The notes under the pieces are model-generated. The model made no database searches. It saw nothing but the letters and a program-made list of their open reading frames with translations, and was not told where the DNA came from. The position numbers and the translations under genes are program-made. Shown one piece after another: positions 1-64,000 of a stretch of 64,000 nt of DNA; positions within the stretch are counted from its first letter, which is position 1; every line of letters begins with the position of its first letter. This DNA comes from an uncultured Geobacter sp. (GTDB lineage: Bacteria > Desulfobacterota > Desulfuromonadia > Geobacterales > Geobacteraceae): NCBI GenBank assembly GCA_903925075.1, contig CAIYDQ010000136.1, positions 24,215-88,214 of the forward strand, written 5' to 3'.

Positions 1-1
1 C

Positions 2-460
2 TGCATCGCCGACTACCTGCAAGGGGGAAAACGGGACCGGCCGAAGGCGGAGACGGAAGCGAAAACGGCAGCGGAGGCGACAGAGGAAACGAACGCGGAG
101 GCTGAAGCGGAGGCGGAAGGGCCGGAGGTTGCCTTCAGCGACATCAACACCTTCTATTTTCCCAAGAAGGAGCCGCGGCAGCGGGAAAAGGTCGCCGCCT
201 GCGAGCGCAGCTCCGACTTCAGGGAGATCAAGCTCGGTTTCAACCCGGCGCGTGCCGCCCTCCAGGCCGAGCGCTGCTTCAGTTGCGGCGCCTGCACCAA
301 GTGCGACAACTGCTTTTATTTCTGCCCGGACATGGCCATCGTCAAGGACCCGTCCCTGCCGCTGCAATACCAGGTGCTCGACCAGTACTGCAAGGGGTGC
401 GGCTGCTGCCTGGCGGAGTGCCCCAGGGGAGCCGTGAGCGCCAAGGAGGAAAGCAAATGA
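2..460 (+). CDS. C-terminal part of an Fe-S/FAD oxidoreductase subunit with a ferredoxin domain (2-oxoacid:acceptor oxidoreductase complex); truncated by window edge
   Basis: Frame 2 is open from the window start; Cys-rich ...CFSCGACTKCDNCFYFCPDMAIV...YCKGCGCCLAECPRGAV = two 4Fe-4S motifs; its stop overlaps the next start (ATGA). Confidence 0.75.
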   Translation, partial: CIADYLQGGKRDRPKAETEAKTAAEATEETNAEAEAEAEGPEVAFSDINTFYFPKKEPRQREKVAACERSSDFREIKLGFNPARAALQAERCFSCGACTKCDNCFYFCPDMAIVKDPSLPLQYQVLDQYCKGCGCCLAECPRGAVSAKEESK

Positions 461-1614
461 GTGCGCAAGGCAAAAGGCTGCTGCTAAACGGCAACCACGC
501 GGTTTCCTACGCGGTGAAACTGGCCGCCCCCAGGGTGATCCCGGTGTATCCGATCACCCCGCAAACGCCGATTCTGGAGAAGATCACCGACTTTCTGGCC
601 GACGGCGAGATGGACGCCGAGGTCATGACCATGGAGTCGGAGCACTCGGCCATGGCGGCGGCCATCACCGCCTCGCTCGCCGGGGTCAGGGTCTTCACCG
701 CCACCGCCTCGCAGGGGCTGTTGCTCATGCACGAGATGCTGCACTACGCCTCGGGCGCCCGCGCCCCGATCGTGATGGCCAACGTGAACCGCACCCTCGG
801 CTCGCCCTGGGGCTTTTGGCCCGACCAGACCGACAGTCTGGCGCAAAGGGACGTGGGGTGGATCCAGTACTACTGCGAGAACGGGCAGGAGTCCCACGAC
901 ACCACCCTGCTAGCCTTCCGGGTGGCGGAGCAGGCGATGCTGCCGGCCATGGTGATCCACGAGGCCTTCTACGTCTCGCACGCGCTGGAGGCGGTGGAGC
1001 TGGTCTCGCCGGAGCAGGCGGCCAGCTATCTCCCCCCCTTCGCCCCGCTGCACCGCCTCGACCCGCTGATCGGCGAGTCCTGGGGCAACACCGTCTCCCA
1101 GCAGATGTTCCAGGACCACCGCCGCGACCTGGGCGAGGCAATGGAGGGAGTGGCGGCGCTGGCCAAGGCGGCCGACCGGGAGCTGGAGGCGCTGGTGGGG
1201 CGCGGCTACGGCATCGTGGAGCAGTACCGATGCGACGGGGCGGAGCTGGTGATCGCCACCATGGGGAGCATGACCGGGACCGCCCGGGACGCGGTGGACG
1301 AACTCCGAAGCGAGGGGGTGGCCGTGGGGCTTCTCAAGGTGAAACTCTTCCGTCCCTTCCCGGCCACCGATGTCCGCGAGTTGTTGGCCGGGGTGCCCAA
1401 GGTGATGGTGCTTGACCGCAACTTCGCGCCCGGCACCGGCGGTTTCCTGTTCCAGGAGCTGAAGTCGGCGCTGTACGGGATGCGGGGCGCCCCCCCGATC
1501 CACGGCTACCTGGCCGGGGTGGGAGGCACCAGCATCTCGCCCGCGGCCATCAAGGAACTGGCGCGCGGCGCCCTGGCGGAGGAACCGTCGGCCAATTCAG
1601 TGTGGAAGGGGTGA
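457..1614 (+). CDS. 2-oxoacid:ferredoxin oxidoreductase alpha subunit
   Basis: MSAQGKRLLLNGNHAVSYAVKLAAPRVIPVYPITPQTPILEKI, typical PorA/KorA/PadG N-terminus; start overlaps upstream stop. Confidence 0.9.
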   Translation: MSAQGKRLLLNGNHAVSYAVKLAAPRVIPVYPITPQTPILEKITDFLADGEMDAEVMTMESEHSAMAAAITASLAGVRVFTATASQGLLLMHEMLHYASGARAPIVMANVNRTLGSPWGFWPDQTDSLAQRDVGWIQYYCENGQESHDTTLLAFRVAEQAMLPAMVIHEAFYVSHALEAVELVSPEQAASYLPPFAPLHRLDPLIGESWGNTVSQQMFQDHRRDLGEAMEGVAALAKAADRELEALVGRGYGIVEQYRCDGAELVIATMGSMTGTARDAVDELRSEGVAVGLLKVKLFRPFPATDVRELLAGVPKVMVLDRNFAPGTGGFLFQELKSALYGMRGAPPIHGYLAGVGGTSISPAAIKELARGALAEEPSANSVWKG

Positions 1615-1621
1615 CCAGCAG

Positions 1622-2488
1622 ATGAGTTATCAGATCGAAGAACAAAAGGTATTCAACTCGGGGCACAGCGCCTGTCCCGGCTGCAGCGAGGCCCTGGCGA
1701 TCCGCTTCATCCTCAACACCCTGGGGCCGGACACCATCGCGGTGGTTCCTCCCTCCTGCATCGCCATCATCTCGGGGCCGCAGCCGTTGAGCTCCATGCG
1801 CATCCCGGTCTACCAGAGCACGTTGGAGTCGAGCGCGGCCTCGGCCGCCGGCATCAAGCGGGCGCTGACCGCCCAGGGGAACGACCACACCACCGTGGTC
1901 GCCATAGCCGGCGACGGCGGGACCTACGACATTGGCTTTCAGTCCCTCTCCTCGGCGGCGGAGCGGGGCGAGGACATCATCTACATCTGCCTGGACAACG
2001 AGGGGTACATGAACACCGGCAGCCAGAAGAGTTCGGCGACCCCCTCCCTGGCCTACACCACCTCGACCCCGGCCGGCAAGGGGACCCCCAAAAAGAACAT
2101 GGCGGAGATCATGGCGGCCCATGACATCCCCTACCTGGCGACCGCCACCACCGGCTATCCGGAGGACCTGGCGCGCAAGGTGGCCAAGGCCCAGCGGTTG
2201 ACCGGCGGCCTGCGCTTCATCGTGGCGCTCGTTCCCTGCCTGGACGGCTGGGGGATACCGGACAGCGCCGGCCCGAAGGTCTCGCGGCTGGCGGTGGAGT
2301 CGGGAGTCTTTCCCCTTTACGAGGTGGAGAACGGGGTGAACTACACGTTGAACTTCGGCCCCAAGGACGTCCCGGTCGCCGACTACACGGCCCTGCAAAA
2401 GCGCTACCGTCACCTCACGGCCAAGGACCAGGAGTTCCTGCAAAAAGAGGTGGACGGCAACTGGGCAAGGCTCGCCAAGAAGTTTTAA
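1622..2488 (+). CDS. 2-oxoacid:ferredoxin oxidoreductase beta (TPP-binding) subunit
   Basis: CPGCSEALAIRF; GDGGTYDIGFQSLSSA...NEGYMNTGSQKSSATP TPP motifs. Confidence 0.9.
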   Translation: MSYQIEEQKVFNSGHSACPGCSEALAIRFILNTLGPDTIAVVPPSCIAIISGPQPLSSMRIPVYQSTLESSAASAAGIKRALTAQGNDHTTVVAIAGDGGTYDIGFQSLSSAAERGEDIIYICLDNEGYMNTGSQKSSATPSLAYTTSTPAGKGTPKKNMAEIMAAHDIPYLATATTGYPEDLARKVAKAQRLTGGLRFIVALVPCLDGWGIPDSAGPKVSRLAVESGVFPLYEVENGVNYTLNFGPKDVPVADYTALQKRYRHLTAKDQEFLQKEVDGNWARLAKKF

Positions 2489-2532
2489 CCAACCAGCCCC
2501 CCAAATCGAGGGGCGTAATAAAGGAGAAAACA

Positions 2533-2985
2533 GTGAAAGTTAAAAAAATCGACCATTTCTGTATTGCAGTTAAGGACCTCGACGCCGCCCGCAAGATCTG
2601 GGAACCGATCCTGGGTAAGGCCGAGCCCGACGATCCCTATCTGGACGAGCCCGAGAAGATCCGGGTGGCCCGCTACTGGCTGGACGGCGTCGGCTTCGAG
2701 CTGATGGAGTCCACCACGCCCGACGGGCCGGTCGCCAAGTGGATCGAGAAAAACGGCGAGGGCATCATGCTGCTCGGCCTCAACGTAGAGAACACCCGGG
2801 AGGCCATCGAAAAGCTGGAGGCCAAAGACTATCCCTTCATCCCCAACCCCGAACCGGTGGACGATGACCGGACAGGCAAGGCCCGTCCCTTCCGGGACTG
2901 CGAGTTCGCCTTCATCCACCCGAAGAAGACCAACGGCGTGCTGCTGGAGTTGATCGACTACAAATGGAAGGAACTGGAACGGTAG
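2533..2985 (+). CDS. VOC/glyoxalase family protein, methylmalonyl-CoA epimerase-like
   Basis: KKIDHFCIAVKDLDAARKIWEPILGK...FIHPKKTNGVLLELID; GTG start. Confidence 0.8.
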   Translation: MKVKKIDHFCIAVKDLDAARKIWEPILGKAEPDDPYLDEPEKIRVARYWLDGVGFELMESTTPDGPVAKWIEKNGEGIMLLGLNVENTREAIEKLEAKDYPFIPNPEPVDDDRTGKARPFRDCEFAFIHPKKTNGVLLELIDYKWKELER

Positions 2986-3064
2986 CGGCTCAAACTCAAG
3001 ACTCAAGACCAAGACTCAAAAATAAGACAAGGCTGCAAGACTCCAAACCAGAAGGGGCTACGAA

Positions 3065-4972
3065 ATGAAGTATGCAGAGACAGGGTTCAATTTGGAAATC
3101 AACCTCTCCACCGGAAACATCGAGAGGGTGGCGACCGACCCGCGCCTGACCGAACTGCACCTGGGGGGGCAAGGGACCGCCGCCAAGATACTGTGGGACA
3201 GGGTTCCTCCCGAGGTGGATCCCTTCTCCCCGGACAATCTTCTGATCTTCAGCACCGGGCTGCTGCACGGCACGGCGGTCCCCGGCGCCAACCGCACCAC
3301 CGTGGACACCTTCTCTCCCCAGACCGACCGCTATTCCCACTCGATGTTCGGAGGGTTCTTCGGGCCGGAACTGAAGTACGCGGGGTACGACAAGATCATC
3401 ATCCGGGGAAAGGCTTCCTCTTTCGTTTATCTGTACATCCACAACGATCGGGTCGAGCTGCGCGACGCCGCCCACCTGCAGGGAAAAGGGGCCTCGGAAA
3501 CCGCGGAGGTGCTCAAGAAGGAATTGCGCGACGAACATTTCCAGGTGGCGGCCATCGGCCAGGCCGGCGAGAACCGCGTCTTCATGGCCTCCATCGAGCA
3601 CGACAATTCCAGCGCTTCGCGCGGGGTCGGGGTGATCATGGGCGATAAAAGGCTAAAGGCGATAGCGGTGCGCGGCACCAAGGACCTCTATTGCGCGAAG
3701 CCGGCCGAACTCTACTCGATCTGCAGGCAGATCGCGGTCGAGATCGCCGACAATCCCGACGCCGGCGACACCATGGCGCACGGCGAGGGGGACGAGTTCC
3801 ACGTGGACAACTTCGCCTGGGGCAACGCGCGTGCCAGGAGGAAGAACTTCTGGAACAAGGAGCGCGAAGAGCAGTGGTTGTCGGTGGAAGAGCGGATCAG
3901 GGTGCGCTGGAACGGCTGCTTCAACTGCCCCAAGGACTGCCATCAGGCGATCAACTTCCCGGGGCGGCGGCCCTATTTCCAGAAGTGCTACAGCAAGCTC
4001 ACCTACGCCATGGCGGCCTACGAGGAACTGGAATTCGACTACGACATCATAGGTCTCACCCAGGAATACGGGCTGGATGCCTATTCCACCCCGCAGGTGA
4101 TGGCCTTCGCCATCGAGCTCTACGAGGCCGGCATCCTGACCGACGAGGAACTGCCGGATTTCCCGCCGGACGGCGCCGGGAGATTCTTCTACCTGTTGGA
4201 AAAGATCGTGCACCGGGAAGGGATCGGCGACCTGCTGGCCAACGGCGTCTACCGGGCCGCCCGCCAGATCGGCAAAGGCGCCGAGGAGTACGACCACAAC
4301 ACCATCAAGAAGTTCGAGCAGGTGCCCATCAAGCTGTCGATGGTCAACTATCCGTACTTCCTGATGTACGCCACCGGCGAGAAGATGAACATCACCCAGA
4401 TCGAAGGCTCCTTTCCGCAAGCCCCCATCGCCGACCGGCAGGAGCGGGAGCGGTTCGTGAAGCATTGGGACGCGGCGCCGGAGCGGTTCAAGAAGTGGTT
4501 CCTGGAGTGGGAGCCGCGCCAGAATCCCTCCATCGAGGCCTCGGTCCACATCTGCGACTGGAACGAGACCATGCACTATGTGGACGATTCCATCGGCACC
4601 TGCGCCTTCCTCTCCTCCTTTCGGGGGCAGTTCGGCGGTAGGCCTCCTTACCACATCTACAACCTTCCCCAGTTCATCACGCTTGCCAGCGGCATCGAAC
4701 TCGATAGCGACGCGCTTTGGAAGATAGCGGCCAGGAATCGCAACCTGGTGCGGGCGCTCAACATCAGAAGGGGATTGAGGCGGGTGGATGAGGCGCCGCC
4801 GGCCGACCACTGGAAGAAAAGGGAGCCGGAGACGGAGCAACAGCTGCTCGATGCCTACTACGAGTACAAGGGGTGGAACAACGACGGCATCCCCACCCAC
4901 AAGACCCTGCGCGAGTTGGGGCTCGATTACGTGAGCGAGGATTTCCTGAAGCGGGGAATACCTGCGGATTGA
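3065..4972 (+). CDS. Aldehyde:ferredoxin oxidoreductase family tungstoenzyme, BamB-like
   Basis: GGQGTAAKILWDRVPPEVDPFSPDNLLIFSTG; SSASRGVGVIMGDKRLKAIAVRGTKDL; WNGCFNCPKDCHQ Fe-S motif; DEFHVDNFAWGNAR and KCYSKLTY resemble metal-ligand regions of BamB as I recall them. Confidence 0.85.
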   Translation: MKYAETGFNLEINLSTGNIERVATDPRLTELHLGGQGTAAKILWDRVPPEVDPFSPDNLLIFSTGLLHGTAVPGANRTTVDTFSPQTDRYSHSMFGGFFGPELKYAGYDKIIIRGKASSFVYLYIHNDRVELRDAAHLQGKGASETAEVLKKELRDEHFQVAAIGQAGENRVFMASIEHDNSSASRGVGVIMGDKRLKAIAVRGTKDLYCAKPAELYSICRQIAVEIADNPDAGDTMAHGEGDEFHVDNFAWGNARARRKNFWNKEREEQWLSVEERIRVRWNGCFNCPKDCHQAINFPGRRPYFQKCYSKLTYAMAAYEELEFDYDIIGLTQEYGLDAYSTPQVMAFAIELYEAGILTDEELPDFPPDGAGRFFYLLEKIVHREGIGDLLANGVYRAARQIGKGAEEYDHNTIKKFEQVPIKLSMVNYPYFLMYATGEKMNITQIEGSFPQAPIADRQERERFVKHWDAAPERFKKWFLEWEPRQNPSIEASVHICDWNETMHYVDDSIGTCAFLSSFRGQFGGRPPYHIYNLPQFITLASGIELDSDALWKIAARNRNLVRALNIRRGLRRVDEAPPADHWKKREPETEQQLLDAYYEYKGWNNDGIPTHKTLRELGLDYVSEDFLKRGIPAD

Positions 4973-5205
4973 ATCCGAGCAAAGCCATTCGGCTGAACCC
5001 AATCGGGCTCAACCCCTAGTTCTACTACGTCATATTACCTCTTCCCGACCTTCCCCCACCGGCGGCACGCCGCTAACTTAAGTCGCGCCTGGTATTTCTC
5101 CCCCTTCCCCCTTCGCCAAGGCTTCGGCGGACAAGCCCTTCATGGGAGGGGGTTGGGGGAAGGGGGGGCTTTCACGAGCATTTCACCTTCTCCCCAGTCT
5201 GTATA

Positions 5206-5298
5206 CGTAGGTCGCGTTGAGGCACGAAACGCGACGTTGCGCTGTCGGCGACATGGTTACGTTGCGTTTCGCGGTGAACCCGTTCAACGCAACCTACG
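5206..5298. repeat. Inverted pair of dispersed repeat (CGTAGGTYGCGTTGA ... TCAACGCAACCTACG)
   Basis: Outer 15-bp arms 5206-5220 and 5284-5298 with one mismatch; inner CACGAAACGCGACGTT / GTTGCGTTTCGCGGTG also correspond; partial third copy at about 5419-5435. Confidence 0.75.
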
Positions 5299-5455
5299 CG
5301 TCCGCACTCCGCACTCCCTCTACCGCAGGAGGTCGGGGTGGGGAGGTTATGGGGAGAGAGGGTTTCTTGATCCCCGCGTTGCCCCTTAACGTAACGGCAA
5401 TGGTGGGAGAGAAAATCTGTAGGTCGCGTTGATATGGAAATGGTGTTCTGACAAA

Positions 5456-5477
5456 CCTTATAAAATTTATTATACCG
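5456..5477. promoter_or_regulatory. Candidate upstream activating sequence (UAS1) CCTTATAA-AATTTA-TTATACCG
   Basis: 8-6-8 dyad matching the architecture of 16432-16453; about 170 bp upstream of a sigma54 promoter. Confidence 0.6.
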
Positions 5478-5635
5478 CAACAAATCGTTATAAACTGGTA
5501 AGTGGCTGAAAACAAAGAAAAACACTATCCGTAAGTCTTCAAGGCCAAAAGCAATCTTATGGACATCTCTTGCCGCCGACCACGATCAAAGTTGTTTTAC
5601 TCGTGTTTTCAATTAGTTATCCGCGCTGGTTCTGC

Positions 5636-5651
5636 TGGCATGGTGGTTGCT
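5636..5651 (+). promoter_or_regulatory. Sigma54 (-24/-12) promoter
   Basis: TGGCATGGTGGTTGCT; GG-to-GC spacing is correct; near-consensus TGGCAYG-N4-TTGCW. Confidence 0.75.
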
Positions 5652-5840
5652 ATAAAACGTTGTGTTGCCGAAACTGGGCGATTGCCTCCCCTCGGACCGA
5701 GGCCGTCGCCATGAAGATGCACCCTTTTGATCGCAGACTACGACGCAAGACTCACGCGTATATTAAGATTGAATAAAACGGAGGTTTGACTATGGAGACG
5801 ACGCAGTGCTGTGACGGATGCAAGCAAAGGAGGGGGGGAT

Positions 5841-6881
5841 GTGAAGAAACGATCATTCGTTTACGTCCTGGAAGTCGTGACGTCGCTGGTATTGGTGGGG
5901 GGCCTCTTCTATGCAGGTTTCTTCGTAACGCCGACGGTGCACATCAAGAAGATCGAGAAGTTTCCCTTCGAACGCCGCGACTGTCTGTATTCCTCGGTGG
6001 CGCTGGACGACAAGGGGCAGTCGCTCTGCGTGGCCGGCAGTTACGGCAAGATCCTGCGCTCGGAAGACGGCGGCGCTACCTGGGTCATACAGGCGACTCC
6101 GACCAAGGCCCATCTCCAGAAACTGGTGGCTTGGGACAAGGACAACATGCTCGCCGTCGGCGATGGCGCCACCGTTCTCACCACCAAGGACGGCGGCAAG
6201 AGCTGGACGCAGGTGAAGACCCCGACCTACGAGCGGGGCGACGTGCTGCTGACGGCCTTTCTCGAGCCGGGCGGCCGCGCCTGGATCGCGGGCAACATGG
6301 GGATGGTGCTGGTCAGCGACGACAAAGGCGCCAGCTGGCGGATGGTCCATCCCCAGGAGGATGTGGCCTGGAACGGCGTCGCCGTCACCAAGGGGAGAAA
6401 CGTCTGGCTGGTCGGGGAATCGGGCAAGGTTCAGCGCTCCCGGGACGACGGCAAGAGCTGGGAAAAAATCGTGGTCGCCACCGACGCCAGCCTCAACGCC
6501 GTGGCCTTCGCCGACGAGAACCACGGCGCGATGGTGGGCCTTTCCGGCACCATCCTGGCCACCTCGGACGGCGGCCGGAGCTGGCAAAAGGCCAACTCCG
6601 GCGTGCCGACCCACCTCTACGCCCTCATCTGGGACGGCAAGGGCTACTCCGCGGTGGGGGACGCCGGGGTGATGCTGACCTGCGACGCCAAGGGGATCGA
6701 CTGGAAGGCGGGCAAGCTCGACCCTAACAACTTCGGCTGGTACACGGGGATCGCCAAGGCGGGCGACCTGTATCTGGTCTCCGGCGCCGGCGCCGGCATC
6801 TACTCGAACGGAAAGTGGTTCCCCTTCGTTCCCGGCCAGAAAGAGTACAAAAACATCATGAAAGGGGGCGGCAATGGCTAA
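5841..6881 (+). CDS. YCF48/BNR-repeat beta-propeller, membrane-anchored
   Basis: N-terminal TM helix; repeated SEDGGATW, TKDGGKSW, SDDKGASW, SRDDGKSW, TSDGGRSW; GTG start after AAAGGAGG (the ORF track starts at 5811). Confidence 0.8.
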   Translation: MKKRSFVYVLEVVTSLVLVGGLFYAGFFVTPTVHIKKIEKFPFERRDCLYSSVALDDKGQSLCVAGSYGKILRSEDGGATWVIQATPTKAHLQKLVAWDKDNMLAVGDGATVLTTKDGGKSWTQVKTPTYERGDVLLTAFLEPGGRAWIAGNMGMVLVSDDKGASWRMVHPQEDVAWNGVAVTKGRNVWLVGESGKVQRSRDDGKSWEKIVVATDASLNAVAFADENHGAMVGLSGTILATSDGGRSWQKANSGVPTHLYALIWDGKGYSAVGDAGVMLTCDAKGIDWKAGKLDPNNFGWYTGIAKAGDLYLVSGAGAGIYSNGKWFPFVPGQKEYKNIMKGGGNG

Positions 6882-9255
6882 CCTGTTCGCTGAATTATGC
6901 ATTCGCTGGCGGGTCTCGATAATGGCGGCGATCGTCGCGGTGACGGTGATCCTCGGCTGCTTCGCCCTGCGGCTGGACGTGAGGACCATCTTCACCGATC
7001 TCCAGCCCAGCAATCACCCGTACATCAAGACCAACGAGGAGTTCAAGACCACCTTCGGCGGGGCCAACGTGGTCACCATCATGGTGGAGACCACCAAGCA
7101 GGACATCTTCAACACGGAGACCCTGGCCACCATCAAGCAGATCACCGACGACCTCTTGCAGGTGGACGCCGTCAACCAGTTCCAGATCGTTTCGCTGGCG
7201 TCGAAGAAGCTCAAGAACATCCGGGCCTCGAACCTCGGCATCGAGTCGCTCCCGATCATGTGGCCGGAACTCCCCAAGAACGAGGAGCAGATCAACAAGC
7301 TGAAGAAGGACGTCATCTCCAACCCCATGGTGTACGGCACCTACGTCTCCGGTGACCTGAAATCGGCCGTGATCACGGTTGACTTCATCGACCGGCTGAT
7401 CGACTACGGCAAGGTCTACCCGCAGGTGAAGAAGGTGATCGAGAGGGCCAAGAGGCCGGACGTGGCGATCAAGGTGGTCGGGCAGCCGATCCTGGCCGGC
7501 ATGGTGCTCGATTACTTCCCCGAAACCCTCAAGATCGTCGGCCTGATCGTCGTCACCATCGCCATCATCCTGCTCATGGCCAAGGGGACGCTGCGCGGCA
7601 TGAGCCTTCCCTTGCTGTCGGCCCTGATTTCCTGCGTCTGGACCTTCGGGGTGATGAGCATCATCAAGATCAACCTGGATCCGCTGGCGGTGGTCATCTG
7701 CTTCATCATCTGCGCCCGCGCCGTCTCCCATGCGGTGCAGATCAACGCCGCCTTCAACGTGGAGCGGGAGCAGGGGGGCTTCGACCCGCGCGCCGCGGCG
7801 CGCATCGCCATCGCCAAACTGTTCCGCCCCGGCATGCTCGGGCTGGCGGTGGACTTCGGGGCCATGGTGGTGGTGGCCATGACCCCCATTCCGCTCTTGA
7901 AAAAAGCCGCCATCATCGGCGGCATCTGGATCGCGCTGATGATCGTCTGCACCGTGGTGATGGTCCCGGTGATCCTTTCCTGGTGCAGCGCGCACCACGA
8001 GAAGCGCTTCATCAAGTACAACATGAACCCGATCATGAAGTGGCTCTTGCGCCTGTTCGGGGACATCGCCACCAGCAAGAAGTCGGCGACCGCGATCCTG
8101 GTGGTGGCGTTCATCGCCCTGGCCATATCCGGCTACTACGCGAAGAACATCAATATCGGCGACTCCAACCCGGGCTCCCCCATCCTCTGGCCGAACTCCA
8201 CCTACAACAAGGACGACGCGGCCATAAACTCCAAGTTCCCCGGCTCCGACCGCATGTTCCTGGTGATCTCCGGAAAGCAGGAAAACGCCATGAAGGAACC
8301 CGCGGTGCTGGAGAACATCACCCGGTTCCAGCAGTACATAGAGGCCCAGCCGGAGATAGGGGCCACCGTTTCCCTGGCCGACATCATCCGCCCGGTCAAC
8401 ATGACGGTGCGCGAGGGGAACCCGCGCTTCTTCAGGCTCGGCGAGGACGCCGGCGTGAACGGCGAACTGCTCTTCCTGGCCCTGACCGGCTCCGATCCGG
8501 GCGACATCGACCGCTTCACCGACGACACCTTCAAAAACGGCTCGGTGCTGATGTTCTTCCGCGACCACAAGGGGGACACCATCCGCCGCGCGGTGCAGGC
8601 GATCAAGGATTACGCCGCCGCCAACCCGATGGCCTCCGCCTCCTTCAGGCTTTGCGGCGGCATGATCGGCGTTTTGGCCGCCATCAACGAGGAGATATTC
8701 TCCGGGCAGATCCAAAGCATCGCCCTGTCGCTTTTACTTTTGTTCCTCTTCTGCGCCTTTGCCTATCGCTCCACCCAGGCGGGACTCTTCTTCCTCCCCA
8801 TGGTGCTTCTCTCCAACGCCATCACCTTCTGCTTCATGAACTGGTTCGATATCGGCCTGAACATCAACACCCTGCCGGTGGCGGCGCTGGGGATCGGCCT
8901 TGGGGGCGACTATGCCTTCTACATAACGGACCGGATCAGGGAGGGGTATGCCGAGACCGGCGATCTCTCCAAGAGCATCCATTTCGGGCTGATGACCGCC
9001 GGTCGAGGGGTCATGATCACCGCCACCACCTTGGTCATCTCTGTGATCTTCTGGTACTTCTTCTCGTCCCTGCGCTTTCAGGCGGAAATGGGGCTGCTGA
9101 TCGCCGTTTGGATGGCGGTTTCCGCCGTCAGCGCGCTGCTGCTGATCCCGTCCATGATCTATGTTTTCAAACCGCGATTCGTCGTCGTGGCCGGAAAAGC
9201 CGACGAACGACCGGAGGAGGTGAGCGATTGCGAACTGGTTGCACTGGCTGAGTAG
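6874..9255 (+). CDS. MMPL/RND-superfamily transporter
   Basis: Two blocks of TM segments with large extracytoplasmic loops; TLPVAALGIGLGGDYAFYITDRIREGY; overlaps preceding gene. Confidence 0.9.
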   Translation: MANLFAELCIRWRVSIMAAIVAVTVILGCFALRLDVRTIFTDLQPSNHPYIKTNEEFKTTFGGANVVTIMVETTKQDIFNTETLATIKQITDDLLQVDAVNQFQIVSLASKKLKNIRASNLGIESLPIMWPELPKNEEQINKLKKDVISNPMVYGTYVSGDLKSAVITVDFIDRLIDYGKVYPQVKKVIERAKRPDVAIKVVGQPILAGMVLDYFPETLKIVGLIVVTIAIILLMAKGTLRGMSLPLLSALISCVWTFGVMSIIKINLDPLAVVICFIICARAVSHAVQINAAFNVEREQGGFDPRAAARIAIAKLFRPGMLGLAVDFGAMVVVAMTPIPLLKKAAIIGGIWIALMIVCTVVMVPVILSWCSAHHEKRFIKYNMNPIMKWLLRLFGDIATSKKSATAILVVAFIALAISGYYAKNINIGDSNPGSPILWPNSTYNKDDAAINSKFPGSDRMFLVISGKQENAMKEPAVLENITRFQQYIEAQPEIGATVSLADIIRPVNMTVREGNPRFFRLGEDAGVNGELLFLALTGSDPGDIDRFTDDTFKNGSVLMFFRDHKGDTIRRAVQAIKDYAAANPMASASFRLCGGMIGVLAAINEEIFSGQIQSIALSLLLLFLFCAFAYRSTQAGLFFLPMVLLSNAITFCFMNWFDIGLNINTLPVAALGIGLGGDYAFYITDRIREGYAETGDLSKSIHFGLMTAGRGVMITATTLVISVIFWYFFSSLRFQAEMGLLIAVWMAVSAVSALLLIPSMIYVFKPRFVVVAGKADERPEEVSDCELVALAE

Positions 9256-9298
9256 GAGAACCCTCCTCCTGCGGAAACGGGGAGGCGGGTGCTAGGTA

Positions 9299-9333
9299 GG
9301 GGACTGGCTCCGCGGAACGCGGTGCCTGTCCCC
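9299..9333. repeat. REP-like hairpin GGGGACTGGCTCCGC-GGAAC-GCGGTGCCTGTCCCC
   Basis: 15-bp arms, 2 mismatches, in the gap between the MMPL and DUF1302 genes. Confidence 0.75.
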
Positions 9334-9407
9334 CTAGAGGATCGGAAAAGCGCCTGCTGAACAACTGACGTGTGATGACTATTTGACGATTACCGGAGGA
9401 TTTCTCA

Positions 9408-11030
9408 ATGAAATTAAGAGTACTGACGAGCATTCTGAGTTTGTGCTGCATGATCTGCTGCCTGGCGCCGGGGCAGTCGCGGGCCGACGACGAGCAGGCG
9501 GCCCCGGTGGCGGACGGCGCGGTCGCCTTGGCTGAGACCGGGGGCTTGGCCCCGGCGGCGGACAACACGGTCGCCGTGCTGGAGCCCGAGACCCCGGCCG
9601 AAGCGGCGATGGAGTTTCCGGCCCCGGCGCCCAAGCCCGGAATTTTGAACGGTTTCGAATTGACCGGCTACGTGCGGCATTACATGAGCTTCAACCTCAA
9701 CAACGTCCCGGAAACGGCGGGCAACGACGCCGGCAAGATGTCCATGAACCGGCTGTCGCTGCTCACCCAGCTGAAGGGACCGATCGGGCCGGCGAACCTC
9801 ACCCTGATCGGCCGCCTCTCGCGGGAGCAGATGACCAGTTACCTGAAGGACCTGCAGAGCCTGGCGCGCCAGACCTCGCCGCAAACCGACTTCGCCAGCA
9901 AGTACGACGAGAACGAAATCAGGGAATTCTACCTGGACATGCCGATCGGCGATCGGATCAAGCTGCGGGTGGGCAAGCAGCAGGTAGTCTGGGGCGAGAC
10001 CGACTTCTTTCAGGCCATGGACGTGGTGCACGGCTATGACTACTCCTGGCGCTCCTTCCTGGAGCCCGAGAACGAGGAGTGGCGCAAACCGCTGATCCTC
10101 GGCAACGCCCAGATAGCCGTTCCCGAGCTGCGCGGCAACCTGCAGCTGCTGGTCCGGCCGGGCCTCGACCGCGCCCGGGACGTCGGCAACACCTTCGACA
10201 TGTTCGGCGGCCGCTGGGCGCAAAACGGCTCCCGCGGGTTCAACCTCAACGACAACAACGTGGCCCTCACCCACTTCGAATTGCCGGTCGACTTCCATCA
10301 CAAGGACGGCGACACCGACAAGGCCCACTACGGCGGGCGCTGGATGGGGACCATCGGGGCCAACAAGGACCTGGCCTACAGCCTGAACTACTACCATACC
10401 CAGGCCCAGAATCCGGTGGTCTTTCAGGACCCGACCGCTCCCATCGGGCTCGCCTTCATTTTCCCCACCATCGACATCTACGGCGGCACCCTGAGCGGCA
10501 AGATCCCGCTCGACTTCCTGGACACCATCTTCCGGGCGGAGGTGGCCTACGTGCCGAACCAGCCGCTGAACAACGCCGCCTTGGACGTGGTCAAGAAGGA
10601 CGCCGTGCGCAGCATGTTCGGACTGGACACCAACCTGCGCCTGGAGCGCATCCTCGGCACCTGCAACGCCAGCATGCTGAGTCTGCAGATCTTCGACACC
10701 TTCATCACCGATTACAAGGCGAGCCAGCAGATCAACACCGCCTTCGGCTCCAGGCAGAAGGAGCACGAGACCCTGCTTACCGGCATCTTCACGCTCCCCT
10801 ACGCCTCGGACAGCATCAGGGGGCAACTGGTGGCGGTGCAGGATCTCAGCAGCAACGGCGGCATCGTGGCGCCCTCGATCGAGTTCATGATGGGACCGAG
10901 CTGGCGCGTCAAGCTGGAGGGGGACATCTTCTACGGCGGCAAGAGAAACGACGCCGGCAACCAGGCCAGCATGTTCGGCTCCTTCGCCCACAGCAGCCAG
11001 GTCATGTCCCGGGTCACCTATCAGTTCTAG
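9408..11030 (+). CDS. DUF1302-type outer-membrane beta-barrel protein
   Basis: Signal peptide; RVGKQQVVWGETDFFQAMDVVHGYD; C-terminal aromatic residue (VTYQF). Confidence 0.8.
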   Translation: MKLRVLTSILSLCCMICCLAPGQSRADDEQAAPVADGAVALAETGGLAPAADNTVAVLEPETPAEAAMEFPAPAPKPGILNGFELTGYVRHYMSFNLNNVPETAGNDAGKMSMNRLSLLTQLKGPIGPANLTLIGRLSREQMTSYLKDLQSLARQTSPQTDFASKYDENEIREFYLDMPIGDRIKLRVGKQQVVWGETDFFQAMDVVHGYDYSWRSFLEPENEEWRKPLILGNAQIAVPELRGNLQLLVRPGLDRARDVGNTFDMFGGRWAQNGSRGFNLNDNNVALTHFELPVDFHHKDGDTDKAHYGGRWMGTIGANKDLAYSLNYYHTQAQNPVVFQDPTAPIGLAFIFPTIDIYGGTLSGKIPLDFLDTIFRAEVAYVPNQPLNNAALDVVKKDAVRSMFGLDTNLRLERILGTCNASMLSLQIFDTFITDYKASQQINTAFGSRQKEHETLLTGIFTLPYASDSIRGQLVAVQDLSSNGGIVAPSIEFMMGPSWRVKLEGDIFYGGKRNDAGNQASMFGSFAHSSQVMSRVTYQF

Positions 11031-11088
11031 CCGCCGCGGATAAGGGACGGCGAAACGGCATCAACCAATCAACCAGGAGGAAAAAAGG

Positions 11089-12372
11089 ATGAAAAGCCAG
11101 TTTTCTAAAACCATCGTCACAACAGCGGGGCTGATGGCGCTGGCGGCGCTTGTCGGCGGCGCCGCCTTGGCCGGCGAGGTTCCGGTCGGAACGGTTCTCA
11201 ACAAGGCCAATCTGGCCGCCATGGAGAAGGAGACCTTCCAGGGGATGCCCATCGGCAAGCTTCTGACCGACAGCCAGAAGATGTGGATCAAGGATTACAA
11301 CCTGAAGATGAAACTGGGGAAACCGACCGAACTCAAGGTCGATCCCGCCTATCAGGCCGCCACCAAGAAGTACGCCGGACAGGCGACCCTGGATCCGGCC
11401 AAGAAAACGGTCGGCAACTACAAGGCGGGCATCCCCTTCACCAACGTCGACCTCAAGGATCCGGACGCCGGCTACAAACTTGCCTGGAACCAGTATTACG
11501 CCAACCCGGTGATGGGCGACAACTGGATTGCGCTGGGCGACGTCACCATCACCGAGTCCAAAAAAGGGGTGATCGACCATTTCGAGGCGATCAGCGCCAA
11601 GCTGGCCATGGAAGGACGCACCACCGGCGGCGCCCCGCTGGTGGGGAACGCCGGGGACCACGCCCAGTACCTGCTGGTGCTCACCAAGCCCTTCGATCTC
11701 GCCGGGCTCGGCATTTACACCAAGCAGTACAGTAACGGCAACATCGACGACGCCTGGGCCTACGTCAAGTCCATCCGCCGCACCAGGCGCGTCGCCGGCG
11801 GCAAGAGCTGGATGGATCCGCAGCCCAAAATGGACCTCCTGAACGACGACAACCAGGCCGTCAACTGCTACCCGCTCATGTACAAGGGTTGGAAATTCGT
11901 GGAGAAACGCTGGATACTGGCGGTGGTGAACGCCCCCAACCCCAACGTCAGGCACGCCGTCTTCAAGGACAACATCGAGCAGTCGGCCCCCTACTGGAAC
12001 CCGTCCAACGCCGTCTGGGAGCCGCGCGAGGTCTACGTGCTGGAGGCCACCATGCCTCCCGAGCACCCCTACTCCAAGAAGGTGCTCTACCAGGACGTCA
12101 AGTACCCCATGTACCTGCAGGGCGATCTCTATGACCGTAAGGGGAGCCTGTGGCGCCTGTGGAGACAGACCTACAGCCAGTTCACCGCCAAAAACGGCAA
12201 GCCCGGCATAGCCCTGTACAGCACCCAGGCGATCGACTTCCAGCGCACCCGCGCCACCTACATCGACATGGCCCACACCCAGTTGAACAACCCCGAGTTC
12301 AACGACAAGGCGTTCACGCCGGAGATGCTCTCCTTGGCGGGGAGCGGCGGTCTCGACAAGTACATGAAGTAG
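11089..12372 (+). CDS. DUF1329 family periplasmic/outer-membrane protein
   Basis: Signal peptide; YVKSIRRTRRVAGGKSWMDPQPKMDLLNDDNQAV; VLEATMPPEHPYSKKVLYQDVKYPMYLQGDLYDRKGSLWR. Confidence 0.85.
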   Translation: MKSQFSKTIVTTAGLMALAALVGGAALAGEVPVGTVLNKANLAAMEKETFQGMPIGKLLTDSQKMWIKDYNLKMKLGKPTELKVDPAYQAATKKYAGQATLDPAKKTVGNYKAGIPFTNVDLKDPDAGYKLAWNQYYANPVMGDNWIALGDVTITESKKGVIDHFEAISAKLAMEGRTTGGAPLVGNAGDHAQYLLVLTKPFDLAGLGIYTKQYSNGNIDDAWAYVKSIRRTRRVAGGKSWMDPQPKMDLLNDDNQAVNCYPLMYKGWKFVEKRWILAVVNAPNPNVRHAVFKDNIEQSAPYWNPSNAVWEPREVYVLEATMPPEHPYSKKVLYQDVKYPMYLQGDLYDRKGSLWRLWRQTYSQFTAKNGKPGIALYSTQAIDFQRTRATYIDMAHTQLNNPEFNDKAFTPEMLSLAGSGGLDKYMK

Positions 12373-12418
12373 CGCTTCGGGATGTGATAAACAGGCGACA
12401 ATAATAAAGAAATATGTT

Positions 12419-12458
12419 ATCCGTTGTGCGACGGCCGGGGTGCCGTCGCGCAACGGAT
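12419..12458. terminator. Strong hairpin ATCCGTTGTGCGACGGC / GCCGTCGCGCAACGGAT after the DUF1329 gene
   Basis: 17-bp arms with one mismatch, 6-nt loop; no clear plus-strand T-tract. Confidence 0.55.
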
Positions 12459-12527
12459 ATTGCTTATCCAGCGCGGTTGTCGGCGGGTCGTGCGCCGCTT
12501 TCCGGATGACGCCTAAGGTTGAAAGTT

Positions 12528-14780
12528 ATGAGCTGGTCCAAAATCGAAATAGTGGTGGCGGGAAGGTCGGGACCGAGCGTCGAGGAGCTGGTCGCCATCC
12601 TGGGCAAGGGGGGGTACGCGGCCAGTACCGCCGACAGCGCGGCGGCGCTCCTGGAATCGGTGGTCTGCGGCGCTCCCTCGCTGGTACTGCTCGACCTGAG
12701 CATCTCGCAGGACCCCTACGCGCTTTGCCGCGGCTTGAAGGCCGACCCCGCCAGCTGCGAGCTGCCGGTGGTCTTCGCCGGCTCGCCCGAGGCGGGCCTC
12801 GATCGCGCGCGCCTTTTCGAGGCCGGCGGCGGCGCCTGGGTCTCTCCCCCCTTCTGCGAGCAGGAACTGCTCGCCGTGGTGAAAGCGCAGATCGATCTGA
12901 GCCGGGCGCAGGCGCGCCTGCAAAAACAGACCGCCCTGCGGCTAAAGGCCGAACAGGAACTAAAGGAGTGCGATCAGCGCCTGCAATCGATCGTGGACAA
13001 CGCGGCCGCCATCATCTACGTGAAGGACGATCAGGGGCGCTACACCCTGATCAACCGCAAGTACGAACTGCTGTTCCACGTCAAGCGCAAGTACCTGATC
13101 GGCAAGACCGACTACGAGATCTTCACCAAGGAGGCGGCCGACGGTTACCGGCACAACGACCAGTTGGTGCTCAAGTCCGGGCAGGCCATCCAGGTGGAGG
13201 AGGACGTCAGCCATGACGACGGCATCCACTCCTACATCTCCATCAAATTCCCGCTGCAAAACGTCAACGGCGAGAACAACGCCGTGTGCGGCATCTCCAG
13301 CGACATCACCCGGCGCAAGGAAGCGGAAATGCTGCTGCACCAGGCCAAAGAGGCGGCGGAATGCTCCAACCGCGCCAAGAGCGTCTTTCTCGCCAACATG
13401 TCCCACGAGCTGCGCACCCCGTTGAACGCCATCCTGGGCTTTTCGCAGCTCATGCTGCGCGACGCCGCCATGTCCGCCGCCTCCAGAAAGCATCTTTCCA
13501 CCATCAACCGCAGCGGCGATCATCTGCTCTCCCTGGTGAACAACGTGCTGGAGGTGAGCCAGATCGAGGCCGGGCGCAGTTCCCTGCACCTGACCACCTT
13601 CGACCTTTGGCGCCTGATCGAGAACATCATCGAGATGTTCGCCATCAGGGCCAGCCAGAACCGGGTGCGCTTCAGCGTCACCAGGCAAAAAGAGGTGCCG
13701 CGCTATGTGGTTGGCGACGAGCGGAAGGTGCGCCAGATACTGATCAACCTGTTGGACAATTCGGTGAAATTCACCGAGAAGGGGCACATCTCCCTGCACC
13801 TCTCCGTGCTGGGCGGGCAGTTGCCGGCGCCGGAGGCGGGAGGCGGCAAGCCGCGCACCGTGCTCTTCGAGGTGGAGGACACCGGGGCCGGCATCGCCCC
13901 GCAGGAAGTGGAGCGGCTTTTCCAGCCGTTCGAACAGACGCTGAGCGGCAAGAGCGTCGGCGGCACCGGCCTGGGGCTCTCCATCAGCCGGGAGTACGCG
14001 CGGCTGACCGGCGGCGACCTCACCGTCGCCAGCGAGCCCGGCAAGGGGAGCGTCTTCCTGTTCAGCTTGCGCTGCCAGGAGGGGAGCCCCAAGGACGTGA
14101 CCTGCGTCAAGGATGGCCGGCGGGTGATCGGCCTGGCCGAGGGGAGCGGGGAGATAACCGTCCTGGTGGTGGACGACAAGCAGGACAGCCGCACCTTCGC
14201 CACCGAGCTCCTTACCTCGGTGGGCTTCAGAACCCGCGAGGCCTGCAACGGCGAGGAGGCGTTGGCCGCCTTCGCCAAGGAGCGCCCCGACCTGGTGCTG
14301 ATGGACATGCGCATGCCGGTGATGAACGGTTATCAGGCGACCCGCTGCATGAAGGCTGCCGGCGGCGAGAAAAAGACCCCCATCATCGCGGTCAGCGCCA
14401 GCGCCCTGGACGAGCAAAAAAACGAGATCCTGGAGTCGGGGGCCGACGAGTTGATCTGCAAGCCCTTCAAGGACTCCGAGCTGTTCGCGGCCATCGCCAG
14501 GCTGCTCGGCGTCAGTTACCGCTACCAGGACGAGCGGGCCGTCCCCGGCGCCGCCAGGGCGTCGGCCCTGCCGTTGGCGGCGCGGCTGGACGCGCTGCCG
14601 GCAGAGCTTCGCCAGGAACTGCGGACGGCGCTTTTGGCGCTCAACGTCAGGGCCGTGCGCGCGGTGGCCGAGCGCGTGCGCGCCGTCGACCGCGCGCTGG
14701 GCGAACTGATCGAGGAGTTCGAGAAAGGCTTCCGTTTCGAGGAGTTGCTGGATCTGCTGGATCGAAAGCGACGCCGCTAG
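12528..14780 (+). CDS. Soluble hybrid histidine kinase (degenerate REC - PAS - HisKA - HATPase - REC)
   Basis: PAS IVDNAAAIIYVKDDQGRYTLINRKYE; H-box MSHELRTPLNAILGFSQL; N-box NLLDNSVKF; GTGLGLSIS; C-terminal VLVVDDKQDSR...LVLMDMRMP...CKPF; no TM segment. Confidence 0.9.
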   Translation: MSWSKIEIVVAGRSGPSVEELVAILGKGGYAASTADSAAALLESVVCGAPSLVLLDLSISQDPYALCRGLKADPASCELPVVFAGSPEAGLDRARLFEAGGGAWVSPPFCEQELLAVVKAQIDLSRAQARLQKQTALRLKAEQELKECDQRLQSIVDNAAAIIYVKDDQGRYTLINRKYELLFHVKRKYLIGKTDYEIFTKEAADGYRHNDQLVLKSGQAIQVEEDVSHDDGIHSYISIKFPLQNVNGENNAVCGISSDITRRKEAEMLLHQAKEAAECSNRAKSVFLANMSHELRTPLNAILGFSQLMLRDAAMSAASRKHLSTINRSGDHLLSLVNNVLEVSQIEAGRSSLHLTTFDLWRLIENIIEMFAIRASQNRVRFSVTRQKEVPRYVVGDERKVRQILINLLDNSVKFTEKGHISLHLSVLGGQLPAPEAGGGKPRTVLFEVEDTGAGIAPQEVERLFQPFEQTLSGKSVGGTGLGLSISREYARLTGGDLTVASEPGKGSVFLFSLRCQEGSPKDVTCVKDGRRVIGLAEGSGEITVLVVDDKQDSRTFATELLTSVGFRTREACNGEEALAAFAKERPDLVLMDMRMPVMNGYQATRCMKAAGGEKKTPIIAVSASALDEQKNEILESGADELICKPFKDSELFAAIARLLGVSYRYQDERAVPGAARASALPLAARLDALPAELRQELRTALLALNVRAVRAVAERVRAVDRALGELIEEFEKGFRFEELLDLLDRKRRR

Positions 14781-14865
14781 CGCACAAACCCATGTGCCGC
14801 GGAGAAAATCCGAGGTAAATTCACATGTTGAACGACCTACCATTTAGTTTGCAGCGGAGAGCGCC

Positions 14866-16410
14866 ATGAGTCACGCAACGCCGGACGGCAACGAGCCTTC
14901 ACTTTCCACACTGCTGGGAAACGTCCTGGTGGTGGACGACACCTTCCAAAACCTCGACCTCCTTTCCGAGATCCTGGTCAAGGACGGCTTCGACTTCCGC
15001 CCCGCCATGAGCGGCCGCATGGCCCTGCTGTCGGTCGGCAACGTGCTCCCGGATCTGATCCTGCTCGACGTCCTGATGCCGGAGATGGACGGCTTCGAGG
15101 TCTGCCGCCAGTTGAAGATGGACCCGCTCACCCGCGACATACCGGTCATTTTCATCAGCGCCCTGGAAGAGGTGGTCGACCGGGTGAAGGCTTTCGCCGT
15201 GGGGGGGGTGGATTTCATCTCCAAGCCATTCCACGCCGAAGAGGTCCTTGCCAGGGTGAGGACCCATCTGGCCCTGAGGAGGTTGCAGATAAACCTGGAG
15301 AAGAAGAACGCCCAGCTGCGGCACGAAATAGCCGAGCGCGAGAAGACCGAGGAGGAACTTTCCCGGTTTCAGGAGCATATGGCGGGCGTCTTGGAAAGAA
15401 AACTGCTGCACCCTGAGGCGTTCAAACAGCTCATCTCGCAAAGCGAAACGATGCGCGCCATCTTCCAGTACATCGAGGCCCTGGCCTGCAGCTCCGAGCC
15501 GGTGCTGATCATCGGGGAGAGCGGAGTCGGCAAGGAACTGATCGCCAGGGCCATTCACGAGGTGAAGCAGCCCGACGGCCCCTGGGTGCCGATCAACTGC
15601 GCGGGCCTGGACGACAACATGTTCTCCGACACCCTTTTCGGTCACGTCAAGGGGGCCTTCACCGGCGCGGACCAGGCGCGCTCCGGCATGATCGAGAAAG
15701 CCGCCGGCGGAACGCTGTTTCTTGACGAAATCGGCGATTTGAGCCTCGTCTCCCAGATAAAACTACTGCGCCTCTTGCAGGAAAAGGAATACGTCCCGCT
15801 GGGGAGCGACCGGATCATGAAGGTGGCGGCGCGCATAGTGGTGGCGACCAACGTCAACCTGGAACAGAAGCAGAAAAACGGCGAGTTCAGGAAGGATCTC
15901 TATTTCCGGCTCTGCACCCACCAGATCGAGATCCCCCCGCTGAGAAAGCGTCCCGAGGACCTCCCCGTTTTGCTCGACCACTTCCTGGGCGAGGCGGCGC
16001 GCGACATGAACAAGAAGAAACCGACCCCCCCGGCGGAGCTTGCCGTGCTGCTGTCCAACTACCATTTCCCCGGCAACATCCGCGAGTTGCGCGCCATGGT
16101 GTACAACGCGGTGAGCGTTCACGGCGGGAAAAAACTCTCCATGGAGCTCTTCAAGAAGGCCATGGGACTTGCGGACAAGGAGAAGGATGCCGGCGCCGAC
16201 CCGGCGCCGAAACAGCCGCGGCTGGCCTTTTTCGACACCCTGCCGACCCTCAAGGAAGCGACCGAACTGCTGGTGGACGAGGCGATACAACGCACCAACG
16301 GCAACCAGTCGATCGCGGCCAAGCTCTTGGGCATCACCCAGCCGGCGCTGAGTAGCCGCTTGAAGATCTGCGCGCACAAACGCAGTGCTAAAATGCTCGC
16401 CGATAGCTGA
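14866..16410 (+). CDS. Sigma54-dependent response regulator (REC-AAA+-HTH)
   Basis: VLVVDDTFQN...LLDVLMPEMDG; GESGVGKELIARAIH; GAFTGAD; FHFPGNIRELRA-type motif; C-terminal Fis-like NQSIAAKLLGITQPALSSRLK. Confidence 0.93.
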   Translation: MSHATPDGNEPSLSTLLGNVLVVDDTFQNLDLLSEILVKDGFDFRPAMSGRMALLSVGNVLPDLILLDVLMPEMDGFEVCRQLKMDPLTRDIPVIFISALEEVVDRVKAFAVGGVDFISKPFHAEEVLARVRTHLALRRLQINLEKKNAQLRHEIAEREKTEEELSRFQEHMAGVLERKLLHPEAFKQLISQSETMRAIFQYIEALACSSEPVLIIGESGVGKELIARAIHEVKQPDGPWVPINCAGLDDNMFSDTLFGHVKGAFTGADQARSGMIEKAAGGTLFLDEIGDLSLVSQIKLLRLLQEKEYVPLGSDRIMKVAARIVVATNVNLEQKQKNGEFRKDLYFRLCTHQIEIPPLRKRPEDLPVLLDHFLGEAARDMNKKKPTPPAELAVLLSNYHFPGNIRELRAMVYNAVSVHGGKKLSMELFKKAMGLADKEKDAGADPAPKQPRLAFFDTLPTLKEATELLVDEAIQRTNGNQSIAAKLLGITQPALSSRLKICAHKRSAKMLADS

Positions 16411-16431
16411 CGCCGGCGGCGGCCCCGCGAC

Positions 16432-16453
16432 CCGTATAACCTTTTTTATACGG
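16432..16453. promoter_or_regulatory. Candidate upstream activating sequence (UAS2) CCGTATAA-CCTTTT-TTATACGG
   Basis: Perfect 8-bp inverted arms with 6-bp spacer; about 195 bp upstream of a sigma54 promoter; same architecture as 5456-5477. Confidence 0.65.
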
Positions 16454-16635
16454 TATAAGAAAGCCCGCACCGCGCCGGCTATGTTTATGCCGTGCAAGTA
16501 GCCGACGCAGCGAAGATTTGCCCCTCAAGGCACCCTGTCTCGTAGAAGAATTCTTATAAGCCCCCTTCCGCCTGCAAAACCTCACCAACGCAGATAACCT
16601 CGCGTTTCAAGCAGCTTAGCTCCCCGGCTTTTTCT

Positions 16636-16651
16636 TGGCATCTTCTGTGCT
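16636..16651 (+). promoter_or_regulatory. Sigma54 (-24/-12) promoter
   Basis: TGGCATCTTCTGTGCT with GG/GC spacing as expected; followed by ATA as at 5651. Confidence 0.65.
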
Positions 16652-16812
16652 ATAGAACGGTGTATTGACGACGTCGCGTCGACGTACCTTATCCGCGGCC
16701 GTAAGAAAATAGCCGATCGGTCCTGATCCGGAAAAAGGCCGGCAGCTCCACCTTCCGGAGCGGCCTTGCCGGAAGCCGCGGCCGATCGAGACAAAAAATG
16801 GGGGGAGTATGT

Positions 16813-18921
16813 ATGTATCGTATCGGGGTTGATGTGGGCGGGACCTTTACCGACTTTTTGCTCTACGACGACAGCGGTGCCTCGAGCGTCTTTAAGACGC
16901 CCAGTACCCCTGCCGACCCGTCCATAGGCGTGTTGAACGGCTTTGGCAAGATGGCCGAAAAAGCCGGGGTGAGCCTGGAGGAGTTCATAGCCGGGGTGGA
17001 GCTGATCGTGCACGGCACGACGGTGACCACCAATGCGGCGCTGACCGGCAACGGGGTCAAGACCGGGCTGATAACCACCCTGGGTTTTCGCGACATTCTG
17101 GAGATGCGTCGCGGCTTTAGGGAAAGCGCCTACGACAACAAGATGACGCCCCCAAAGCCGCTGGTGCCGCGCGACCTGCGCCTGGGAGTGGAGGGGCGCG
17201 TGACCTTCGACGGTGCGGTTGCCACCCCGCTCGACGAGGCGGGGCTCCTGGACGCCATCGCGGTGCTGAAGCGGGAAAAGGTCGAGGCGGTCGCCGTCTG
17301 CTTCATGCATTCCTATGCCAATCCCGAGCACGAGCAGGCGGCCAAGAAGCTGATCGAGCGCGAACTGCCGGAGCTGTTCCTGACGGTCTCCTCGGAATTG
17401 CTCCCCCAGGCGCGCCTGTACGAGAGGGTCTCGACCTCGGTGCTTAACAGCTACGTGGGGCCGATCCTGCGCAACTACCTCGGCTACCTGGCCACGGCGC
17501 TCGACAACATCGGCTTCTCCGGCGTGCTCTTGATCATGCAGTCCAACGGGGGGGTTGCGACGCCGGAGGCGACCTCCAAGACCCCGGCCATGACCCTTCT
17601 GTCCGGCCCCGCGGGGGGACCCGCGGCCGGCATCGCCTTCACCGCGGTGCAGGGCTACGAGCAGTGCATCACCGTCGACATGGGGGGGACCTCCTTCGAC
17701 GCCGCCCTGGTGCAGAACCGGGAGCCGCTGTTGCGAAGCGACGGCTGGATCAACCGGCAGCGGCTCGCCCTGCCGATGCTCGACATCCACACCATCGGCG
17801 CGGGGGGCGGCTCCATCGGCTGGATCGACGAAGGGGGACTCCTGCACATGGGGCCGCAAAGCGCGGGCGCGGTTCCGGGCGCCGCCTGTTACGGCAAGGG
17901 AGGGAAGCTCCCGACCTGCACCGACGCCAACCTGGTGCTCGGCTACCTCAATCCCGGCTACTTCCTGGGGGGGGACATGGGGCTCGACTTCGAAGCCGCC
18001 CGCACCGCCATCGAGGAGCATGTCGCCAAGCCGCTGGGTCTGAGCGTCGAGGAGGCGGCGGCCGGCATGTTCCATCTGATGAACGTCAACATGGCGGCGG
18101 GGCTGCGCGAGATCTCCATCAGCCGCGGCATCGACCCGCGCGAATACCCGCTGGTGGTGGCAGGGGGCGCGGGTCCCATCCACGGCGGCATGATCGCCCT
18201 GGAGATGGAGATCCCGGTGGTGCTGGTGCCGCGCGAATCCTCCATCTTCTGCGCCTCCGGCATGCTCCGCTCCGACCTGAAACACTCCTACGTGCGCACC
18301 TACCACGTCTTGGGATCGCGGGCCGATCAGGGGGTGATGCTGAAGAGCTTCGCCGAACTGGAGCAGGAGGGGCGTCGGATACTGAAAACTGAAAAGGTCG
18401 AGGACGAAAAGCGCCTGCGCATGGAGCATGCGGTGGATATGCGCTACCTCGGGCAGCATAACGAGATCACGGTCGGCTTCCAGCTGGACGAGTTCGAGAA
18501 GGGGGGAATCGAGTTCCTGCGCGAGCGGCTGCACCAGGAGCACGACCGGCTTTACGGCTACGCGCTGCGCGGCTCGGACACGGAGCTGGAAATCATCAAC
18601 CTGCGCCTGGTGGCCGTGGGGATCACCGAAAAGCCGCAGCTGCAGGTGACTGAGCTTAGCGGCGCGGACGCCACGGCGAGCCTCAAGGGGACGCGGCCGG
18701 TCTACATCCCCTCGGTCAAGTTCTTCCGCGACATCACGGTCTACGACGGCGAGACGCTCGCCTACGGCAACCGGGGGGAGGGGCCGGCCATCATCGAGCA
18801 GATCACCACCACCACCTTCGTGCCGCCCGAGTACGACTTCATCGTCGACGCGGCCGGGACCTTCAGCCTCTACCTGCGCAGCAGCGCCGACGAATATTTA
18901 AGGAGGGTTTTGCCGTCATGA
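16813..18921 (+). CDS. Hydantoinase A / acetone(acetophenone)-carboxylase-type ATPase subunit
   Basis: YRIGVDVGGTFTDFLLYD; VHGTTVTTNAAL; TVDMGGTSFDAAL; SGPAGGPAAGI; start chosen by SD (the ORF track starts at 16798). Confidence 0.88.
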   Translation: MYRIGVDVGGTFTDFLLYDDSGASSVFKTPSTPADPSIGVLNGFGKMAEKAGVSLEEFIAGVELIVHGTTVTTNAALTGNGVKTGLITTLGFRDILEMRRGFRESAYDNKMTPPKPLVPRDLRLGVEGRVTFDGAVATPLDEAGLLDAIAVLKREKVEAVAVCFMHSYANPEHEQAAKKLIERELPELFLTVSSELLPQARLYERVSTSVLNSYVGPILRNYLGYLATALDNIGFSGVLLIMQSNGGVATPEATSKTPAMTLLSGPAGGPAAGIAFTAVQGYEQCITVDMGGTSFDAALVQNREPLLRSDGWINRQRLALPMLDIHTIGAGGGSIGWIDEGGLLHMGPQSAGAVPGAACYGKGGKLPTCTDANLVLGYLNPGYFLGGDMGLDFEAARTAIEEHVAKPLGLSVEEAAAGMFHLMNVNMAAGLREISISRGIDPREYPLVVAGGAGPIHGGMIALEMEIPVVLVPRESSIFCASGMLRSDLKHSYVRTYHVLGSRADQGVMLKSFAELEQEGRRILKTEKVEDEKRLRMEHAVDMRYLGQHNEITVGFQLDEFEKGGIEFLRERLHQEHDRLYGYALRGSDTELEIINLRLVAVGITEKPQLQVTELSGADATASLKGTRPVYIPSVKFFRDITVYDGETLAYGNRGEGPAIIEQITTTTFVPPEYDFIVDAAGTFSLYLRSSADEYLRRVLPS

Positions 18922-20717
18922 TGCATTCCATAGATCCGATCCTGGTTACCGTGATCCAGCGCCGCTTGAAGGCGATCACCGAGGAGATGGGGCTGGTCAT
19001 GCTGCGCACCGCCCGCTCGCCCATTCTTTCCGAGGCCCGCGATTTCGTGACCGGCCTCTACAACGCCAAGGGCGAGCTGCTGGAGCAGACGGCCTACATC
19101 CCGATCCTGGCCTTCGCCGTGCCGCTCTCCATAAAGTACATGGTGGAGTATTTCGGGGACGACCTCTACCCGGGCGACGTCATCATCCACAACGATCCCT
19201 TCACCGGCGGCAACCAGCCGACCGACGTCAAGATCGTGCGCCCGATTTTCCACCAGGAGCAGTTGGTGGGCTTTTCCTGCATCAACGGCCACCAGGCCGA
19301 CGTGGGGGGGGCGGTAGCCGGCGGCTACAACCCGCGGGCCACCGAGATCTGGCAGGAGAGCCTGCGCATCACCCCGGTGAAGCTCTATGAAAAGGGGGTG
19401 AAGCGGCGCGACGTCTGGGATCTGGTGTTCGGCAACATCCGTTTTCCGATCGTAATGGAAGACATCCAGGCCGCCATGGGAGGGTGCGCGGTGGGCGAGC
19501 GGGAACTGTTGAAACTCTACAAGCGCTACGGGCAGCCCCGTTTCGAGGCGCATCTGCGCCATCTCTACGACGCCACCGAGCAGCAGATGCGGGCCGAGAT
19601 ATCCGCCATGCCCGACGGCGTCTACCACGGCGCATCGACCATCTACTACGACGGCTTCAACCTCGGCTCCACCATGGAGATAAAAGTCGCCGTCGCCATC
19701 AGCGGCTCCGACATCTCCTTCGACTTTGCCGGCACCGCGCCGCAGACCATGGGCTTCGTCAACGCCCCGCTCGGCTCGAGCATGACCTCGGTGATCCTCA
19801 CCCTGCTCATGTGCCTGAAGAACCCCGAGCTCCCCCAAAACGCCGGCATGACCCGCCCCATCAGCGTGCAGATACCGGAAGGGAGCATGCTGAACCCGGT
19901 CTACCCGGCCGCCAGCACCTTCGGCAACCACATGTCCGACCAGATATCCTCCGCCATCTTCAACGCCATGGCCCAGGTGGTGCCGGAGCGGGTCACCGCC
20001 CCCTGGAACCCGCTCTTCGCCATCGCCGCCGTGGGGTACAACGACCGGATCCAGCGCCCCTTCGTCGACATCCTTTTCAACGCGCTCAAGGGCGGGGGTG
20101 GCGGGACCCGCGGCGCCGACGGCTACGACCACATCGGCCTGATCGGCTGCGGCGGCGGCCTCCTGGCGCAGGACCCGGAGATGTTCGAGATGAAGGACCC
20201 GCTTTTCCTGCACAGCTTCGAGTACAAGCAGGACTCCGCCGGCGCCGGCGAGTGGCGCGGGGGGCTCGGGGTGGAGCTGGAGATGGAATTTCTCAACGAC
20301 GGCAATCTGATCAGCGCCTTCGGCGATGGCATCGATCCCGGTTCCGAGGCCGGCGGGCTTCTGGGAGGAGGCTCCGGCATCAACAACTCCGGCGCCTTGA
20401 CCTACGCCGATGGCCGGGTGCACACCTGCACCAACAAGGAGATGGTGGTCAACATCCCCAGAGGGACCCGCTGGCGCCAGGTGGCGGGGGGAGGCGGCGG
20501 TTACGGCGACCCCTTGAGGCGCCCGATCGACCGGGTAGAGCAGGAGGTGCGCTACGGCGTCCTGTCGAAAGAGGCGGCGCGCGACAAGTACGGCGTCACT
20601 ATCGATCCGCTTACCATGACGGCGGACCGGTCGGGCGAGAGGAGCCTGCCCGTTGCCCGCAGCTGCGGCGAAGCGCCGGTCTCGGCGACCGACGGCGCGG
20701 CGGCGGCCGCCGTTTAG
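18918..20717 (+). CDS. Hydantoinase B / oxoprolinase family subunit
   Basis: MLRTARSPILSEARDFVTGLYNAKGELLEQ; GDVIIHNDPFTGGNQPTDV; C-terminal GGGGYGDPLRRP; overlaps hydantoinase A. Confidence 0.9.
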   Translation: MMHSIDPILVTVIQRRLKAITEEMGLVMLRTARSPILSEARDFVTGLYNAKGELLEQTAYIPILAFAVPLSIKYMVEYFGDDLYPGDVIIHNDPFTGGNQPTDVKIVRPIFHQEQLVGFSCINGHQADVGGAVAGGYNPRATEIWQESLRITPVKLYEKGVKRRDVWDLVFGNIRFPIVMEDIQAAMGGCAVGERELLKLYKRYGQPRFEAHLRHLYDATEQQMRAEISAMPDGVYHGASTIYYDGFNLGSTMEIKVAVAISGSDISFDFAGTAPQTMGFVNAPLGSSMTSVILTLLMCLKNPELPQNAGMTRPISVQIPEGSMLNPVYPAASTFGNHMSDQISSAIFNAMAQVVPERVTAPWNPLFAIAAVGYNDRIQRPFVDILFNALKGGGGGTRGADGYDHIGLIGCGGGLLAQDPEMFEMKDPLFLHSFEYKQDSAGAGEWRGGLGVELEMEFLNDGNLISAFGDGIDPGSEAGGLLGGGSGINNSGALTYADGRVHTCTNKEMVVNIPRGTRWRQVAGGGGGYGDPLRRPIDRVEQEVRYGVLSKEAARDKYGVTIDPLTMTADRSGERSLPVARSCGEAPVSATDGAAAAAV

Positions 20718-20751
20718 GAACCCAAGGAACCCAAGGAGCCAAAGGAGCCAA
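20716..20751 (+). repeat. 4 x 9-bp tandem repeat AGGAACCCA/AGGAGCCAA between hyuB-like and mutase genes
   Basis: AGGAACCCA AGGAACCCA AGGAGCCAA AGGAGCCAA, starting inside the TAG stop. Confidence 0.8.
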
Positions 20752-20774
20752 CGAGCACCCCCAGGAGAAAAGAC

Positions 20775-22385
20775 ATGACCGATTCACTGCAAAGCATCTT
20801 CAAGACCAACAGCGGGCTAGATATCAAGGAGCTCTATACGCCCGAGGACATAAGCGGCTTCGATTGCGACATGGACCTCGGCGTGCCGGGGGGATTCCCC
20901 TTCACCCGCGGCCCTTACGAGGGGATGTACCGCACCCGGGTCTGGACCCGCCGCTTCCAGGTGGGCTTCGGTTCCCCCCAGGATAGCAACCAGCGCATAA
21001 AGTACCTGATGAACAACGGCGCCAACGGCTTCGTCATCACCATCGACCTCCCCACCTCGTACGGCTTCGACTGCGACGATCCCATCTCCCGGGGTGAGGT
21101 GGGTGTCACCGGGGTGGCGATCAGCACCCTGGAAGACATGGAGGCGCTCTACGAGGGGTCGGCGCCGGACAGCGTCTCCTACGCGCTGTCGATCCGCCCT
21201 CCGGTCTCCTCGGTTACCCTGGCGATGCTGGCGGTGGTCGCCAAGCGCCGCAACATCGCCTTCAAGGACGTGATCGGCACCCAGCAAAACGACCCCTTTT
21301 ACCAGATGAGCGGCGGGCTGTTGCAGACCATCCGGCAGTTTTTCCCCCTGGAGGGGACGCTGCGCCTCTGCCTGGACAACATCCAGTTCATCTCCGAGAA
21401 CTTCCCCCGCCTGAACTGGATGGTGACCAACGGCTACAACCTGCGCGAAACCGGCATCGACGCCATCCAGGACGGAGCCTTTTCCCTGGGGCACGCCTTC
21501 GACATCTACCGCATGGCCAAGGACCGCGGTCTGGACGTGAACCTCTTCCCGCGCAAGGCGTCCTTCTTCCTCTCCTCCTCCATCGACTTCTTCGAGGAGA
21601 TCGCCAAGTTCCGCGCCATGCGCAGGCTCTACGCCAAGACCATGCGCGACAAGTTCGGGGCGACCAACCCGGAATGCTGGCGCATGCGTTTCTCGGTGCA
21701 GTCGGCGGGCAACTCGCTCACCACGCAGCAGCCGCAGATCAACGTGGTGCGCTCCGGCATCGAGGCCATGGCGGCGGTGTTCGGCGGGGCCCAGTCCATT
21801 CATCTCTGCTCCTACGACGAGGGGCACGGCCTCCCCACCGAGGAGTCCTCGCGCATGGCGCTGCGCACCCAGCAGATCATCGCCTACGAGAGCGGCGTTA
21901 CCAAGACCATCGATCCCCTGGCCGGCTCCTATTACGTGGAGAGCCTTACCAACCAGATGGAGGCCGCCATCAGCGCCAAGATCGCCGAAGTCGACGCCCT
22001 GGGGGGGATGGCCAAGGCGATCCAGGACGGCTGGCTGGAGCAGGAGATCAACAAGGCCCGCCTGCAGAACCAGCGGGTGCTGGACAACGGCGAGAAGACC
22101 CTGGTCGGGGTCAACCGCTTCAAGATCGACCCCGCCGAGGAGACCCCGATCAAGATCCACAAGCTGAAGGCCGACGAATGGGGCGAGCGCCGCGGCGAAT
22201 ACCTGCGCAACTACCGCAAGGAGCGCGACGCGGGCAAGTGGGCCCAGGCCATGGAGCAGATCGACCGGGCCTGGAAAGCCGGCGACAACATGGTGCCGGT
22301 GCTGATGAACGCCCTGGAAAACAAGGTGACCATGGGCGAATGCCATGAGGCGATGCGCCAGGCGCAAAACTGGTCTTTCCGCTGA
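20775..22385 (+). CDS. B12-dependent acyl-CoA mutase large subunit (divergent methylmalonyl-CoA mutase family)
   Basis: GFPFTRGPYEGMYRTRVWTRRFQVGFG; GTQQNDPF; AMAAVFGGAQSIHLCSYDEGHGLPTEESSRMALRTQQIIAYESGVTKTIDPLAGSYYVE. Confidence 0.9.
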   Translation: MTDSLQSIFKTNSGLDIKELYTPEDISGFDCDMDLGVPGGFPFTRGPYEGMYRTRVWTRRFQVGFGSPQDSNQRIKYLMNNGANGFVITIDLPTSYGFDCDDPISRGEVGVTGVAISTLEDMEALYEGSAPDSVSYALSIRPPVSSVTLAMLAVVAKRRNIAFKDVIGTQQNDPFYQMSGGLLQTIRQFFPLEGTLRLCLDNIQFISENFPRLNWMVTNGYNLRETGIDAIQDGAFSLGHAFDIYRMAKDRGLDVNLFPRKASFFLSSSIDFFEEIAKFRAMRRLYAKTMRDKFGATNPECWRMRFSVQSAGNSLTTQQPQINVVRSGIEAMAAVFGGAQSIHLCSYDEGHGLPTEESSRMALRTQQIIAYESGVTKTIDPLAGSYYVESLTNQMEAAISAKIAEVDALGGMAKAIQDGWLEQEINKARLQNQRVLDNGEKTLVGVNRFKIDPAEETPIKIHKLKADEWGERRGEYLRNYRKERDAGKWAQAMEQIDRAWKAGDNMVPVLMNALENKVTMGECHEAMRQAQNWSFR

Positions 22386-22436
22386 GCAGGTCCGGGAAGC
22401 GGGGAGGGGATGTGGCTATGCCAAGGAGGTGTGCGA

Positions 22437-23489
22437 ATGGATAGTTGTAAACGGATTCTGCTGGCAAAGATGGGGCTCGACTGCCACGACACGGGCATCA
22501 TCACCGTGCTCAGCATGCTGCGCGACAGTAAGTACGAAGTAATTTACCTGGGGCTGCACAACACCGCCCAGCAGGTGGTCAACGCCGCCATCCAGGAAAG
22601 CGTGGACGCCATCGGCATCAGCTTTCTGTCGGGCCAGCACATGACCCAGATGAGGGAGCTGATGGCGGAGCTCAAGCTGCGCGATTTCCCGGTCGCGGTC
22701 TTCTGCGGAGGGGTGATCCCTCCCGACGACGCCCTGGCCTTGAAGGCCTTGGGGGTGAAGGAGGTGATCCTCCCCGGCACCCTGAGCCGCGAGGTGGTGG
22801 CCCTGGTCGAGAAGGCCATCCGGCCGGAGCCGCAGCCGGAAGCGCCGGTCGGGGCGCGCCCGGAACTGAGCGTCACCCCCCTGGAGCGCTGCCTGAAGGC
22901 GATCGAGCACGGGGACCGGGAGCTTGCTGCCCGGGAGGCGCAGGCCATCTGGGACGAATGGCGCCCGCTGCACGACATGTACGTGGAGATGGCGGGCCTC
23001 TTCGCCACTTACGTCCGCGACAAGCTCGGCGAGGCGGCGGTGGAGGACGCCTGGCGCGTCATCGGGGAGAAGCTTTGGAAGCCGGTGCTGATGCATTTCA
23101 AGGAAACGGGCTCGACCAAGCTTCTGGTGGAGGTCTACGCGCAGTTCCTGCGCGCCCACGGCCACGACTTCGCGGTGGAGTCGGACCAGGAGAAAACCAC
23201 CTTCACCATGAAGTACTGCGCGTCGGGCGGCATGCTGATGCGCGACGGCAAAAACGAGGGGTGCGGCCGCCACCCGCTCGACGTGGGGGTGATGAACACC
23301 AGGGCCGACTGGACCTTCAACCGCGCCCTTTCCGCCTACTGCGTCCATACCCCCTTGTGGATGGACATCATGCCGCGCGAGTGGGGGTGGGACGTGTTCA
23401 AGTCGACCTTCGGCCGCCAGTTCGACGACGACGGCAAAGCGGTGAACGAGCCTTGCATCGCGGTGATCTACCATGAACCACAGTCTTGA
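22437..23489 (+). CDS. B12-binding mutase small subunit fused to an uncharacterised C-terminal domain
   Basis: AKMGLDCHDTGIITVLSMLRDSKYEVIYLGLH (DxHxxG); GVKEVILPGTLSREVV; about 220 extra residues with conserved-looking Cys/His/Trp; SD AAGGAGG before ATG 22437 (the ORF track starts at 22410). Confidence 0.88.
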   Translation: MDSCKRILLAKMGLDCHDTGIITVLSMLRDSKYEVIYLGLHNTAQQVVNAAIQESVDAIGISFLSGQHMTQMRELMAELKLRDFPVAVFCGGVIPPDDALALKALGVKEVILPGTLSREVVALVEKAIRPEPQPEAPVGARPELSVTPLERCLKAIEHGDRELAAREAQAIWDEWRPLHDMYVEMAGLFATYVRDKLGEAAVEDAWRVIGEKLWKPVLMHFKETGSTKLLVEVYAQFLRAHGHDFAVESDQEKTTFTMKYCASGGMLMRDGKNEGCGRHPLDVGVMNTRADWTFNRALSAYCVHTPLWMDIMPREWGWDVFKSTFGRQFDDDGKAVNEPCIAVIYHEPQS

Positions 23490-25047
23490 CCTCATCGTCC
23501 GGCGCAACAGCCGGAGGTTCCCGCGCAAGGTGGCCCTGTCCATGGCCGGCCGGTCGCTTGACTGGCGGACCCTGGACGAGCGGGTGGATCGGGTGGCCCA
23601 CGCCCTGAGAAGGGCGGGGCTGAAACCGGGAGCGCGGATGGCGATCCTGCTCCCCAACTGCCTGCAGTACTTCGAACTCTATTTCGGAGCGGCGCGGGCG
23701 GGGGTGATCGCGGTGCCGGTGAATTACCGCCTCACCCCCAGAGAGATGGCGCAGGTGCTCGCCTCGGCCGAGCCGGAACTCTTCGTGGTCGATTCCCGGT
23801 ACGCGGAGGCCGCCCGCCGCCTTGAGGCGCTGTTGCCGGGCCTCGACCGGCGCTGGTTGGTGGGCGAGGGGGAGCTGCCGGGGGCGCTCGGCTACGAGGC
23901 GCAACTGGCTCAGTGGCCAGGGGAGCAGGAGGCCCAAGCGGGGCCGACCGGGGCGGGGGAGGCCGACGGCGGCTGCGACACCTTCGCCATCTTTTTCACC
24001 TCGGGCACCACCGGGCTTCCCAAGGGGGCGATGGTCAGCCATTTGAACCTGGAGGCCAACGGCTACAACCAGATGATCGCCGACGCGAGCCACCCGGACG
24101 ACGTCAACCTGGTCGCCACCCCCCTTTACCACATGGGGGCGCTGTTCATGGCGGTCACCTACATGATGCTCGGCTGCCGGCAGGTGGTCCTGGAAAAGTT
24201 CGAGCCGGCCGGCTGGCTGGAACTGGTGGCGGCGGAATCGGCCACCGTGTCGCTGCTGGTCCCCACCATGATCAACGCGGTGGTCAACGCGTCCGAGATC
24301 GCCGGGGCCGACCTGGCGAGCCTCAGGCTGATCTTTTACGGAGGGGGCCCCATGCCGCCGGCGGTGCTCGCGCGCGCCCTGGAGACGCTTCCCTGCGGGT
24401 TCACCCAGGGATACGGCCTCACCGAAACGCTGGAGGCGACCTTCCTGGTGGCCAGGGATCATCTCCCCGACGGCTCCGAGGAGCAGCGGCGGCGCCTGCA
24501 ATCGGCCGGGCGCGAGGCGGTGGGCGCCGAGGTGCGCGTCGTGGGCCCGCAGGGCGAGGAACTCCCCGCCCGGGAGGTGGGAGAAATACTGGTGCGCAGC
24601 CGCTCGGTCATTTCCGGCTACTGGCAAAACGGCCAGGAGACCCGGGAGGCGATCCGGGGAGGGTGGTTCCATACCGGAGACCTGGGCTTTCTGGATGAGG
24701 AACGCTACCTGTTCGTGGTGGACCGGTTGAAGGACATGGTGGTTTCCGGCGGCATGAACATCTACACCAAGGAGGTCGAGGACGTGCTCTACGCCCATCC
24801 GGCCATCCTGGAGGCGGCCGTTTATGGAGTGCCCGACGAAAACTGGGGCGAGCGGGTGACGGCGGCCGTGGTCTTGAGGCCCGAGGCCCGGACCTGCGCC
24901 GAGGAACTGAGCGCCCACTGCGACGGCTTCCTGGCCGGCTACAAGCGTCCCCGCGCCTTTCATTTCCTGGAGGTTCTGCCCAAAAACCCCAGCGGCAAGA
25001 TCCTCAAGCGGGAATTGCGCACCGAGAATCAAGGAGTCAATCGATGA
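23473..25047 (+). CDS. AMP-forming acyl-CoA ligase
   Basis: IFFTSGTTGLPKGAMVSH; GYGLTET; WFHTGDLGFLDEERYLFVVDRLKDMVVSGGMNIYTKEVE; NPSGKILKREL. Confidence 0.92.
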   Translation: MNHSLDLIVRRNSRRFPRKVALSMAGRSLDWRTLDERVDRVAHALRRAGLKPGARMAILLPNCLQYFELYFGAARAGVIAVPVNYRLTPREMAQVLASAEPELFVVDSRYAEAARRLEALLPGLDRRWLVGEGELPGALGYEAQLAQWPGEQEAQAGPTGAGEADGGCDTFAIFFTSGTTGLPKGAMVSHLNLEANGYNQMIADASHPDDVNLVATPLYHMGALFMAVTYMMLGCRQVVLEKFEPAGWLELVAAESATVSLLVPTMINAVVNASEIAGADLASLRLIFYGGGPMPPAVLARALETLPCGFTQGYGLTETLEATFLVARDHLPDGSEEQRRRLQSAGREAVGAEVRVVGPQGEELPAREVGEILVRSRSVISGYWQNGQETREAIRGGWFHTGDLGFLDEERYLFVVDRLKDMVVSGGMNIYTKEVEDVLYAHPAILEAAVYGVPDENWGERVTAAVVLRPEARTCAEELSAHCDGFLAGYKRPRAFHFLEVLPKNPSGKILKRELRTENQGVNR

Positions 25048-26765
25048 CCGACTACAGGGCTCCGGTGGAAAGCCACCGATTCATTCTCAACGAGGTTCTC
25101 CATTGGGAGCGGCTTTTTTCTTCCCCCGAATACGCCCATGTCGACGCCGGGGTGGGCGACGCCGTGCTGAACGCGGCGGCGGAGTTCATCGGCGGCGTGC
25201 TGGCGCCCACCAGGCAGATCGGCGACGAGCAGGGGAGCCGGCTGGTGGACGGCCGGGTGATCACCCCGGACGGCTTCAAGGAGGCCTATCGCCAGTACGC
25301 CGACCTCGGCTGGATCGGCCTGGACATGCCGGAAGCCTACGGCGGCCAGAACCTGCCGCTGGTGCTGCAGGCGGCGGTGGCGGAGATGGTGAACGGCACC
25401 AGCGTGCCGTTCGGCATGCTGACCCTGATGGGGAGGGCCGCGGCCAGGCTTCTGATCGCCCACGCCGACGCCGGACTCAAGGAGCGGGTCGTGCCGCGCC
25501 TGGTGTCCGGGGAGTGGGCGGCGACCATCTGCATCAGCGAGTCGGACGCCGGCTCCGACGTGGCCAGGCTGCGCTCCATGGCGACGCCGATGCCGGACGG
25601 AAGCTACACGGTTTCCGGCAGCAAGATCTTCATCACCTTCGGCGACCACGACGTGACCGAACAGATCTGCCACGTGGTGCTGGCCCGCACCCTGGAGGGG
25701 CTCCCGGGGACGCGGGGCTTGAGCCTCTTCCTGGTCCCCAGGCTCTGCCTGCACGACGGCAGCCCCAACCGGATCAGCGTCGGCCGCATCGAGCACAAGA
25801 TGGGGCTGAAGGCCTCCGCCACCTGCGTGGTGGATTTCGAGGGAGCCCGCGGGACGCGGATCGGCGCGGAAGGGGAAGGGCTTAAGGTGCTCTTCGCCAT
25901 GGTCAACACCATGCGCCTGGAGGTGGCGATCCAGGGGGTGGCGATAGCGGGAGCCGCCACCGCCCGCGCCATCGCCTACGCCGCAGAGCGCCTGCAGGGG
26001 GGGACGCCCGACCGGCCGGCGATCCCCATCGTCGAGCACGCGGACGTGCGGCGCATGCTCCTGATCATGCGCTCCCGCACCGAGGCGCTCAGGGCCCTGG
26101 TGATGGAGGCGGCCTTCAACCTGGACCTCGCCCTGACCGCCGACGGCGCGGAGCGCGAAAAGGCCCGGGCGGCCGCGGAGTGGCTGCTGCCGGTCTGCAA
26201 GGCCTGCTGCTCGGAAGCGGGGTTCGAGGTCGCCAACCTGGCCATCCAGGTGCTGGGAGGCTACGGCTACCTCACCGATTACGGGGTGGAGCAGTACGCC
26301 CGCGACAGCCGGATCATGGCCATCTACGAGGGGACCAACGGCATTCAGGCCCTGGACCTGGTGACCCGGAGACTGGCCAAGGGCGGGGGGGCGCAGTATC
26401 GGCTGTTCGCTGAGCGCATCCGCGAGGACCTCTCGGCCGCGGCGCCCAGCCCCATCCGCCAGGCGCTGGAGTCGGCGCTGGTGCAGCTCGACCATTGCAG
26501 CGCCGTACTCGTGGAGCATCTGGCCGAAAGTCCCCGCGACGCCGAAGCCGGCGCCGGCGCTTACCTGGCTCTGGTCGGCCTGGTGGGTGGAGGGTGGATG
26601 TGGCTGCGCATGTCCGAGGCGGCGTCGCCGCGGCAGGCGAGCAGACGGGAGCTGGCGAATTTTTACGCCCGCTACCTGATGGCCGAGGCCGGAACCCTGC
26701 AAAAGCGCGCCTTGTGCGGCGCGGCGCTTTTCGACGGCCTCTCGGTCGAGGAATTATCGCGATAA
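25044..26765 (+). CDS. Acyl-CoA dehydrogenase
   Basis: CISESDAGSDVARLRSMA; GSKIFITFGDHD; QVLGGYGYLTDYGVEQYARDSRIMAIYEGTNGIQALDLV. Confidence 0.93.
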   Translation: MTDYRAPVESHRFILNEVLHWERLFSSPEYAHVDAGVGDAVLNAAAEFIGGVLAPTRQIGDEQGSRLVDGRVITPDGFKEAYRQYADLGWIGLDMPEAYGGQNLPLVLQAAVAEMVNGTSVPFGMLTLMGRAAARLLIAHADAGLKERVVPRLVSGEWAATICISESDAGSDVARLRSMATPMPDGSYTVSGSKIFITFGDHDVTEQICHVVLARTLEGLPGTRGLSLFLVPRLCLHDGSPNRISVGRIEHKMGLKASATCVVDFEGARGTRIGAEGEGLKVLFAMVNTMRLEVAIQGVAIAGAATARAIAYAAERLQGGTPDRPAIPIVEHADVRRMLLIMRSRTEALRALVMEAAFNLDLALTADGAEREKARAAAEWLLPVCKACCSEAGFEVANLAIQVLGGYGYLTDYGVEQYARDSRIMAIYEGTNGIQALDLVTRRLAKGGGAQYRLFAERIREDLSAAAPSPIRQALESALVQLDHCSAVLVEHLAESPRDAEAGAGAYLALVGLVGGGWMWLRMSEAASPRQASRRELANFYARYLMAEAGTLQKRALCGAALFDGLSVEELSR

Positions 26766-26795
26766 CCGACAGATTACAACCAAAGGAGCTAGCGG

Positions 26796-28748
26796 ATGTC
26801 ACAGCACTACGAAAAGTTGTTCACACCAGGGAACATAGGCTCCCTGGAGATCCCCAACCGGATCGTCAAGGCGCCCACCTCAACCGGCATGAGCAACATG
26901 GACGGCACCGTCTCCGACCGTCTGTTTCGCCATTACCAGAACATCGCCCGCGGCGGGGTGGGGCTTTTGATCGTCGAGTACGCCTACGTCGACGAAATCG
27001 CCAGCAAGTCCGCCCACTGCCAGCTGGGGATCAGTTCCAACGAACACATCACCGGGCTTTCCTGGCTGGCGGAGATGATCAAGGGCGAGGGGGCGCGGGC
27101 CGGCATCCAGATCGAGCACTGCGGCCGCCAGAAGTTCCTGGGCACCCGTCCCATCAAGTCCGCCTCCGCCGTCGCCTGGCCGAAACTGAGGGAGGTGGTG
27201 GGGGACCAGGCGATCCCCGAGGTCTTGAGCGTGGCGGAGATCAAGGAGATCGTGGCCTCCTTCGGCAACGCCGCGCTGCGCGCCGTCCTGGCCGGATTCG
27301 ACCTGGTCGAGATCCACGGGGCGCACGGCTACCTGCTCACCAACTTTCTCTCGCCCCACACCAACAAGCGCACCGACGACTACGGCGGCTCGCTTGAGAA
27401 CCGGATGAGGATCGTGGCGGAGATCGTCCAGGACGTGCGGGCCAAGATCGGGCCCGATTTTCCGCTCACCATCCGCCTGAGCGGGACCGACTACCAGCCC
27501 GACGGTTTCGGCATCGAGGAGACCATCGAGGTGGCGCAGGCCCTGGAAAAGCTGGGCATCGACGCCATCCACGCCTCGGGCGGCGACCACCACATGATGG
27601 TGCACCAGGTAAGCCCCATGGGGATACCGCGCGGCAACAACGTCTTCGCCGCCGAGGCCTTGAAGAAGCACCTCTCCATCCCGGTGATCGCCTCCGGCTC
27701 CATCACCCTCCCCGATTTCGCCGAAGAGGTGCTCTCCCGGGGCCGCGGCGATTTCGTGGGGCTGGCCAGGCCGCTTTGGGCCGATCCCCAGTGGCCCAAC
27801 AAGGCCCGCGCCGGGAAGTTGGAGGATATCCGCCCCTGCATCCGCTGCAACGTCGGTTGCCTGGACCGCGGCTTTTTCAAGTTCCGCGCGGTGAGCTGCA
27901 CGGTCAACCCGCAGATCGGCCGGGAAGGGGAACTGGATATCACGCCGGCGCAGGTAACCAAGAAAATCGCCGTGGTCGGCGGCGGCATGGCCGGCATGGA
28001 GGCCGCCCGGGTGGCGCGGCTGCGCGGCCACGAGGTCACCGTCTTCGAGAAGAGGAAGCTCGGCGGGGTGGTGATCGAGGGATCGGTCGCCGAGTTCAAG
28101 TCCGATCTCAGATTCCTGATCAGGAACATGAGCAGCCAAGTGGCGAACTCCGGCGCCAAGATGGTCATGGCCCCGGCCGACGCCGACCTCATCGGCAGCG
28201 GCGGTTACGACACGGTGATCGTCGCCACCGGCGGCCGCGCCAGCGTGCCGGACATCCCGGGGATGAAGGGGAACAAGGTGGTCGACTCCCTGGACGTGTT
28301 CAGCGGTCAGGCCGCGGTCGGGCAGCAGGTGGTGGTGCTGGGAGGGGGCGAGACCGCGGTGGAAGCGGCCCTTTACCTGGCCGGCCAGGGGCGCGGCGTG
28401 ACCCTGCTGCATCGCCGCGAACTGATGACCAAGGACTGCGTCATCACCGACAAACTCGTCTATCTGCAGATGCTGGCGGAGAAAAACGTCAAGGTGATGA
28501 TCCCCTATCAGGCGACGGGAATCGAAGGGGGCGCCCTGACCGCCCGGCATACCCAGACCGGCGAGGAGCTAACCCTGCAGGCGGACACCATCGTCACCGC
28601 CCTGGGCTACGTCCCCGGCGACAATGCGTTGGCGGCCGAGCTGCGCCGGCGCGGGGGGATGGCGGTGCACGAGATCGGCGACGGCGTCAGGACCGCCAAG
28701 ATCCACGACGCCATCCACGCCGGCTTCAAGCTGGCCCAGAGGCTGTGA
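26796..28748 (+). CDS. OYE-type NADH:flavin oxidoreductase / 2,4-dienoyl-CoA reductase-like Fe-S flavoenzyme
   Basis: EKLFTPGNIGSLEIPNRIVKAP; HGAHGYLLTNFLSPHTNKRTDDYGGSLENR; CIRCNVGCLDRG Fe-S Cys; IAVVGGGMAGMEAARVARLRGHEVTVFEK. Confidence 0.92.
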   Translation: MSQHYEKLFTPGNIGSLEIPNRIVKAPTSTGMSNMDGTVSDRLFRHYQNIARGGVGLLIVEYAYVDEIASKSAHCQLGISSNEHITGLSWLAEMIKGEGARAGIQIEHCGRQKFLGTRPIKSASAVAWPKLREVVGDQAIPEVLSVAEIKEIVASFGNAALRAVLAGFDLVEIHGAHGYLLTNFLSPHTNKRTDDYGGSLENRMRIVAEIVQDVRAKIGPDFPLTIRLSGTDYQPDGFGIEETIEVAQALEKLGIDAIHASGGDHHMMVHQVSPMGIPRGNNVFAAEALKKHLSIPVIASGSITLPDFAEEVLSRGRGDFVGLARPLWADPQWPNKARAGKLEDIRPCIRCNVGCLDRGFFKFRAVSCTVNPQIGREGELDITPAQVTKKIAVVGGGMAGMEAARVARLRGHEVTVFEKRKLGGVVIEGSVAEFKSDLRFLIRNMSSQVANSGAKMVMAPADADLIGSGGYDTVIVATGGRASVPDIPGMKGNKVVDSLDVFSGQAAVGQQVVVLGGGETAVEAALYLAGQGRGVTLLHRRELMTKDCVITDKLVYLQMLAEKNVKVMIPYQATGIEGGALTARHTQTGEELTLQADTIVTALGYVPGDNALAAELRRRGGMAVHEIGDGVRTAKIHDAIHAGFKLAQRL

Positions 28749-28750
28749 AC

Positions 28751-30247
28751 ATGGAACGCTTCGATTCGATTCTGCGGATGCTGGCGCGCGCGGCCGAACG
28801 GGCGCCGGATCGGGAGGCGTTGGTCTGCGAGGACGAACGGCTAAGCTACGCCGAATACGCCCGCTGCGTGGCCGGTTTCGCCGCCGAATTGCGGGAGCTC
28901 GGCGCGGCGGGCGAGCGGGTGGTGCTCCTGATGGGTAACAGCATAGATTTCTGCGTCGCCTATTTCGCCGCCCACGCCTCCCTGGCCCAAGTGGTGCCGC
29001 TCAACCCGCTTTACACCGAGCGGGAACTGACCGCGATCATCGACGACGCCGCTCCTCGGGTCATCGTCTGCGACCAGGCGGTGGCGCGGATAGCGTCGCT
29101 TTACCCGGCCGTTTCGGTGGTCATCATCGGTCCGCGCGAGCGGCGTCTCGACCGGTGGCGCGACGACGCCTCCCTTTTGCTGGACGCCGAAGCTCTCGGC
29201 AGGGAGACCCTGGCCAACCTGCAGTATACCGGCGGCACCACCGGGCGCTCCAAGGGGGTCAACCTGACCCAGGGCGCCATAGCGGTCAACGTCGGCCAGT
29301 GTCTCGAATGTCTGCCGGTAGCCTGGGGTAGGGAACGCCTGCTGGCCATCATGCCCTTTTACCACATCTACGCCCAGGCCATGTGCCTGCATAAGATGCC
29401 CTACTGCGCGGGAACGCTGGTGATCATCAGGCGCTTCGACGCGCCGAGCGTCCTGGCGGCGCTGGTTGGCGAGCGCATCACCATTTTTTCGGGAAGCCCG
29501 ACCCTGTTCACGGCCATGCTGGCCCACGACGAGTTCGTCCGCACCCCCCTGCCCGACCTCCGCTACACCATATCCGGGGGGTCCTCCCTCCCGGCGGAGC
29601 TGCTGCAGCGAATCGAAGGGATCACCGGAAGACCGGTGGTGGAGGGGTACGGCCAGACGGAGTCCGGGCCGGTGATCTCCTTCAACCCGCTGCACGGCCC
29701 GCGCAAGCCTGCCTCGGTCGGCCCGCCGATTTCCGATACCGAGGTACAGATCGTGGATCTCGAGCGCGGCGACACCGTGCTCGGCGTCGGGGAAAAAGGG
29801 GAGATCCGGGTGCGCGGGCCGCAGCTCATGAGCGGTTACCGTAACCTCGCCGCGGAAAGCGCCGAGGCGCTGCGGGACGGCTGGCTTTACACCTCGGATA
29901 TCGGCAGCTTCGACGACGACGGCTACCTCTACATCTGCGACCGGAAGAAGGAGATGGCGATCGTTTCCGGATTCAACGTCTTCCCGCGCGAGGTCGAGGA
30001 GGTGCTCTACATGCACGAGGCGATTTACGAGGCGGCGGTGATCGGCGCGCCCCACGATTACCGAGGGGAGACGGTGAAGGCGTTCGTCGTCGTGCGTCCG
30101 GGCGCCCGGGTGACGCAGGAGGAACTCGCCCGGCACTGCCGTAACAACCTGGCGGCCTACAAGGTGCCGACGGTATTCACCTTCGTCGGCGAATTGCCCA
30201 AGACCGGGGTCAACAAGATCGACAAAAAGAAACTGAGGACAATCTAA
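28751..30247 (+). CDS. AMP-forming acyl-CoA ligase (second)
   Basis: LQYTGGTTGRSKGVNLTQ; EGYGQTESGPV; CDRKKEMAIVSGFNVFPREVEEVLY. Confidence 0.9.
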   Translation: MERFDSILRMLARAAERAPDREALVCEDERLSYAEYARCVAGFAAELRELGAAGERVVLLMGNSIDFCVAYFAAHASLAQVVPLNPLYTERELTAIIDDAAPRVIVCDQAVARIASLYPAVSVVIIGPRERRLDRWRDDASLLLDAEALGRETLANLQYTGGTTGRSKGVNLTQGAIAVNVGQCLECLPVAWGRERLLAIMPFYHIYAQAMCLHKMPYCAGTLVIIRRFDAPSVLAALVGERITIFSGSPTLFTAMLAHDEFVRTPLPDLRYTISGGSSLPAELLQRIEGITGRPVVEGYGQTESGPVISFNPLHGPRKPASVGPPISDTEVQIVDLERGDTVLGVGEKGEIRVRGPQLMSGYRNLAAESAEALRDGWLYTSDIGSFDDDGYLYICDRKKEMAIVSGFNVFPREVEEVLYMHEAIYEAAVIGAPHDYRGETVKAFVVVRPGARVTQEELARHCRNNLAAYKVPTVFTFVGELPKTGVNKIDKKKLRTI

Positions 30248-30263
30248 CTACAGGGAGTAACAC

Positions 30264-31472
30264 ATGAAATTCATCGCAGAAATTCCCTACGGCGCCTACT
30301 GGAGCACCCCCTTCGTGCGCTGGCAGGGAAGCTTCGCCAACCTGCACAGTCTCGAATTCGCCGCCTGGGTCGTGAAGAACGAGATGGCCCGTCGGGGCAT
30401 CGATCCGGGCCTGATCGATTACGGCGTACTGGGGACGTCCGTACCCCAGCAGCACGCCTTTTACGGCCTGCCCTGGCTTACCGGCATGGCAGGCATGCCC
30501 CGGGTGGGAGGGCCGACCATCGGCCAGGCCTGCGCCACCAGCGTCCGCTGTCTTTTAAACGGCGCCCAGGAGATCCAGTCCGGCCTCGCCACGGCGGCGC
30601 TGGTGGTGGCGGCGGACCGGGTCTCCAACGGCCCGCAGGTCTATTACCCGAACCCCCAGGGACCGGGCGGGACCGGGAAGAACGAAAACTGGACCATGGA
30701 CAATTTCCTGTGCGATCCGCTGGGGAACCACTCCATGCTGCAGACCGCGGAAAACGTGGCGAAGGAGGCCGGCATCTCCACCGCGGCCCAGCATGAGCTG
30801 GTGCTGCGCCGGCAGGAGCAGTACGCCGACGCGCTGGCCGACGACCGCGCCTTCCTGAAACGCTTCATGACCTTGCCGTTCGACGTCCCGGCCCCCAACT
30901 TCAAGAAGGTGGCCGGCCGGTTGGAGGGGGACGAGGGGATCGTCACCTCCAGCGCCGAGGGGCTGGCCAAGCTGCGCCCGGTCATGGAAGGGGGGAGCAT
31001 CACCTTCGGCGGCCAGACCCACCCGGCCGACGCCAATGCGGCTATCATCATGGCCACCCCGCAAAAGGCGGCGGAACTCAGCTCCAACCCGGCCATCGCC
31101 ATCAGTGTGCTTGGTTTCGGCCAGGCGCGCGTCGATCTCGCCCATATGCCCAAGGCCACCGTCCCCGCCGCCAGGAACGCCCTGACCATGGCCGGCCTGA
31201 CCATCGAGCAGATGGACGCCATCAAGACCCACAACCCATTCGCCGTGGGCGACCTTTATTTCGCCAGGGAGACCGGCGTCGATGCGATGAAGATGAACAA
31301 CTACGGCAGCTCGCTCATCTGGGGGCACCCCCAGGGTCCCATGGGGCTTCGCGGGGTGATCGAGGTTATCGAGGAACTGGTCATGAAAGGCGGCGGGTAC
31401 GGCCTGTTCACCGGCTGCGCCGCGGGGGATACCGCCATGGCCGTGGTGATCCAGGTAGGCGACCGAAAATAA
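30264..31472 (+). CDS. Thiolase family protein (acetyl-CoA acyltransferase)
   Basis: GPTIGQACATSVRCLLNGAQEIQSG; KTHNPFAVGDLYFA; GLFTGCAAGDTAMAVVIQ. Confidence 0.88.
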   Translation: MKFIAEIPYGAYWSTPFVRWQGSFANLHSLEFAAWVVKNEMARRGIDPGLIDYGVLGTSVPQQHAFYGLPWLTGMAGMPRVGGPTIGQACATSVRCLLNGAQEIQSGLATAALVVAADRVSNGPQVYYPNPQGPGGTGKNENWTMDNFLCDPLGNHSMLQTAENVAKEAGISTAAQHELVLRRQEQYADALADDRAFLKRFMTLPFDVPAPNFKKVAGRLEGDEGIVTSSAEGLAKLRPVMEGGSITFGGQTHPADANAAIIMATPQKAAELSSNPAIAISVLGFGQARVDLAHMPKATVPAARNALTMAGLTIEQMDAIKTHNPFAVGDLYFARETGVDAMKMNNYGSSLIWGHPQGPMGLRGVIEVIEELVMKGGGYGLFTGCAAGDTAMAVVIQVGDRK

Positions 31473-31486
31473 GGAAAGGAGTCCAT

Positions 31487-33505
31487 ATGAGAAAAGAAAG
31501 TTACAACAACCCCGCGCTGATCAGGCCGTTGCGGGGAGTGCCGGCCAGCGTGGCCATCATCGGGGCGGGAACCATCGGCCCGGACATCGGCTACTACTTG
31601 AAGAGCGCCCTTCCCGATCTGAAGCTGGTGCTGATCGACATCGACGAGAAGGCCTTGGAAAAGGCGCTGGAGCGGATGGCCGGCTACACCAAGAAGGGGG
31701 TCGCCATGGGCAAGATCTCCGACGCCGCCGCCCTGAAGATCAAGGAAAACGTGGTCACCTCGACCGATTACGCCGCCCTGGCCGATTGCGACTGGGTCCT
31801 GGAGGCGGCCACCGAGAATCTCGCCCTGAAAAAGGAGATCTTCTCCCGGGTGGAGTCCCTGATCCGTCCCGAGGCGCTGATCACCTCCAACACCAGTTCG
31901 CTCCCCGCCGACAGGCTCTTCTCACATCTTGCCCATCCCGAGCGGGCCACCGTTACCCACTTCTTCGCCCCCGCCTTCAAGAACCCGGCGGTCGAGGTGA
32001 TCGAGTGGGACAAGGCCGACCCCGCGCTGATAGATTACCTGCGCTGGTTTTTCAACGCCACCGGGAAGGTCCCGCTGGTCACCGCGGATGCGGTCTGTTT
32101 CATGCTGGACCGCGTCTTCGACAACTGGTGCAACGAGGCGGCGCTGCTTCTGGAGGTGGGGAGCGCGGCGGAGATCGATTCGGTGGCCGGCGAGTTCGTC
32201 CACGCCGGACCCTTCTTCGTGCTCAATCTGGCCAACGGCAACCCCATCATCGTCGAGACCAACACCCTGCAGATGAAGGAAGAGGGGGAGCATTACCGGC
32301 CGGCGTCGATTTTCGGGAGCGTGAACAAGTGGTTGACGGCGCCGTTAGGCAAGAGCGTGGAGGTGCCTGCCGAAAAAGCGGCGGTGATCCGGGATCGCCT
32401 GCTTGGAATCCTCTTTTCCCAGACGGTGGACATCCTGGATCGGTTGATCGGGGATGCCTCCGATCTCGACCTTGGCTGCTGCGTCGCGCTCGGTTTCAAA
32501 AACGGTCCGATCGAACTGATGCGGGCGATGGGGGAAAAGGAGGTAAGCCGGGTTTTGGCCGCGTTCGCCGCGCACAAGCCGGACATGCCCATGCCGAAGA
32601 AACCGATCGCTGACTATTTCAATTACTACCGGTACCTGCTGGTGAGCGAGGTGGACAACACCGTGGTCATCACCATGCGCCGCCCCGAAGCCATGAACGC
32701 CCTGCACGACGACATGACCGACGAGATCCTCAGGGTGATAACGAGGCATGAAAACGACCCGGCTATCAAGGGTTTCGTCATCACCGGTTACGGCACCCAG
32801 GCCTTTTGCGCCGGGGCCGACATCGGCCGCTTCCCGACCATGCTCGGCAACAAGGAGCAAAGCGTCGAGTACGCCCGCGCCTGCTCCCGGTTGCTGGTCC
32901 ATCTGGACCGCTGTCGCAAGCCGGTGGTGGCGGCGCTCAACGGCTTGGCGCTGGGAGGGGGGTTGGAATTGGCCATGCGCTGCCACGGCATGGTCGCGGT
33001 CCAGGGCGCCTGGATGCAACTGCCCGAAATCACGCTGGGCATCGTCCCCGGCATCGGCGCCATGGTGGTCCCTTATCGCCGCTGGCCGAAAGCCTCGGAG
33101 ATCTTCCACAACATGCTGCTTACCGCCGAGAAACTGCGGGCGGGGAAGGCTCACGAAATCGGCATGGTGGACGAGCTGGTCAAAGAGCAATCGCAACTCA
33201 TTCCCGCGGCCATCAAACTGGTCGAGCGCACGGCCGTCCCCGGGGGGCATATCAGCGAAGCCCCCGTGGAGATTCCAGAAATAGAGACCATCTTCACCAC
33301 CAGCGTCACCGGCCAGGTGCTGAGCCGGCAGATAGTCGGCATCATCGCCAAGGCCGTAAAGGCGGCGGCCGCCGCGCCCTCCTTCGCCAAGGCCCTTGAG
33401 GTGGGTTACGACGCCTTCGGCGAAAGCGCTCTTACCGGGGCCGCGAATGAAGGCATAGCCGCGTTTTTAGGGCGCAGGGTGCCCGAGTTCGATAAAACGG
33501 GGTAA
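31487..33505 (+). CDS. Bifunctional 3-hydroxyacyl-CoA dehydrogenase (N) / enoyl-CoA hydratase (C)
   Basis: VAIIGAGTIGPDIGYYL; SNTSSLPADRLFSHLAHPERATVTHFFAPAFKNPAVEV; then AFCAGADIGRFP, ALNGLALGGGLELAMRC, LPEITLGIVPGIGA. Confidence 0.92.
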   Translation: MRKESYNNPALIRPLRGVPASVAIIGAGTIGPDIGYYLKSALPDLKLVLIDIDEKALEKALERMAGYTKKGVAMGKISDAAALKIKENVVTSTDYAALADCDWVLEAATENLALKKEIFSRVESLIRPEALITSNTSSLPADRLFSHLAHPERATVTHFFAPAFKNPAVEVIEWDKADPALIDYLRWFFNATGKVPLVTADAVCFMLDRVFDNWCNEAALLLEVGSAAEIDSVAGEFVHAGPFFVLNLANGNPIIVETNTLQMKEEGEHYRPASIFGSVNKWLTAPLGKSVEVPAEKAAVIRDRLLGILFSQTVDILDRLIGDASDLDLGCCVALGFKNGPIELMRAMGEKEVSRVLAAFAAHKPDMPMPKKPIADYFNYYRYLLVSEVDNTVVITMRRPEAMNALHDDMTDEILRVITRHENDPAIKGFVITGYGTQAFCAGADIGRFPTMLGNKEQSVEYARACSRLLVHLDRCRKPVVAALNGLALGGGLELAMRCHGMVAVQGAWMQLPEITLGIVPGIGAMVVPYRRWPKASEIFHNMLLTAEKLRAGKAHEIGMVDELVKEQSQLIPAAIKLVERTAVPGGHISEAPVEIPEIETIFTTSVTGQVLSRQIVGIIAKAVKAAAAAPSFAKALEVGYDAFGESALTGAANEGIAAFLGRRVPEFDKTG

Positions 33506-33596
33506 TGCCGCGACGGCCACGGCAGGCGAGCGCGAACAAGCCGCCGCGTCTCCATCCCGACGAGCAATGCAAGCGGAGCCGATGCGAAGTCCGTCT

Positions 33597-33639
33597 AAAA
33601 CTAAAGCCCCGATCCTGAGCGGAAAGGGGCTTTAGTTTT
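33597..33639 (+). terminator. Rho-independent terminator of the catabolic operon
   Basis: AAAACTAAAGCCCC-N15-GGGGCTTTAGTTTT perfect 14-bp stem. Confidence 0.9.
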
Positions 33640-33697
33640 GCCAAAAAATACCCTCGGGAATATTGAGGGGATTGCCTGAGGGCAACTCCCTGTGGAG

Positions 33698-34036
33698 CTA
33701 TTCGGAACCGTCCTTAAGCAAGAGTCTTTTCACCGAGCCGATCAGGAACCCCACCATCAACAGGAACACCATGTCCTGGAAAGAATTCCAATACCTGATG
33801 GAAGACGCCGAATAACTATAGTAATCCGAGATCAGGCGCGCCGCGCCTGAGGCCAGGCAGATAAAGACGGACCCGCCGCGCCCCAGAAACCAGGTGATAA
33901 AAGAGACTGGAATCACGTAGAAGACAAGGATTGAATAGTCGCCGGTCACGTAATCAAGGTACCCCAATCCTGCCACCATAAGGCAGCCGGCCAGCAGCAA
34001 CAGCCAAGTCGGTACGCTCTGCATCGGCTTCGGCAT
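33698..34036 (-). CDS. Small integral membrane protein resembling the N-terminal TM domain of sensor kinases
   Basis: Multiple hydrophobic stretches (TWLLLLAGCLMVAGLGYLDYVTGDYSILVFYVIPVSFITWF); SD GGGGAGG before ATG 34036. Confidence 0.55.
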   Translation of the reverse strand: MPKPMQSVPTWLLLLAGCLMVAGLGYLDYVTGDYSILVFYVIPVSFITWFLGRGGSVFICLASGAARLISDYYSYSASSIRYWNSFQDMVFLLMVGFLIGSVKRLLLKDGSE

Positions 34037-34477
34037 GAATCCTCCCCGTTGATCCCGGACCCCCTCCTGCAATTAAGGGCCGCCGCTTGGGCAATCTACT
34101 AGCCAAATGAGGAGAAAAAAAGGAACAAGTGAGGAAAATCGGAAATATCGGCCGAAAAAGGAACGATGGAAAAAAGAGGCGGGGTGGTGCGTTGCCGATG
34201 AGTTGAGAAATCAGTGGCGGCGTTCTATAGCAAAAAGGTCCCTTTCCCCTTGATGGGGAAGGGCGGTGAGAAAAGCTTCGTCTATAAGCATAAGGAAGAG
34301 CTGGCCTGAGCGCCGAGCGATGGCGGGCCGCATCACGCGAGAGAGGCGGCGGGGGGCGGTCAGGCCATGTGTCAGCCCAGCAGCAGCGTCTCTGCTCTGT
34401 TCTCTGGAAAATGTTGCCATTTAACTACTATTCGGCCATATTTACACACACAAGCCGCGAGACCGGAGGTAATGCAG

Positions 34478-34942
34478 ATGGCAATTCCGATCAACACCAT
34501 AGACCATGCAACCCTGCAGCATTTGGTAGAAGCCGGAGCCGTGCGCGGCGCCGACGTAGTCGGCCAACCGGGAGGCTGGGAACTCGTCATAAAATACGGG
34601 ATGGTCGAACGGGTATTGGTGGCACGGCGCGGCGCAGTGAGGATTTTTGGCCGGTTTGAAACTGTGGTGTCTTATCTTAAGGGCATTGGCATCTCGGAAT
34701 TCAAGGTCAACGCCGCCAATTACAATCCTGCCGACAAGAGAACCAGGCCAGACTCTTCTGAACGGATGAAACGGACTTTTGGCGCGGCAGAACATGGCCA
34801 ATGGGTTCGTAAACAGGTTGAAGAAGCGATCGTCAAAGCCGACAAGCCTGATGCGGTCTGGATCCCGCACGAAGAGGTAGTAAACGACATGCAACGGCAG
34901 CGCGACGTTATCGAGGCTCGCATCGCCAGGAAAAGCCGCTGA
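34478..34942 (+). CDS. Antitoxin (ParC/PaaA2-like C-terminus)
   Basis: C-terminal EEAIVKADKPDAVWIPHEEVVNDMQRQRDVIEARIARKSR; TGATG overlap with downstream ParE-like toxin. Confidence 0.65.
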   Translation: MAIPINTIDHATLQHLVEAGAVRGADVVGQPGGWELVIKYGMVERVLVARRGAVRIFGRFETVVSYLKGIGISEFKVNAANYNPADKRTRPDSSERMKRTFGAAEHGQWVRKQVEEAIVKADKPDAVWIPHEEVVNDMQRQRDVIEARIARKSR

Positions 34943-35220
34943 TGGTTATTGTCTGGACGCCAAAAGCACGTGCGGAGCGCGAAGCGGCAATAGACTACAT
35001 AGCCCTGGAAAATCCACTCGCCGCACTGGACCAACTCATGGAGATCGAACAGCAGACAGGTTTGCTTAGTTCTCAGCCAAACATGGGCAGACAGGGAAGG
35101 GTGGCGGGAACCCGTGAGTTGGTCATTAGCGGCACCCCATTCATTGCGATCTATCGTGTGCAGGGGAAGCGGATTGAAATTTTGTGCTTTCTCCATGGAG
35201 CGCAGAAGTGGCCAGTCTGA
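34942..35220 (+). CDS. RelE/ParE family toxin
   Basis: IVWTPKARAEREAAIDYIALENPLAALDQLMEIEQQTGLLSSQPNMGRQGRVAGTRELVISGTPFIAIYRV. Confidence 0.85.
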   Translation: MVIVWTPKARAEREAAIDYIALENPLAALDQLMEIEQQTGLLSSQPNMGRQGRVAGTRELVISGTPFIAIYRVQGKRIEILCFLHGAQKWPV

Positions 35221-35322
35221 GCATAAGAGCACCGCAAGGTCCGGTCGTGAGAGGGGTGATTCCGTCCCAGCAAAGCGTCGGCAGTTTCGCCGCTCCGGCC
35301 CCCCTGTCCGGGGGCTATCGCT

Positions 35323-36273
35323 TCATGCGTCCCGCACCGAGAACCGCCCGTAGGCGTCGGTCCTGGTGATCTCGACCTTTTCGGCGGCGCCTCCGGGATA
35401 GATTTCCTCGGCAAGGTAGGCCAGTTCCGCCCGTTCCAGGTGGTGCGGAACGTTGATCCACCATCCTTTGTTGCCGCCGTTCGAGCCGTCGCTCCAGCGA
35501 TAGCCGCGTTCTTTTAGGGTGTCTTTATGCGCGAAGGGCGCGCCGACGGCGCAGATCCGGGATGTCGCCTCCCCGCACCTCGCCAGCAACTCCTTGAAGA
35601 TCGGTTCTCCGGCGATGGGGAGCCGCTCCAGCAGCAGGCCCAGGACCCCCTCGGCGTCGTCGAGAGCCCTATGCGCGTTGATGTACAGGCCGCCGCATTT
35701 GTGCAGCAGGTATTCCAGCGTGCGTGGTGCGATCCGCTCCCTGCCCCAGTCGATCTGCGACAGGGTGCATGCCCACGGCACTGCCGCGAAGGCGGGGTAT
35801 CGGTCTTCGACGAATTTCCGGTCAAAAGCGGCATTATGAGCGATAACCAGGGTGGCCGCTTCGGCAAGCGACTTGATCCGGTCGTCGTCGAAGGCCTGGC
35901 CGGCGATCATTTCGTCGGTAATCCCGGTAATGCCGGTGATTTCCTCGGGCAGTGGCCGCCCCGGATCTTCAAACCCGTTGTAGCGCTCGGTGATCCTCAG
36001 GATTTCCGCGGTCGCGGGATCGTACTCGAAGGCTAAGATGCCCAGCTCGATGATCTTATCGGAGGTGTGATTCAAGCCGGTGGTCTCGGTGTCCAGGCAG
36101 AGGCCGATCTTTGCCTCTTTACCCTTTCTCTGAGTGAGCCGGCTGTCTCTATCGAGGCGGAGTTTTCGCAGTACGGTGTAGTCGCCGGTGGCATGAAGGG
36201 CGGTGATGGCTATTTCCGCCTCCAGAACGTTCATGGGTTGCATTCGCTCTTCAAGGGGCTTGCGTTTCTTCAT
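35323..36273 (-). CDS. 3'-5' exonuclease (DNA polymerase III epsilon-like)
   Basis: LCLDTETTGLNHTSDKIIELGI; VIAHNAAFDRKFVE; NAHRALDDAEGVL (DEDDh motifs). Confidence 0.9.
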   Translation of the reverse strand: MKKRKPLEERMQPMNVLEAEIAITALHATGDYTVLRKLRLDRDSRLTQRKGKEAKIGLCLDTETTGLNHTSDKIIELGILAFEYDPATAEILRITERYNGFEDPGRPLPEEITGITGITDEMIAGQAFDDDRIKSLAEAATLVIAHNAAFDRKFVEDRYPAFAAVPWACTLSQIDWGRERIAPRTLEYLLHKCGGLYINAHRALDDAEGVLGLLLERLPIAGEPIFKELLARCGEATSRICAVGAPFAHKDTLKERGYRWSDGSNGGNKGWWINVPHHLERAELAYLAEEIYPGGAAEKVEITRTDAYGRFSVRDA

Positions 36274-36346
36274 CTAACTCTCTCTATCGGTTCTTCTTCC
36301 TGTCGCCGCTCGTCGGCTAAGCTGACCCGGACAGGCGGCGGCATGA

Positions 36347-37717
<1,371 letters not shown>

Positions 37718-37992
37718 GTGAGATTTTTCCCATTCGTTTAAGTTTTTTTGATAACATGTATGGCCGGTTTTAGCAAGCCAACTTTTTAATCATTGACTCG
37801 TACACGGAACCTGCGGAGGCAACGGATAAGGCGGATTACTCTTGACGAGACTACTTGTGTTGATCATGAGAACAAGATAGTATAGAGGCTGGCTGTGAGC
37901 CTGCGGTTTGGACGCGACTGACAGCGACGCTTAGTTCACAAGAATCACTTCGCTTCATCTATCGCAAACACTGCAATCAAGGGGGAGTCATC

Positions 37993-38508
37993 ATGCTCAG
38001 CAAGAAGTTACTCAAGGCGCTAAACAACCAGCTCAACAAGGAAATCTACTCCGCCTACCTTTATCTTTCCATGTCCTCGTACGCCGGCTCCATCGGCCTC
38101 AAGGGGAGCGCCAATTGGTTCATGGTGCAGTACCAGGAGGAAATGGTGCACGCCATGAAGGTCTTCACTTTCATCAACAGCCGCGGGGAGCATACCGATC
38201 TGGCCGCCATCGCCGCCCCGCCTACCGAGTTCCGCTCGCTGCTCGACATGTTCCAGCAGACCCTGGCGCACGAGCAGACCATCACCGCGTCCATCAACGA
38301 GTTGACCGACCTGGCGCTGGCCGAGAAGGATCACGCGACCAACATCTTTTTGCAGTGGCTGGTCACCGAGCAGATCGAGGAAGAGGAGAACGACAGGGAC
38401 ATCATCGGCAAGCTGAAGCTGATAGGGGACAACGGGCAGGGGCTTTTGATGCTGGACAACGAACTGGCCGCCAGGGTTTTCGTACCGCCGCCGGCCACCG
38501 CCGCTTAG
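37993..38508 (+). CDS. Ferritin
   Basis: MLSKKLLKALNNQLNKEIYSAYLYLSMSSYAGSIGLKGSANWFMVQYQEEMVHAMKVFTFI...VTEQIEEE. Confidence 0.95.
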   Translation: MLSKKLLKALNNQLNKEIYSAYLYLSMSSYAGSIGLKGSANWFMVQYQEEMVHAMKVFTFINSRGEHTDLAAIAAPPTEFRSLLDMFQQTLAHEQTITASINELTDLALAEKDHATNIFLQWLVTEQIEEEENDRDIIGKLKLIGDNGQGLLMLDNELAARVFVPPPATAA

Positions 38509-38525
38509 CGACTCAAAGGCTTATT

Positions 38526-38752
38526 GCCACAAAAAGGCACAAAAAACGCAAAAGGGTAAACCCTCACTGCAAAGACTCGCAGACGGGAAAAAGCGGAACT
38601 GGACGGATACGGGCTGGACGAATAAAGGCGGATCAGGCGCAAAAGCTTTGGGGTTGGTTACCCCAAAGTCTTTGCCTGATCCGCCTTTACTCTTGTATCT
38701 GGGCTAGTTTCGGATATTGGATTTTTTTGTGTCTTTTGTGCTTTTTCGTGGC
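38526..38752. repeat. Nested palindromic element (outer GCCACAAAAAGGCACAAAAAACGC... / ...TTTTGTGCTTTTTCGTGGC; inner AAAGGCGGATCAGGC...)
   Basis: Outer imperfect arms 38526-38553/38721-38752; inner arms 38621-38652/38661-38689 around GGGGTTGGTTACCCC. Confidence 0.75.
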
Positions 38753-38784
38753 CAAACGCTTGTCTGGTTAAGGCCTTTACTTCA

Positions 38785-39855
38785 CTACAGCTTCTCTATC
38801 TTAGCCTTTTCCCGCAACGCCTCGACCCGGTCGGAGATCTCTTTTTGCACCTTTTCCTGCTTCAGGAACTCCTGGATCTTGGCTTTCACGTCCTCGAACT
38901 TCTCGGTCGCGGCCTCCTGCTTCTCGGTCAGCTTGATGATGTGATAGCCGAACTGGGTCTCCACTACGCCGCTTACTTCTCCCGGCTTCAGGGCGAAGGC
39001 GGCCTGCTCGAAGGGCGCCACCATCTGCCCGCGCCCGAAGGTCCCCAGATCGCCCCCCTGTGAGCTGCTCGGGCAGGTGGAATCCGACTTGGCGATGGCC
39101 GCGAAATCCTCCCCCGCCTTCACGCGCTTCAACAGGGCCTCGGCCTTCTCCTTGGCCTTCTTGCGCTCTTCGGGGGTCGATTTCTCGTCGGTGCCGATCA
39201 GGATGTGGCTGGCCCGCGCGCTTTCCGGCTTCTTGAAATACTTCTCCAGGTTCTCGTCGTAAAACTTGCGCGCCTCGGCCTCGGAAACGGCGGACTTGGA
39301 GACGAACTGGCTCTCGATCAGGTTGGCGATCACGATGTCCTTGCGGGTGAAGTCCTGCATGTCCTTCAGGGTCATGTCGACCCCCTTGAGCGCCTTCTCC
39401 AATTCCTCGTCCGACTTGAACTTGGCCCGGTTGAGTGCCACCTTCTCCGCGACCTGCTTGTCCAGATCCTTTATTTCCAGCTTCGTCGCTTCCTGGTAGA
39501 GGAGTTCGGCCGAAATCAACTGGTCCAGCGCCGCGTCTTCGGCCTGTTGCAGCATCTCCGGGGCCAGCGGCTGTTCCACCTGATTTTGCGACAGCATCAC
39601 CTTCAGGGCGCGCTCCAGCTCCACCCGGCTGATGACCGTGCCGTTCACCCGCGCCACCTGCTCTTTCTGGACGGGCTTGGCCTGCTGGCTTAGCGCTCCC
39701 TGCGGCTCTTTGTTTTGTTCCTTGGCTGATTCCTTGGGCTGCTCTTTGCTCGCGGACGGCTTGGCGGCTTCTTCCGCCAGAGCGGACCAGGCGGGGAGGC
39801 TTACCAGGAAAAGTGCGGCAAGAGCGGTGCTGCCGAGGTGTTTGAGGGAAAACAT
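38785..39855 (-). CDS. Peptidylprolyl isomerase, SurA/PrsA-like periplasmic parvulin
   Basis: Signal peptide; SARASHILIGTDEKSTPEERKKAKEKAEALLKRVKAGEDFAAIAKSDSTCPSSSQGGDLGTFGRGQMV. Confidence 0.93.
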   Translation of the reverse strand: MFSLKHLGSTALAALFLVSLPAWSALAEEAAKPSASKEQPKESAKEQNKEPQGALSQQAKPVQKEQVARVNGTVISRVELERALKVMLSQNQVEQPLAPEMLQQAEDAALDQLISAELLYQEATKLEIKDLDKQVAEKVALNRAKFKSDEELEKALKGVDMTLKDMQDFTRKDIVIANLIESQFVSKSAVSEAEARKFYDENLEKYFKKPESARASHILIGTDEKSTPEERKKAKEKAEALLKRVKAGEDFAAIAKSDSTCPSSSQGGDLGTFGRGQMVAPFEQAAFALKPGEVSGVVETQFGYHIIKLTEKQEAATEKFEDVKAKIQEFLKQEKVQKEISDRVEALREKAKIEKL

Positions 39856-40069
39856 GTAAGCTCCTTTGTCGGTGATTTTTGCTGGATCTTAGCATTTATC
39901 ATCTGGATTTCAAAACACAAAAAAGATGGCTTGCGGTCGATGCCGGGGATTTTACATCTTGGGGGTTTTAATGCGCAGCGGAATATGATAATAATACGGC
40001 CTGATTAAACAGCATCGGTTTGAGCGTCCCGGGCAGACCGTTGTCACCTCAATGCTAAGGAGCTGAATC

Positions 40070-40294
40070 ATGTCGAAAAAAAGCGAACAAGCGGCACTGC
40101 TGGCTTTTCTGGCCGGGGCAATCGTTGCGGCCGGCGCCGCGCTGCTCTTCACGCCCAAGACCGGGCGCGAGGTGCGCGAGAAATTGGGCGAGGCCAAGGA
40201 GGAAGCGCTGGAGAAGTTGAAGCGGCGCGTCAAGGGCGCCAAAAACGCCAAGGGCGATCCGCTCGACTACGACGGCGGCGATTGCTGGATCTAG
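40070..40294 (+). CDS. YtxH domain protein
   Basis: LLAFLAGAIVAAGAALLFTPKTGREVREKLGE. Confidence 0.85.
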   Translation: MSKKSEQAALLAFLAGAIVAAGAALLFTPKTGREVREKLGEAKEEALEKLKRRVKGAKNAKGDPLDYDGGDCWI

Positions 40295-40297
40295 GCC

Positions 40298-42634
40298 TTA
40301 CAGTGCCAACTCGCGCCGCACCGTTTCCAGGTACTCTCTGATCGCCTGCGCGCTCTCCATGGCGAGCACGCGATCGGCGATCTCCCTTGCCTTGGTCAGC
40401 GTCGTGCGCCGGATCGCCTCTTTCACCCCCGGGATGTTCGGGGCGGAGAGGCTGAAGCTGCGGATGCCGAGCCCCAACAGCAGCAGCGCGTTGAGCGGCT
40501 CCCCGGCCATCTCGCCGCAGAGCGTGGCCGGCTTCCCCGCGTTGGCGGCGGCGTCGGCCACCCTCTTGATGGAGTGCAGCACGGCCGGATGGTAGGGCTC
40601 GAACCATTTCTTCACCCGCTGGTTGTTGCGGTCGCAGGCGAGGGTGTACTGGATCAGGTCGTTGCTCCCTATGCTCAAGTAATCGACTTCCTTGGCCAGC
40701 ATCTCCACGTTCATAACCGCCGCCGGCAACTCCACCATGATGCCGAAGCCGATGCCGGCGTCGAACGGCTTCCCCTCCCGAGACAGCTCTTCTTTCACCT
40801 CCTCCAGAATCTGCTTGATGCGCCGCACCTCGTCCACTCCCGCCACCAGCGGAAACATCAGCTTGCAGTTGCCGTGCGCCGAGGCGAGCAGCACGCCGGC
40901 CAGTTGTTCGCGGAAGATGTCTTCGCGCTCAAGCGACACCCTGATCGAGCGCCAGCCGAGGAAGGGGTTGTCCTCTTTGGGTTGGGGAAAGTAGGGGAGC
41001 GCCTTGTCGCCGCCGATGTCGAGCGTCCTGATGGTGACGGGGAGCCCGGGAAATCCCTCCAGCATCTTGCGGTAGATGGCGGCCTGCTCCAACCGGGTGG
41101 GAAAGGAGTTGCGGGACATGAAGGGAAACTCCGTGCGGTAGAGCCCCACCCCTTCGGCGCCGTGCAGGTGCGCCACGCGCAGGTCGCTCAACAGCCCGAC
41201 GTTCGCCAAAAGCGCCACCCGACAGCCGTCCGGCGTCACCGCCGGCAGGTCGCGGATCCCCTCCAGAGCGCGCTGCTTCAGGTCGTATTCCCCTTGCAGC
41301 CGCTGGTATTCGGCCTTGATGCTGCCGTCGGGGTTGATGTAGACGCAGCCGGAGGTGCCGTCGACGATCACCTCGCTCCTCACCCCGACGTACTTCAACA
41401 CCCCCTCCACGCCGAAGACCGCCGGGATCCCCAGGGCGCGCGCCATGATGGCCGCGTGCGCGTGCAGGTTCCCTTTTTCGGTGACGATGCCGATCACCTT
41501 GGCGTGGTCCATGACGGCCAGGTCGGAAGCCAGGAGCTCCCGGGCGATCAGGATCCGGTTGTCGCGCATCTTTTCCTGCTTGCGGTGGCCGCCGTTCAGG
41601 GAGTCGCAGATGCGACGGCCGATGTCCTCCATGTCGGCGGAGCGCTCGCGCAGGTACGGGTCCTCCATCCGGGAGAAGGCCGTCACGTAGTCCCCGACCA
41701 CCTGGCTTACTGCCCTCATGGCCCCCACGTCGCCGTCGATCAGGGTGGTCACCTTGGCGATGAAGCCGCGGTCTTCCAGGATCATCAGGTGGCTGTGAAA
41801 GATGGAGGCGTCCGCCTCGGAAAGGATCTCTCCCACCCGTTTTTCCATGTAGAGGGTCTGGATGCGCGCCTTCTCCAGCGCCACCTGGAACCTTTTGTGC
41901 TCCTCGGCGCGCGGCCTGGCCCGCTCCAGCACGGCCTCCTCGAGCGGACCGCGGCTTAACACCGAGACTTTGCCCAGGGCGAAGCCGGCCGCGATGCCGA
42001 TGCCGGTCAAAACCGAGGGGGCGGAGCGTCGCTTGCCGCGCCCGGCGTCCTTCAGCACCCCGCTTTTTTTCAGCCGCTCCACCTCGGCCGCGTAGTAGGC
42101 GCGCTCCTGCTCCTTTTTGCGGATGGAATCGAGCAGCTTGGCGTTGGAGACGATGCTGGAGATCTGCCAGGCGATGGTGGAGACGGCGCTGATTTCGTGG
42201 GGGGTGAAGGTGCGCGGCTCGCGGTTCTGGATGACGATCACGCCGAGCGGGTTGTTTCTCTGGTAGAAGGGGACCCCCAGAAAGGAGAGCACCTTCTCTT
42301 CCTTGGTGCGCGCGAAATACTTGTAGCGCGGGTGCAGCGGGGCGTTGTCGGTGGCCACCACGCCGCGCTGTTCGATGGCCAGGCCGGTGAGCCCTTCCGA
42401 GGTCTTCATGGTGATGCCGACCGAGAGCCTGGAGAGGCCGCGGGTGGCGTGCAGCCGCAGGGTCTCGCCGTCCTCCTCCAAAAGGTAGATGGAGCAGACG
42501 TCCGAGGCCATGCGCTTGGCCACCAGGTTGACGATGTTGTCCAGGGTTTCTTGCAGATCGTGGGAGTGCAGTATCAGCGCGCTGATGTCCTCCAGCGTTC
42601 TCAAACCCAATTTTTCCGCGCTTTCCTCCGGCAT
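40298..42634 (-). CDS. ptsP: Phosphoenolpyruvate-protein phosphotransferase PtsP (GAF-EI-Ntr)
   Basis: N-terminal GAF; NLHAHAAIMARALGIPAVFGV; RTLDIGGDKALPYFP; LSIGSNDLIQYTLACDRNN; TLCGEMAG. Confidence 0.95.
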   Translation of the reverse strand: MPEESAEKLGLRTLEDISALILHSHDLQETLDNIVNLVAKRMASDVCSIYLLEEDGETLRLHATRGLSRLSVGITMKTSEGLTGLAIEQRGVVATDNAPLHPRYKYFARTKEEKVLSFLGVPFYQRNNPLGVIVIQNREPRTFTPHEISAVSTIAWQISSIVSNAKLLDSIRKKEQERAYYAAEVERLKKSGVLKDAGRGKRRSAPSVLTGIGIAAGFALGKVSVLSRGPLEEAVLERARPRAEEHKRFQVALEKARIQTLYMEKRVGEILSEADASIFHSHLMILEDRGFIAKVTTLIDGDVGAMRAVSQVVGDYVTAFSRMEDPYLRERSADMEDIGRRICDSLNGGHRKQEKMRDNRILIARELLASDLAVMDHAKVIGIVTEKGNLHAHAAIMARALGIPAVFGVEGVLKYVGVRSEVIVDGTSGCVYINPDGSIKAEYQRLQGEYDLKQRALEGIRDLPAVTPDGCRVALLANVGLLSDLRVAHLHGAEGVGLYRTEFPFMSRNSFPTRLEQAAIYRKMLEGFPGLPVTIRTLDIGGDKALPYFPQPKEDNPFLGWRSIRVSLEREDIFREQLAGVLLASAHGNCKLMFPLVAGVDEVRRIKQILEEVKEELSREGKPFDAGIGFGIMVELPAAVMNVEMLAKEVDYLSIGSNDLIQYTLACDRNNQRVKKWFEPYHPAVLHSIKRVADAAANAGKPATLCGEMAGEPLNALLLLGLGIRSFSLSAPNIPGVKEAIRRTTLTKAREIADRVLAMESAQAIREYLETVRRELAL

Positions 42635-42722
42635 ATCGCTTCCCCTTTTCCCGTGACCTGCGCAGTATAAATGGGAAAAAAGAAATGTGAAGCTTTTTAA
42701 TCTGATTTTAACAGCTCTGCTG

Positions 42723-42752
42723 TTGGCAAAGTCGCCGCTTCTCTGCTATAGT
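42723..42752 (+). promoter_or_regulatory. Sigma70-like promoter TTGGCA-N18-TATAGT upstream of TPR gene
   Basis: -35/-10 match in the intergenic gap. Confidence 0.5.
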
Positions 42753-42790
42753 GCTCGCCAATGATGAGCGGCATAAGCACGGAGGTGGCC

Positions 42791-43585
42791 ATGGGAACGA
42801 CTTTTGACGAGAAGCTGGCGGACGGCATAGCCCTGATGGAATCGGGGGAGTACCCCAAGGCGATCGACGCCTTCAAGGCTTGCCTCGACCTTGAGCCCGG
42901 CAACGCGGAAGGCTATTTTTACCTGGGCGAAGCGCTCTCCGAGTCGGGCCGGGCCGACGAAGCCGTCGCCGCCCTGAAAAAGGGGATGGATCTCGCCCCG
43001 GAGGATCTGGACGGGCTGACCGCCCTGGGCGACGTCTACTTCGAGGCCGGCAGGCACAAGGACGCCCTGGCCTGCTACCGCAAGGTGACCGAACTGCAGC
43101 CCAAGGATTGCGACGGCTACGTCAGCATGGGACTGGTCTACAACGCCATGGAGCGGGCCGACGACGCGCTGAAGTCCTTCGCGCGGGCGCTGGAGCTCGA
43201 CCCGAAGAACGTCTTCGCGCTCAACGCGGTCGGCGATCTCTATTACGGGCTGGGCGAGAACGACAAGGCGATCGCCGCCTATCGCAAGGGGATAGAGATC
43301 GACCCCACCGACGCCACCGCCCGTTTCAATCTGGGGGAGCTTTACTACGACATGGACGACCTGGAGGCCGCGGAGCGCGAGACCCTGGAGGCGCTCAGGC
43401 TCGATCCCGATTTCACCATGAGTTACCTGACGCTCGGCAACATCTGCATCGACCAGGACCGGACGGCCGAGGCCATCGGCTACTTCGAGAACTATCTTAA
43501 GAAGGAGCACTCCCCCCAGGCGCGCGAGATGGTCGCCGAAGTGAAGGCGGTGGTCGAGGGGCTGAAGGAAGAGCTGCGCGGCTAA
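42791..43585 (+). CDS. TPR-repeat protein
   Basis: Successive 34-residue repeats (AEGYFYLGEALSESGRADEAVAALKKGMDLAPE...); SD GGAGGTGGCC before ATG 42791. Confidence 0.9.
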   Translation: MGTTFDEKLADGIALMESGEYPKAIDAFKACLDLEPGNAEGYFYLGEALSESGRADEAVAALKKGMDLAPEDLDGLTALGDVYFEAGRHKDALACYRKVTELQPKDCDGYVSMGLVYNAMERADDALKSFARALELDPKNVFALNAVGDLYYGLGENDKAIAAYRKGIEIDPTDATARFNLGELYYDMDDLEAAERETLEALRLDPDFTMSYLTLGNICIDQDRTAEAIGYFENYLKKEHSPQAREMVAEVKAVVEGLKEELRG

Positions 43586-43607
43586 ATGCCGTTGCCGGCG
43601 CGAGAAA

Positions 43608-43633
43608 AAAGGGGGGCCTTGCGGCCCCCCTTT
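43608..43633. terminator. Bidirectional terminator between convergent genes
   Basis: AAAGGGGGGCC-TTGC-GGCCCCCCTTT. Confidence 0.9.
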
Positions 43634-43635
43634 CT

Positions 43636-44751
43636 TTATACGCTCTTCTTCAGCTTGGCGAGGATGGCGTCGACGACGTGGTGCGCGTCGTTCACCGCGG
43701 TATAGATCAGATTGGGGTGCCTCTCCTCTTGGATGGAGCCCTTGCTGATGCGCATGTACGACGGGGAGATGGCGCCGCCGATCACGTACACCCCCTTCCT
43801 GGTCGATTCGTACTCGGAGGTTAGGAGCAGCAACCGGTCCCCTTCCTTGGCCACCTGGCAGACCCCCTCGGCGCAGGCGATGGTCTGCACCCCGATGTGG
43901 TCGTAAATGGAGAGCGGGCCCTGGCTGCCGATGCAGGCGATCACGTTCTTCATGGGGAAGCTCATCGAATGGTAGCGTTCGATGCCGCCGGGGGACTTGT
44001 CCTCGCTCACCCGGATCACCAGGCGATCCACCCCCTCGTCGTCCACCTCGCCGATCCTCGGGATCGCCCCCGGCAGCAGCCGGATGTTCCCCCCCAAGAG
44101 GATCTCTTCCCCGAGCCGCTGCGCCGTCTCCTTGTTGACGTCGAAGGTCTCGGAGACGTGCGCCCAGTAGACCGGCTCCTTGTCGTTGGCGCTGCGCTTC
44201 TCTTTCAGGATCGAGATGATCACGTCCGCCGCGGAGTTGCCGCCGCCGATCACCAGGGCGCGGATGCCCAGGTACTTCTTGGGGTCGTCCAGCCCCTTGG
44301 CGACCATCTTGGCGTCGCCGTAGACGGAGAGCTCCTTGGGGATGGAGCTGCCGAAGGCGAGCAGCACCTTCTTGGCCAGATAGTTTCCCCGGGAGGTGGC
44401 GACCTTCAGGTATTCCCGTCCGTCATGGATGTTCTCGAACTGGGTTTCGGTCAGTACGTTCAGTCCTTCGTGCTGAACGAAGTGCTGCACGTACTGGATA
44501 TACTTCTCCACCGTGACCGGCTTGTCGGGCGGGCGCAGTTCCTCGACCAGGAACGGCTCCGGGTTGTCCTTGGGCTTGGAAGGGTAGACGTTCTTTCCTT
44601 CCGGGTAGGTATTGGCGATCCCCTGGAACACCGACTTGCCCGATTCAATCAGCAGGTGGCTGAGCCCGTGCTTGTGACACAGATACGCCGCCGCGATCCC
44701 GCCGGGACCGCCGCCTACTATCACTACATCGTACTTATCATTCATGGGCAT
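43636..44751 (-). CDS. FAD/NAD(P)-binding oxidoreductase (thioredoxin-reductase-like fold, no CxxC)
   Basis: YDVVIVGGGPGGIAAAYLCHKHG; ALVIGGGNSAADVIISIL; VIACIGSQGP. Confidence 0.85.
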   Translation of the reverse strand: MPMNDKYDVVIVGGGPGGIAAAYLCHKHGLSHLLIESGKSVFQGIANTYPEGKNVYPSKPKDNPEPFLVEELRPPDKPVTVEKYIQYVQHFVQHEGLNVLTETQFENIHDGREYLKVATSRGNYLAKKVLLAFGSSIPKELSVYGDAKMVAKGLDDPKKYLGIRALVIGGGNSAADVIISILKEKRSANDKEPVYWAHVSETFDVNKETAQRLGEEILLGGNIRLLPGAIPRIGEVDDEGVDRLVIRVSEDKSPGGIERYHSMSFPMKNVIACIGSQGPLSIYDHIGVQTIACAEGVCQVAKEGDRLLLLTSEYESTRKGVYVIGGAISPSYMRISKGSIQEERHPNLIYTAVNDAHHVVDAILAKLKKSV

Positions 44752-44841
44752 CCCTCGTTTCTTATTGAAGATTTTTCAACTATACGCGCATCGTCCGGGG
44801 CGTTCAAAGAAAATCAACTAAAGCTGATTGCGCCGCGCCCC

Positions 44842-44869
44842 TTGGCAAACGCGGCAGTTAGTGTACAAT
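44842..44869 (+). promoter_or_regulatory. Sigma70-like promoter TTGGCA-N16-TACAAT
   Basis: Upstream of second YtxH gene. Confidence 0.5.
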
Positions 44870-44913
44870 TGGCCAGTCGAAATCACTAAACTGACGGGAA
44901 AAGGAGGATGGTT

Positions 44914-45273
44914 ATGTCAGAAAGGGAAAACAACACGGCAACGGTCGGCGCGCTCATGCTGCTGGCGGGCGGCATCATCGGCGCAGGACTCGCGCTCATG
45001 TACGCACCGCAAAGCGGCGCGAAAACCCGCAAGGATCTGGTGAAATACGGCAAGAAGGCGCGCCGCAGGACCCAGGAGGCGGTGGAGGTCGTGGAGGACT
45101 TCACCGAACAGGTGACCGACATGGCGGAGCTGGTGGGCGAGCGCGCCTCCGAAATCCTCGAGAAAGGCAAGGACATGGCTTACGGCGCCAAGAAAGGGCT
45201 GCTGAAGGCGATCCAGGAGGGCGAGGCGCGCCTGGAGAAAGAGCGGTCGCGGTTGTCGAAGCTGATAGGGTAG
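44914..45273 (+). CDS. YtxH domain protein
   Basis: GALMLLAGGIIGAGLALMYAPQSGAKTRKDLVKYGKKA; SD AAGGAGG. Confidence 0.88.
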   Translation: MSERENNTATVGALMLLAGGIIGAGLALMYAPQSGAKTRKDLVKYGKKARRRTQEAVEVVEDFTEQVTDMAELVGERASEILEKGKDMAYGAKKGLLKAIQEGEARLEKERSRLSKLIG

Positions 45274-45279
45274 GGCGCT

Positions 45280-45909
45280 TTAAGGCGCGTGCAGCGTGAT
45301 GTCCCCGTACCAGGCGGTCGCCTCGTCCTGAGTGTCGTCCGTGTCGGTCATGATGGCAACCCCCCCCAACAGGGGGGGCTCTTCTCCGTAAATCCTCTTA
45401 TAGTCCTCGTAGATGTTGCGCTCTTCGCTCACCCACTTGCCGGCTCCCTCGTCGCCGCTTTCCACCGCCACGATCACCGAGTTTTTCGTATAGGGGCTGG
45501 GCGCCTCGCTCCCCTTGGGCATCTTGGCGGCCCAGACGTAGTTGATCGCCCGCATCCTCCAGAAAAAGGTGCGCGGGAACAGCACGTAGACCCGGGCGGC
45601 GAAGTCGTCGCCGCTCTTTTGCTTGATGTCCTCCCGCTTCAGCACGTGGTCGATGCGCCAGCTCCAGGTGATCTTCGGGTACTTGTGGACGTCTATGGAA
45701 AGCTTCTTGATCTTGCCGGAGGCGGCCTTGACGCTGTGCGCCTTCAGCGCGCCGTCCTCAAGCGTATAGCTGGTGCTCCCCTTGATGGTCTTGTCGGTCC
45801 AACCGGAGAGGTCGGAGGCGCTGAAACGCGCGACGGGGATCTCGGCGGACGGGGCGCCGACGCCGACGCCGGCGGCGAGCATGGCTGCGATCATCAACTG
45901 GTTCAGCAT
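45280..45909 (-). CDS. DUF3047-like exported protein
   Basis: Signal peptide; ITWSWRIDHVLKREDIKQKSGDDFAARVYVLFP...VAIMTDTDDTQDEATAWYGDI. Confidence 0.8.
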   Translation of the reverse strand: MLNQLMIAAMLAAGVGVGAPSAEIPVARFSASDLSGWTDKTIKGSTSYTLEDGALKAHSVKAASGKIKKLSIDVHKYPKITWSWRIDHVLKREDIKQKSGDDFAARVYVLFPRTFFWRMRAINYVWAAKMPKGSEAPSPYTKNSVIVAVESGDEGAGKWVSEERNIYEDYKRIYGEEPPLLGGVAIMTDTDDTQDEATAWYGDITLHAP

Positions 45910-45927
45910 GGTTACTCCGAAGTTAAG

Positions 45928-46818
45928 TTAAATCCCCTTGCCGGTCAGCTTGACCAGCGCCTCCATGTACTTTTCCGCGGTCTTGGCGACGATCTCCTCG
46001 GGCAAGGGGGGCGCGGGCGCGGTCTTGCCCCAGTCCAGCGTCTCCAGGTAGTCCCTCAGGAACTGCTTGTCGAAGGAGGGTTGCGGTCCCCCCGGCTGGT
46101 AGCTCTCCTTGGGCCAGAAGCGGCTGGAGTCGGGGGTCATGCACTCGTCGATGATGATCAGCTCGCCCTGGTAGATGCCGTACTCGAACTTGGTGTCGGC
46201 GATGATGATCCCCTTCTGGTCGGCGATGCCGCGCGCCTTCTCGTAGATCGCCAGCGTCACCTCACGCACCCGCTGGGCGATCTCCGCCCCGCAGATCTCG
46301 CTCATGGTCTCGAAGGAGATGTTCTCGTCGTGGGTGCCGAGCTCCGCCTTGGTCGAGGGGGTGAAGATCGGCTCGGGGAGGCGATCCGACTCCTTGAGCC
46401 CCGCGGGGAGCTTGATGCCGCAGATGGCGCCGGTCTGCTGGTAATCCTTCCACCCCGAGCCGGAGAGGTAGCCGCGCACGATGCACTCGGCCGCCAGCGG
46501 GGCGGCTTTCTTCACCAGCATGGAGCGCCCGGCCAGGGTTTCCGCGTAGGGTTGGCACTCCTTGGGGAAGTCGGCGACGTCGGTGGAGATGATGTGGTTT
46601 TTGATGATCCCTTCCATCTCGCGGAACCAATAGGCGGAGATCTGGGTCAGCACGTACCCCTTGTTGGGGATCGCTTCGTTCATGATCACGTCGAAGGCGG
46701 AGATCCTGTCCGTGGTGACGATGAGCAGCGTGTCGCCGAGGTCGTAGATGTCGCGCACCTTGCCGCGGGCGGCCAGTTTCAGGTCGGGAAAATCCGTGGT
46801 AAGCACCAGTTTGGTCAT
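45928..46818 (-). CDS. purC: Phosphoribosylaminoimidazole-succinocarboxamide synthase
   Basis: [71 protein letters not shown]. Confidence 0.96.
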
Positions 46819-46973
46819 CTGCTTTCTCCTTTGTTGAATGGCATGGGGAGTGCTTGTAGCTTCAAAAAACAACCGTTAAAAGTGAAAGGTGAAGAGCGCT
46901 CCTGCACCCTCCACCTCGCACTGCATTGTCGACGACTTCAGGGAAGGCCGCCTTCCCTTGACGTATGGCGCCT

Positions 46974-48551
46974 TTACTCGCTCAAAATCGCCGGGTTGAT
47001 CTCGATCTTGGCCTTTGCCTTCAGCTCTTTGAGCCAGGCGTCCTGCGCCTCCTGCTGCTTTTTCGGCAAGAGGCTCTGTCTGATCTTCTCCTTCTCGGTG
47101 GCAAGCGCCGTGGTCGGTGCTTCGCTGCGCGACTTCAGCTTCACCGCGTACCAGCGCTCTCCGACCTTGACCGCCTTCTTGGCCACCGGATCCGCCGGGG
47201 TCAGGGTGAAGGCCAGGTCCATGAGCTCGGCGGAGGCGCCGATCACCGGGACGGCGCCGGTCGCCGAGTAGCCGAAGCTGCCGGTCTCCTTGAGCGCCGC
47301 CGTCCCTTTGGCCAACTGGGGGAGCGCCTCTTCGGCCTTTTTCTTGGCAAGCTCGGCCGCCTTCACGGTCAGCACCTTCTGCTCGACCGCGCCCCTGATC
47401 TGGGCCAGCGGCGGCACCACCGCCGGTTTCCTCTCGGCGACCTTCAAGAGGTAGATCCCCTTGGCCGTTTCCACCGGGCCTCCCAACTCGCCCTGCTTCA
47501 AGGTGAAGGCGCGGGTAAGGAGCTCTTTCTCGCCGGCGAGGTCAGCCGCCGGGGACTGTTCGGTGAAGAGCGGACTCTTCTGCACCTTGCCGCCGATGGC
47601 CGCCGCGGCGGCGTTGAGGTCGCCCTGAGCACGGAACTTGTTGACCGCGTCGGCCGCCTGCTCGTAGGCTTCCTTTGCCGCCTTCTGCTTCAGGGCGTCG
47701 GCGGTCGCCTTCTCCTTTACCTCGGCGAAGGGGAGTATACCGCCCTTGCCCTGGTAACGGTCGATGTTCTTCTGGTAGTAGGTCTGCGCCTCTTCCGGGG
47801 TCACGCTCAGTTTGGAGGCGAACTGGGCCGGGCTCACCAGCGCGTATTCGATGCTGATCTGCTCCGGCGTCTTGAATTCGGCCTGGTGATCCTGCAGATA
47901 GGAGGTCAGGTCCTGATCGGTGAGCTTGATGCTCCCGCGCACCTCGGCCGCGGAGAAGGAGACGAATTCCAGGTTGACCTTGTCATTTTGCTTCTTGAAG
48001 GCCTGCAACACCTCCTGATCGGAAACCTTGGCTTCGTCCTTCACCTTGTTGCGCGCCTTTTGCACCAGGAGATCTTCCTCCTGCGCCTGCTCGAAGTCGG
48101 CCGGCGTCATTCTGTTCATCTTCAGGGTCTGCTGGTATTGATTGAAGTCGAAGGTGCCGTCTTTTTGGAAGGCGGGCACCTTGGCGATCTCGGCCGCCAC
48201 CTCGTCCTTGGTGACCTTGATCCCCTGCCGCTTGGCCTCCTTGCGGATCAGCAGGTTGTCGATCAGGCCGTCGATGGTCAACTTCTTGATCCCCATGGCC
48301 TTTTCCAGCTCGGGCGAGAGCGAGCGGCCGTAGATCTGCTCGTAGACGGAGCGCGTGCGGTAGTAGCTTTTCTGGTAATCGTCGAGGCTGATCTTGGTCC
48401 CGTCCACCATGGCCGCGAAGCCGCTCGGGCCGCTGGTCTTGTCGCCCCTGCCCCAGACCAGGAAGATGGTCCCTATGAAAGAAAGTACGATGATGCCGAA
48501 GACTATCTTGATCAAGATCGATTGTTTGTACTTCCTCATTATGCCAAGCAT
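46974..48551 (-). CDS. PpiD/SurA-like membrane-anchored peptidylprolyl isomerase
   Basis: N-terminal MRKYKQSILIKIVFGIIVLSFIGTIFLVWGRG; SurA_N-like and parvulin-type regions; SD before ATG 48551. Confidence 0.88.
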   Translation of the reverse strand: MLGIMRKYKQSILIKIVFGIIVLSFIGTIFLVWGRGDKTSGPSGFAAMVDGTKISLDDYQKSYYRTRSVYEQIYGRSLSPELEKAMGIKKLTIDGLIDNLLIRKEAKRQGIKVTKDEVAAEIAKVPAFQKDGTFDFNQYQQTLKMNRMTPADFEQAQEEDLLVQKARNKVKDEAKVSDQEVLQAFKKQNDKVNLEFVSFSAAEVRGSIKLTDQDLTSYLQDHQAEFKTPEQISIEYALVSPAQFASKLSVTPEEAQTYYQKNIDRYQGKGGILPFAEVKEKATADALKQKAAKEAYEQAADAVNKFRAQGDLNAAAAAIGGKVQKSPLFTEQSPAADLAGEKELLTRAFTLKQGELGGPVETAKGIYLLKVAERKPAVVPPLAQIRGAVEQKVLTVKAAELAKKKAEEALPQLAKGTAALKETGSFGYSATGAVPVIGASAELMDLAFTLTPADPVAKKAVKVGERWYAVKLKSRSEAPTTALATEKEKIRQSLLPKKQQEAQDAWLKELKAKAKIEINPAILSE

Positions 48552-48703
48552 TACGTTTCGACTCCTTTGTACGACAAGTATGGATGATGCTTCTAAGGAA
48601 GGATTGCGAATTCTAATATACTTTGCCGGCAAAAGCAACAGTAGAATGAAGGCGCCATTCCCCCCTGTTGAATAGATGCAATGGCAATCTTGGGGTTTTC
48701 TTG

Positions 48704-48732
48704 TTGCAAGGGTGCGGACCTTTTGCTATATT
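48704..48732 (+). promoter_or_regulatory. Sigma70 promoter TTGCAA-N17-TATATT upstream of mreB
   Basis: Spacing 17; about 50 bp upstream of start. Confidence 0.6.
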
Positions 48733-48768
48733 TAGCGCTTTGCTGGGAGGGTGCGACCCGCGGCATAA

Positions 48769-49827
<1,059 letters not shown>

Positions 49828-49900
49828 GCGCGCCGGCGGCAACCGGGGCCGCATGAGCTCTTCCGCCGGCATGCGCCCCCGGCAGCCCCAAGGAACCACC

Positions 49901-50923
49901 ATGACCGATGCTACCATCGACGTCGTCATTCCCGTCTGGAACAGACCCAACGACACCCGCAGCTGCCTGGTCAATCTGATCGACACCACCCCCGCTGCGC
50001 GCTTCATCATGTTCGACTCCGGCTCCGACCGCGAGACCGAAAAGCTTCTGCAGGAGTTCGCCGACGGCCTCGACGAGCGGGCGCTGCTCATGCGCGAGGA
50101 CCGGAACGTCGGCTTCGTTGCCGGGGCCAACCGCGGTTTCAGCCGCTCGGAGGCCCCCTATCTCGCCTTGGTGCGCAACACCACCCAAGTCCGCGCCGGC
50201 TGGCTGCAGCCGCTTTTGAGCTTCGCCTTGGCGCACCCGGAGGCGGGCATACTGCTCCCCTGCCTTTCTCCCGGCACGCCCGAGTGCCGCGGTCCCCGCG
50301 AGGTTTCCGCCGCCTCCTTCGCCGCCATGGTGATCACCCGGCCGCTCTATCTGGCGATCGGCGGCTTCGACGAGGGGATGGACGGGGGGCTTTGGTGCCT
50401 GAGGGATTACACCCGCCGCGCCTGCGCCAAGGGGTTTCTCAGCTTCCAGGTCCCCGGACCCGCGCTGAGCGTGCAGGAAGAAGCGCAACTGGGCTCGCTC
50501 AAGCGGCGCCAGGAGAACCTGCAACGCACCCGGGCGCTGTTCAAGGAGCGCTGGGGCGAGGGGGGCGATTACCTGCTGCACGTCCCCAAGGGGGTCGATC
50601 TGGAGCTTTTGCGGCAGAAACTCGTCTGCCTGCTGCCGGGGGCCAGGCGCGGCGACAGCTATCAACTGCTGCTGCCGGCGGCGCTTTACAAGTCCGCGCT
50701 GCAGGCGGGGCTGGACCTCTGCCACGAGAACATCGGCCTGGTGCCGCTGCCGCGCCTGGCCGGAGACGGGGGGAGAAGGCGGGTATTCGAGCGCGTCGCC
50801 GCCGAGCATCCCGGCGCTCTCAGCGTGGCCGCCATCGACGGCATCCCTTTCCCCTGGAGCGACAGCTACCTCACCTTTACCCAGCTTTCCGAGAAGATCC
50901 GGCTTGGCTGCCTTTGCGCTTAA
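49901..50923 (+). CDS. Family 2-like glycosyltransferase
   Basis: [24 protein letters not shown]...[23 protein letters not shown]. Confidence 0.85.
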
Positions 50924-50939
50924 TTTCCCAGGAGGTTTG

Positions 50940-51518
50940 ATGAGAGAAGAGATCAGTGCGCAGATATGGAGCCACTGCCAGGTGATGGCGGATCTCGACC
51001 GGGAGCTGACCCCGGCGATAGAGAGCGCCGTAACCCTCCTGGCGGCCGCCTTTGCCGACGGCAAGAAATTGCTGGTGATGGGCAACGGCGGCTCGGCGGC
51101 CGACGCCCAGCACTTCGCCGCCGAGATCGTCGGCCGCTTCAAGCTGGAGCGGCGCGCGCTGCCCGCCATCGCCCTCACCACGGACAGCTCGATCCTGACC
51201 GCCGTCGGCAACGATTACGGCTTCGACAGCATCTTCTCGCGCCAGGTCGAGGCGCACGCCGCGGCCGGCGACGTGGTGGTGGGCATCTCCACCAGCGGCA
51301 ATTCGCCCAACGTGCAGGCCGCGCTGGCCGCCGCCGCCGCGCTCGGCTGCCGCACCGTGGCGCTCTTGGGCCGCGACGGCGGCAGCATCAAGGAGCTGGC
51401 CGAGCTCCCGTTGGTGGTGCCGAGCTTCGACACGCCGCGCATCCAGGAAGGGCACATCGCCATCATCCACATCGTCTGCGACCTCTTGGAGAAGACGCTC
51501 TTCTCCCCGGCCGCGTAA
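50940..51518 (+). CDS. gmhA: Phosphoheptose isomerase (SIS domain)
   Basis: [56 protein letters not shown]. Confidence 0.95.
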
Positions 51519-51539
51519 CTCTGCAAGGAGACCCGGGAC

Positions 51540-52106
51540 ATGGGCAAGCGTAAGGCCGTATTCCTCGACCGGGACGGCACCATCAACGTCGAGGTGCAGT
51601 ACCTGAACGCGGTGGCCGATTTCCAATTCATCCCGGGGGTTCCCCGGGCCCTGCAGCGCCTGAAAGAGGCCGGCTTCCTGCTGGTGGTGGTCACCAACCA
51701 GTCGGGGATCGGCCGCGGCTACTACGACGAAGCGGCGCTTGAGGCTGTCCACGAGCATATGCACGCCGAGCTGGCGCAAGCCGGCGCCGCCATCGACGCC
51801 TGCTACTTCTGTCCGCACCACCCGGAACATGCGCTGGGCGACTACCGGCAGGAGTGCGCTTGCCGAAAACCTCTGCCGGGGATGCTGCAGCAGGCGGCCC
51901 TGGATCTGGACATCGACCTGGCCGCCTCTTTCATGGTCGGCGATAAGCTTGCCGACGTCGAGGCCGGCATCAACGCCGGCTGCACCCCGCTCATGGTCCT
52001 CACCGGCTACGGCAGCGCCCATCTGCCGCGCTGTCCGGCCGGGGTGCAGGTCTGTCCCGATCTTCCCGCCGCAGTCGAAGCGATCCTGGCGCTGGCCGGC
52101 CTTTAG
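51540..52106 (+). CDS. gmhB: D-glycero-D-manno-heptose 1,7-bisphosphate phosphatase
   Basis: AVFLDRDGTINVEVQYLN; VVVTNQSGIGRGYYDE; CRKPLPGML; MVGDKLADVEAGINAGC. Confidence 0.95.
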   Translation: MGKRKAVFLDRDGTINVEVQYLNAVADFQFIPGVPRALQRLKEAGFLLVVVTNQSGIGRGYYDEAALEAVHEHMHAELAQAGAAIDACYFCPHHPEHALGDYRQECACRKPLPGMLQQAALDLDIDLAASFMVGDKLADVEAGINAGCTPLMVLTGYGSAHLPRCPAGVQVCPDLPAAVEAILALAGL

Positions 52107-52134
52107 CGATCCCATCCGATTCAAGGAGCGATTC

Positions 52135-54375
52135 ATGGAGCCCTTCCACCAGATATTCCCCGATGCCCCCGATCCCGTGCAGACGCTCACCTTGCCGAAA
52201 AAAACCGGGACCATTCCCAAGGGAACCTACGGTTTCATCGAGTGCTATTGCACCGATCCCGGCTGCGACTGCCGTCGCGTGCTGGTGCTGGTGCTCGACC
52301 TGAAGATGAAACAAAAGGCCGCCATCTCCTTCGGCTTCGACCAAACCGGTCCCATGGACGGACCCTATCTGGAGCATATGAGGCCCCAACCGGGCTATGC
52401 CCCGGAATTGCTGGACCTTTTCGTGGAGGCGCTCAACGACGGCCCGCAGTGGCCGGAGCGCATCTATCGGCAGTATCGGGCCGTGCGCGAAATGGCGGAC
52501 GGAAAAGCCTATCGGGGCAAGGCCTTTCCCAAGCCGGGAAAGCTCGTCTATCGCGCCTCGCCCGCTCCCGAGCTGGACGCCTTGCTGGCGGAGTCGCTCG
52601 CCGGGCTGATCGCTTCCGGGCGCCGTGAATCGGCGCCGGCGCCGCGCAAGCGAGGCGCCTCCGGCCGGCCTGCCGCCGCCAAAGGGCGCGCGCAGGGAGA
52701 GTCCGCCGGCGCCGCGGCGCAGGGGATGGCCTTGTTGCTGAAGCGCTACCTCAAGCTGGGGAACTCCCTGTCGGGCGGGGAGCACGCGGCGTTGCAGGAC
52801 GATCTCCGGCAGTGCCTGCAGGGGAACGAATTGGCGGGCGAGGAACTGGCTGCGCTCCTGCCGGCGCTCTGCCAGCAATCGCCGGAGGACGACGAGCGCA
52901 TCGACGCGGCCCTGCGGCTGCTGTTCGACACCCTGGATACCCTGCGCCTCGACCTGGAGCGCCGCCGTCCCGCCGCCCAGCGGCAGATGGAAAGGTTGCA
53001 GGGCGCGCTGGCGAGGCACGTCTTTCTGGAGAACGAGGACCTGGACCTGTGCGCCGCGGTCTCCCACATCCTCTTGCAGAGCCGGGTCGAGATCCTCCCC
53101 GTGCTGCGGGAGGCCAACAGCCGGATGATGAGGGCCGGCGCCGCCAGAGCCGATTTGCAGGACGAGCCGGGCGAGGAGATGATGGCCGGCATCGCCAGAA
53201 GCCTGGAATCGATGGGATTGGACTCTCCCTTCGAAGGGGTGGAGGCGCTCTTGCAACTGTTCGCGCTCAACGAGCCGGAGGTGCAGACGGCGCTGATAGC
53301 GGAGATGCTCGGGGCGGAAAACCCTCTGTTGCGGGAGATCTCGGCGCTGATGCTCTTTCATCCCGACGCCGAGGTGCGCCTGGGCGTGTCGCGGCTGCTG
53401 CCGGGACTGGAAGGAAGCAGCATCGCACCGGCGACCCTCAGACGGCTGATCGTTTCCCGCAACTGGTTTCCCGAAGAGATCAGAAAGAACGTCGATCAAG
53501 CGATCACCGCCGCCCGCAAGGCGCGGGTCGAGTGCGCCCCGCTTGTGAAAGCCGCCGCTGTGACCGTGCACGGCTCCGGCATCGACGGCACCGGCGCCCA
53601 GTCCTTTCAAGTCATCGTGCCCGACGGCAAGGGCTTCCTCAGTTGCTCGATCCTCCTCAAGCAGGGGGTGGGGGTGACCGATGCCTTCGTGGTGCCGCTG
53701 GCCAACAAGCGCGAGCTGAACGGTTTTCTCGCCATGCTGAAGGAAGAGGCGGCCTTCCTGGAGAGCACCCCGGAGCATCTCGACCTGCGGGTTTGCCAGG
53801 CGCTGGCAGATGGAGTCCGTCAGGGGAGGGCGCCCAGCTATTGGCTGGTGCGGATCGCCGAGCTGCTTGGTTGTGACCGCTGGCAGGCAGCCGGTTTCGA
53901 CCCGAGCCGGGAACTGGAGCAGTTGCGGGCGCAGATCGCCTCGCTTTTCCCGAAACTGCTGGACGAGCGCGAGCGCCTGTCCGCTCTTGAGGATTCGGCC
54001 GACTGGCAGGTGTGCGAGCCGATGTTCTCCTCCTGGTTCGAAGACGACGACCTGCTCGACCGGGAAATCAAGGCGTCGCTGGGCAAGCGCAAGACGCTCG
54101 ACCAGGGCGCCGCGGTGGAGCGGATTCGAAGCGTGGTGTTGGAAGGGCGGCGCGCCGTCTGGCTGGAGCGGCTGGTTTTGACCACCTTGCTGCTCAAATC
54201 GTCCAGAAAGGCCCCGGTGCCGTGGTACCGGCTGTTCCACGTGGCACAGGCGGTAGCCGACGCCGGCACGCCTCTCAAGGAGATCCCGTTGATGCTGGGG
54301 ATAGCGGAGCTGAGCTTCGTGGCCTACCTCGAGCGCGCCCGCAGCGACGGCTCGGCGCAGCGGGCCGCCAGTTGA
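52135..54375 (+). CDS. Large hypothetical protein with N-terminal CxCx4CxC motif and helical-repeat-like C-terminus
   Basis: GFIECYCTDPGCDCRRVLVLV; start 52135 after AAGGAGCG (the ORF track extends upstream to 51739 inside gmhB). Confidence 0.75.
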   Translation: MEPFHQIFPDAPDPVQTLTLPKKTGTIPKGTYGFIECYCTDPGCDCRRVLVLVLDLKMKQKAAISFGFDQTGPMDGPYLEHMRPQPGYAPELLDLFVEALNDGPQWPERIYRQYRAVREMADGKAYRGKAFPKPGKLVYRASPAPELDALLAESLAGLIASGRRESAPAPRKRGASGRPAAAKGRAQGESAGAAAQGMALLLKRYLKLGNSLSGGEHAALQDDLRQCLQGNELAGEELAALLPALCQQSPEDDERIDAALRLLFDTLDTLRLDLERRRPAAQRQMERLQGALARHVFLENEDLDLCAAVSHILLQSRVEILPVLREANSRMMRAGAARADLQDEPGEEMMAGIARSLESMGLDSPFEGVEALLQLFALNEPEVQTALIAEMLGAENPLLREISALMLFHPDAEVRLGVSRLLPGLEGSSIAPATLRRLIVSRNWFPEEIRKNVDQAITAARKARVECAPLVKAAAVTVHGSGIDGTGAQSFQVIVPDGKGFLSCSILLKQGVGVTDAFVVPLANKRELNGFLAMLKEEAAFLESTPEHLDLRVCQALADGVRQGRAPSYWLVRIAELLGCDRWQAAGFDPSRELEQLRAQIASLFPKLLDERERLSALEDSADWQVCEPMFSSWFEDDDLLDREIKASLGKRKTLDQGAAVERIRSVVLEGRRAVWLERLVLTTLLLKSSRKAPVPWYRLFHVAQAVADAGTPLKEIPLMLGIAELSFVAYLERARSDGSAQRAAS

Positions 54376-55127
54376 TCGATCTTTCCCCGGCGGTTTTGGC
54401 GGTGCTGTTCGTTGCCGGAGCGCTCGCCGGTTTGATCGACGCCATAGCCGGCGGCGGGGGGCTGATCACCGTGCCGGTGCTGTTGGGCGTAGGTTTGCCG
54501 CCGCAATTCGCCCTGGGGACCAACAAGCTCCAGTCAACCTTCGGCTCGGCCAGCGCCATGTTCCATTTCGTGCGGGCCGGCGCCGTCGATCTGCGCCAGG
54601 CGCTGGCCGGGATCTGCTGGACCGCCGTCGGGGCTGGCATCGGCGCCTTCACGGTGCAGCAGATAGATCCCGGCTTTTTGAAGCGCTGCATCCCCTTCTT
54701 GCTCCTTGCCATTCTCTGCTACACCATCTTCACTCCCAAACTTGGCGCCGAAGAGGCGCGCCCGCGCCTGCCGAAAGCGGTTTTCTACGCCGTATTCGGC
54801 CTGCTGCTCGGTTTTTACGACGGCTTTCTGGGGCCCGGCACCGGCTCCTTCTGGGTGCTGGCGCTGATGCTCGGGCTGGGCTTCGACATGCGCAAGGGGA
54901 CCGGCTACACCAAGGTTTTCAACTTCGTCAGTAACGCCGTTTCGCTGGCGGTCTTCCTGGCGGGAGGGCATGTGCTGCTCTGGGCGGGGCTGGTCATGGG
55001 GGCGGGGCAGGCGCTCGGTGCCCGGGCGGGCGCGCGGCTGGTGATCCGCAAGGGGACGCGGTTCATCCGCCCGGTCTTCATCTGCTCGGTGCTGGCCGTG
55101 ACCGCGAAGCTGTTCTACGACCGGTAA
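54372..55127 (+). CDS. TSUP/TauE-SafE family permease
   Basis: GLIDAIAGGGGLITVPVLLGVGLPPQFALGTNKLQSTFGS; YDGFLGPGTGSFW; TTG start overlapping upstream stop. Confidence 0.9.
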   Translation: MIDLSPAVLAVLFVAGALAGLIDAIAGGGGLITVPVLLGVGLPPQFALGTNKLQSTFGSASAMFHFVRAGAVDLRQALAGICWTAVGAGIGAFTVQQIDPGFLKRCIPFLLLAILCYTIFTPKLGAEEARPRLPKAVFYAVFGLLLGFYDGFLGPGTGSFWVLALMLGLGFDMRKGTGYTKVFNFVSNAVSLAVFLAGGHVLLWAGLVMGAGQALGARAGARLVIRKGTRFIRPVFICSVLAVTAKLFYDR

Positions 55128-55141
55128 AGATCTTTTTCGAC

Positions 55142-55165
55142 TTGCTCGGATTTTCTCCGTGGCAA
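55142..55165. repeat. Dispersed repeat copy TTGCTCGGATTTTCTCCGTGGCAA
   Basis: Same sequence as 57527-57550 and reverse complement of 14795-14815-type copies. Confidence 0.7.
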
Positions 55166-55369
55166 GGGTCTTGGTTTCATCCCTCCAGTCTTGCCCCATT
55201 CAGCTTCCGCAGCTTCCGTAACAGCCGCTTCCTCCGCCAAGAGTCCTTCCGACGAACCACAGCTCCAAAAAAAAATGCGCATGCCTGCGAGCAAAAAAAG
55301 TTGCTTTCAGTAAAAGGGTGTTATAATGCAGAGTTGTTAATTAATAACACTTTAAAAAAGGAGTCTGGT

Positions 55370-55810
55370 ATGAAGAAAATGGTACTGTCGGTGGCCGCCC
55401 TGGTGCTTCTGTCGTGCGTGACTGCATTCGCCTCCGGCAAAGAAGAAGCCGTCACCCTGGTCAAAAAGGCCGTAGCGCATGTCAAAGCCGCCGGCAAGGA
55501 AAAAGCCCTGTCCGATCTGAATGCCAAGGGGAGTTTCGTGAAGGGAGAACTCTACGTGTTCGCCTACGATCTGAACGGAGTGATCATCGCTCACCCGATG
55601 AATCCCAAACTGGTCGGCAAGAACATGACCGAATTCAAGGACGCCGACGGCAAGTATTTCACCAAGGAGTTCCTCGCCACCGCCAAAGGCCCCGGAAAGG
55701 GATGGATCGACTATCGCTGGACCAACCCGGTCAGTAAAAAGATAGAAGCCAAATCGACCTACATCGAACTCGTCGGCGACATGTTCCTTGGTTGCGGCAT
55801 CTACAAATAG
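55370..55810 (+). CDS. Secreted single-Cache domain protein
   Basis: Signal peptide; [74 protein letters not shown]. Confidence 0.88.
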
Positions 55811-55836
55811 CGAGAGATTCAGGCGGCGGGGGGATT

Positions 55837-57486
55837 ATGTTGAACATCGTTGAAACCTTCAGGCTCGGGAAAAGGCTGCTCATTTCTCCATCGGTCGTGT
55901 TGGTCCTGATGATATTCTTCGCGGGGGTCTCGCTCTTCGGCCTTAACCGGCAAAAGGCGGCGATAGACGACATCTACAACACCCGTTTCAAGAACTATCA
56001 GCAGGTGGCCGACATGTACCGGCAACTCGCTTCCATTCATTCCAACATCTACAAGGCGACCACCTGGGCCGCCGCGCAGTACGATCAGGCCAAGGTGGAG
56101 GCGCTCTCCAGGGAACAGGCGCGGCAGTTGACCCTCTTGACCAAGACCTTGCAGGAATCGGTTCCGGCGAGCGCGAGCCCGGAGGCGAAAAAGTTGTACG
56201 AAAGCGCGCTGAAAAACCTGGTGGGTTACAAGAAGTACGCGGAGAATTCCCTGGAGTTTTTGACGGTGGACGTGAACACCGCCACCATGGCGGTGGCCAC
56301 GGCCGACGACAAGTTCCAGTTGATCTACAACGACTTCAAGGAATTGAACGATCTGCAAAAAGAGCAGGCGGGGCGCACCTACCGCGATTCGCTGCACGGC
56401 AGCCGGACCATGATCCTGGTCTTCATTGCGACCTTGCTGGCGGCGCTGGGCATCTCGCTGGTGGTGAGCTTTTCCATGACCCGAGCCATCATCTTTCCCA
56501 TCAAACAGACCATCGATATCCTCAACGACATCGCCCACGGGGATCTCACCCGGCGCTTGGAACTCTCCTCCGCCAATGGCGGCATCCTCGCCAAGCTCTC
56601 GCAAGGCGTCGACGCCATGACCCTTTCCTTCAGGGAAATGGTCGCCACGGTTTCGGCGTCGGCCCAGAACGTGGCGGCTGCCGCCGAACGACTGGACGAC
56701 ATCGCCAAGAGGACCGCCAGCGGCACCGGCAAGGTGGCTCGGCAAACCGGGTCGGTGGCCAGCGCTACCGAAGAGATGGCGCAAACAAGCCATGAGATCG
56801 CCAAGAGTTGCCAACTTGCGGCCAACGCGGTCCAGGAGACCAATCACGCCGCCTCGGCCGGCTCGGGGATCATGCAGGAAACCATCGCCTTGATGGACGA
56901 GATCGCCAGCCAGGTGCGGCTGTCGGCGGATTCGGTGGAAAGCCTGGGGGCAAAATCCGATCAGATCGGCGAGATCATCAACACGATCCAGGATATTGCC
57001 GATCAGACCAACCTGTTGGCGCTCAATGCCGCGATCGAGGCGGCTCGGGCGGGAGAGCAGGGGAGGGGGTTCGCCGTGGTGGCCGACGAGGTGCGCGCTC
57101 TGGCGGAAAGGACCACGAGGGCGACCAGCCAGATAACCGACGTGATCAAGTCGATTCAGAAGGAGACCGGCAGCGCGGTGGTTTTGATGGAAGCGGGAGT
57201 AGGCAAAGTCAGTAACGGCACGGAAAGGGCGGCGAAATCGGGCGAGGCCTTGAAGACGATACTGGCGCAGATAGCCGAGACTACGGCAGAGATCCACCAG
57301 ATCACCACGGCGGCCGAACAACAGACAGCCACCACCAACCAGATCTCCTGCAACATGATGGAGATCACGGGAATCATCAACGAAACGGCAAACGGCGCAA
57401 AGCTCAGCGCCGACGCCTCCTCGGAGTTGCACCGGCTTGCCAACGAGATGCAGCGATCGCTCGGCCGCTTCAAGCTCTCCTCCTGA
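55837..57486 (+). CDS. Methyl-accepting chemotaxis protein
   Basis: Two TM segments flanking a helical periplasmic region; [51 protein letters not shown]-type hairpin tip. Confidence 0.95.
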
Positions 57487-57503
57487 CCGAAATGCCAAAC
57501 CAT

Positions 57504-57550
57504 TTGCCACGGAGAGAATCCGCGATTTGCTCGGATTTTCTCCGTGGCAA
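57504..57550. terminator. Inverted repeat TTGCCACGGAGAGAATCCG / CGGATTTTCTCCGTGGCAA between convergent genes; two head-to-head copies of the dispersed repeat
   Basis: 19-bp arms, one mismatch, 9-nt loop. Confidence 0.7.
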
Positions 57551-57567
57551 TGATTACGGTTTTGCCG

Positions 57568-58236
57568 TCAGATTTCCCTCATGTTGCCCGCTTCGTCCTC
57601 GCTGTGCCCGCTCATGGCTTGCAGTTCCTCTTCCAGATGGACTATCATCTCGCCTACCTGCTCCAGGTAAAGGGACGGTGGATCGACCAAGGCGCGCAGG
57701 GTCGAGTCCAGCCTTCGCGCCGCCGAAATGCTCGCCTTCAGGGGGATCAGCGGGTTCACCTCCTCCCTGAGGGCCGCGACCTCCTTGTATTTCTTCAACA
57801 CCGTGGGGTGGCTGCGCTCTTCCTCGACCACGCTCTTCCTCAGATCGTCGTACTCTTCCTCGGAGAACCCCTTCTCCTCCTTGGCCTTGCGCAACAGGTC
57901 TATGGAGCGGTAGTCGGGGAGCGGCTTCAACTCCTCGCGCGCGCTCAAGAGCTGGGGCTCCTCCTTCTCCATGAAACGGTAGGCCATGGTCAGTTTCTCG
58001 GCGGTGCCCCGCTTGATCCTGATCTCCTGGACGCAGTACTCCTCGAAGCTTTGGTAGCCCCACTCCCGGAAGCGCCCCTTGCTGCTCACCTGCAGCAACT
58101 TTTCTCCCAGCTCGACCCAGGACGATTTGAAGCGCTTTGCCTTGTCCAGCACCTCGTAGCGATCGGAACCGGGCTCCAACTGCTCCATGATGGTTTCGAT
58201 GTGCCGCTCGCTGCTGGATTTCGGTGTCTCTGGCAT
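57568..58236 (-). CDS. Conserved hypothetical, charged helical protein
   Basis: Good ORF/codon pattern; KAKRFKSSWVELGEKLLQVSSKGRFREWGYQSFEEYCVQEIRIKRGTAEKL. Confidence 0.7.
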   Translation of the reverse strand: MPETPKSSSERHIETIMEQLEPGSDRYEVLDKAKRFKSSWVELGEKLLQVSSKGRFREWGYQSFEEYCVQEIRIKRGTAEKLTMAYRFMEKEEPQLLSAREELKPLPDYRSIDLLRKAKEEKGFSEEEYDDLRKSVVEEERSHPTVLKKYKEVAALREEVNPLIPLKASISAARRLDSTLRALVDPPSLYLEQVGEMIVHLEEELQAMSGHSEDEAGNMREI

Positions 58237-58416
58237 GCCTTGTTCCTCCGTTTGCGCGGGCGCTCCGGCCGCGCTCGCCGCTATCTGGAAATTAGCAGAA
58301 TGCGGCCGGTTTTAGAAGTTTATTGTCTTGGATATCGAGGAGAATCGGGTTAAAATCTGCGGGGTCGAGCAGCCGCCGGCAGCCGGTAGCGGATGTAAAC
58401 TTTTCAGGAGGCAAAC

Positions 58417-58620
58417 ATGGAACAGCGCCTGACCGATATGGAGATGCTGATCATGCACCAGGGGCATGTCATCGAACAGTTGAACGAGGTGGTCACCGGA
58501 CACCAAAACAGCATAGACCGACTGGAGATGGAGTTGAGGGTGATCAAGGAACACCTGCTCGGCATGAACGCCTCCGACAACAGGCTTCCCGGCGAGGAGG
58601 AGCCCCCGCCGCATTACTGA
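58417..58620 (+). CDS. slyX: SlyX family protein
   Basis: MEQRLTDMEMLIMHQGHVIEQLNEVVTGHQNSIDRLEMELRVIKEHL. Confidence 0.85.
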   Translation: MEQRLTDMEMLIMHQGHVIEQLNEVVTGHQNSIDRLEMELRVIKEHLLGMNASDNRLPGEEEPPPHY

Positions 58621-58702
58621 GGTCTCGATTCCCCCCGGAGTGCGTTGCTTGTCGCCGTGAACAACAGATTGAAGAGTATTTTTTTGCAGAAGGAGTGGTC
58701 CT

Positions 58703-58915
58703 ATGGCAGTCGAGCCCGGGCGTTACCGGCACTACAAGGGAAATTTCTACCAGGTGATTGGCACCGCCCGCCACAGCGAGACCGAAGAGTCGCTGGTGGT
58801 CTATCGCCCGCTCTATGGCGAGCGCGGCTTATGGGTGAGGCCGGAGGCGATGTTCGTCGAAGAGGTGGTGGTCGACGGCCTGTCGGTGCCGCGCTTTGCC
58901 AGGTGCGAGGAATAA
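58703..58915 (+). CDS. DUF1653 family protein
   Basis: GRYRHYKGNFYQVIGTARHSETEESLVVYRPLYGERGLWVRPEAMF. Confidence 0.85.
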   Translation: MAVEPGRYRHYKGNFYQVIGTARHSETEESLVVYRPLYGERGLWVRPEAMFVEEVVVDGLSVPRFARCEE

Positions 58916-58965
58916 ACCTTACCTTTTATCCGACCGATCCGACCGATCCCTGTGCCGGCAAAACC

Positions 58966-60087
58966 TTACTTGATCCTGAGCACCGTCAGCAGGTAGTCGG
59001 CTACGGCGTCCAACTTGCCTTTCGGTTTCTGCGGCTGCTCCGCCGCGGTTACCGCGCCTAAGGCGCCAGACGTTTCGCTTCCTTCAAAGACAGCGCCCGT
59101 CAAATTGCTCCCCTTCAAATCCGCGTTTCTCAAATTGGCTTTTTGCAGCTTCACCCCGGCGGCGTAGCAATCGCGCATCTGGGCGGATTCCAGGTCGGCG
59201 CCTTGCATGTTGGCGAGAAAAAGGCTGGACCTGGAGAGCCTGACCCCCTTCATTTTTGCCCTGCTGAAATTGGCGAGCTCCAGCGAGGCCCCCTTGAAAT
59301 TGGCGCTGGAGAGGTTGGCCCTGGTCAGGTCGGCGCGGTACAGGTCGGCGTTTTCCAGGTTCGCCTCGGTCAGGTTGGCGTCGGAAAAGTCGAACTCCTG
59401 CATCACCAGATTGGCCAGATTCTTTCTCCTGAAATCCTTGGTGGTGGCCAGTATCTGCCGGACCTCTTCCAGCTTCAGAATCCGTTTTTCATAGGCGATG
59501 GTCTGCACCGGCTCTGCCGGGGCTACCCAAACCCGCTCTACGGGAAGCATCGGCGCCGCGACCGCCGGCTTGGAGCCGGCAGCAACTGCTGTGGCAGCCT
59601 TCTCCTCTTTCCTGCCGTCTGCTGGCGCGGCGACCCGCGCAGTTTGCGGCAAGGCGGCGCCGCTGCCTGTTCCCTCTTTGCCTGCGCCACCACGGGCCGC
59701 TTGTGGCTGTTGCGTCCCCGCGGGGACCGATTGCGCCAGCGCGGCGGGTTTTACGGGGGCGGCATTGGGCTTGGCGCTTTGCGCGCTCTTCTTGTCTTGT
59801 CCGGGCGCCGAGGCCTTGGCCGCCTGCGGCGCTGCGTTGACGGCGCTTTTCTGGAGTTTGCCGTCGGCGCTCTCCTTGCTTGCCGCAGCCGCAACCGTGG
59901 CATCGCCCTGATTCGCAGGACCCGGATCGGAGACGATCCGCTCCTCGTGAACCATCACCTCTTCTTGTATCGCCGGCGCGCTTGCGGGCGTGCTTGCGGG
60001 CGAGAGCGCCTGAGAAGCGCCGGATGAAGCGAAGAGCAGGGCAAGAGCCAAAATAAATTGCTGTGGCAGCCGGCTTTTGTTGGTCAT
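58966..60087 (-). CDS. Exported pentapeptide-repeat protein with Ala/Pro-rich linker
   Basis: Signal peptide; ANLTEANLENADLYRADLTRANLSSANFKGASLELANFSRAKMKG repeats. Confidence 0.88.
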   Translation of the reverse strand: MTNKSRLPQQFILALALLFASSGASQALSPASTPASAPAIQEEVMVHEERIVSDPGPANQGDATVAAAASKESADGKLQKSAVNAAPQAAKASAPGQDKKSAQSAKPNAAPVKPAALAQSVPAGTQQPQAARGGAGKEGTGSGAALPQTARVAAPADGRKEEKAATAVAAGSKPAVAAPMLPVERVWVAPAEPVQTIAYEKRILKLEEVRQILATTKDFRRKNLANLVMQEFDFSDANLTEANLENADLYRADLTRANLSSANFKGASLELANFSRAKMKGVRLSRSSLFLANMQGADLESAQMRDCYAAGVKLQKANLRNADLKGSNLTGAVFEGSETSGALGAVTAAEQPQKPKGKLDAVADYLLTVLRIK

Positions 60088-60231
60088 GATGGTGGCCTCT
60101 ATACTAAATAAGTAGACCTAGCAATAAACCGAGCGCGAGGCAAAGTCAAGAGTAACAGCAAAAGCCCCTTCCCCCCAACCGGTGGTCAGGGGGGTAAAAG
60201 CTTGAGTTGCGATGATGGCGCCGGAGGTGCT

Positions 60232-60267
60232 GTTGCGTTTCACGATGCACCCGTTCAACGCCCTACG
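60232..60267. repeat. Copy of the 5265-5298 dispersed repeat (GTTGCGTTTCACGATGCACCCGTTCAACGCCCTACG)
   Basis: Compare GTTGCGTTTCGCGGTGAACCCGTTCAACGCAACCTACG at 5261-5298. Confidence 0.7.
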
Positions 60268-61006
60268 TCAACCTCTTCAGCATCCCGGCGAGCTCCTGTG
60301 CGTTTTTGGGCGCCGCGCCGCCGGCGTCGTTGTTGAAATAGATGAAAACGTCCAGTCCCTTCGCCAGATAGCCTGCGATTCTACGCGCGTCCTTCTCCAG
60401 TTCGGGCGTCTCGTAAGAGCCGTTGTAGCTCCCTTGCCTGCCGTGCCTTCTCAGATAGACGAAATCGGCGGTAAGCGGCGTCTCGTCGATGAACGGCGGC
60501 CAGTCGGCCATGCACAGGGAAACGTTGCCGGCTTTGCACATCTCTATTACCTCGGGGCAAAGCCAGCTTTCGTCCCTGAATTCCAGGGTGTTTCGCACCC
60601 GATACCTGACCAGCAAGGCCAGAAACCCCTTAAGCCTTTGCAGGTCGCAGGTAAACTGGGGCGGGAACTGCCACAGGACCACCTGCAACTTCTCCTTGAG
60701 TTGTCGCGCCGGCGCGAAGAAGTGCTCCAGAGGCTCTTCGCTCTCCAGGAGCCTTTTCACATGGGTGATGTATCTGCTCCCCTTCACCGCGAAGCAGAAT
60801 CCGGCCTCGCTTTGCTCGCGCCAGTGCTGAAAGGTTTCGGCACTGGGCGCGCGGTAGAAGGTGACGTTTAACTCCACCGTCGAGAAAACGGAGAGGTAAT
60901 GGGTGAACCATTCCTTTTGCGGCAGACCCGCCGGGTAAAAGTTGTCGCGCCAATGCCGGTAACTGAAACCGCTGCAGCCGATAAAGAGTTTGGCCATGCC
61001 TGTCAC
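60263..61006 (-). CDS. DUF72 family protein
   Basis: LFIGCSGFSYRHWRDNFYPAGLPQKEWFTHYLSVFSTVELNVTFYR. Confidence 0.93.
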   Translation of the reverse strand: MTGMAKLFIGCSGFSYRHWRDNFYPAGLPQKEWFTHYLSVFSTVELNVTFYRAPSAETFQHWREQSEAGFCFAVKGSRYITHVKRLLESEEPLEHFFAPARQLKEKLQVVLWQFPPQFTCDLQRLKGFLALLVRYRVRNTLEFRDESWLCPEVIEMCKAGNVSLCMADWPPFIDETPLTADFVYLRRHGRQGSYNGSYETPELEKDARRIAGYLAKGLDVFIYFNNDAGGAAPKNAQELAGMLKRLT

Positions 61007-61053
61007 CTCACCGCTGAGACCCCGACCGCCCGAAGTTGCTCAGTATACAATAA

Positions 61054-61087
61054 AAAAAGGCGGAGCCCTCACGGGCTCCGCCTTTTT
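61054..61087 (-). terminator. Rho-independent terminator of the cytochrome gene
   Basis: AAAAAGGCGGAGCCC-TCAC-GGGCTCCGCCTTTTT. Confidence 0.9.
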
Positions 61088-61117
61088 CAGCTGATAGCTA
61101 CGACTGCTAGCTTCTGG

Positions 61118-62134
61118 CTACATCTTGTGGCATTTCTCGCAATCGCCGGCAACCGAGAAGGCTTCCTTGCCGTTGTGGCAGGCGCCGCAGGCCTTGCCTT
61201 TTTCCATTTCAGCCATGGTGAACATCTTGGCCTTGGCCTTGAACGGGAAGATCTTGGTGTGGCAATCGGCGCACTTGAACATCTCCAGGTGGAACGGATG
61301 GCTGAATTTCGCCTCGCCCCCTTCGGTCGGCAGCACGATCACGCCCGGCTTGAAGCCGACGTGGCATTTGGCGCAATCTCCGCCGACCACCGAGAAGGCT
61401 ACCTTGCCGTTGTGGCAGGCGCCGCAGGCCTTGCCCGCCGCCATGTCGGCCATGGTGTTGTGGACGACGCCGGCTTTAAACGGGAACACCTTGGTGTGGC
61501 ACTCCTTGCAGGCGAAGGCCTCGGTATGGAACTTGTGGCTGAAGGTGACCGGGTTGATCCCCTTGGGCTTGAAGGAGATCTCGCGGGGTTTCATCCCCTT
61601 GTGGCAGTTGCCGCAGTTGCCGGCCACCGTGAAGGCCTTCTTGCCGTTGTGGCAGGCGCCGCAGGTTTTGCCTTTCTCCATCTGCGCCATGGTGGCATGC
61701 CCTTCCTTGGCGGAGATGATCTTGTAGTGGCACGCCTTGCAATCGCCCTTCAGCTTGTCCAAGTGATTGGCGTGGCTGAACACGACGTCGCCGGCGCCTT
61801 TCGCCTTGAAGTCGATATTGCGCGGTTTGCCTTTATGGCATCTGGTGCAGCTTTTGCTGTCTGCTACGCTGAATGCTTTCACGCCGGTGTGACAAGCGCC
61901 GCAACCCTTTGTCTTTTCCATCTCGGCCATGGTAAAGTGATGGCGGGTCTTCAGATTGAAAATCGCGTTGTGACAGACCTTGCAGTTGTTGTTATATTTG
62001 GGCAAGTGAAAGTCGTGGCTGAAGGTGACCGGATCGGCGTTTTTGACCGAGAACTTGATGTCCTTTGTCTCTGCCGCGAAAACCGGTAAGGCACAGAGGA
62101 TAAGAAGAGTAAGGATGGCGAGGCGAAACTGCAT
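61118..62134 (-). CDS. Dodecaheme c-type cytochrome built from four c7-type triheme modules
   Basis: 12 CxxCH motifs counted (CKVCH, CGACH, CTRCH, CKACH, CGACH, CGNCH, CKECH, CGACH, CAKCH, CADCH, CGACH, CEKCH); signal peptide. Confidence 0.95.
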   Translation of the reverse strand: MQFRLAILTLLILCALPVFAAETKDIKFSVKNADPVTFSHDFHLPKYNNNCKVCHNAIFNLKTRHHFTMAEMEKTKGCGACHTGVKAFSVADSKSCTRCHKGKPRNIDFKAKGAGDVVFSHANHLDKLKGDCKACHYKIISAKEGHATMAQMEKGKTCGACHNGKKAFTVAGNCGNCHKGMKPREISFKPKGINPVTFSHKFHTEAFACKECHTKVFPFKAGVVHNTMADMAAGKACGACHNGKVAFSVVGGDCAKCHVGFKPGVIVLPTEGGEAKFSHPFHLEMFKCADCHTKIFPFKAKAKMFTMAEMEKGKACGACHNGKEAFSVAGDCEKCHKM

Positions 62135-62189
62135 GGTTCACTCCTTCAACTGGGTATTTTTATAGTTTGCCGATCATGGCAGCCGCAAC

Positions 62190-62218
62190 AATATACACAT
62201 TGAAGGCCCCAGCGTCAA
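62190..62218 (-). promoter_or_regulatory. Sigma70 promoter TTGACG-N17-TATATT for cytochrome gene
   Basis: Read on minus strand, optimal spacing. Confidence 0.65.
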
Positions 62219-62266
62219 TTTGATTATTTATTATTTGGCAACATGATTTTATCCCCAGGAGGTTCA

Positions 62267-62785
62267 ATGAAAACTGCTTCGCTTGCTCTCCTGTTACTGC
62301 TGCAAACCGCCACATCCATTGCTGGAACTTCGTTTTATAAGTGGTCTGACGCGGACGGGGTGGTGCATTTCACCGACGACCGCAACAAGATCCCCGCCGG
62401 CTTTCGGCTGAAGGCCCGTCCGCTCGATCTTGGCGAACCTGAGCCTGTCGCCGCCGGGAACGCTCGTCCCCCGTCTTCTCCGCGGGAGCCTGCCTCCGCG
62501 TCGCTTGCCGACGGCCATTCGGAGCAGTGGTGGCGCCAGCGTTTCGCCGCTCTCAGGGAACGAATCAAGGCGCTTCAGGACGCCCTGCCGGCCAAGCAGA
62601 CGCAACTGGCGGAACTGCGGCGTCAGCGGACGCTCTACCAGCGAAGCCGAGACCGGGAGGCCATGAACGCGCTGGAAGCCTCCATTGCCGCCGACCAGAC
62701 GGCCATCGGTGAATTGCGCGACCAACTGGAGGCGCTGGACCAGGACGCCGCCAGGGCCGCCGTCCCGAGCGAGTGGCGCCGCTAG
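62267..62785 (+). CDS. DUF4124 domain exported protein
   Basis: Signal peptide; FYKWSDADGVVHFTDDRNKIPAGF. Confidence 0.85.
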   Translation: MKTASLALLLLLQTATSIAGTSFYKWSDADGVVHFTDDRNKIPAGFRLKARPLDLGEPEPVAAGNARPPSSPREPASASLADGHSEQWWRQRFAALRERIKALQDALPAKQTQLAELRRQRTLYQRSRDREAMNALEASIAADQTAIGELRDQLEALDQDAARAAVPSEWRR

Positions 62786-62901
62786 CGCCAAACTTAATAA
62801 CTGCTGCCACGGAGATCGCTGGATTTATTAGCGGTTGCGGGCTTAGGTAAAGCTGTGCTATAAAAAAATGCCCGATTTTTAACCCAGGAGGAGTCGCTTA
62901 C

Positions 62902-63732
62902 ATGAACGGCATAGACAAGATAATTGAGAACGCCCTCGCCGAGGATATCCATACCGGCGATATAACAACACTTTCAGTGCTGAAACAGCCTCGCCGCATG
63001 CGCGCCCGCCTGATCGCCAAGGAGCCGATGGTGCTGGCCGGCATGGCTGTCGCCGAGCGCGTCTTCGCGCAACTCGACGCTTCCATCCGTTTTCAAGCGG
63101 AGTTCGCCGACGGCGACCGCCTGCAAAAGGGGGACGTGCTGGCCCGGTTGGAAGGGGACGCCGCGGCGCTCTTGCAGGGGGAGCGGGTCTGTCTGAATCT
63201 GCTGCAGCGCATGTGCGGCATCGCCACCCAGACCGCCGCCTTCGTCAAGGAGATCGAGGGGACCGGCGCGCGCCTGGTGGACACCCGCAAGACCACTCCC
63301 GGACTGCGGGTGCTGGAAAAATACGCGGTCAGGGTAGGGGGGGGGACCAACCACCGGACCGGCCTCTATGACGGCGTGCTGATCAAGGAAAACCATATCG
63401 CCGCGGCCGGCGGCCTGATCGAGGCGGTGCGCCGGGCCCGGGACTACATCCCGCACACCCTGAAAATCGAGGTGGAGACCGAGACCATGGAGCAGGTCGC
63501 GCTCGCCCTCGAGGCCCGCGCCGACATCATCATGTTCGACAACATGAGCCTGCCGGAGATGACCGAGGCGGTGATCCTGATCGGCGACAGGGCGCTTACC
63601 GAAGCCTCCGGCGGCGTCAACATGCAAACCATCAAGGCCATCGCCCAAAGCGGCGTGAACCTGATCTCCGTGGGGGCGCTGACCCACTCGGTCCGCGCCG
63701 CCGACATCTCGATGCTGATGGAGGAGAGTTGA
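62902..63732 (+). CDS. nadC: Nicotinate-nucleotide pyrophosphorylase (carboxylating)
   Basis: EDIHTGDITTLS; LNLLQRMCGIATQT; DTRKTTPGLRVLEKYAVRVGGGTNHRTGLYDGVLIKENHI; ASGGVNMQTI. Confidence 0.97.
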   Translation: MNGIDKIIENALAEDIHTGDITTLSVLKQPRRMRARLIAKEPMVLAGMAVAERVFAQLDASIRFQAEFADGDRLQKGDVLARLEGDAAALLQGERVCLNLLQRMCGIATQTAAFVKEIEGTGARLVDTRKTTPGLRVLEKYAVRVGGGTNHRTGLYDGVLIKENHIAAAGGLIEAVRRARDYIPHTLKIEVETETMEQVALALEARADIIMFDNMSLPEMTEAVILIGDRALTEASGGVNMQTIKAIAQSGVNLISVGALTHSVRAADISMLMEES

Positions 63733-64000
63733 GCGACGCCGGGGTGGACGGGAAGATCCTGGAGCTGTTCCGCTCCGCCCCCGGCTTCGTCTCCGGCGGC
63801 GAGTTGAGCAAGCTCCTCGGGGTGTCCAGGACCGCCGTCTGGAAGCACGTCAACGGCCTGCGGGCCAACGGCTACCAGATCGAGGCCCTCCCCGCCAGGG
63901 GATACCGGCTCTTGTGCTCGCCTGAGCTTTTGACCCCGCTCGGCATCGGCGCCGGCCTTACCACCCGCAGGATCGGCTCCAAGATAATCTGTCTCCCCCA
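63729..64000 (+). CDS. birA: BirA bifunctional biotin ligase/repressor, N-terminal part (runs off window)
   Basis: Translated by eye: LSDAGVDGKILELFRSAPGFVSGGELSKLLGVSRTAVWKHVNGLRANGYQIEALPARGYRLL. Confidence 0.85.
   Translation, partial: MSDAGVDGKILELFRSAPGFVSGGELSKLLGVSRTAVWKHVNGLRANGYQIEALPARGYRLLCSPELLTPLGIGAGLTTRRIGSKIICLP

Follow-up and report, generated by a model that had tools for sequence, protein, structure and literature searches.

An envelope module and a catabolic operon under a shared, genome-unique operator in an uncultured Geobacter: a candidate pump for a hydrophobic pathway compound

A four-gene envelope module, found in a 64,000-nucleotide stretch of an uncultured Geobacter genome (the window), has an operator in common with a catabolic operon downstream of it, and co-regulation of the two is strongly indicated. 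We hold, with moderate confidence, that the module is a substrate-induced, envelope-spanning pump that would remove a hydrophobic compound of the pathway from the membrane, a reading in which we infer both the outward direction and the cargo. Because the control element is common to both units and unique in the genome, the cargo is probably the substrate or the product of the operon.

An earlier note on this DNA had described YCF48, MMPL/RND, DUF1302 and DUF1329 proteins as one module at 5841–12372. The search confirmed this assignment: all four components (YCF48 corresponding to COG4447) are encoded together, and each passes its Pfam cut-off (Table 1). The YCF48 and MMPL genes overlap by 8 bp, the MMPL and DUF1302 genes are separated by 152 bp and the DUF1302 and DUF1329 genes by 58 bp, and an AGGAGG-type ribosome site lies immediately 5′ of the YCF48 start codon, GTG at 5841. 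The hairpin directly 3′ of the module is a probable transcript end, though no T-run follows it. Palindromic, repeat-like intergenic elements were seen 5′ of the module (5208–5300) and between the RND and DUF1302 genes (9289–9340).

Table 1. Features of the envelope module, its control region and the neighbouring operon (window coordinates).
Feature	Position	Strand	Evidence or remark
Dyad 1, CCTTATAA-N6-TTATACCG	5456..5477	.	Upstream of module; matches dyad at 16432
Module sigma-54 -24/-12 promoter, TGGCATGGTGGTTGCT	5636..5651	+	Exact consensus match
YCF48/BNR beta-propeller, AmeC-like	5841..6881	+	PSII_BNR/YCF48 PF14870, 86.4 bits (cut-off 27)
RND/MMPL transporter, HAE3-like, AmeD-like	6874..9255	+	MMPL, 81.7 bits (cut-off 20.5)
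DUF1302 outer-membrane beta-barrel (predicted), AmeA-like	9408..11030	+	PF06980, 53.7 bits (cut-off 23.2)
DUF1329 periplasmic LolA-like protein (predicted), AmeB-like, signal peptide	11089..12372	+	PF07044, 163.4 bits (cut-off 23.1)
18-bp perfect hairpin, directly 3′ of module	12418..12459	+	-36.3 kcal/mol, z -4.6
Hybrid histidine kinase: unassigned N-terminal region, PAS, HisKA, HATPase, REC	12519..14780	+	Domain search
Sigma-54-activating response regulator, REC-AAA-HTH	14866..16410	+	Domain search
Dyad 2, CCGTATAA-N6-TTATACGG, perfect palindrome	16432..16453	.	Upstream of catabolic operon
Operon sigma-54-like promoter, TGGCATCTTCTGTGCT	16636..16651	+	One mismatch
Ten-gene catabolic operon	16798..33505	+	4.4 kb downstream of module

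Localisation signals were predicted on all four components. The YCF48 propeller is probably periplasmic and anchored in the inner membrane through a hydrophobic N-terminal segment, as judged from hydropathy. The DUF1302 protein has a predicted signal peptide and a low-complexity N-terminal extension, and it is divergent, with a score far below the 360–450 bits of five other DUF1302 proteins of the same genome. AlphaFold2 models of the DUF1302 and DUF1329 proteins, of moderate confidence (mean pLDDT 62–63), predict an outer-membrane barrel for the former, with structure matches to AlgE and porins at E about 1e-9, and a periplasmic protein of the LolA superfamily for the latter, with structure matches to 3bk5, 9tp6 and 4z48, the last of which is itself a DUF1329 protein.

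The best family for the RND transporter is TIGR00921 (HAE3; 6.5e-39), at 133.6 bits against a cut-off of 351.9, and the protein also has a weak sequence match to HpnN. It carries S285-H286 in TM4 and D679-Y680 in TM10, which a profile alignment of the two RND halves pairs with each other, and Ser-His in TM4 with Asp-Tyr in TM10 was found in every one of the 46 module RNDs aligned. In canonical HAE3, MmpL and HpnN transporters, in contrast, an Asp-Tyr proton-relay pair is expected in TM4 as well as in TM10, and L035, an ordinary HAE3-like protein encoded elsewhere in this genome, carries one in each half. Since the TM4 Asp is missing in the whole group, proton coupling of the module RNDs is an assumption. 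The module also differs from HAE1 tripartite efflux pumps, because neither an HlyD-type membrane-fusion domain nor a TolC-type outer-membrane factor domain was found in the four module proteins.

The earlier note had further read a sigma-54 promoter of the module's own and a dyad common to module and operon, and both were recovered. The -24/-12 site of the module, 190 bp upstream of the YCF48 start codon, agrees with the consensus at 11 of 12 positions and ranks first among 35 upstream regions. A sigma-54 promoter was rejected as a general trait of such modules: it recurs but is not universal, with four of the 35 regions, two of them from the window, scoring at least 10/12 or close (0.69 expected by shuffling). 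The site at the operon is weak by itself because the window, with one mismatch allowed, holds five sites where 3.1 are expected, and one-mismatch sites were rejected as stand-alone evidence. The dyad, of the pattern CCKTATAA-N6-TTATACSG, lies 5′ of both units. When the 6.55-Mb genome was searched with this pattern, itself built from these two sites, no further exact or one-mismatch copy was found. The shuffle test, which allows for that choice and scanned all spacers of 0–12 bases, gave a dyad score of 28 against a shuffle maximum of 26, so that none of 400 dinucleotide shuffles of both upstream regions reached the observed value. The dyad and the -24 element lie 158 bp apart at the module and 182 bp apart at the operon, a spacing typical of sigma-54 activator sites. 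The sigma-54 response regulator encoded between the two units probably binds the dyad upstream of the module, and presumably both copies. A close relative of the hybrid histidine kinase of the window (812 bits) is encoded on the same contig (G000:C136; L070, 8875–11229), about 16–17 kb upstream of the module.

The operon encodes HyuA, HyuB, the large subunit of an acyl-CoA mutase, its B12-binding subunit, an AMP-ligase, an acyl-CoA dehydrogenase, an OYE/BaiCD-like reductase, a second AMP-ligase, a thiolase and an HCDH-ECH protein. HyuA is nearest to 5-oxoprolinase and N-methylhydantoinase, followed by acetophenone carboxylase. The mutase (20775–22385) is nearest to 2-hydroxyisobutyryl-CoA mutase and has a small insertion after the GTQQNDPF motif. 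In our own reading of the alignment, it has Gln at the position that corresponds to Ile90 of HcmA; the acyl-CoA specificity may thus be new. The C-terminal part of the B12 subunit (22794–23489), about 210 residues with conserved Cys and His, matched no Pfam family. We infer that the operon acts on a ketone or a branched hydrophobic acid. A literature search for a matching anaerobic pathway found nothing convincing, and the operon looks like a new one.

The linkage between module and operon recurs in an alphaproteobacterium. On a contig of a Telmatospirillum metagenome-assembled genome (L097, L098), nine of the ten operon genes occur together, with 74% identity for the mutase, 66% for the thiolase, 62% for the ligase and 51–52% for HyuA, and a module of the same gene order and lineage lies about 1.2 kb after the OYE gene. 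In this organism the C-terminal part of the B12 subunit is a separate gene (L097, 6900–7532). One further Rhodospirillales genome encodes the mutase (75%) on a 9-kb contig that ends before linkage could show. HyuA homologues lie near modules or DUF1329 genes on two further contigs (G000:C87 and G184:C53) and in two gammaproteobacteria, and none was found in 40 control loci. The closest relatives of the module (55–77% identity; L008, L009 and L011), by contrast, are flanked by POR genes on one side and an AOR gene on the other; their fetched stretches hold neither the operon nor the two-component pair; the promoter and dyad of the window were likewise not found upstream of the YCF48 genes of seven relatives. 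We therefore rejected the idea that the operon always travels with the module: the association is real but not obligatory, and the word dedicated, which the earlier note used of the module as a substrate handling system, was too strong. POR and AOR genes also lie just upstream of the module in the window (283–4972), and an AOR gene lies near a related module in L115; these genes possibly mark a second type of pathway served by the lineage. That the closest relatives adjoin POR and AOR genes would fit a chance neighbourhood, with module and operon merely close and the dyad devoid of regulatory meaning. We consider this highly improbable, since the genome has the dyad 5′ of these two units alone, no shuffle reached its score, and the linkage recurs in Telmatospirillum.

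To place the module among its kind, we use the lettering of AmeABCD, in which its order is C-D-A-B. Modules arranged in this way are also present in Desulfuromonadales, Marinobacter, Arhodomonas, Thiodiazotropha and Telmatospirillum and on a plasmid of strain EbN1, whereas A-B-C-D is the order of most modules in the class and of most other modules in the window genome. In a tree of 48 RND proteins, among which AmeD (CDM25262) was not included, a group of 15 C-D-A-B modules and one C-D-B-A module (support 97/94) is deeply split from a group of the A-B-C-D type (100/99), and by this tree the C-D-A-B arrangement forms a deep sister lineage to A-B-C-D. The window genome has about eight or nine separate Ame-type modules (contigs C24, C32, C83, C87, C103, C136, C162, C299 and C321, several at contig ends). 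The module on C162 (L063) has a third order, B-A-D-C, and its RND lies on a long branch. In Thiodiazotropha, a second YCF48-RND pair was seen about 8 kb past a complete C-D-A-B module (L014, 4830–21233). Two other loci (L111 and L112) hold DUF1302-DUF1329 pairs with no RND or YCF48 gene nearby, flanked by histidine kinase and sigma-54 regulator genes.

In the class sample, where DUF1329 places were counted at 100 bits or more, a DUF1302 gene lies within 3 kb and on the same strand in at least 84 of 99, and several of the places with no DUF1302 nearby lie at contig ends. The claim that these families recur next to catabolic genes was supported by co-occurrence statistics. Around 57 DUF1329 loci fetched from Desulfuromonadia and Gammaproteobacteria, several of them from one genome, nine catabolic probe families gave 50 genes over 1,056 kb. 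The 796 kb around 40 control loci, hand-picked in the larger contigs, held 4, a density roughly nine times lower. At least one catabolic gene was present at 20/57 module loci and 4/40 control loci (Fisher p = 0.004).

The remaining 37 module loci lack all probed catabolic families, and this type of module serves many unrelated pathways. Both observations, together with the LolA-like fold of DUF1329 and the weak match of the RND to HpnN, would also suit a role in envelope maintenance, in which the module delivers a lipid of the cell's own to the outer membrane, much as HpnN does, and adapts the envelope to hydrophobic compounds while leaving the pathway substrate untouched. We regard such a role as improbable. 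DUF1329 is absent from 17 of the 18 same-genus genomes sampled, which argues against a basic function in the envelope; the operator occurs at no genes other than the module and operon of the window; and the number of modules in the genome suggests cargo-specific copies.

The closest tested system is AmeABCD of Castellaniella defragrans, in which AmeA is a DUF1302 protein, AmeB a DUF1329 protein of the LolA superfamily, AmeC a COG4447 protein and AmeD an HAE3 RND (PMC6394551). Its deletion led to poorer growth on apolar monoterpenes, lower monoterpene tolerance and more accumulation of Nile Red, whereas efflux kinetics were almost equal in mutant and wild type (PMC6394551); the evidence for export, dye accumulation, is thus indirect. 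The two systems have four families in common, predicted as barrel, LolA-type periplasmic protein, propeller and RND. AmeABCD sits in a catabolic island for hydrophobic compounds and the window module 4.4 kb upstream of a catabolic operon whose substrate may be hydrophobic, with no monoterpene genes recognised beside it. The module further differs in its divergent DUF1302 protein, in its own two-component sigma-54 control and in its order, A-B-C-D having been described as the conserved cassette order of the AmeD lineage (PMC6394551). The most fitting description is of a system that works in the manner of AmeABCD and comes from a sister lineage, the likeness being drawn from the four families.

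Other systems combine the same families. Operons of COG4447, COG1033, PF07044 and DUF1302 belong to predicted AphR, AphS and AphT regulons of aromatic catabolism in Betaproteobacteria, where AphR is a member of the XylR/DmpR group (PMC6449761). Co-regulation with catabolism is thus predicted there as well, although by regulators of XylR or LysR type, among others, and not by a two-component response regulator. The 'Nanopod' cluster of the benzene-degrading ORM2a, highly expressed during anaerobic growth on the hydrocarbon (PMC13101534), resembles the module in its DUF1329, YCF48 and MMPL proteins and a porin-like protein; it additionally carries a universal stress protein gene, its substrate is benzene, and its authors left the direction of transport open. 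On plasmid 2 of A. aromaticum EbN1 (NC_006824.1), one informative match of only two in a search of a plasmid collection, a module of the same order and lineage as that of the window lies within a beta-oxidation cluster, and its neighbours differ, comprising an aldo/keto reductase, thiolases and an OB-fold protein, with neither HyuAB nor the mutase.

These comparisons bear on the direction of transport. In an uptake system, the barrel and DUF1329 would draw a substrate of low solubility off the surface or out of the outer membrane and the RND would pass it inward, feeding the operon. Growth of Pseudomonas putida on Tween 20 requires PP_0765 (DUF1302), PP_0766 (DUF1329), PP_2018 and PP_2019 (PMC10866462). 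The four genes are split between two loci; besides the DUF1302 and DUF1329 proteins they encode a periplasmic protein and an efflux transporter, with correlated phenotypes. Uptake or handling at the surface explains this requirement no less well than export does. Deletion of a Delftia DUF1329 gene impaired growth on phenanthrene, as cited in PMC13101534. Co-regulation with the operon also favours uptake, and canonical export coupling is not assured for RNDs that lack the TM4 Asp. On the other hand, small hydrophobic compounds usually cross membranes unaided. Those RND/HAE3 relatives whose structures have been solved carry annotations as exporters or transporters of lipids (MmpL3, HpnN), and AmeABCD behaves as a tolerance system (PMC6394551). 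Uptake is in our judgement a possible but less than likely explanation. The suggestion that the module handles the pathway substrate is partly supported, and uptake and export are not separable here. The statement that the role of these families is not established holds for cargo and direction, and it is qualified by AmeABCD, a tested relative for which the data favour export or tolerance (PMC6394551).

In the export pump that we favour, the RND protein (6874–9255), driven by the proton gradient, would lift the hydrophobic compound out of the inner membrane, and the anchored YCF48 propeller would keep the complex together. Between the pump and the DUF1302 barrel of the outer membrane, the LolA-like DUF1329 protein would carry the compound through the periplasm or serve as a bridge for it. 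The hybrid kinase and the sigma-54 response regulator would sense a pathway compound, with the regulator binding the dyad at both promoters. The net job would probably be to limit a toxic substrate or hydrophobic intermediate in the membrane, holding it at a tolerable level while the operon consumes it. Against this reading stand the nearest relatives, which carry the module without the operon, and the gene order, which differs from that of AmeABCD. A bolder proposal, which we put forward as speculative and think unlikely, is that the C-D-A-B lineage constitutes a distinct RND class with an asymmetric proton relay (the TM4 Ser-His), a substrate-specific conveyor that is inherited and regulated as a unit with an undescribed anaerobic pathway that pairs HyuAB with a B12 acyl-CoA mutase whose specificity is new.

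The four families are widespread next to pathways for oily compounds, and in this Geobacter a genome-unique operator ties one such module to a single operon. The TM4 Ser-His is a signature by which such pumps can be recognised among MMPL proteins, and the swap opens a mutational test of how they are energised. The module and its operon thus provide a clean system in which cargo and direction can be settled.
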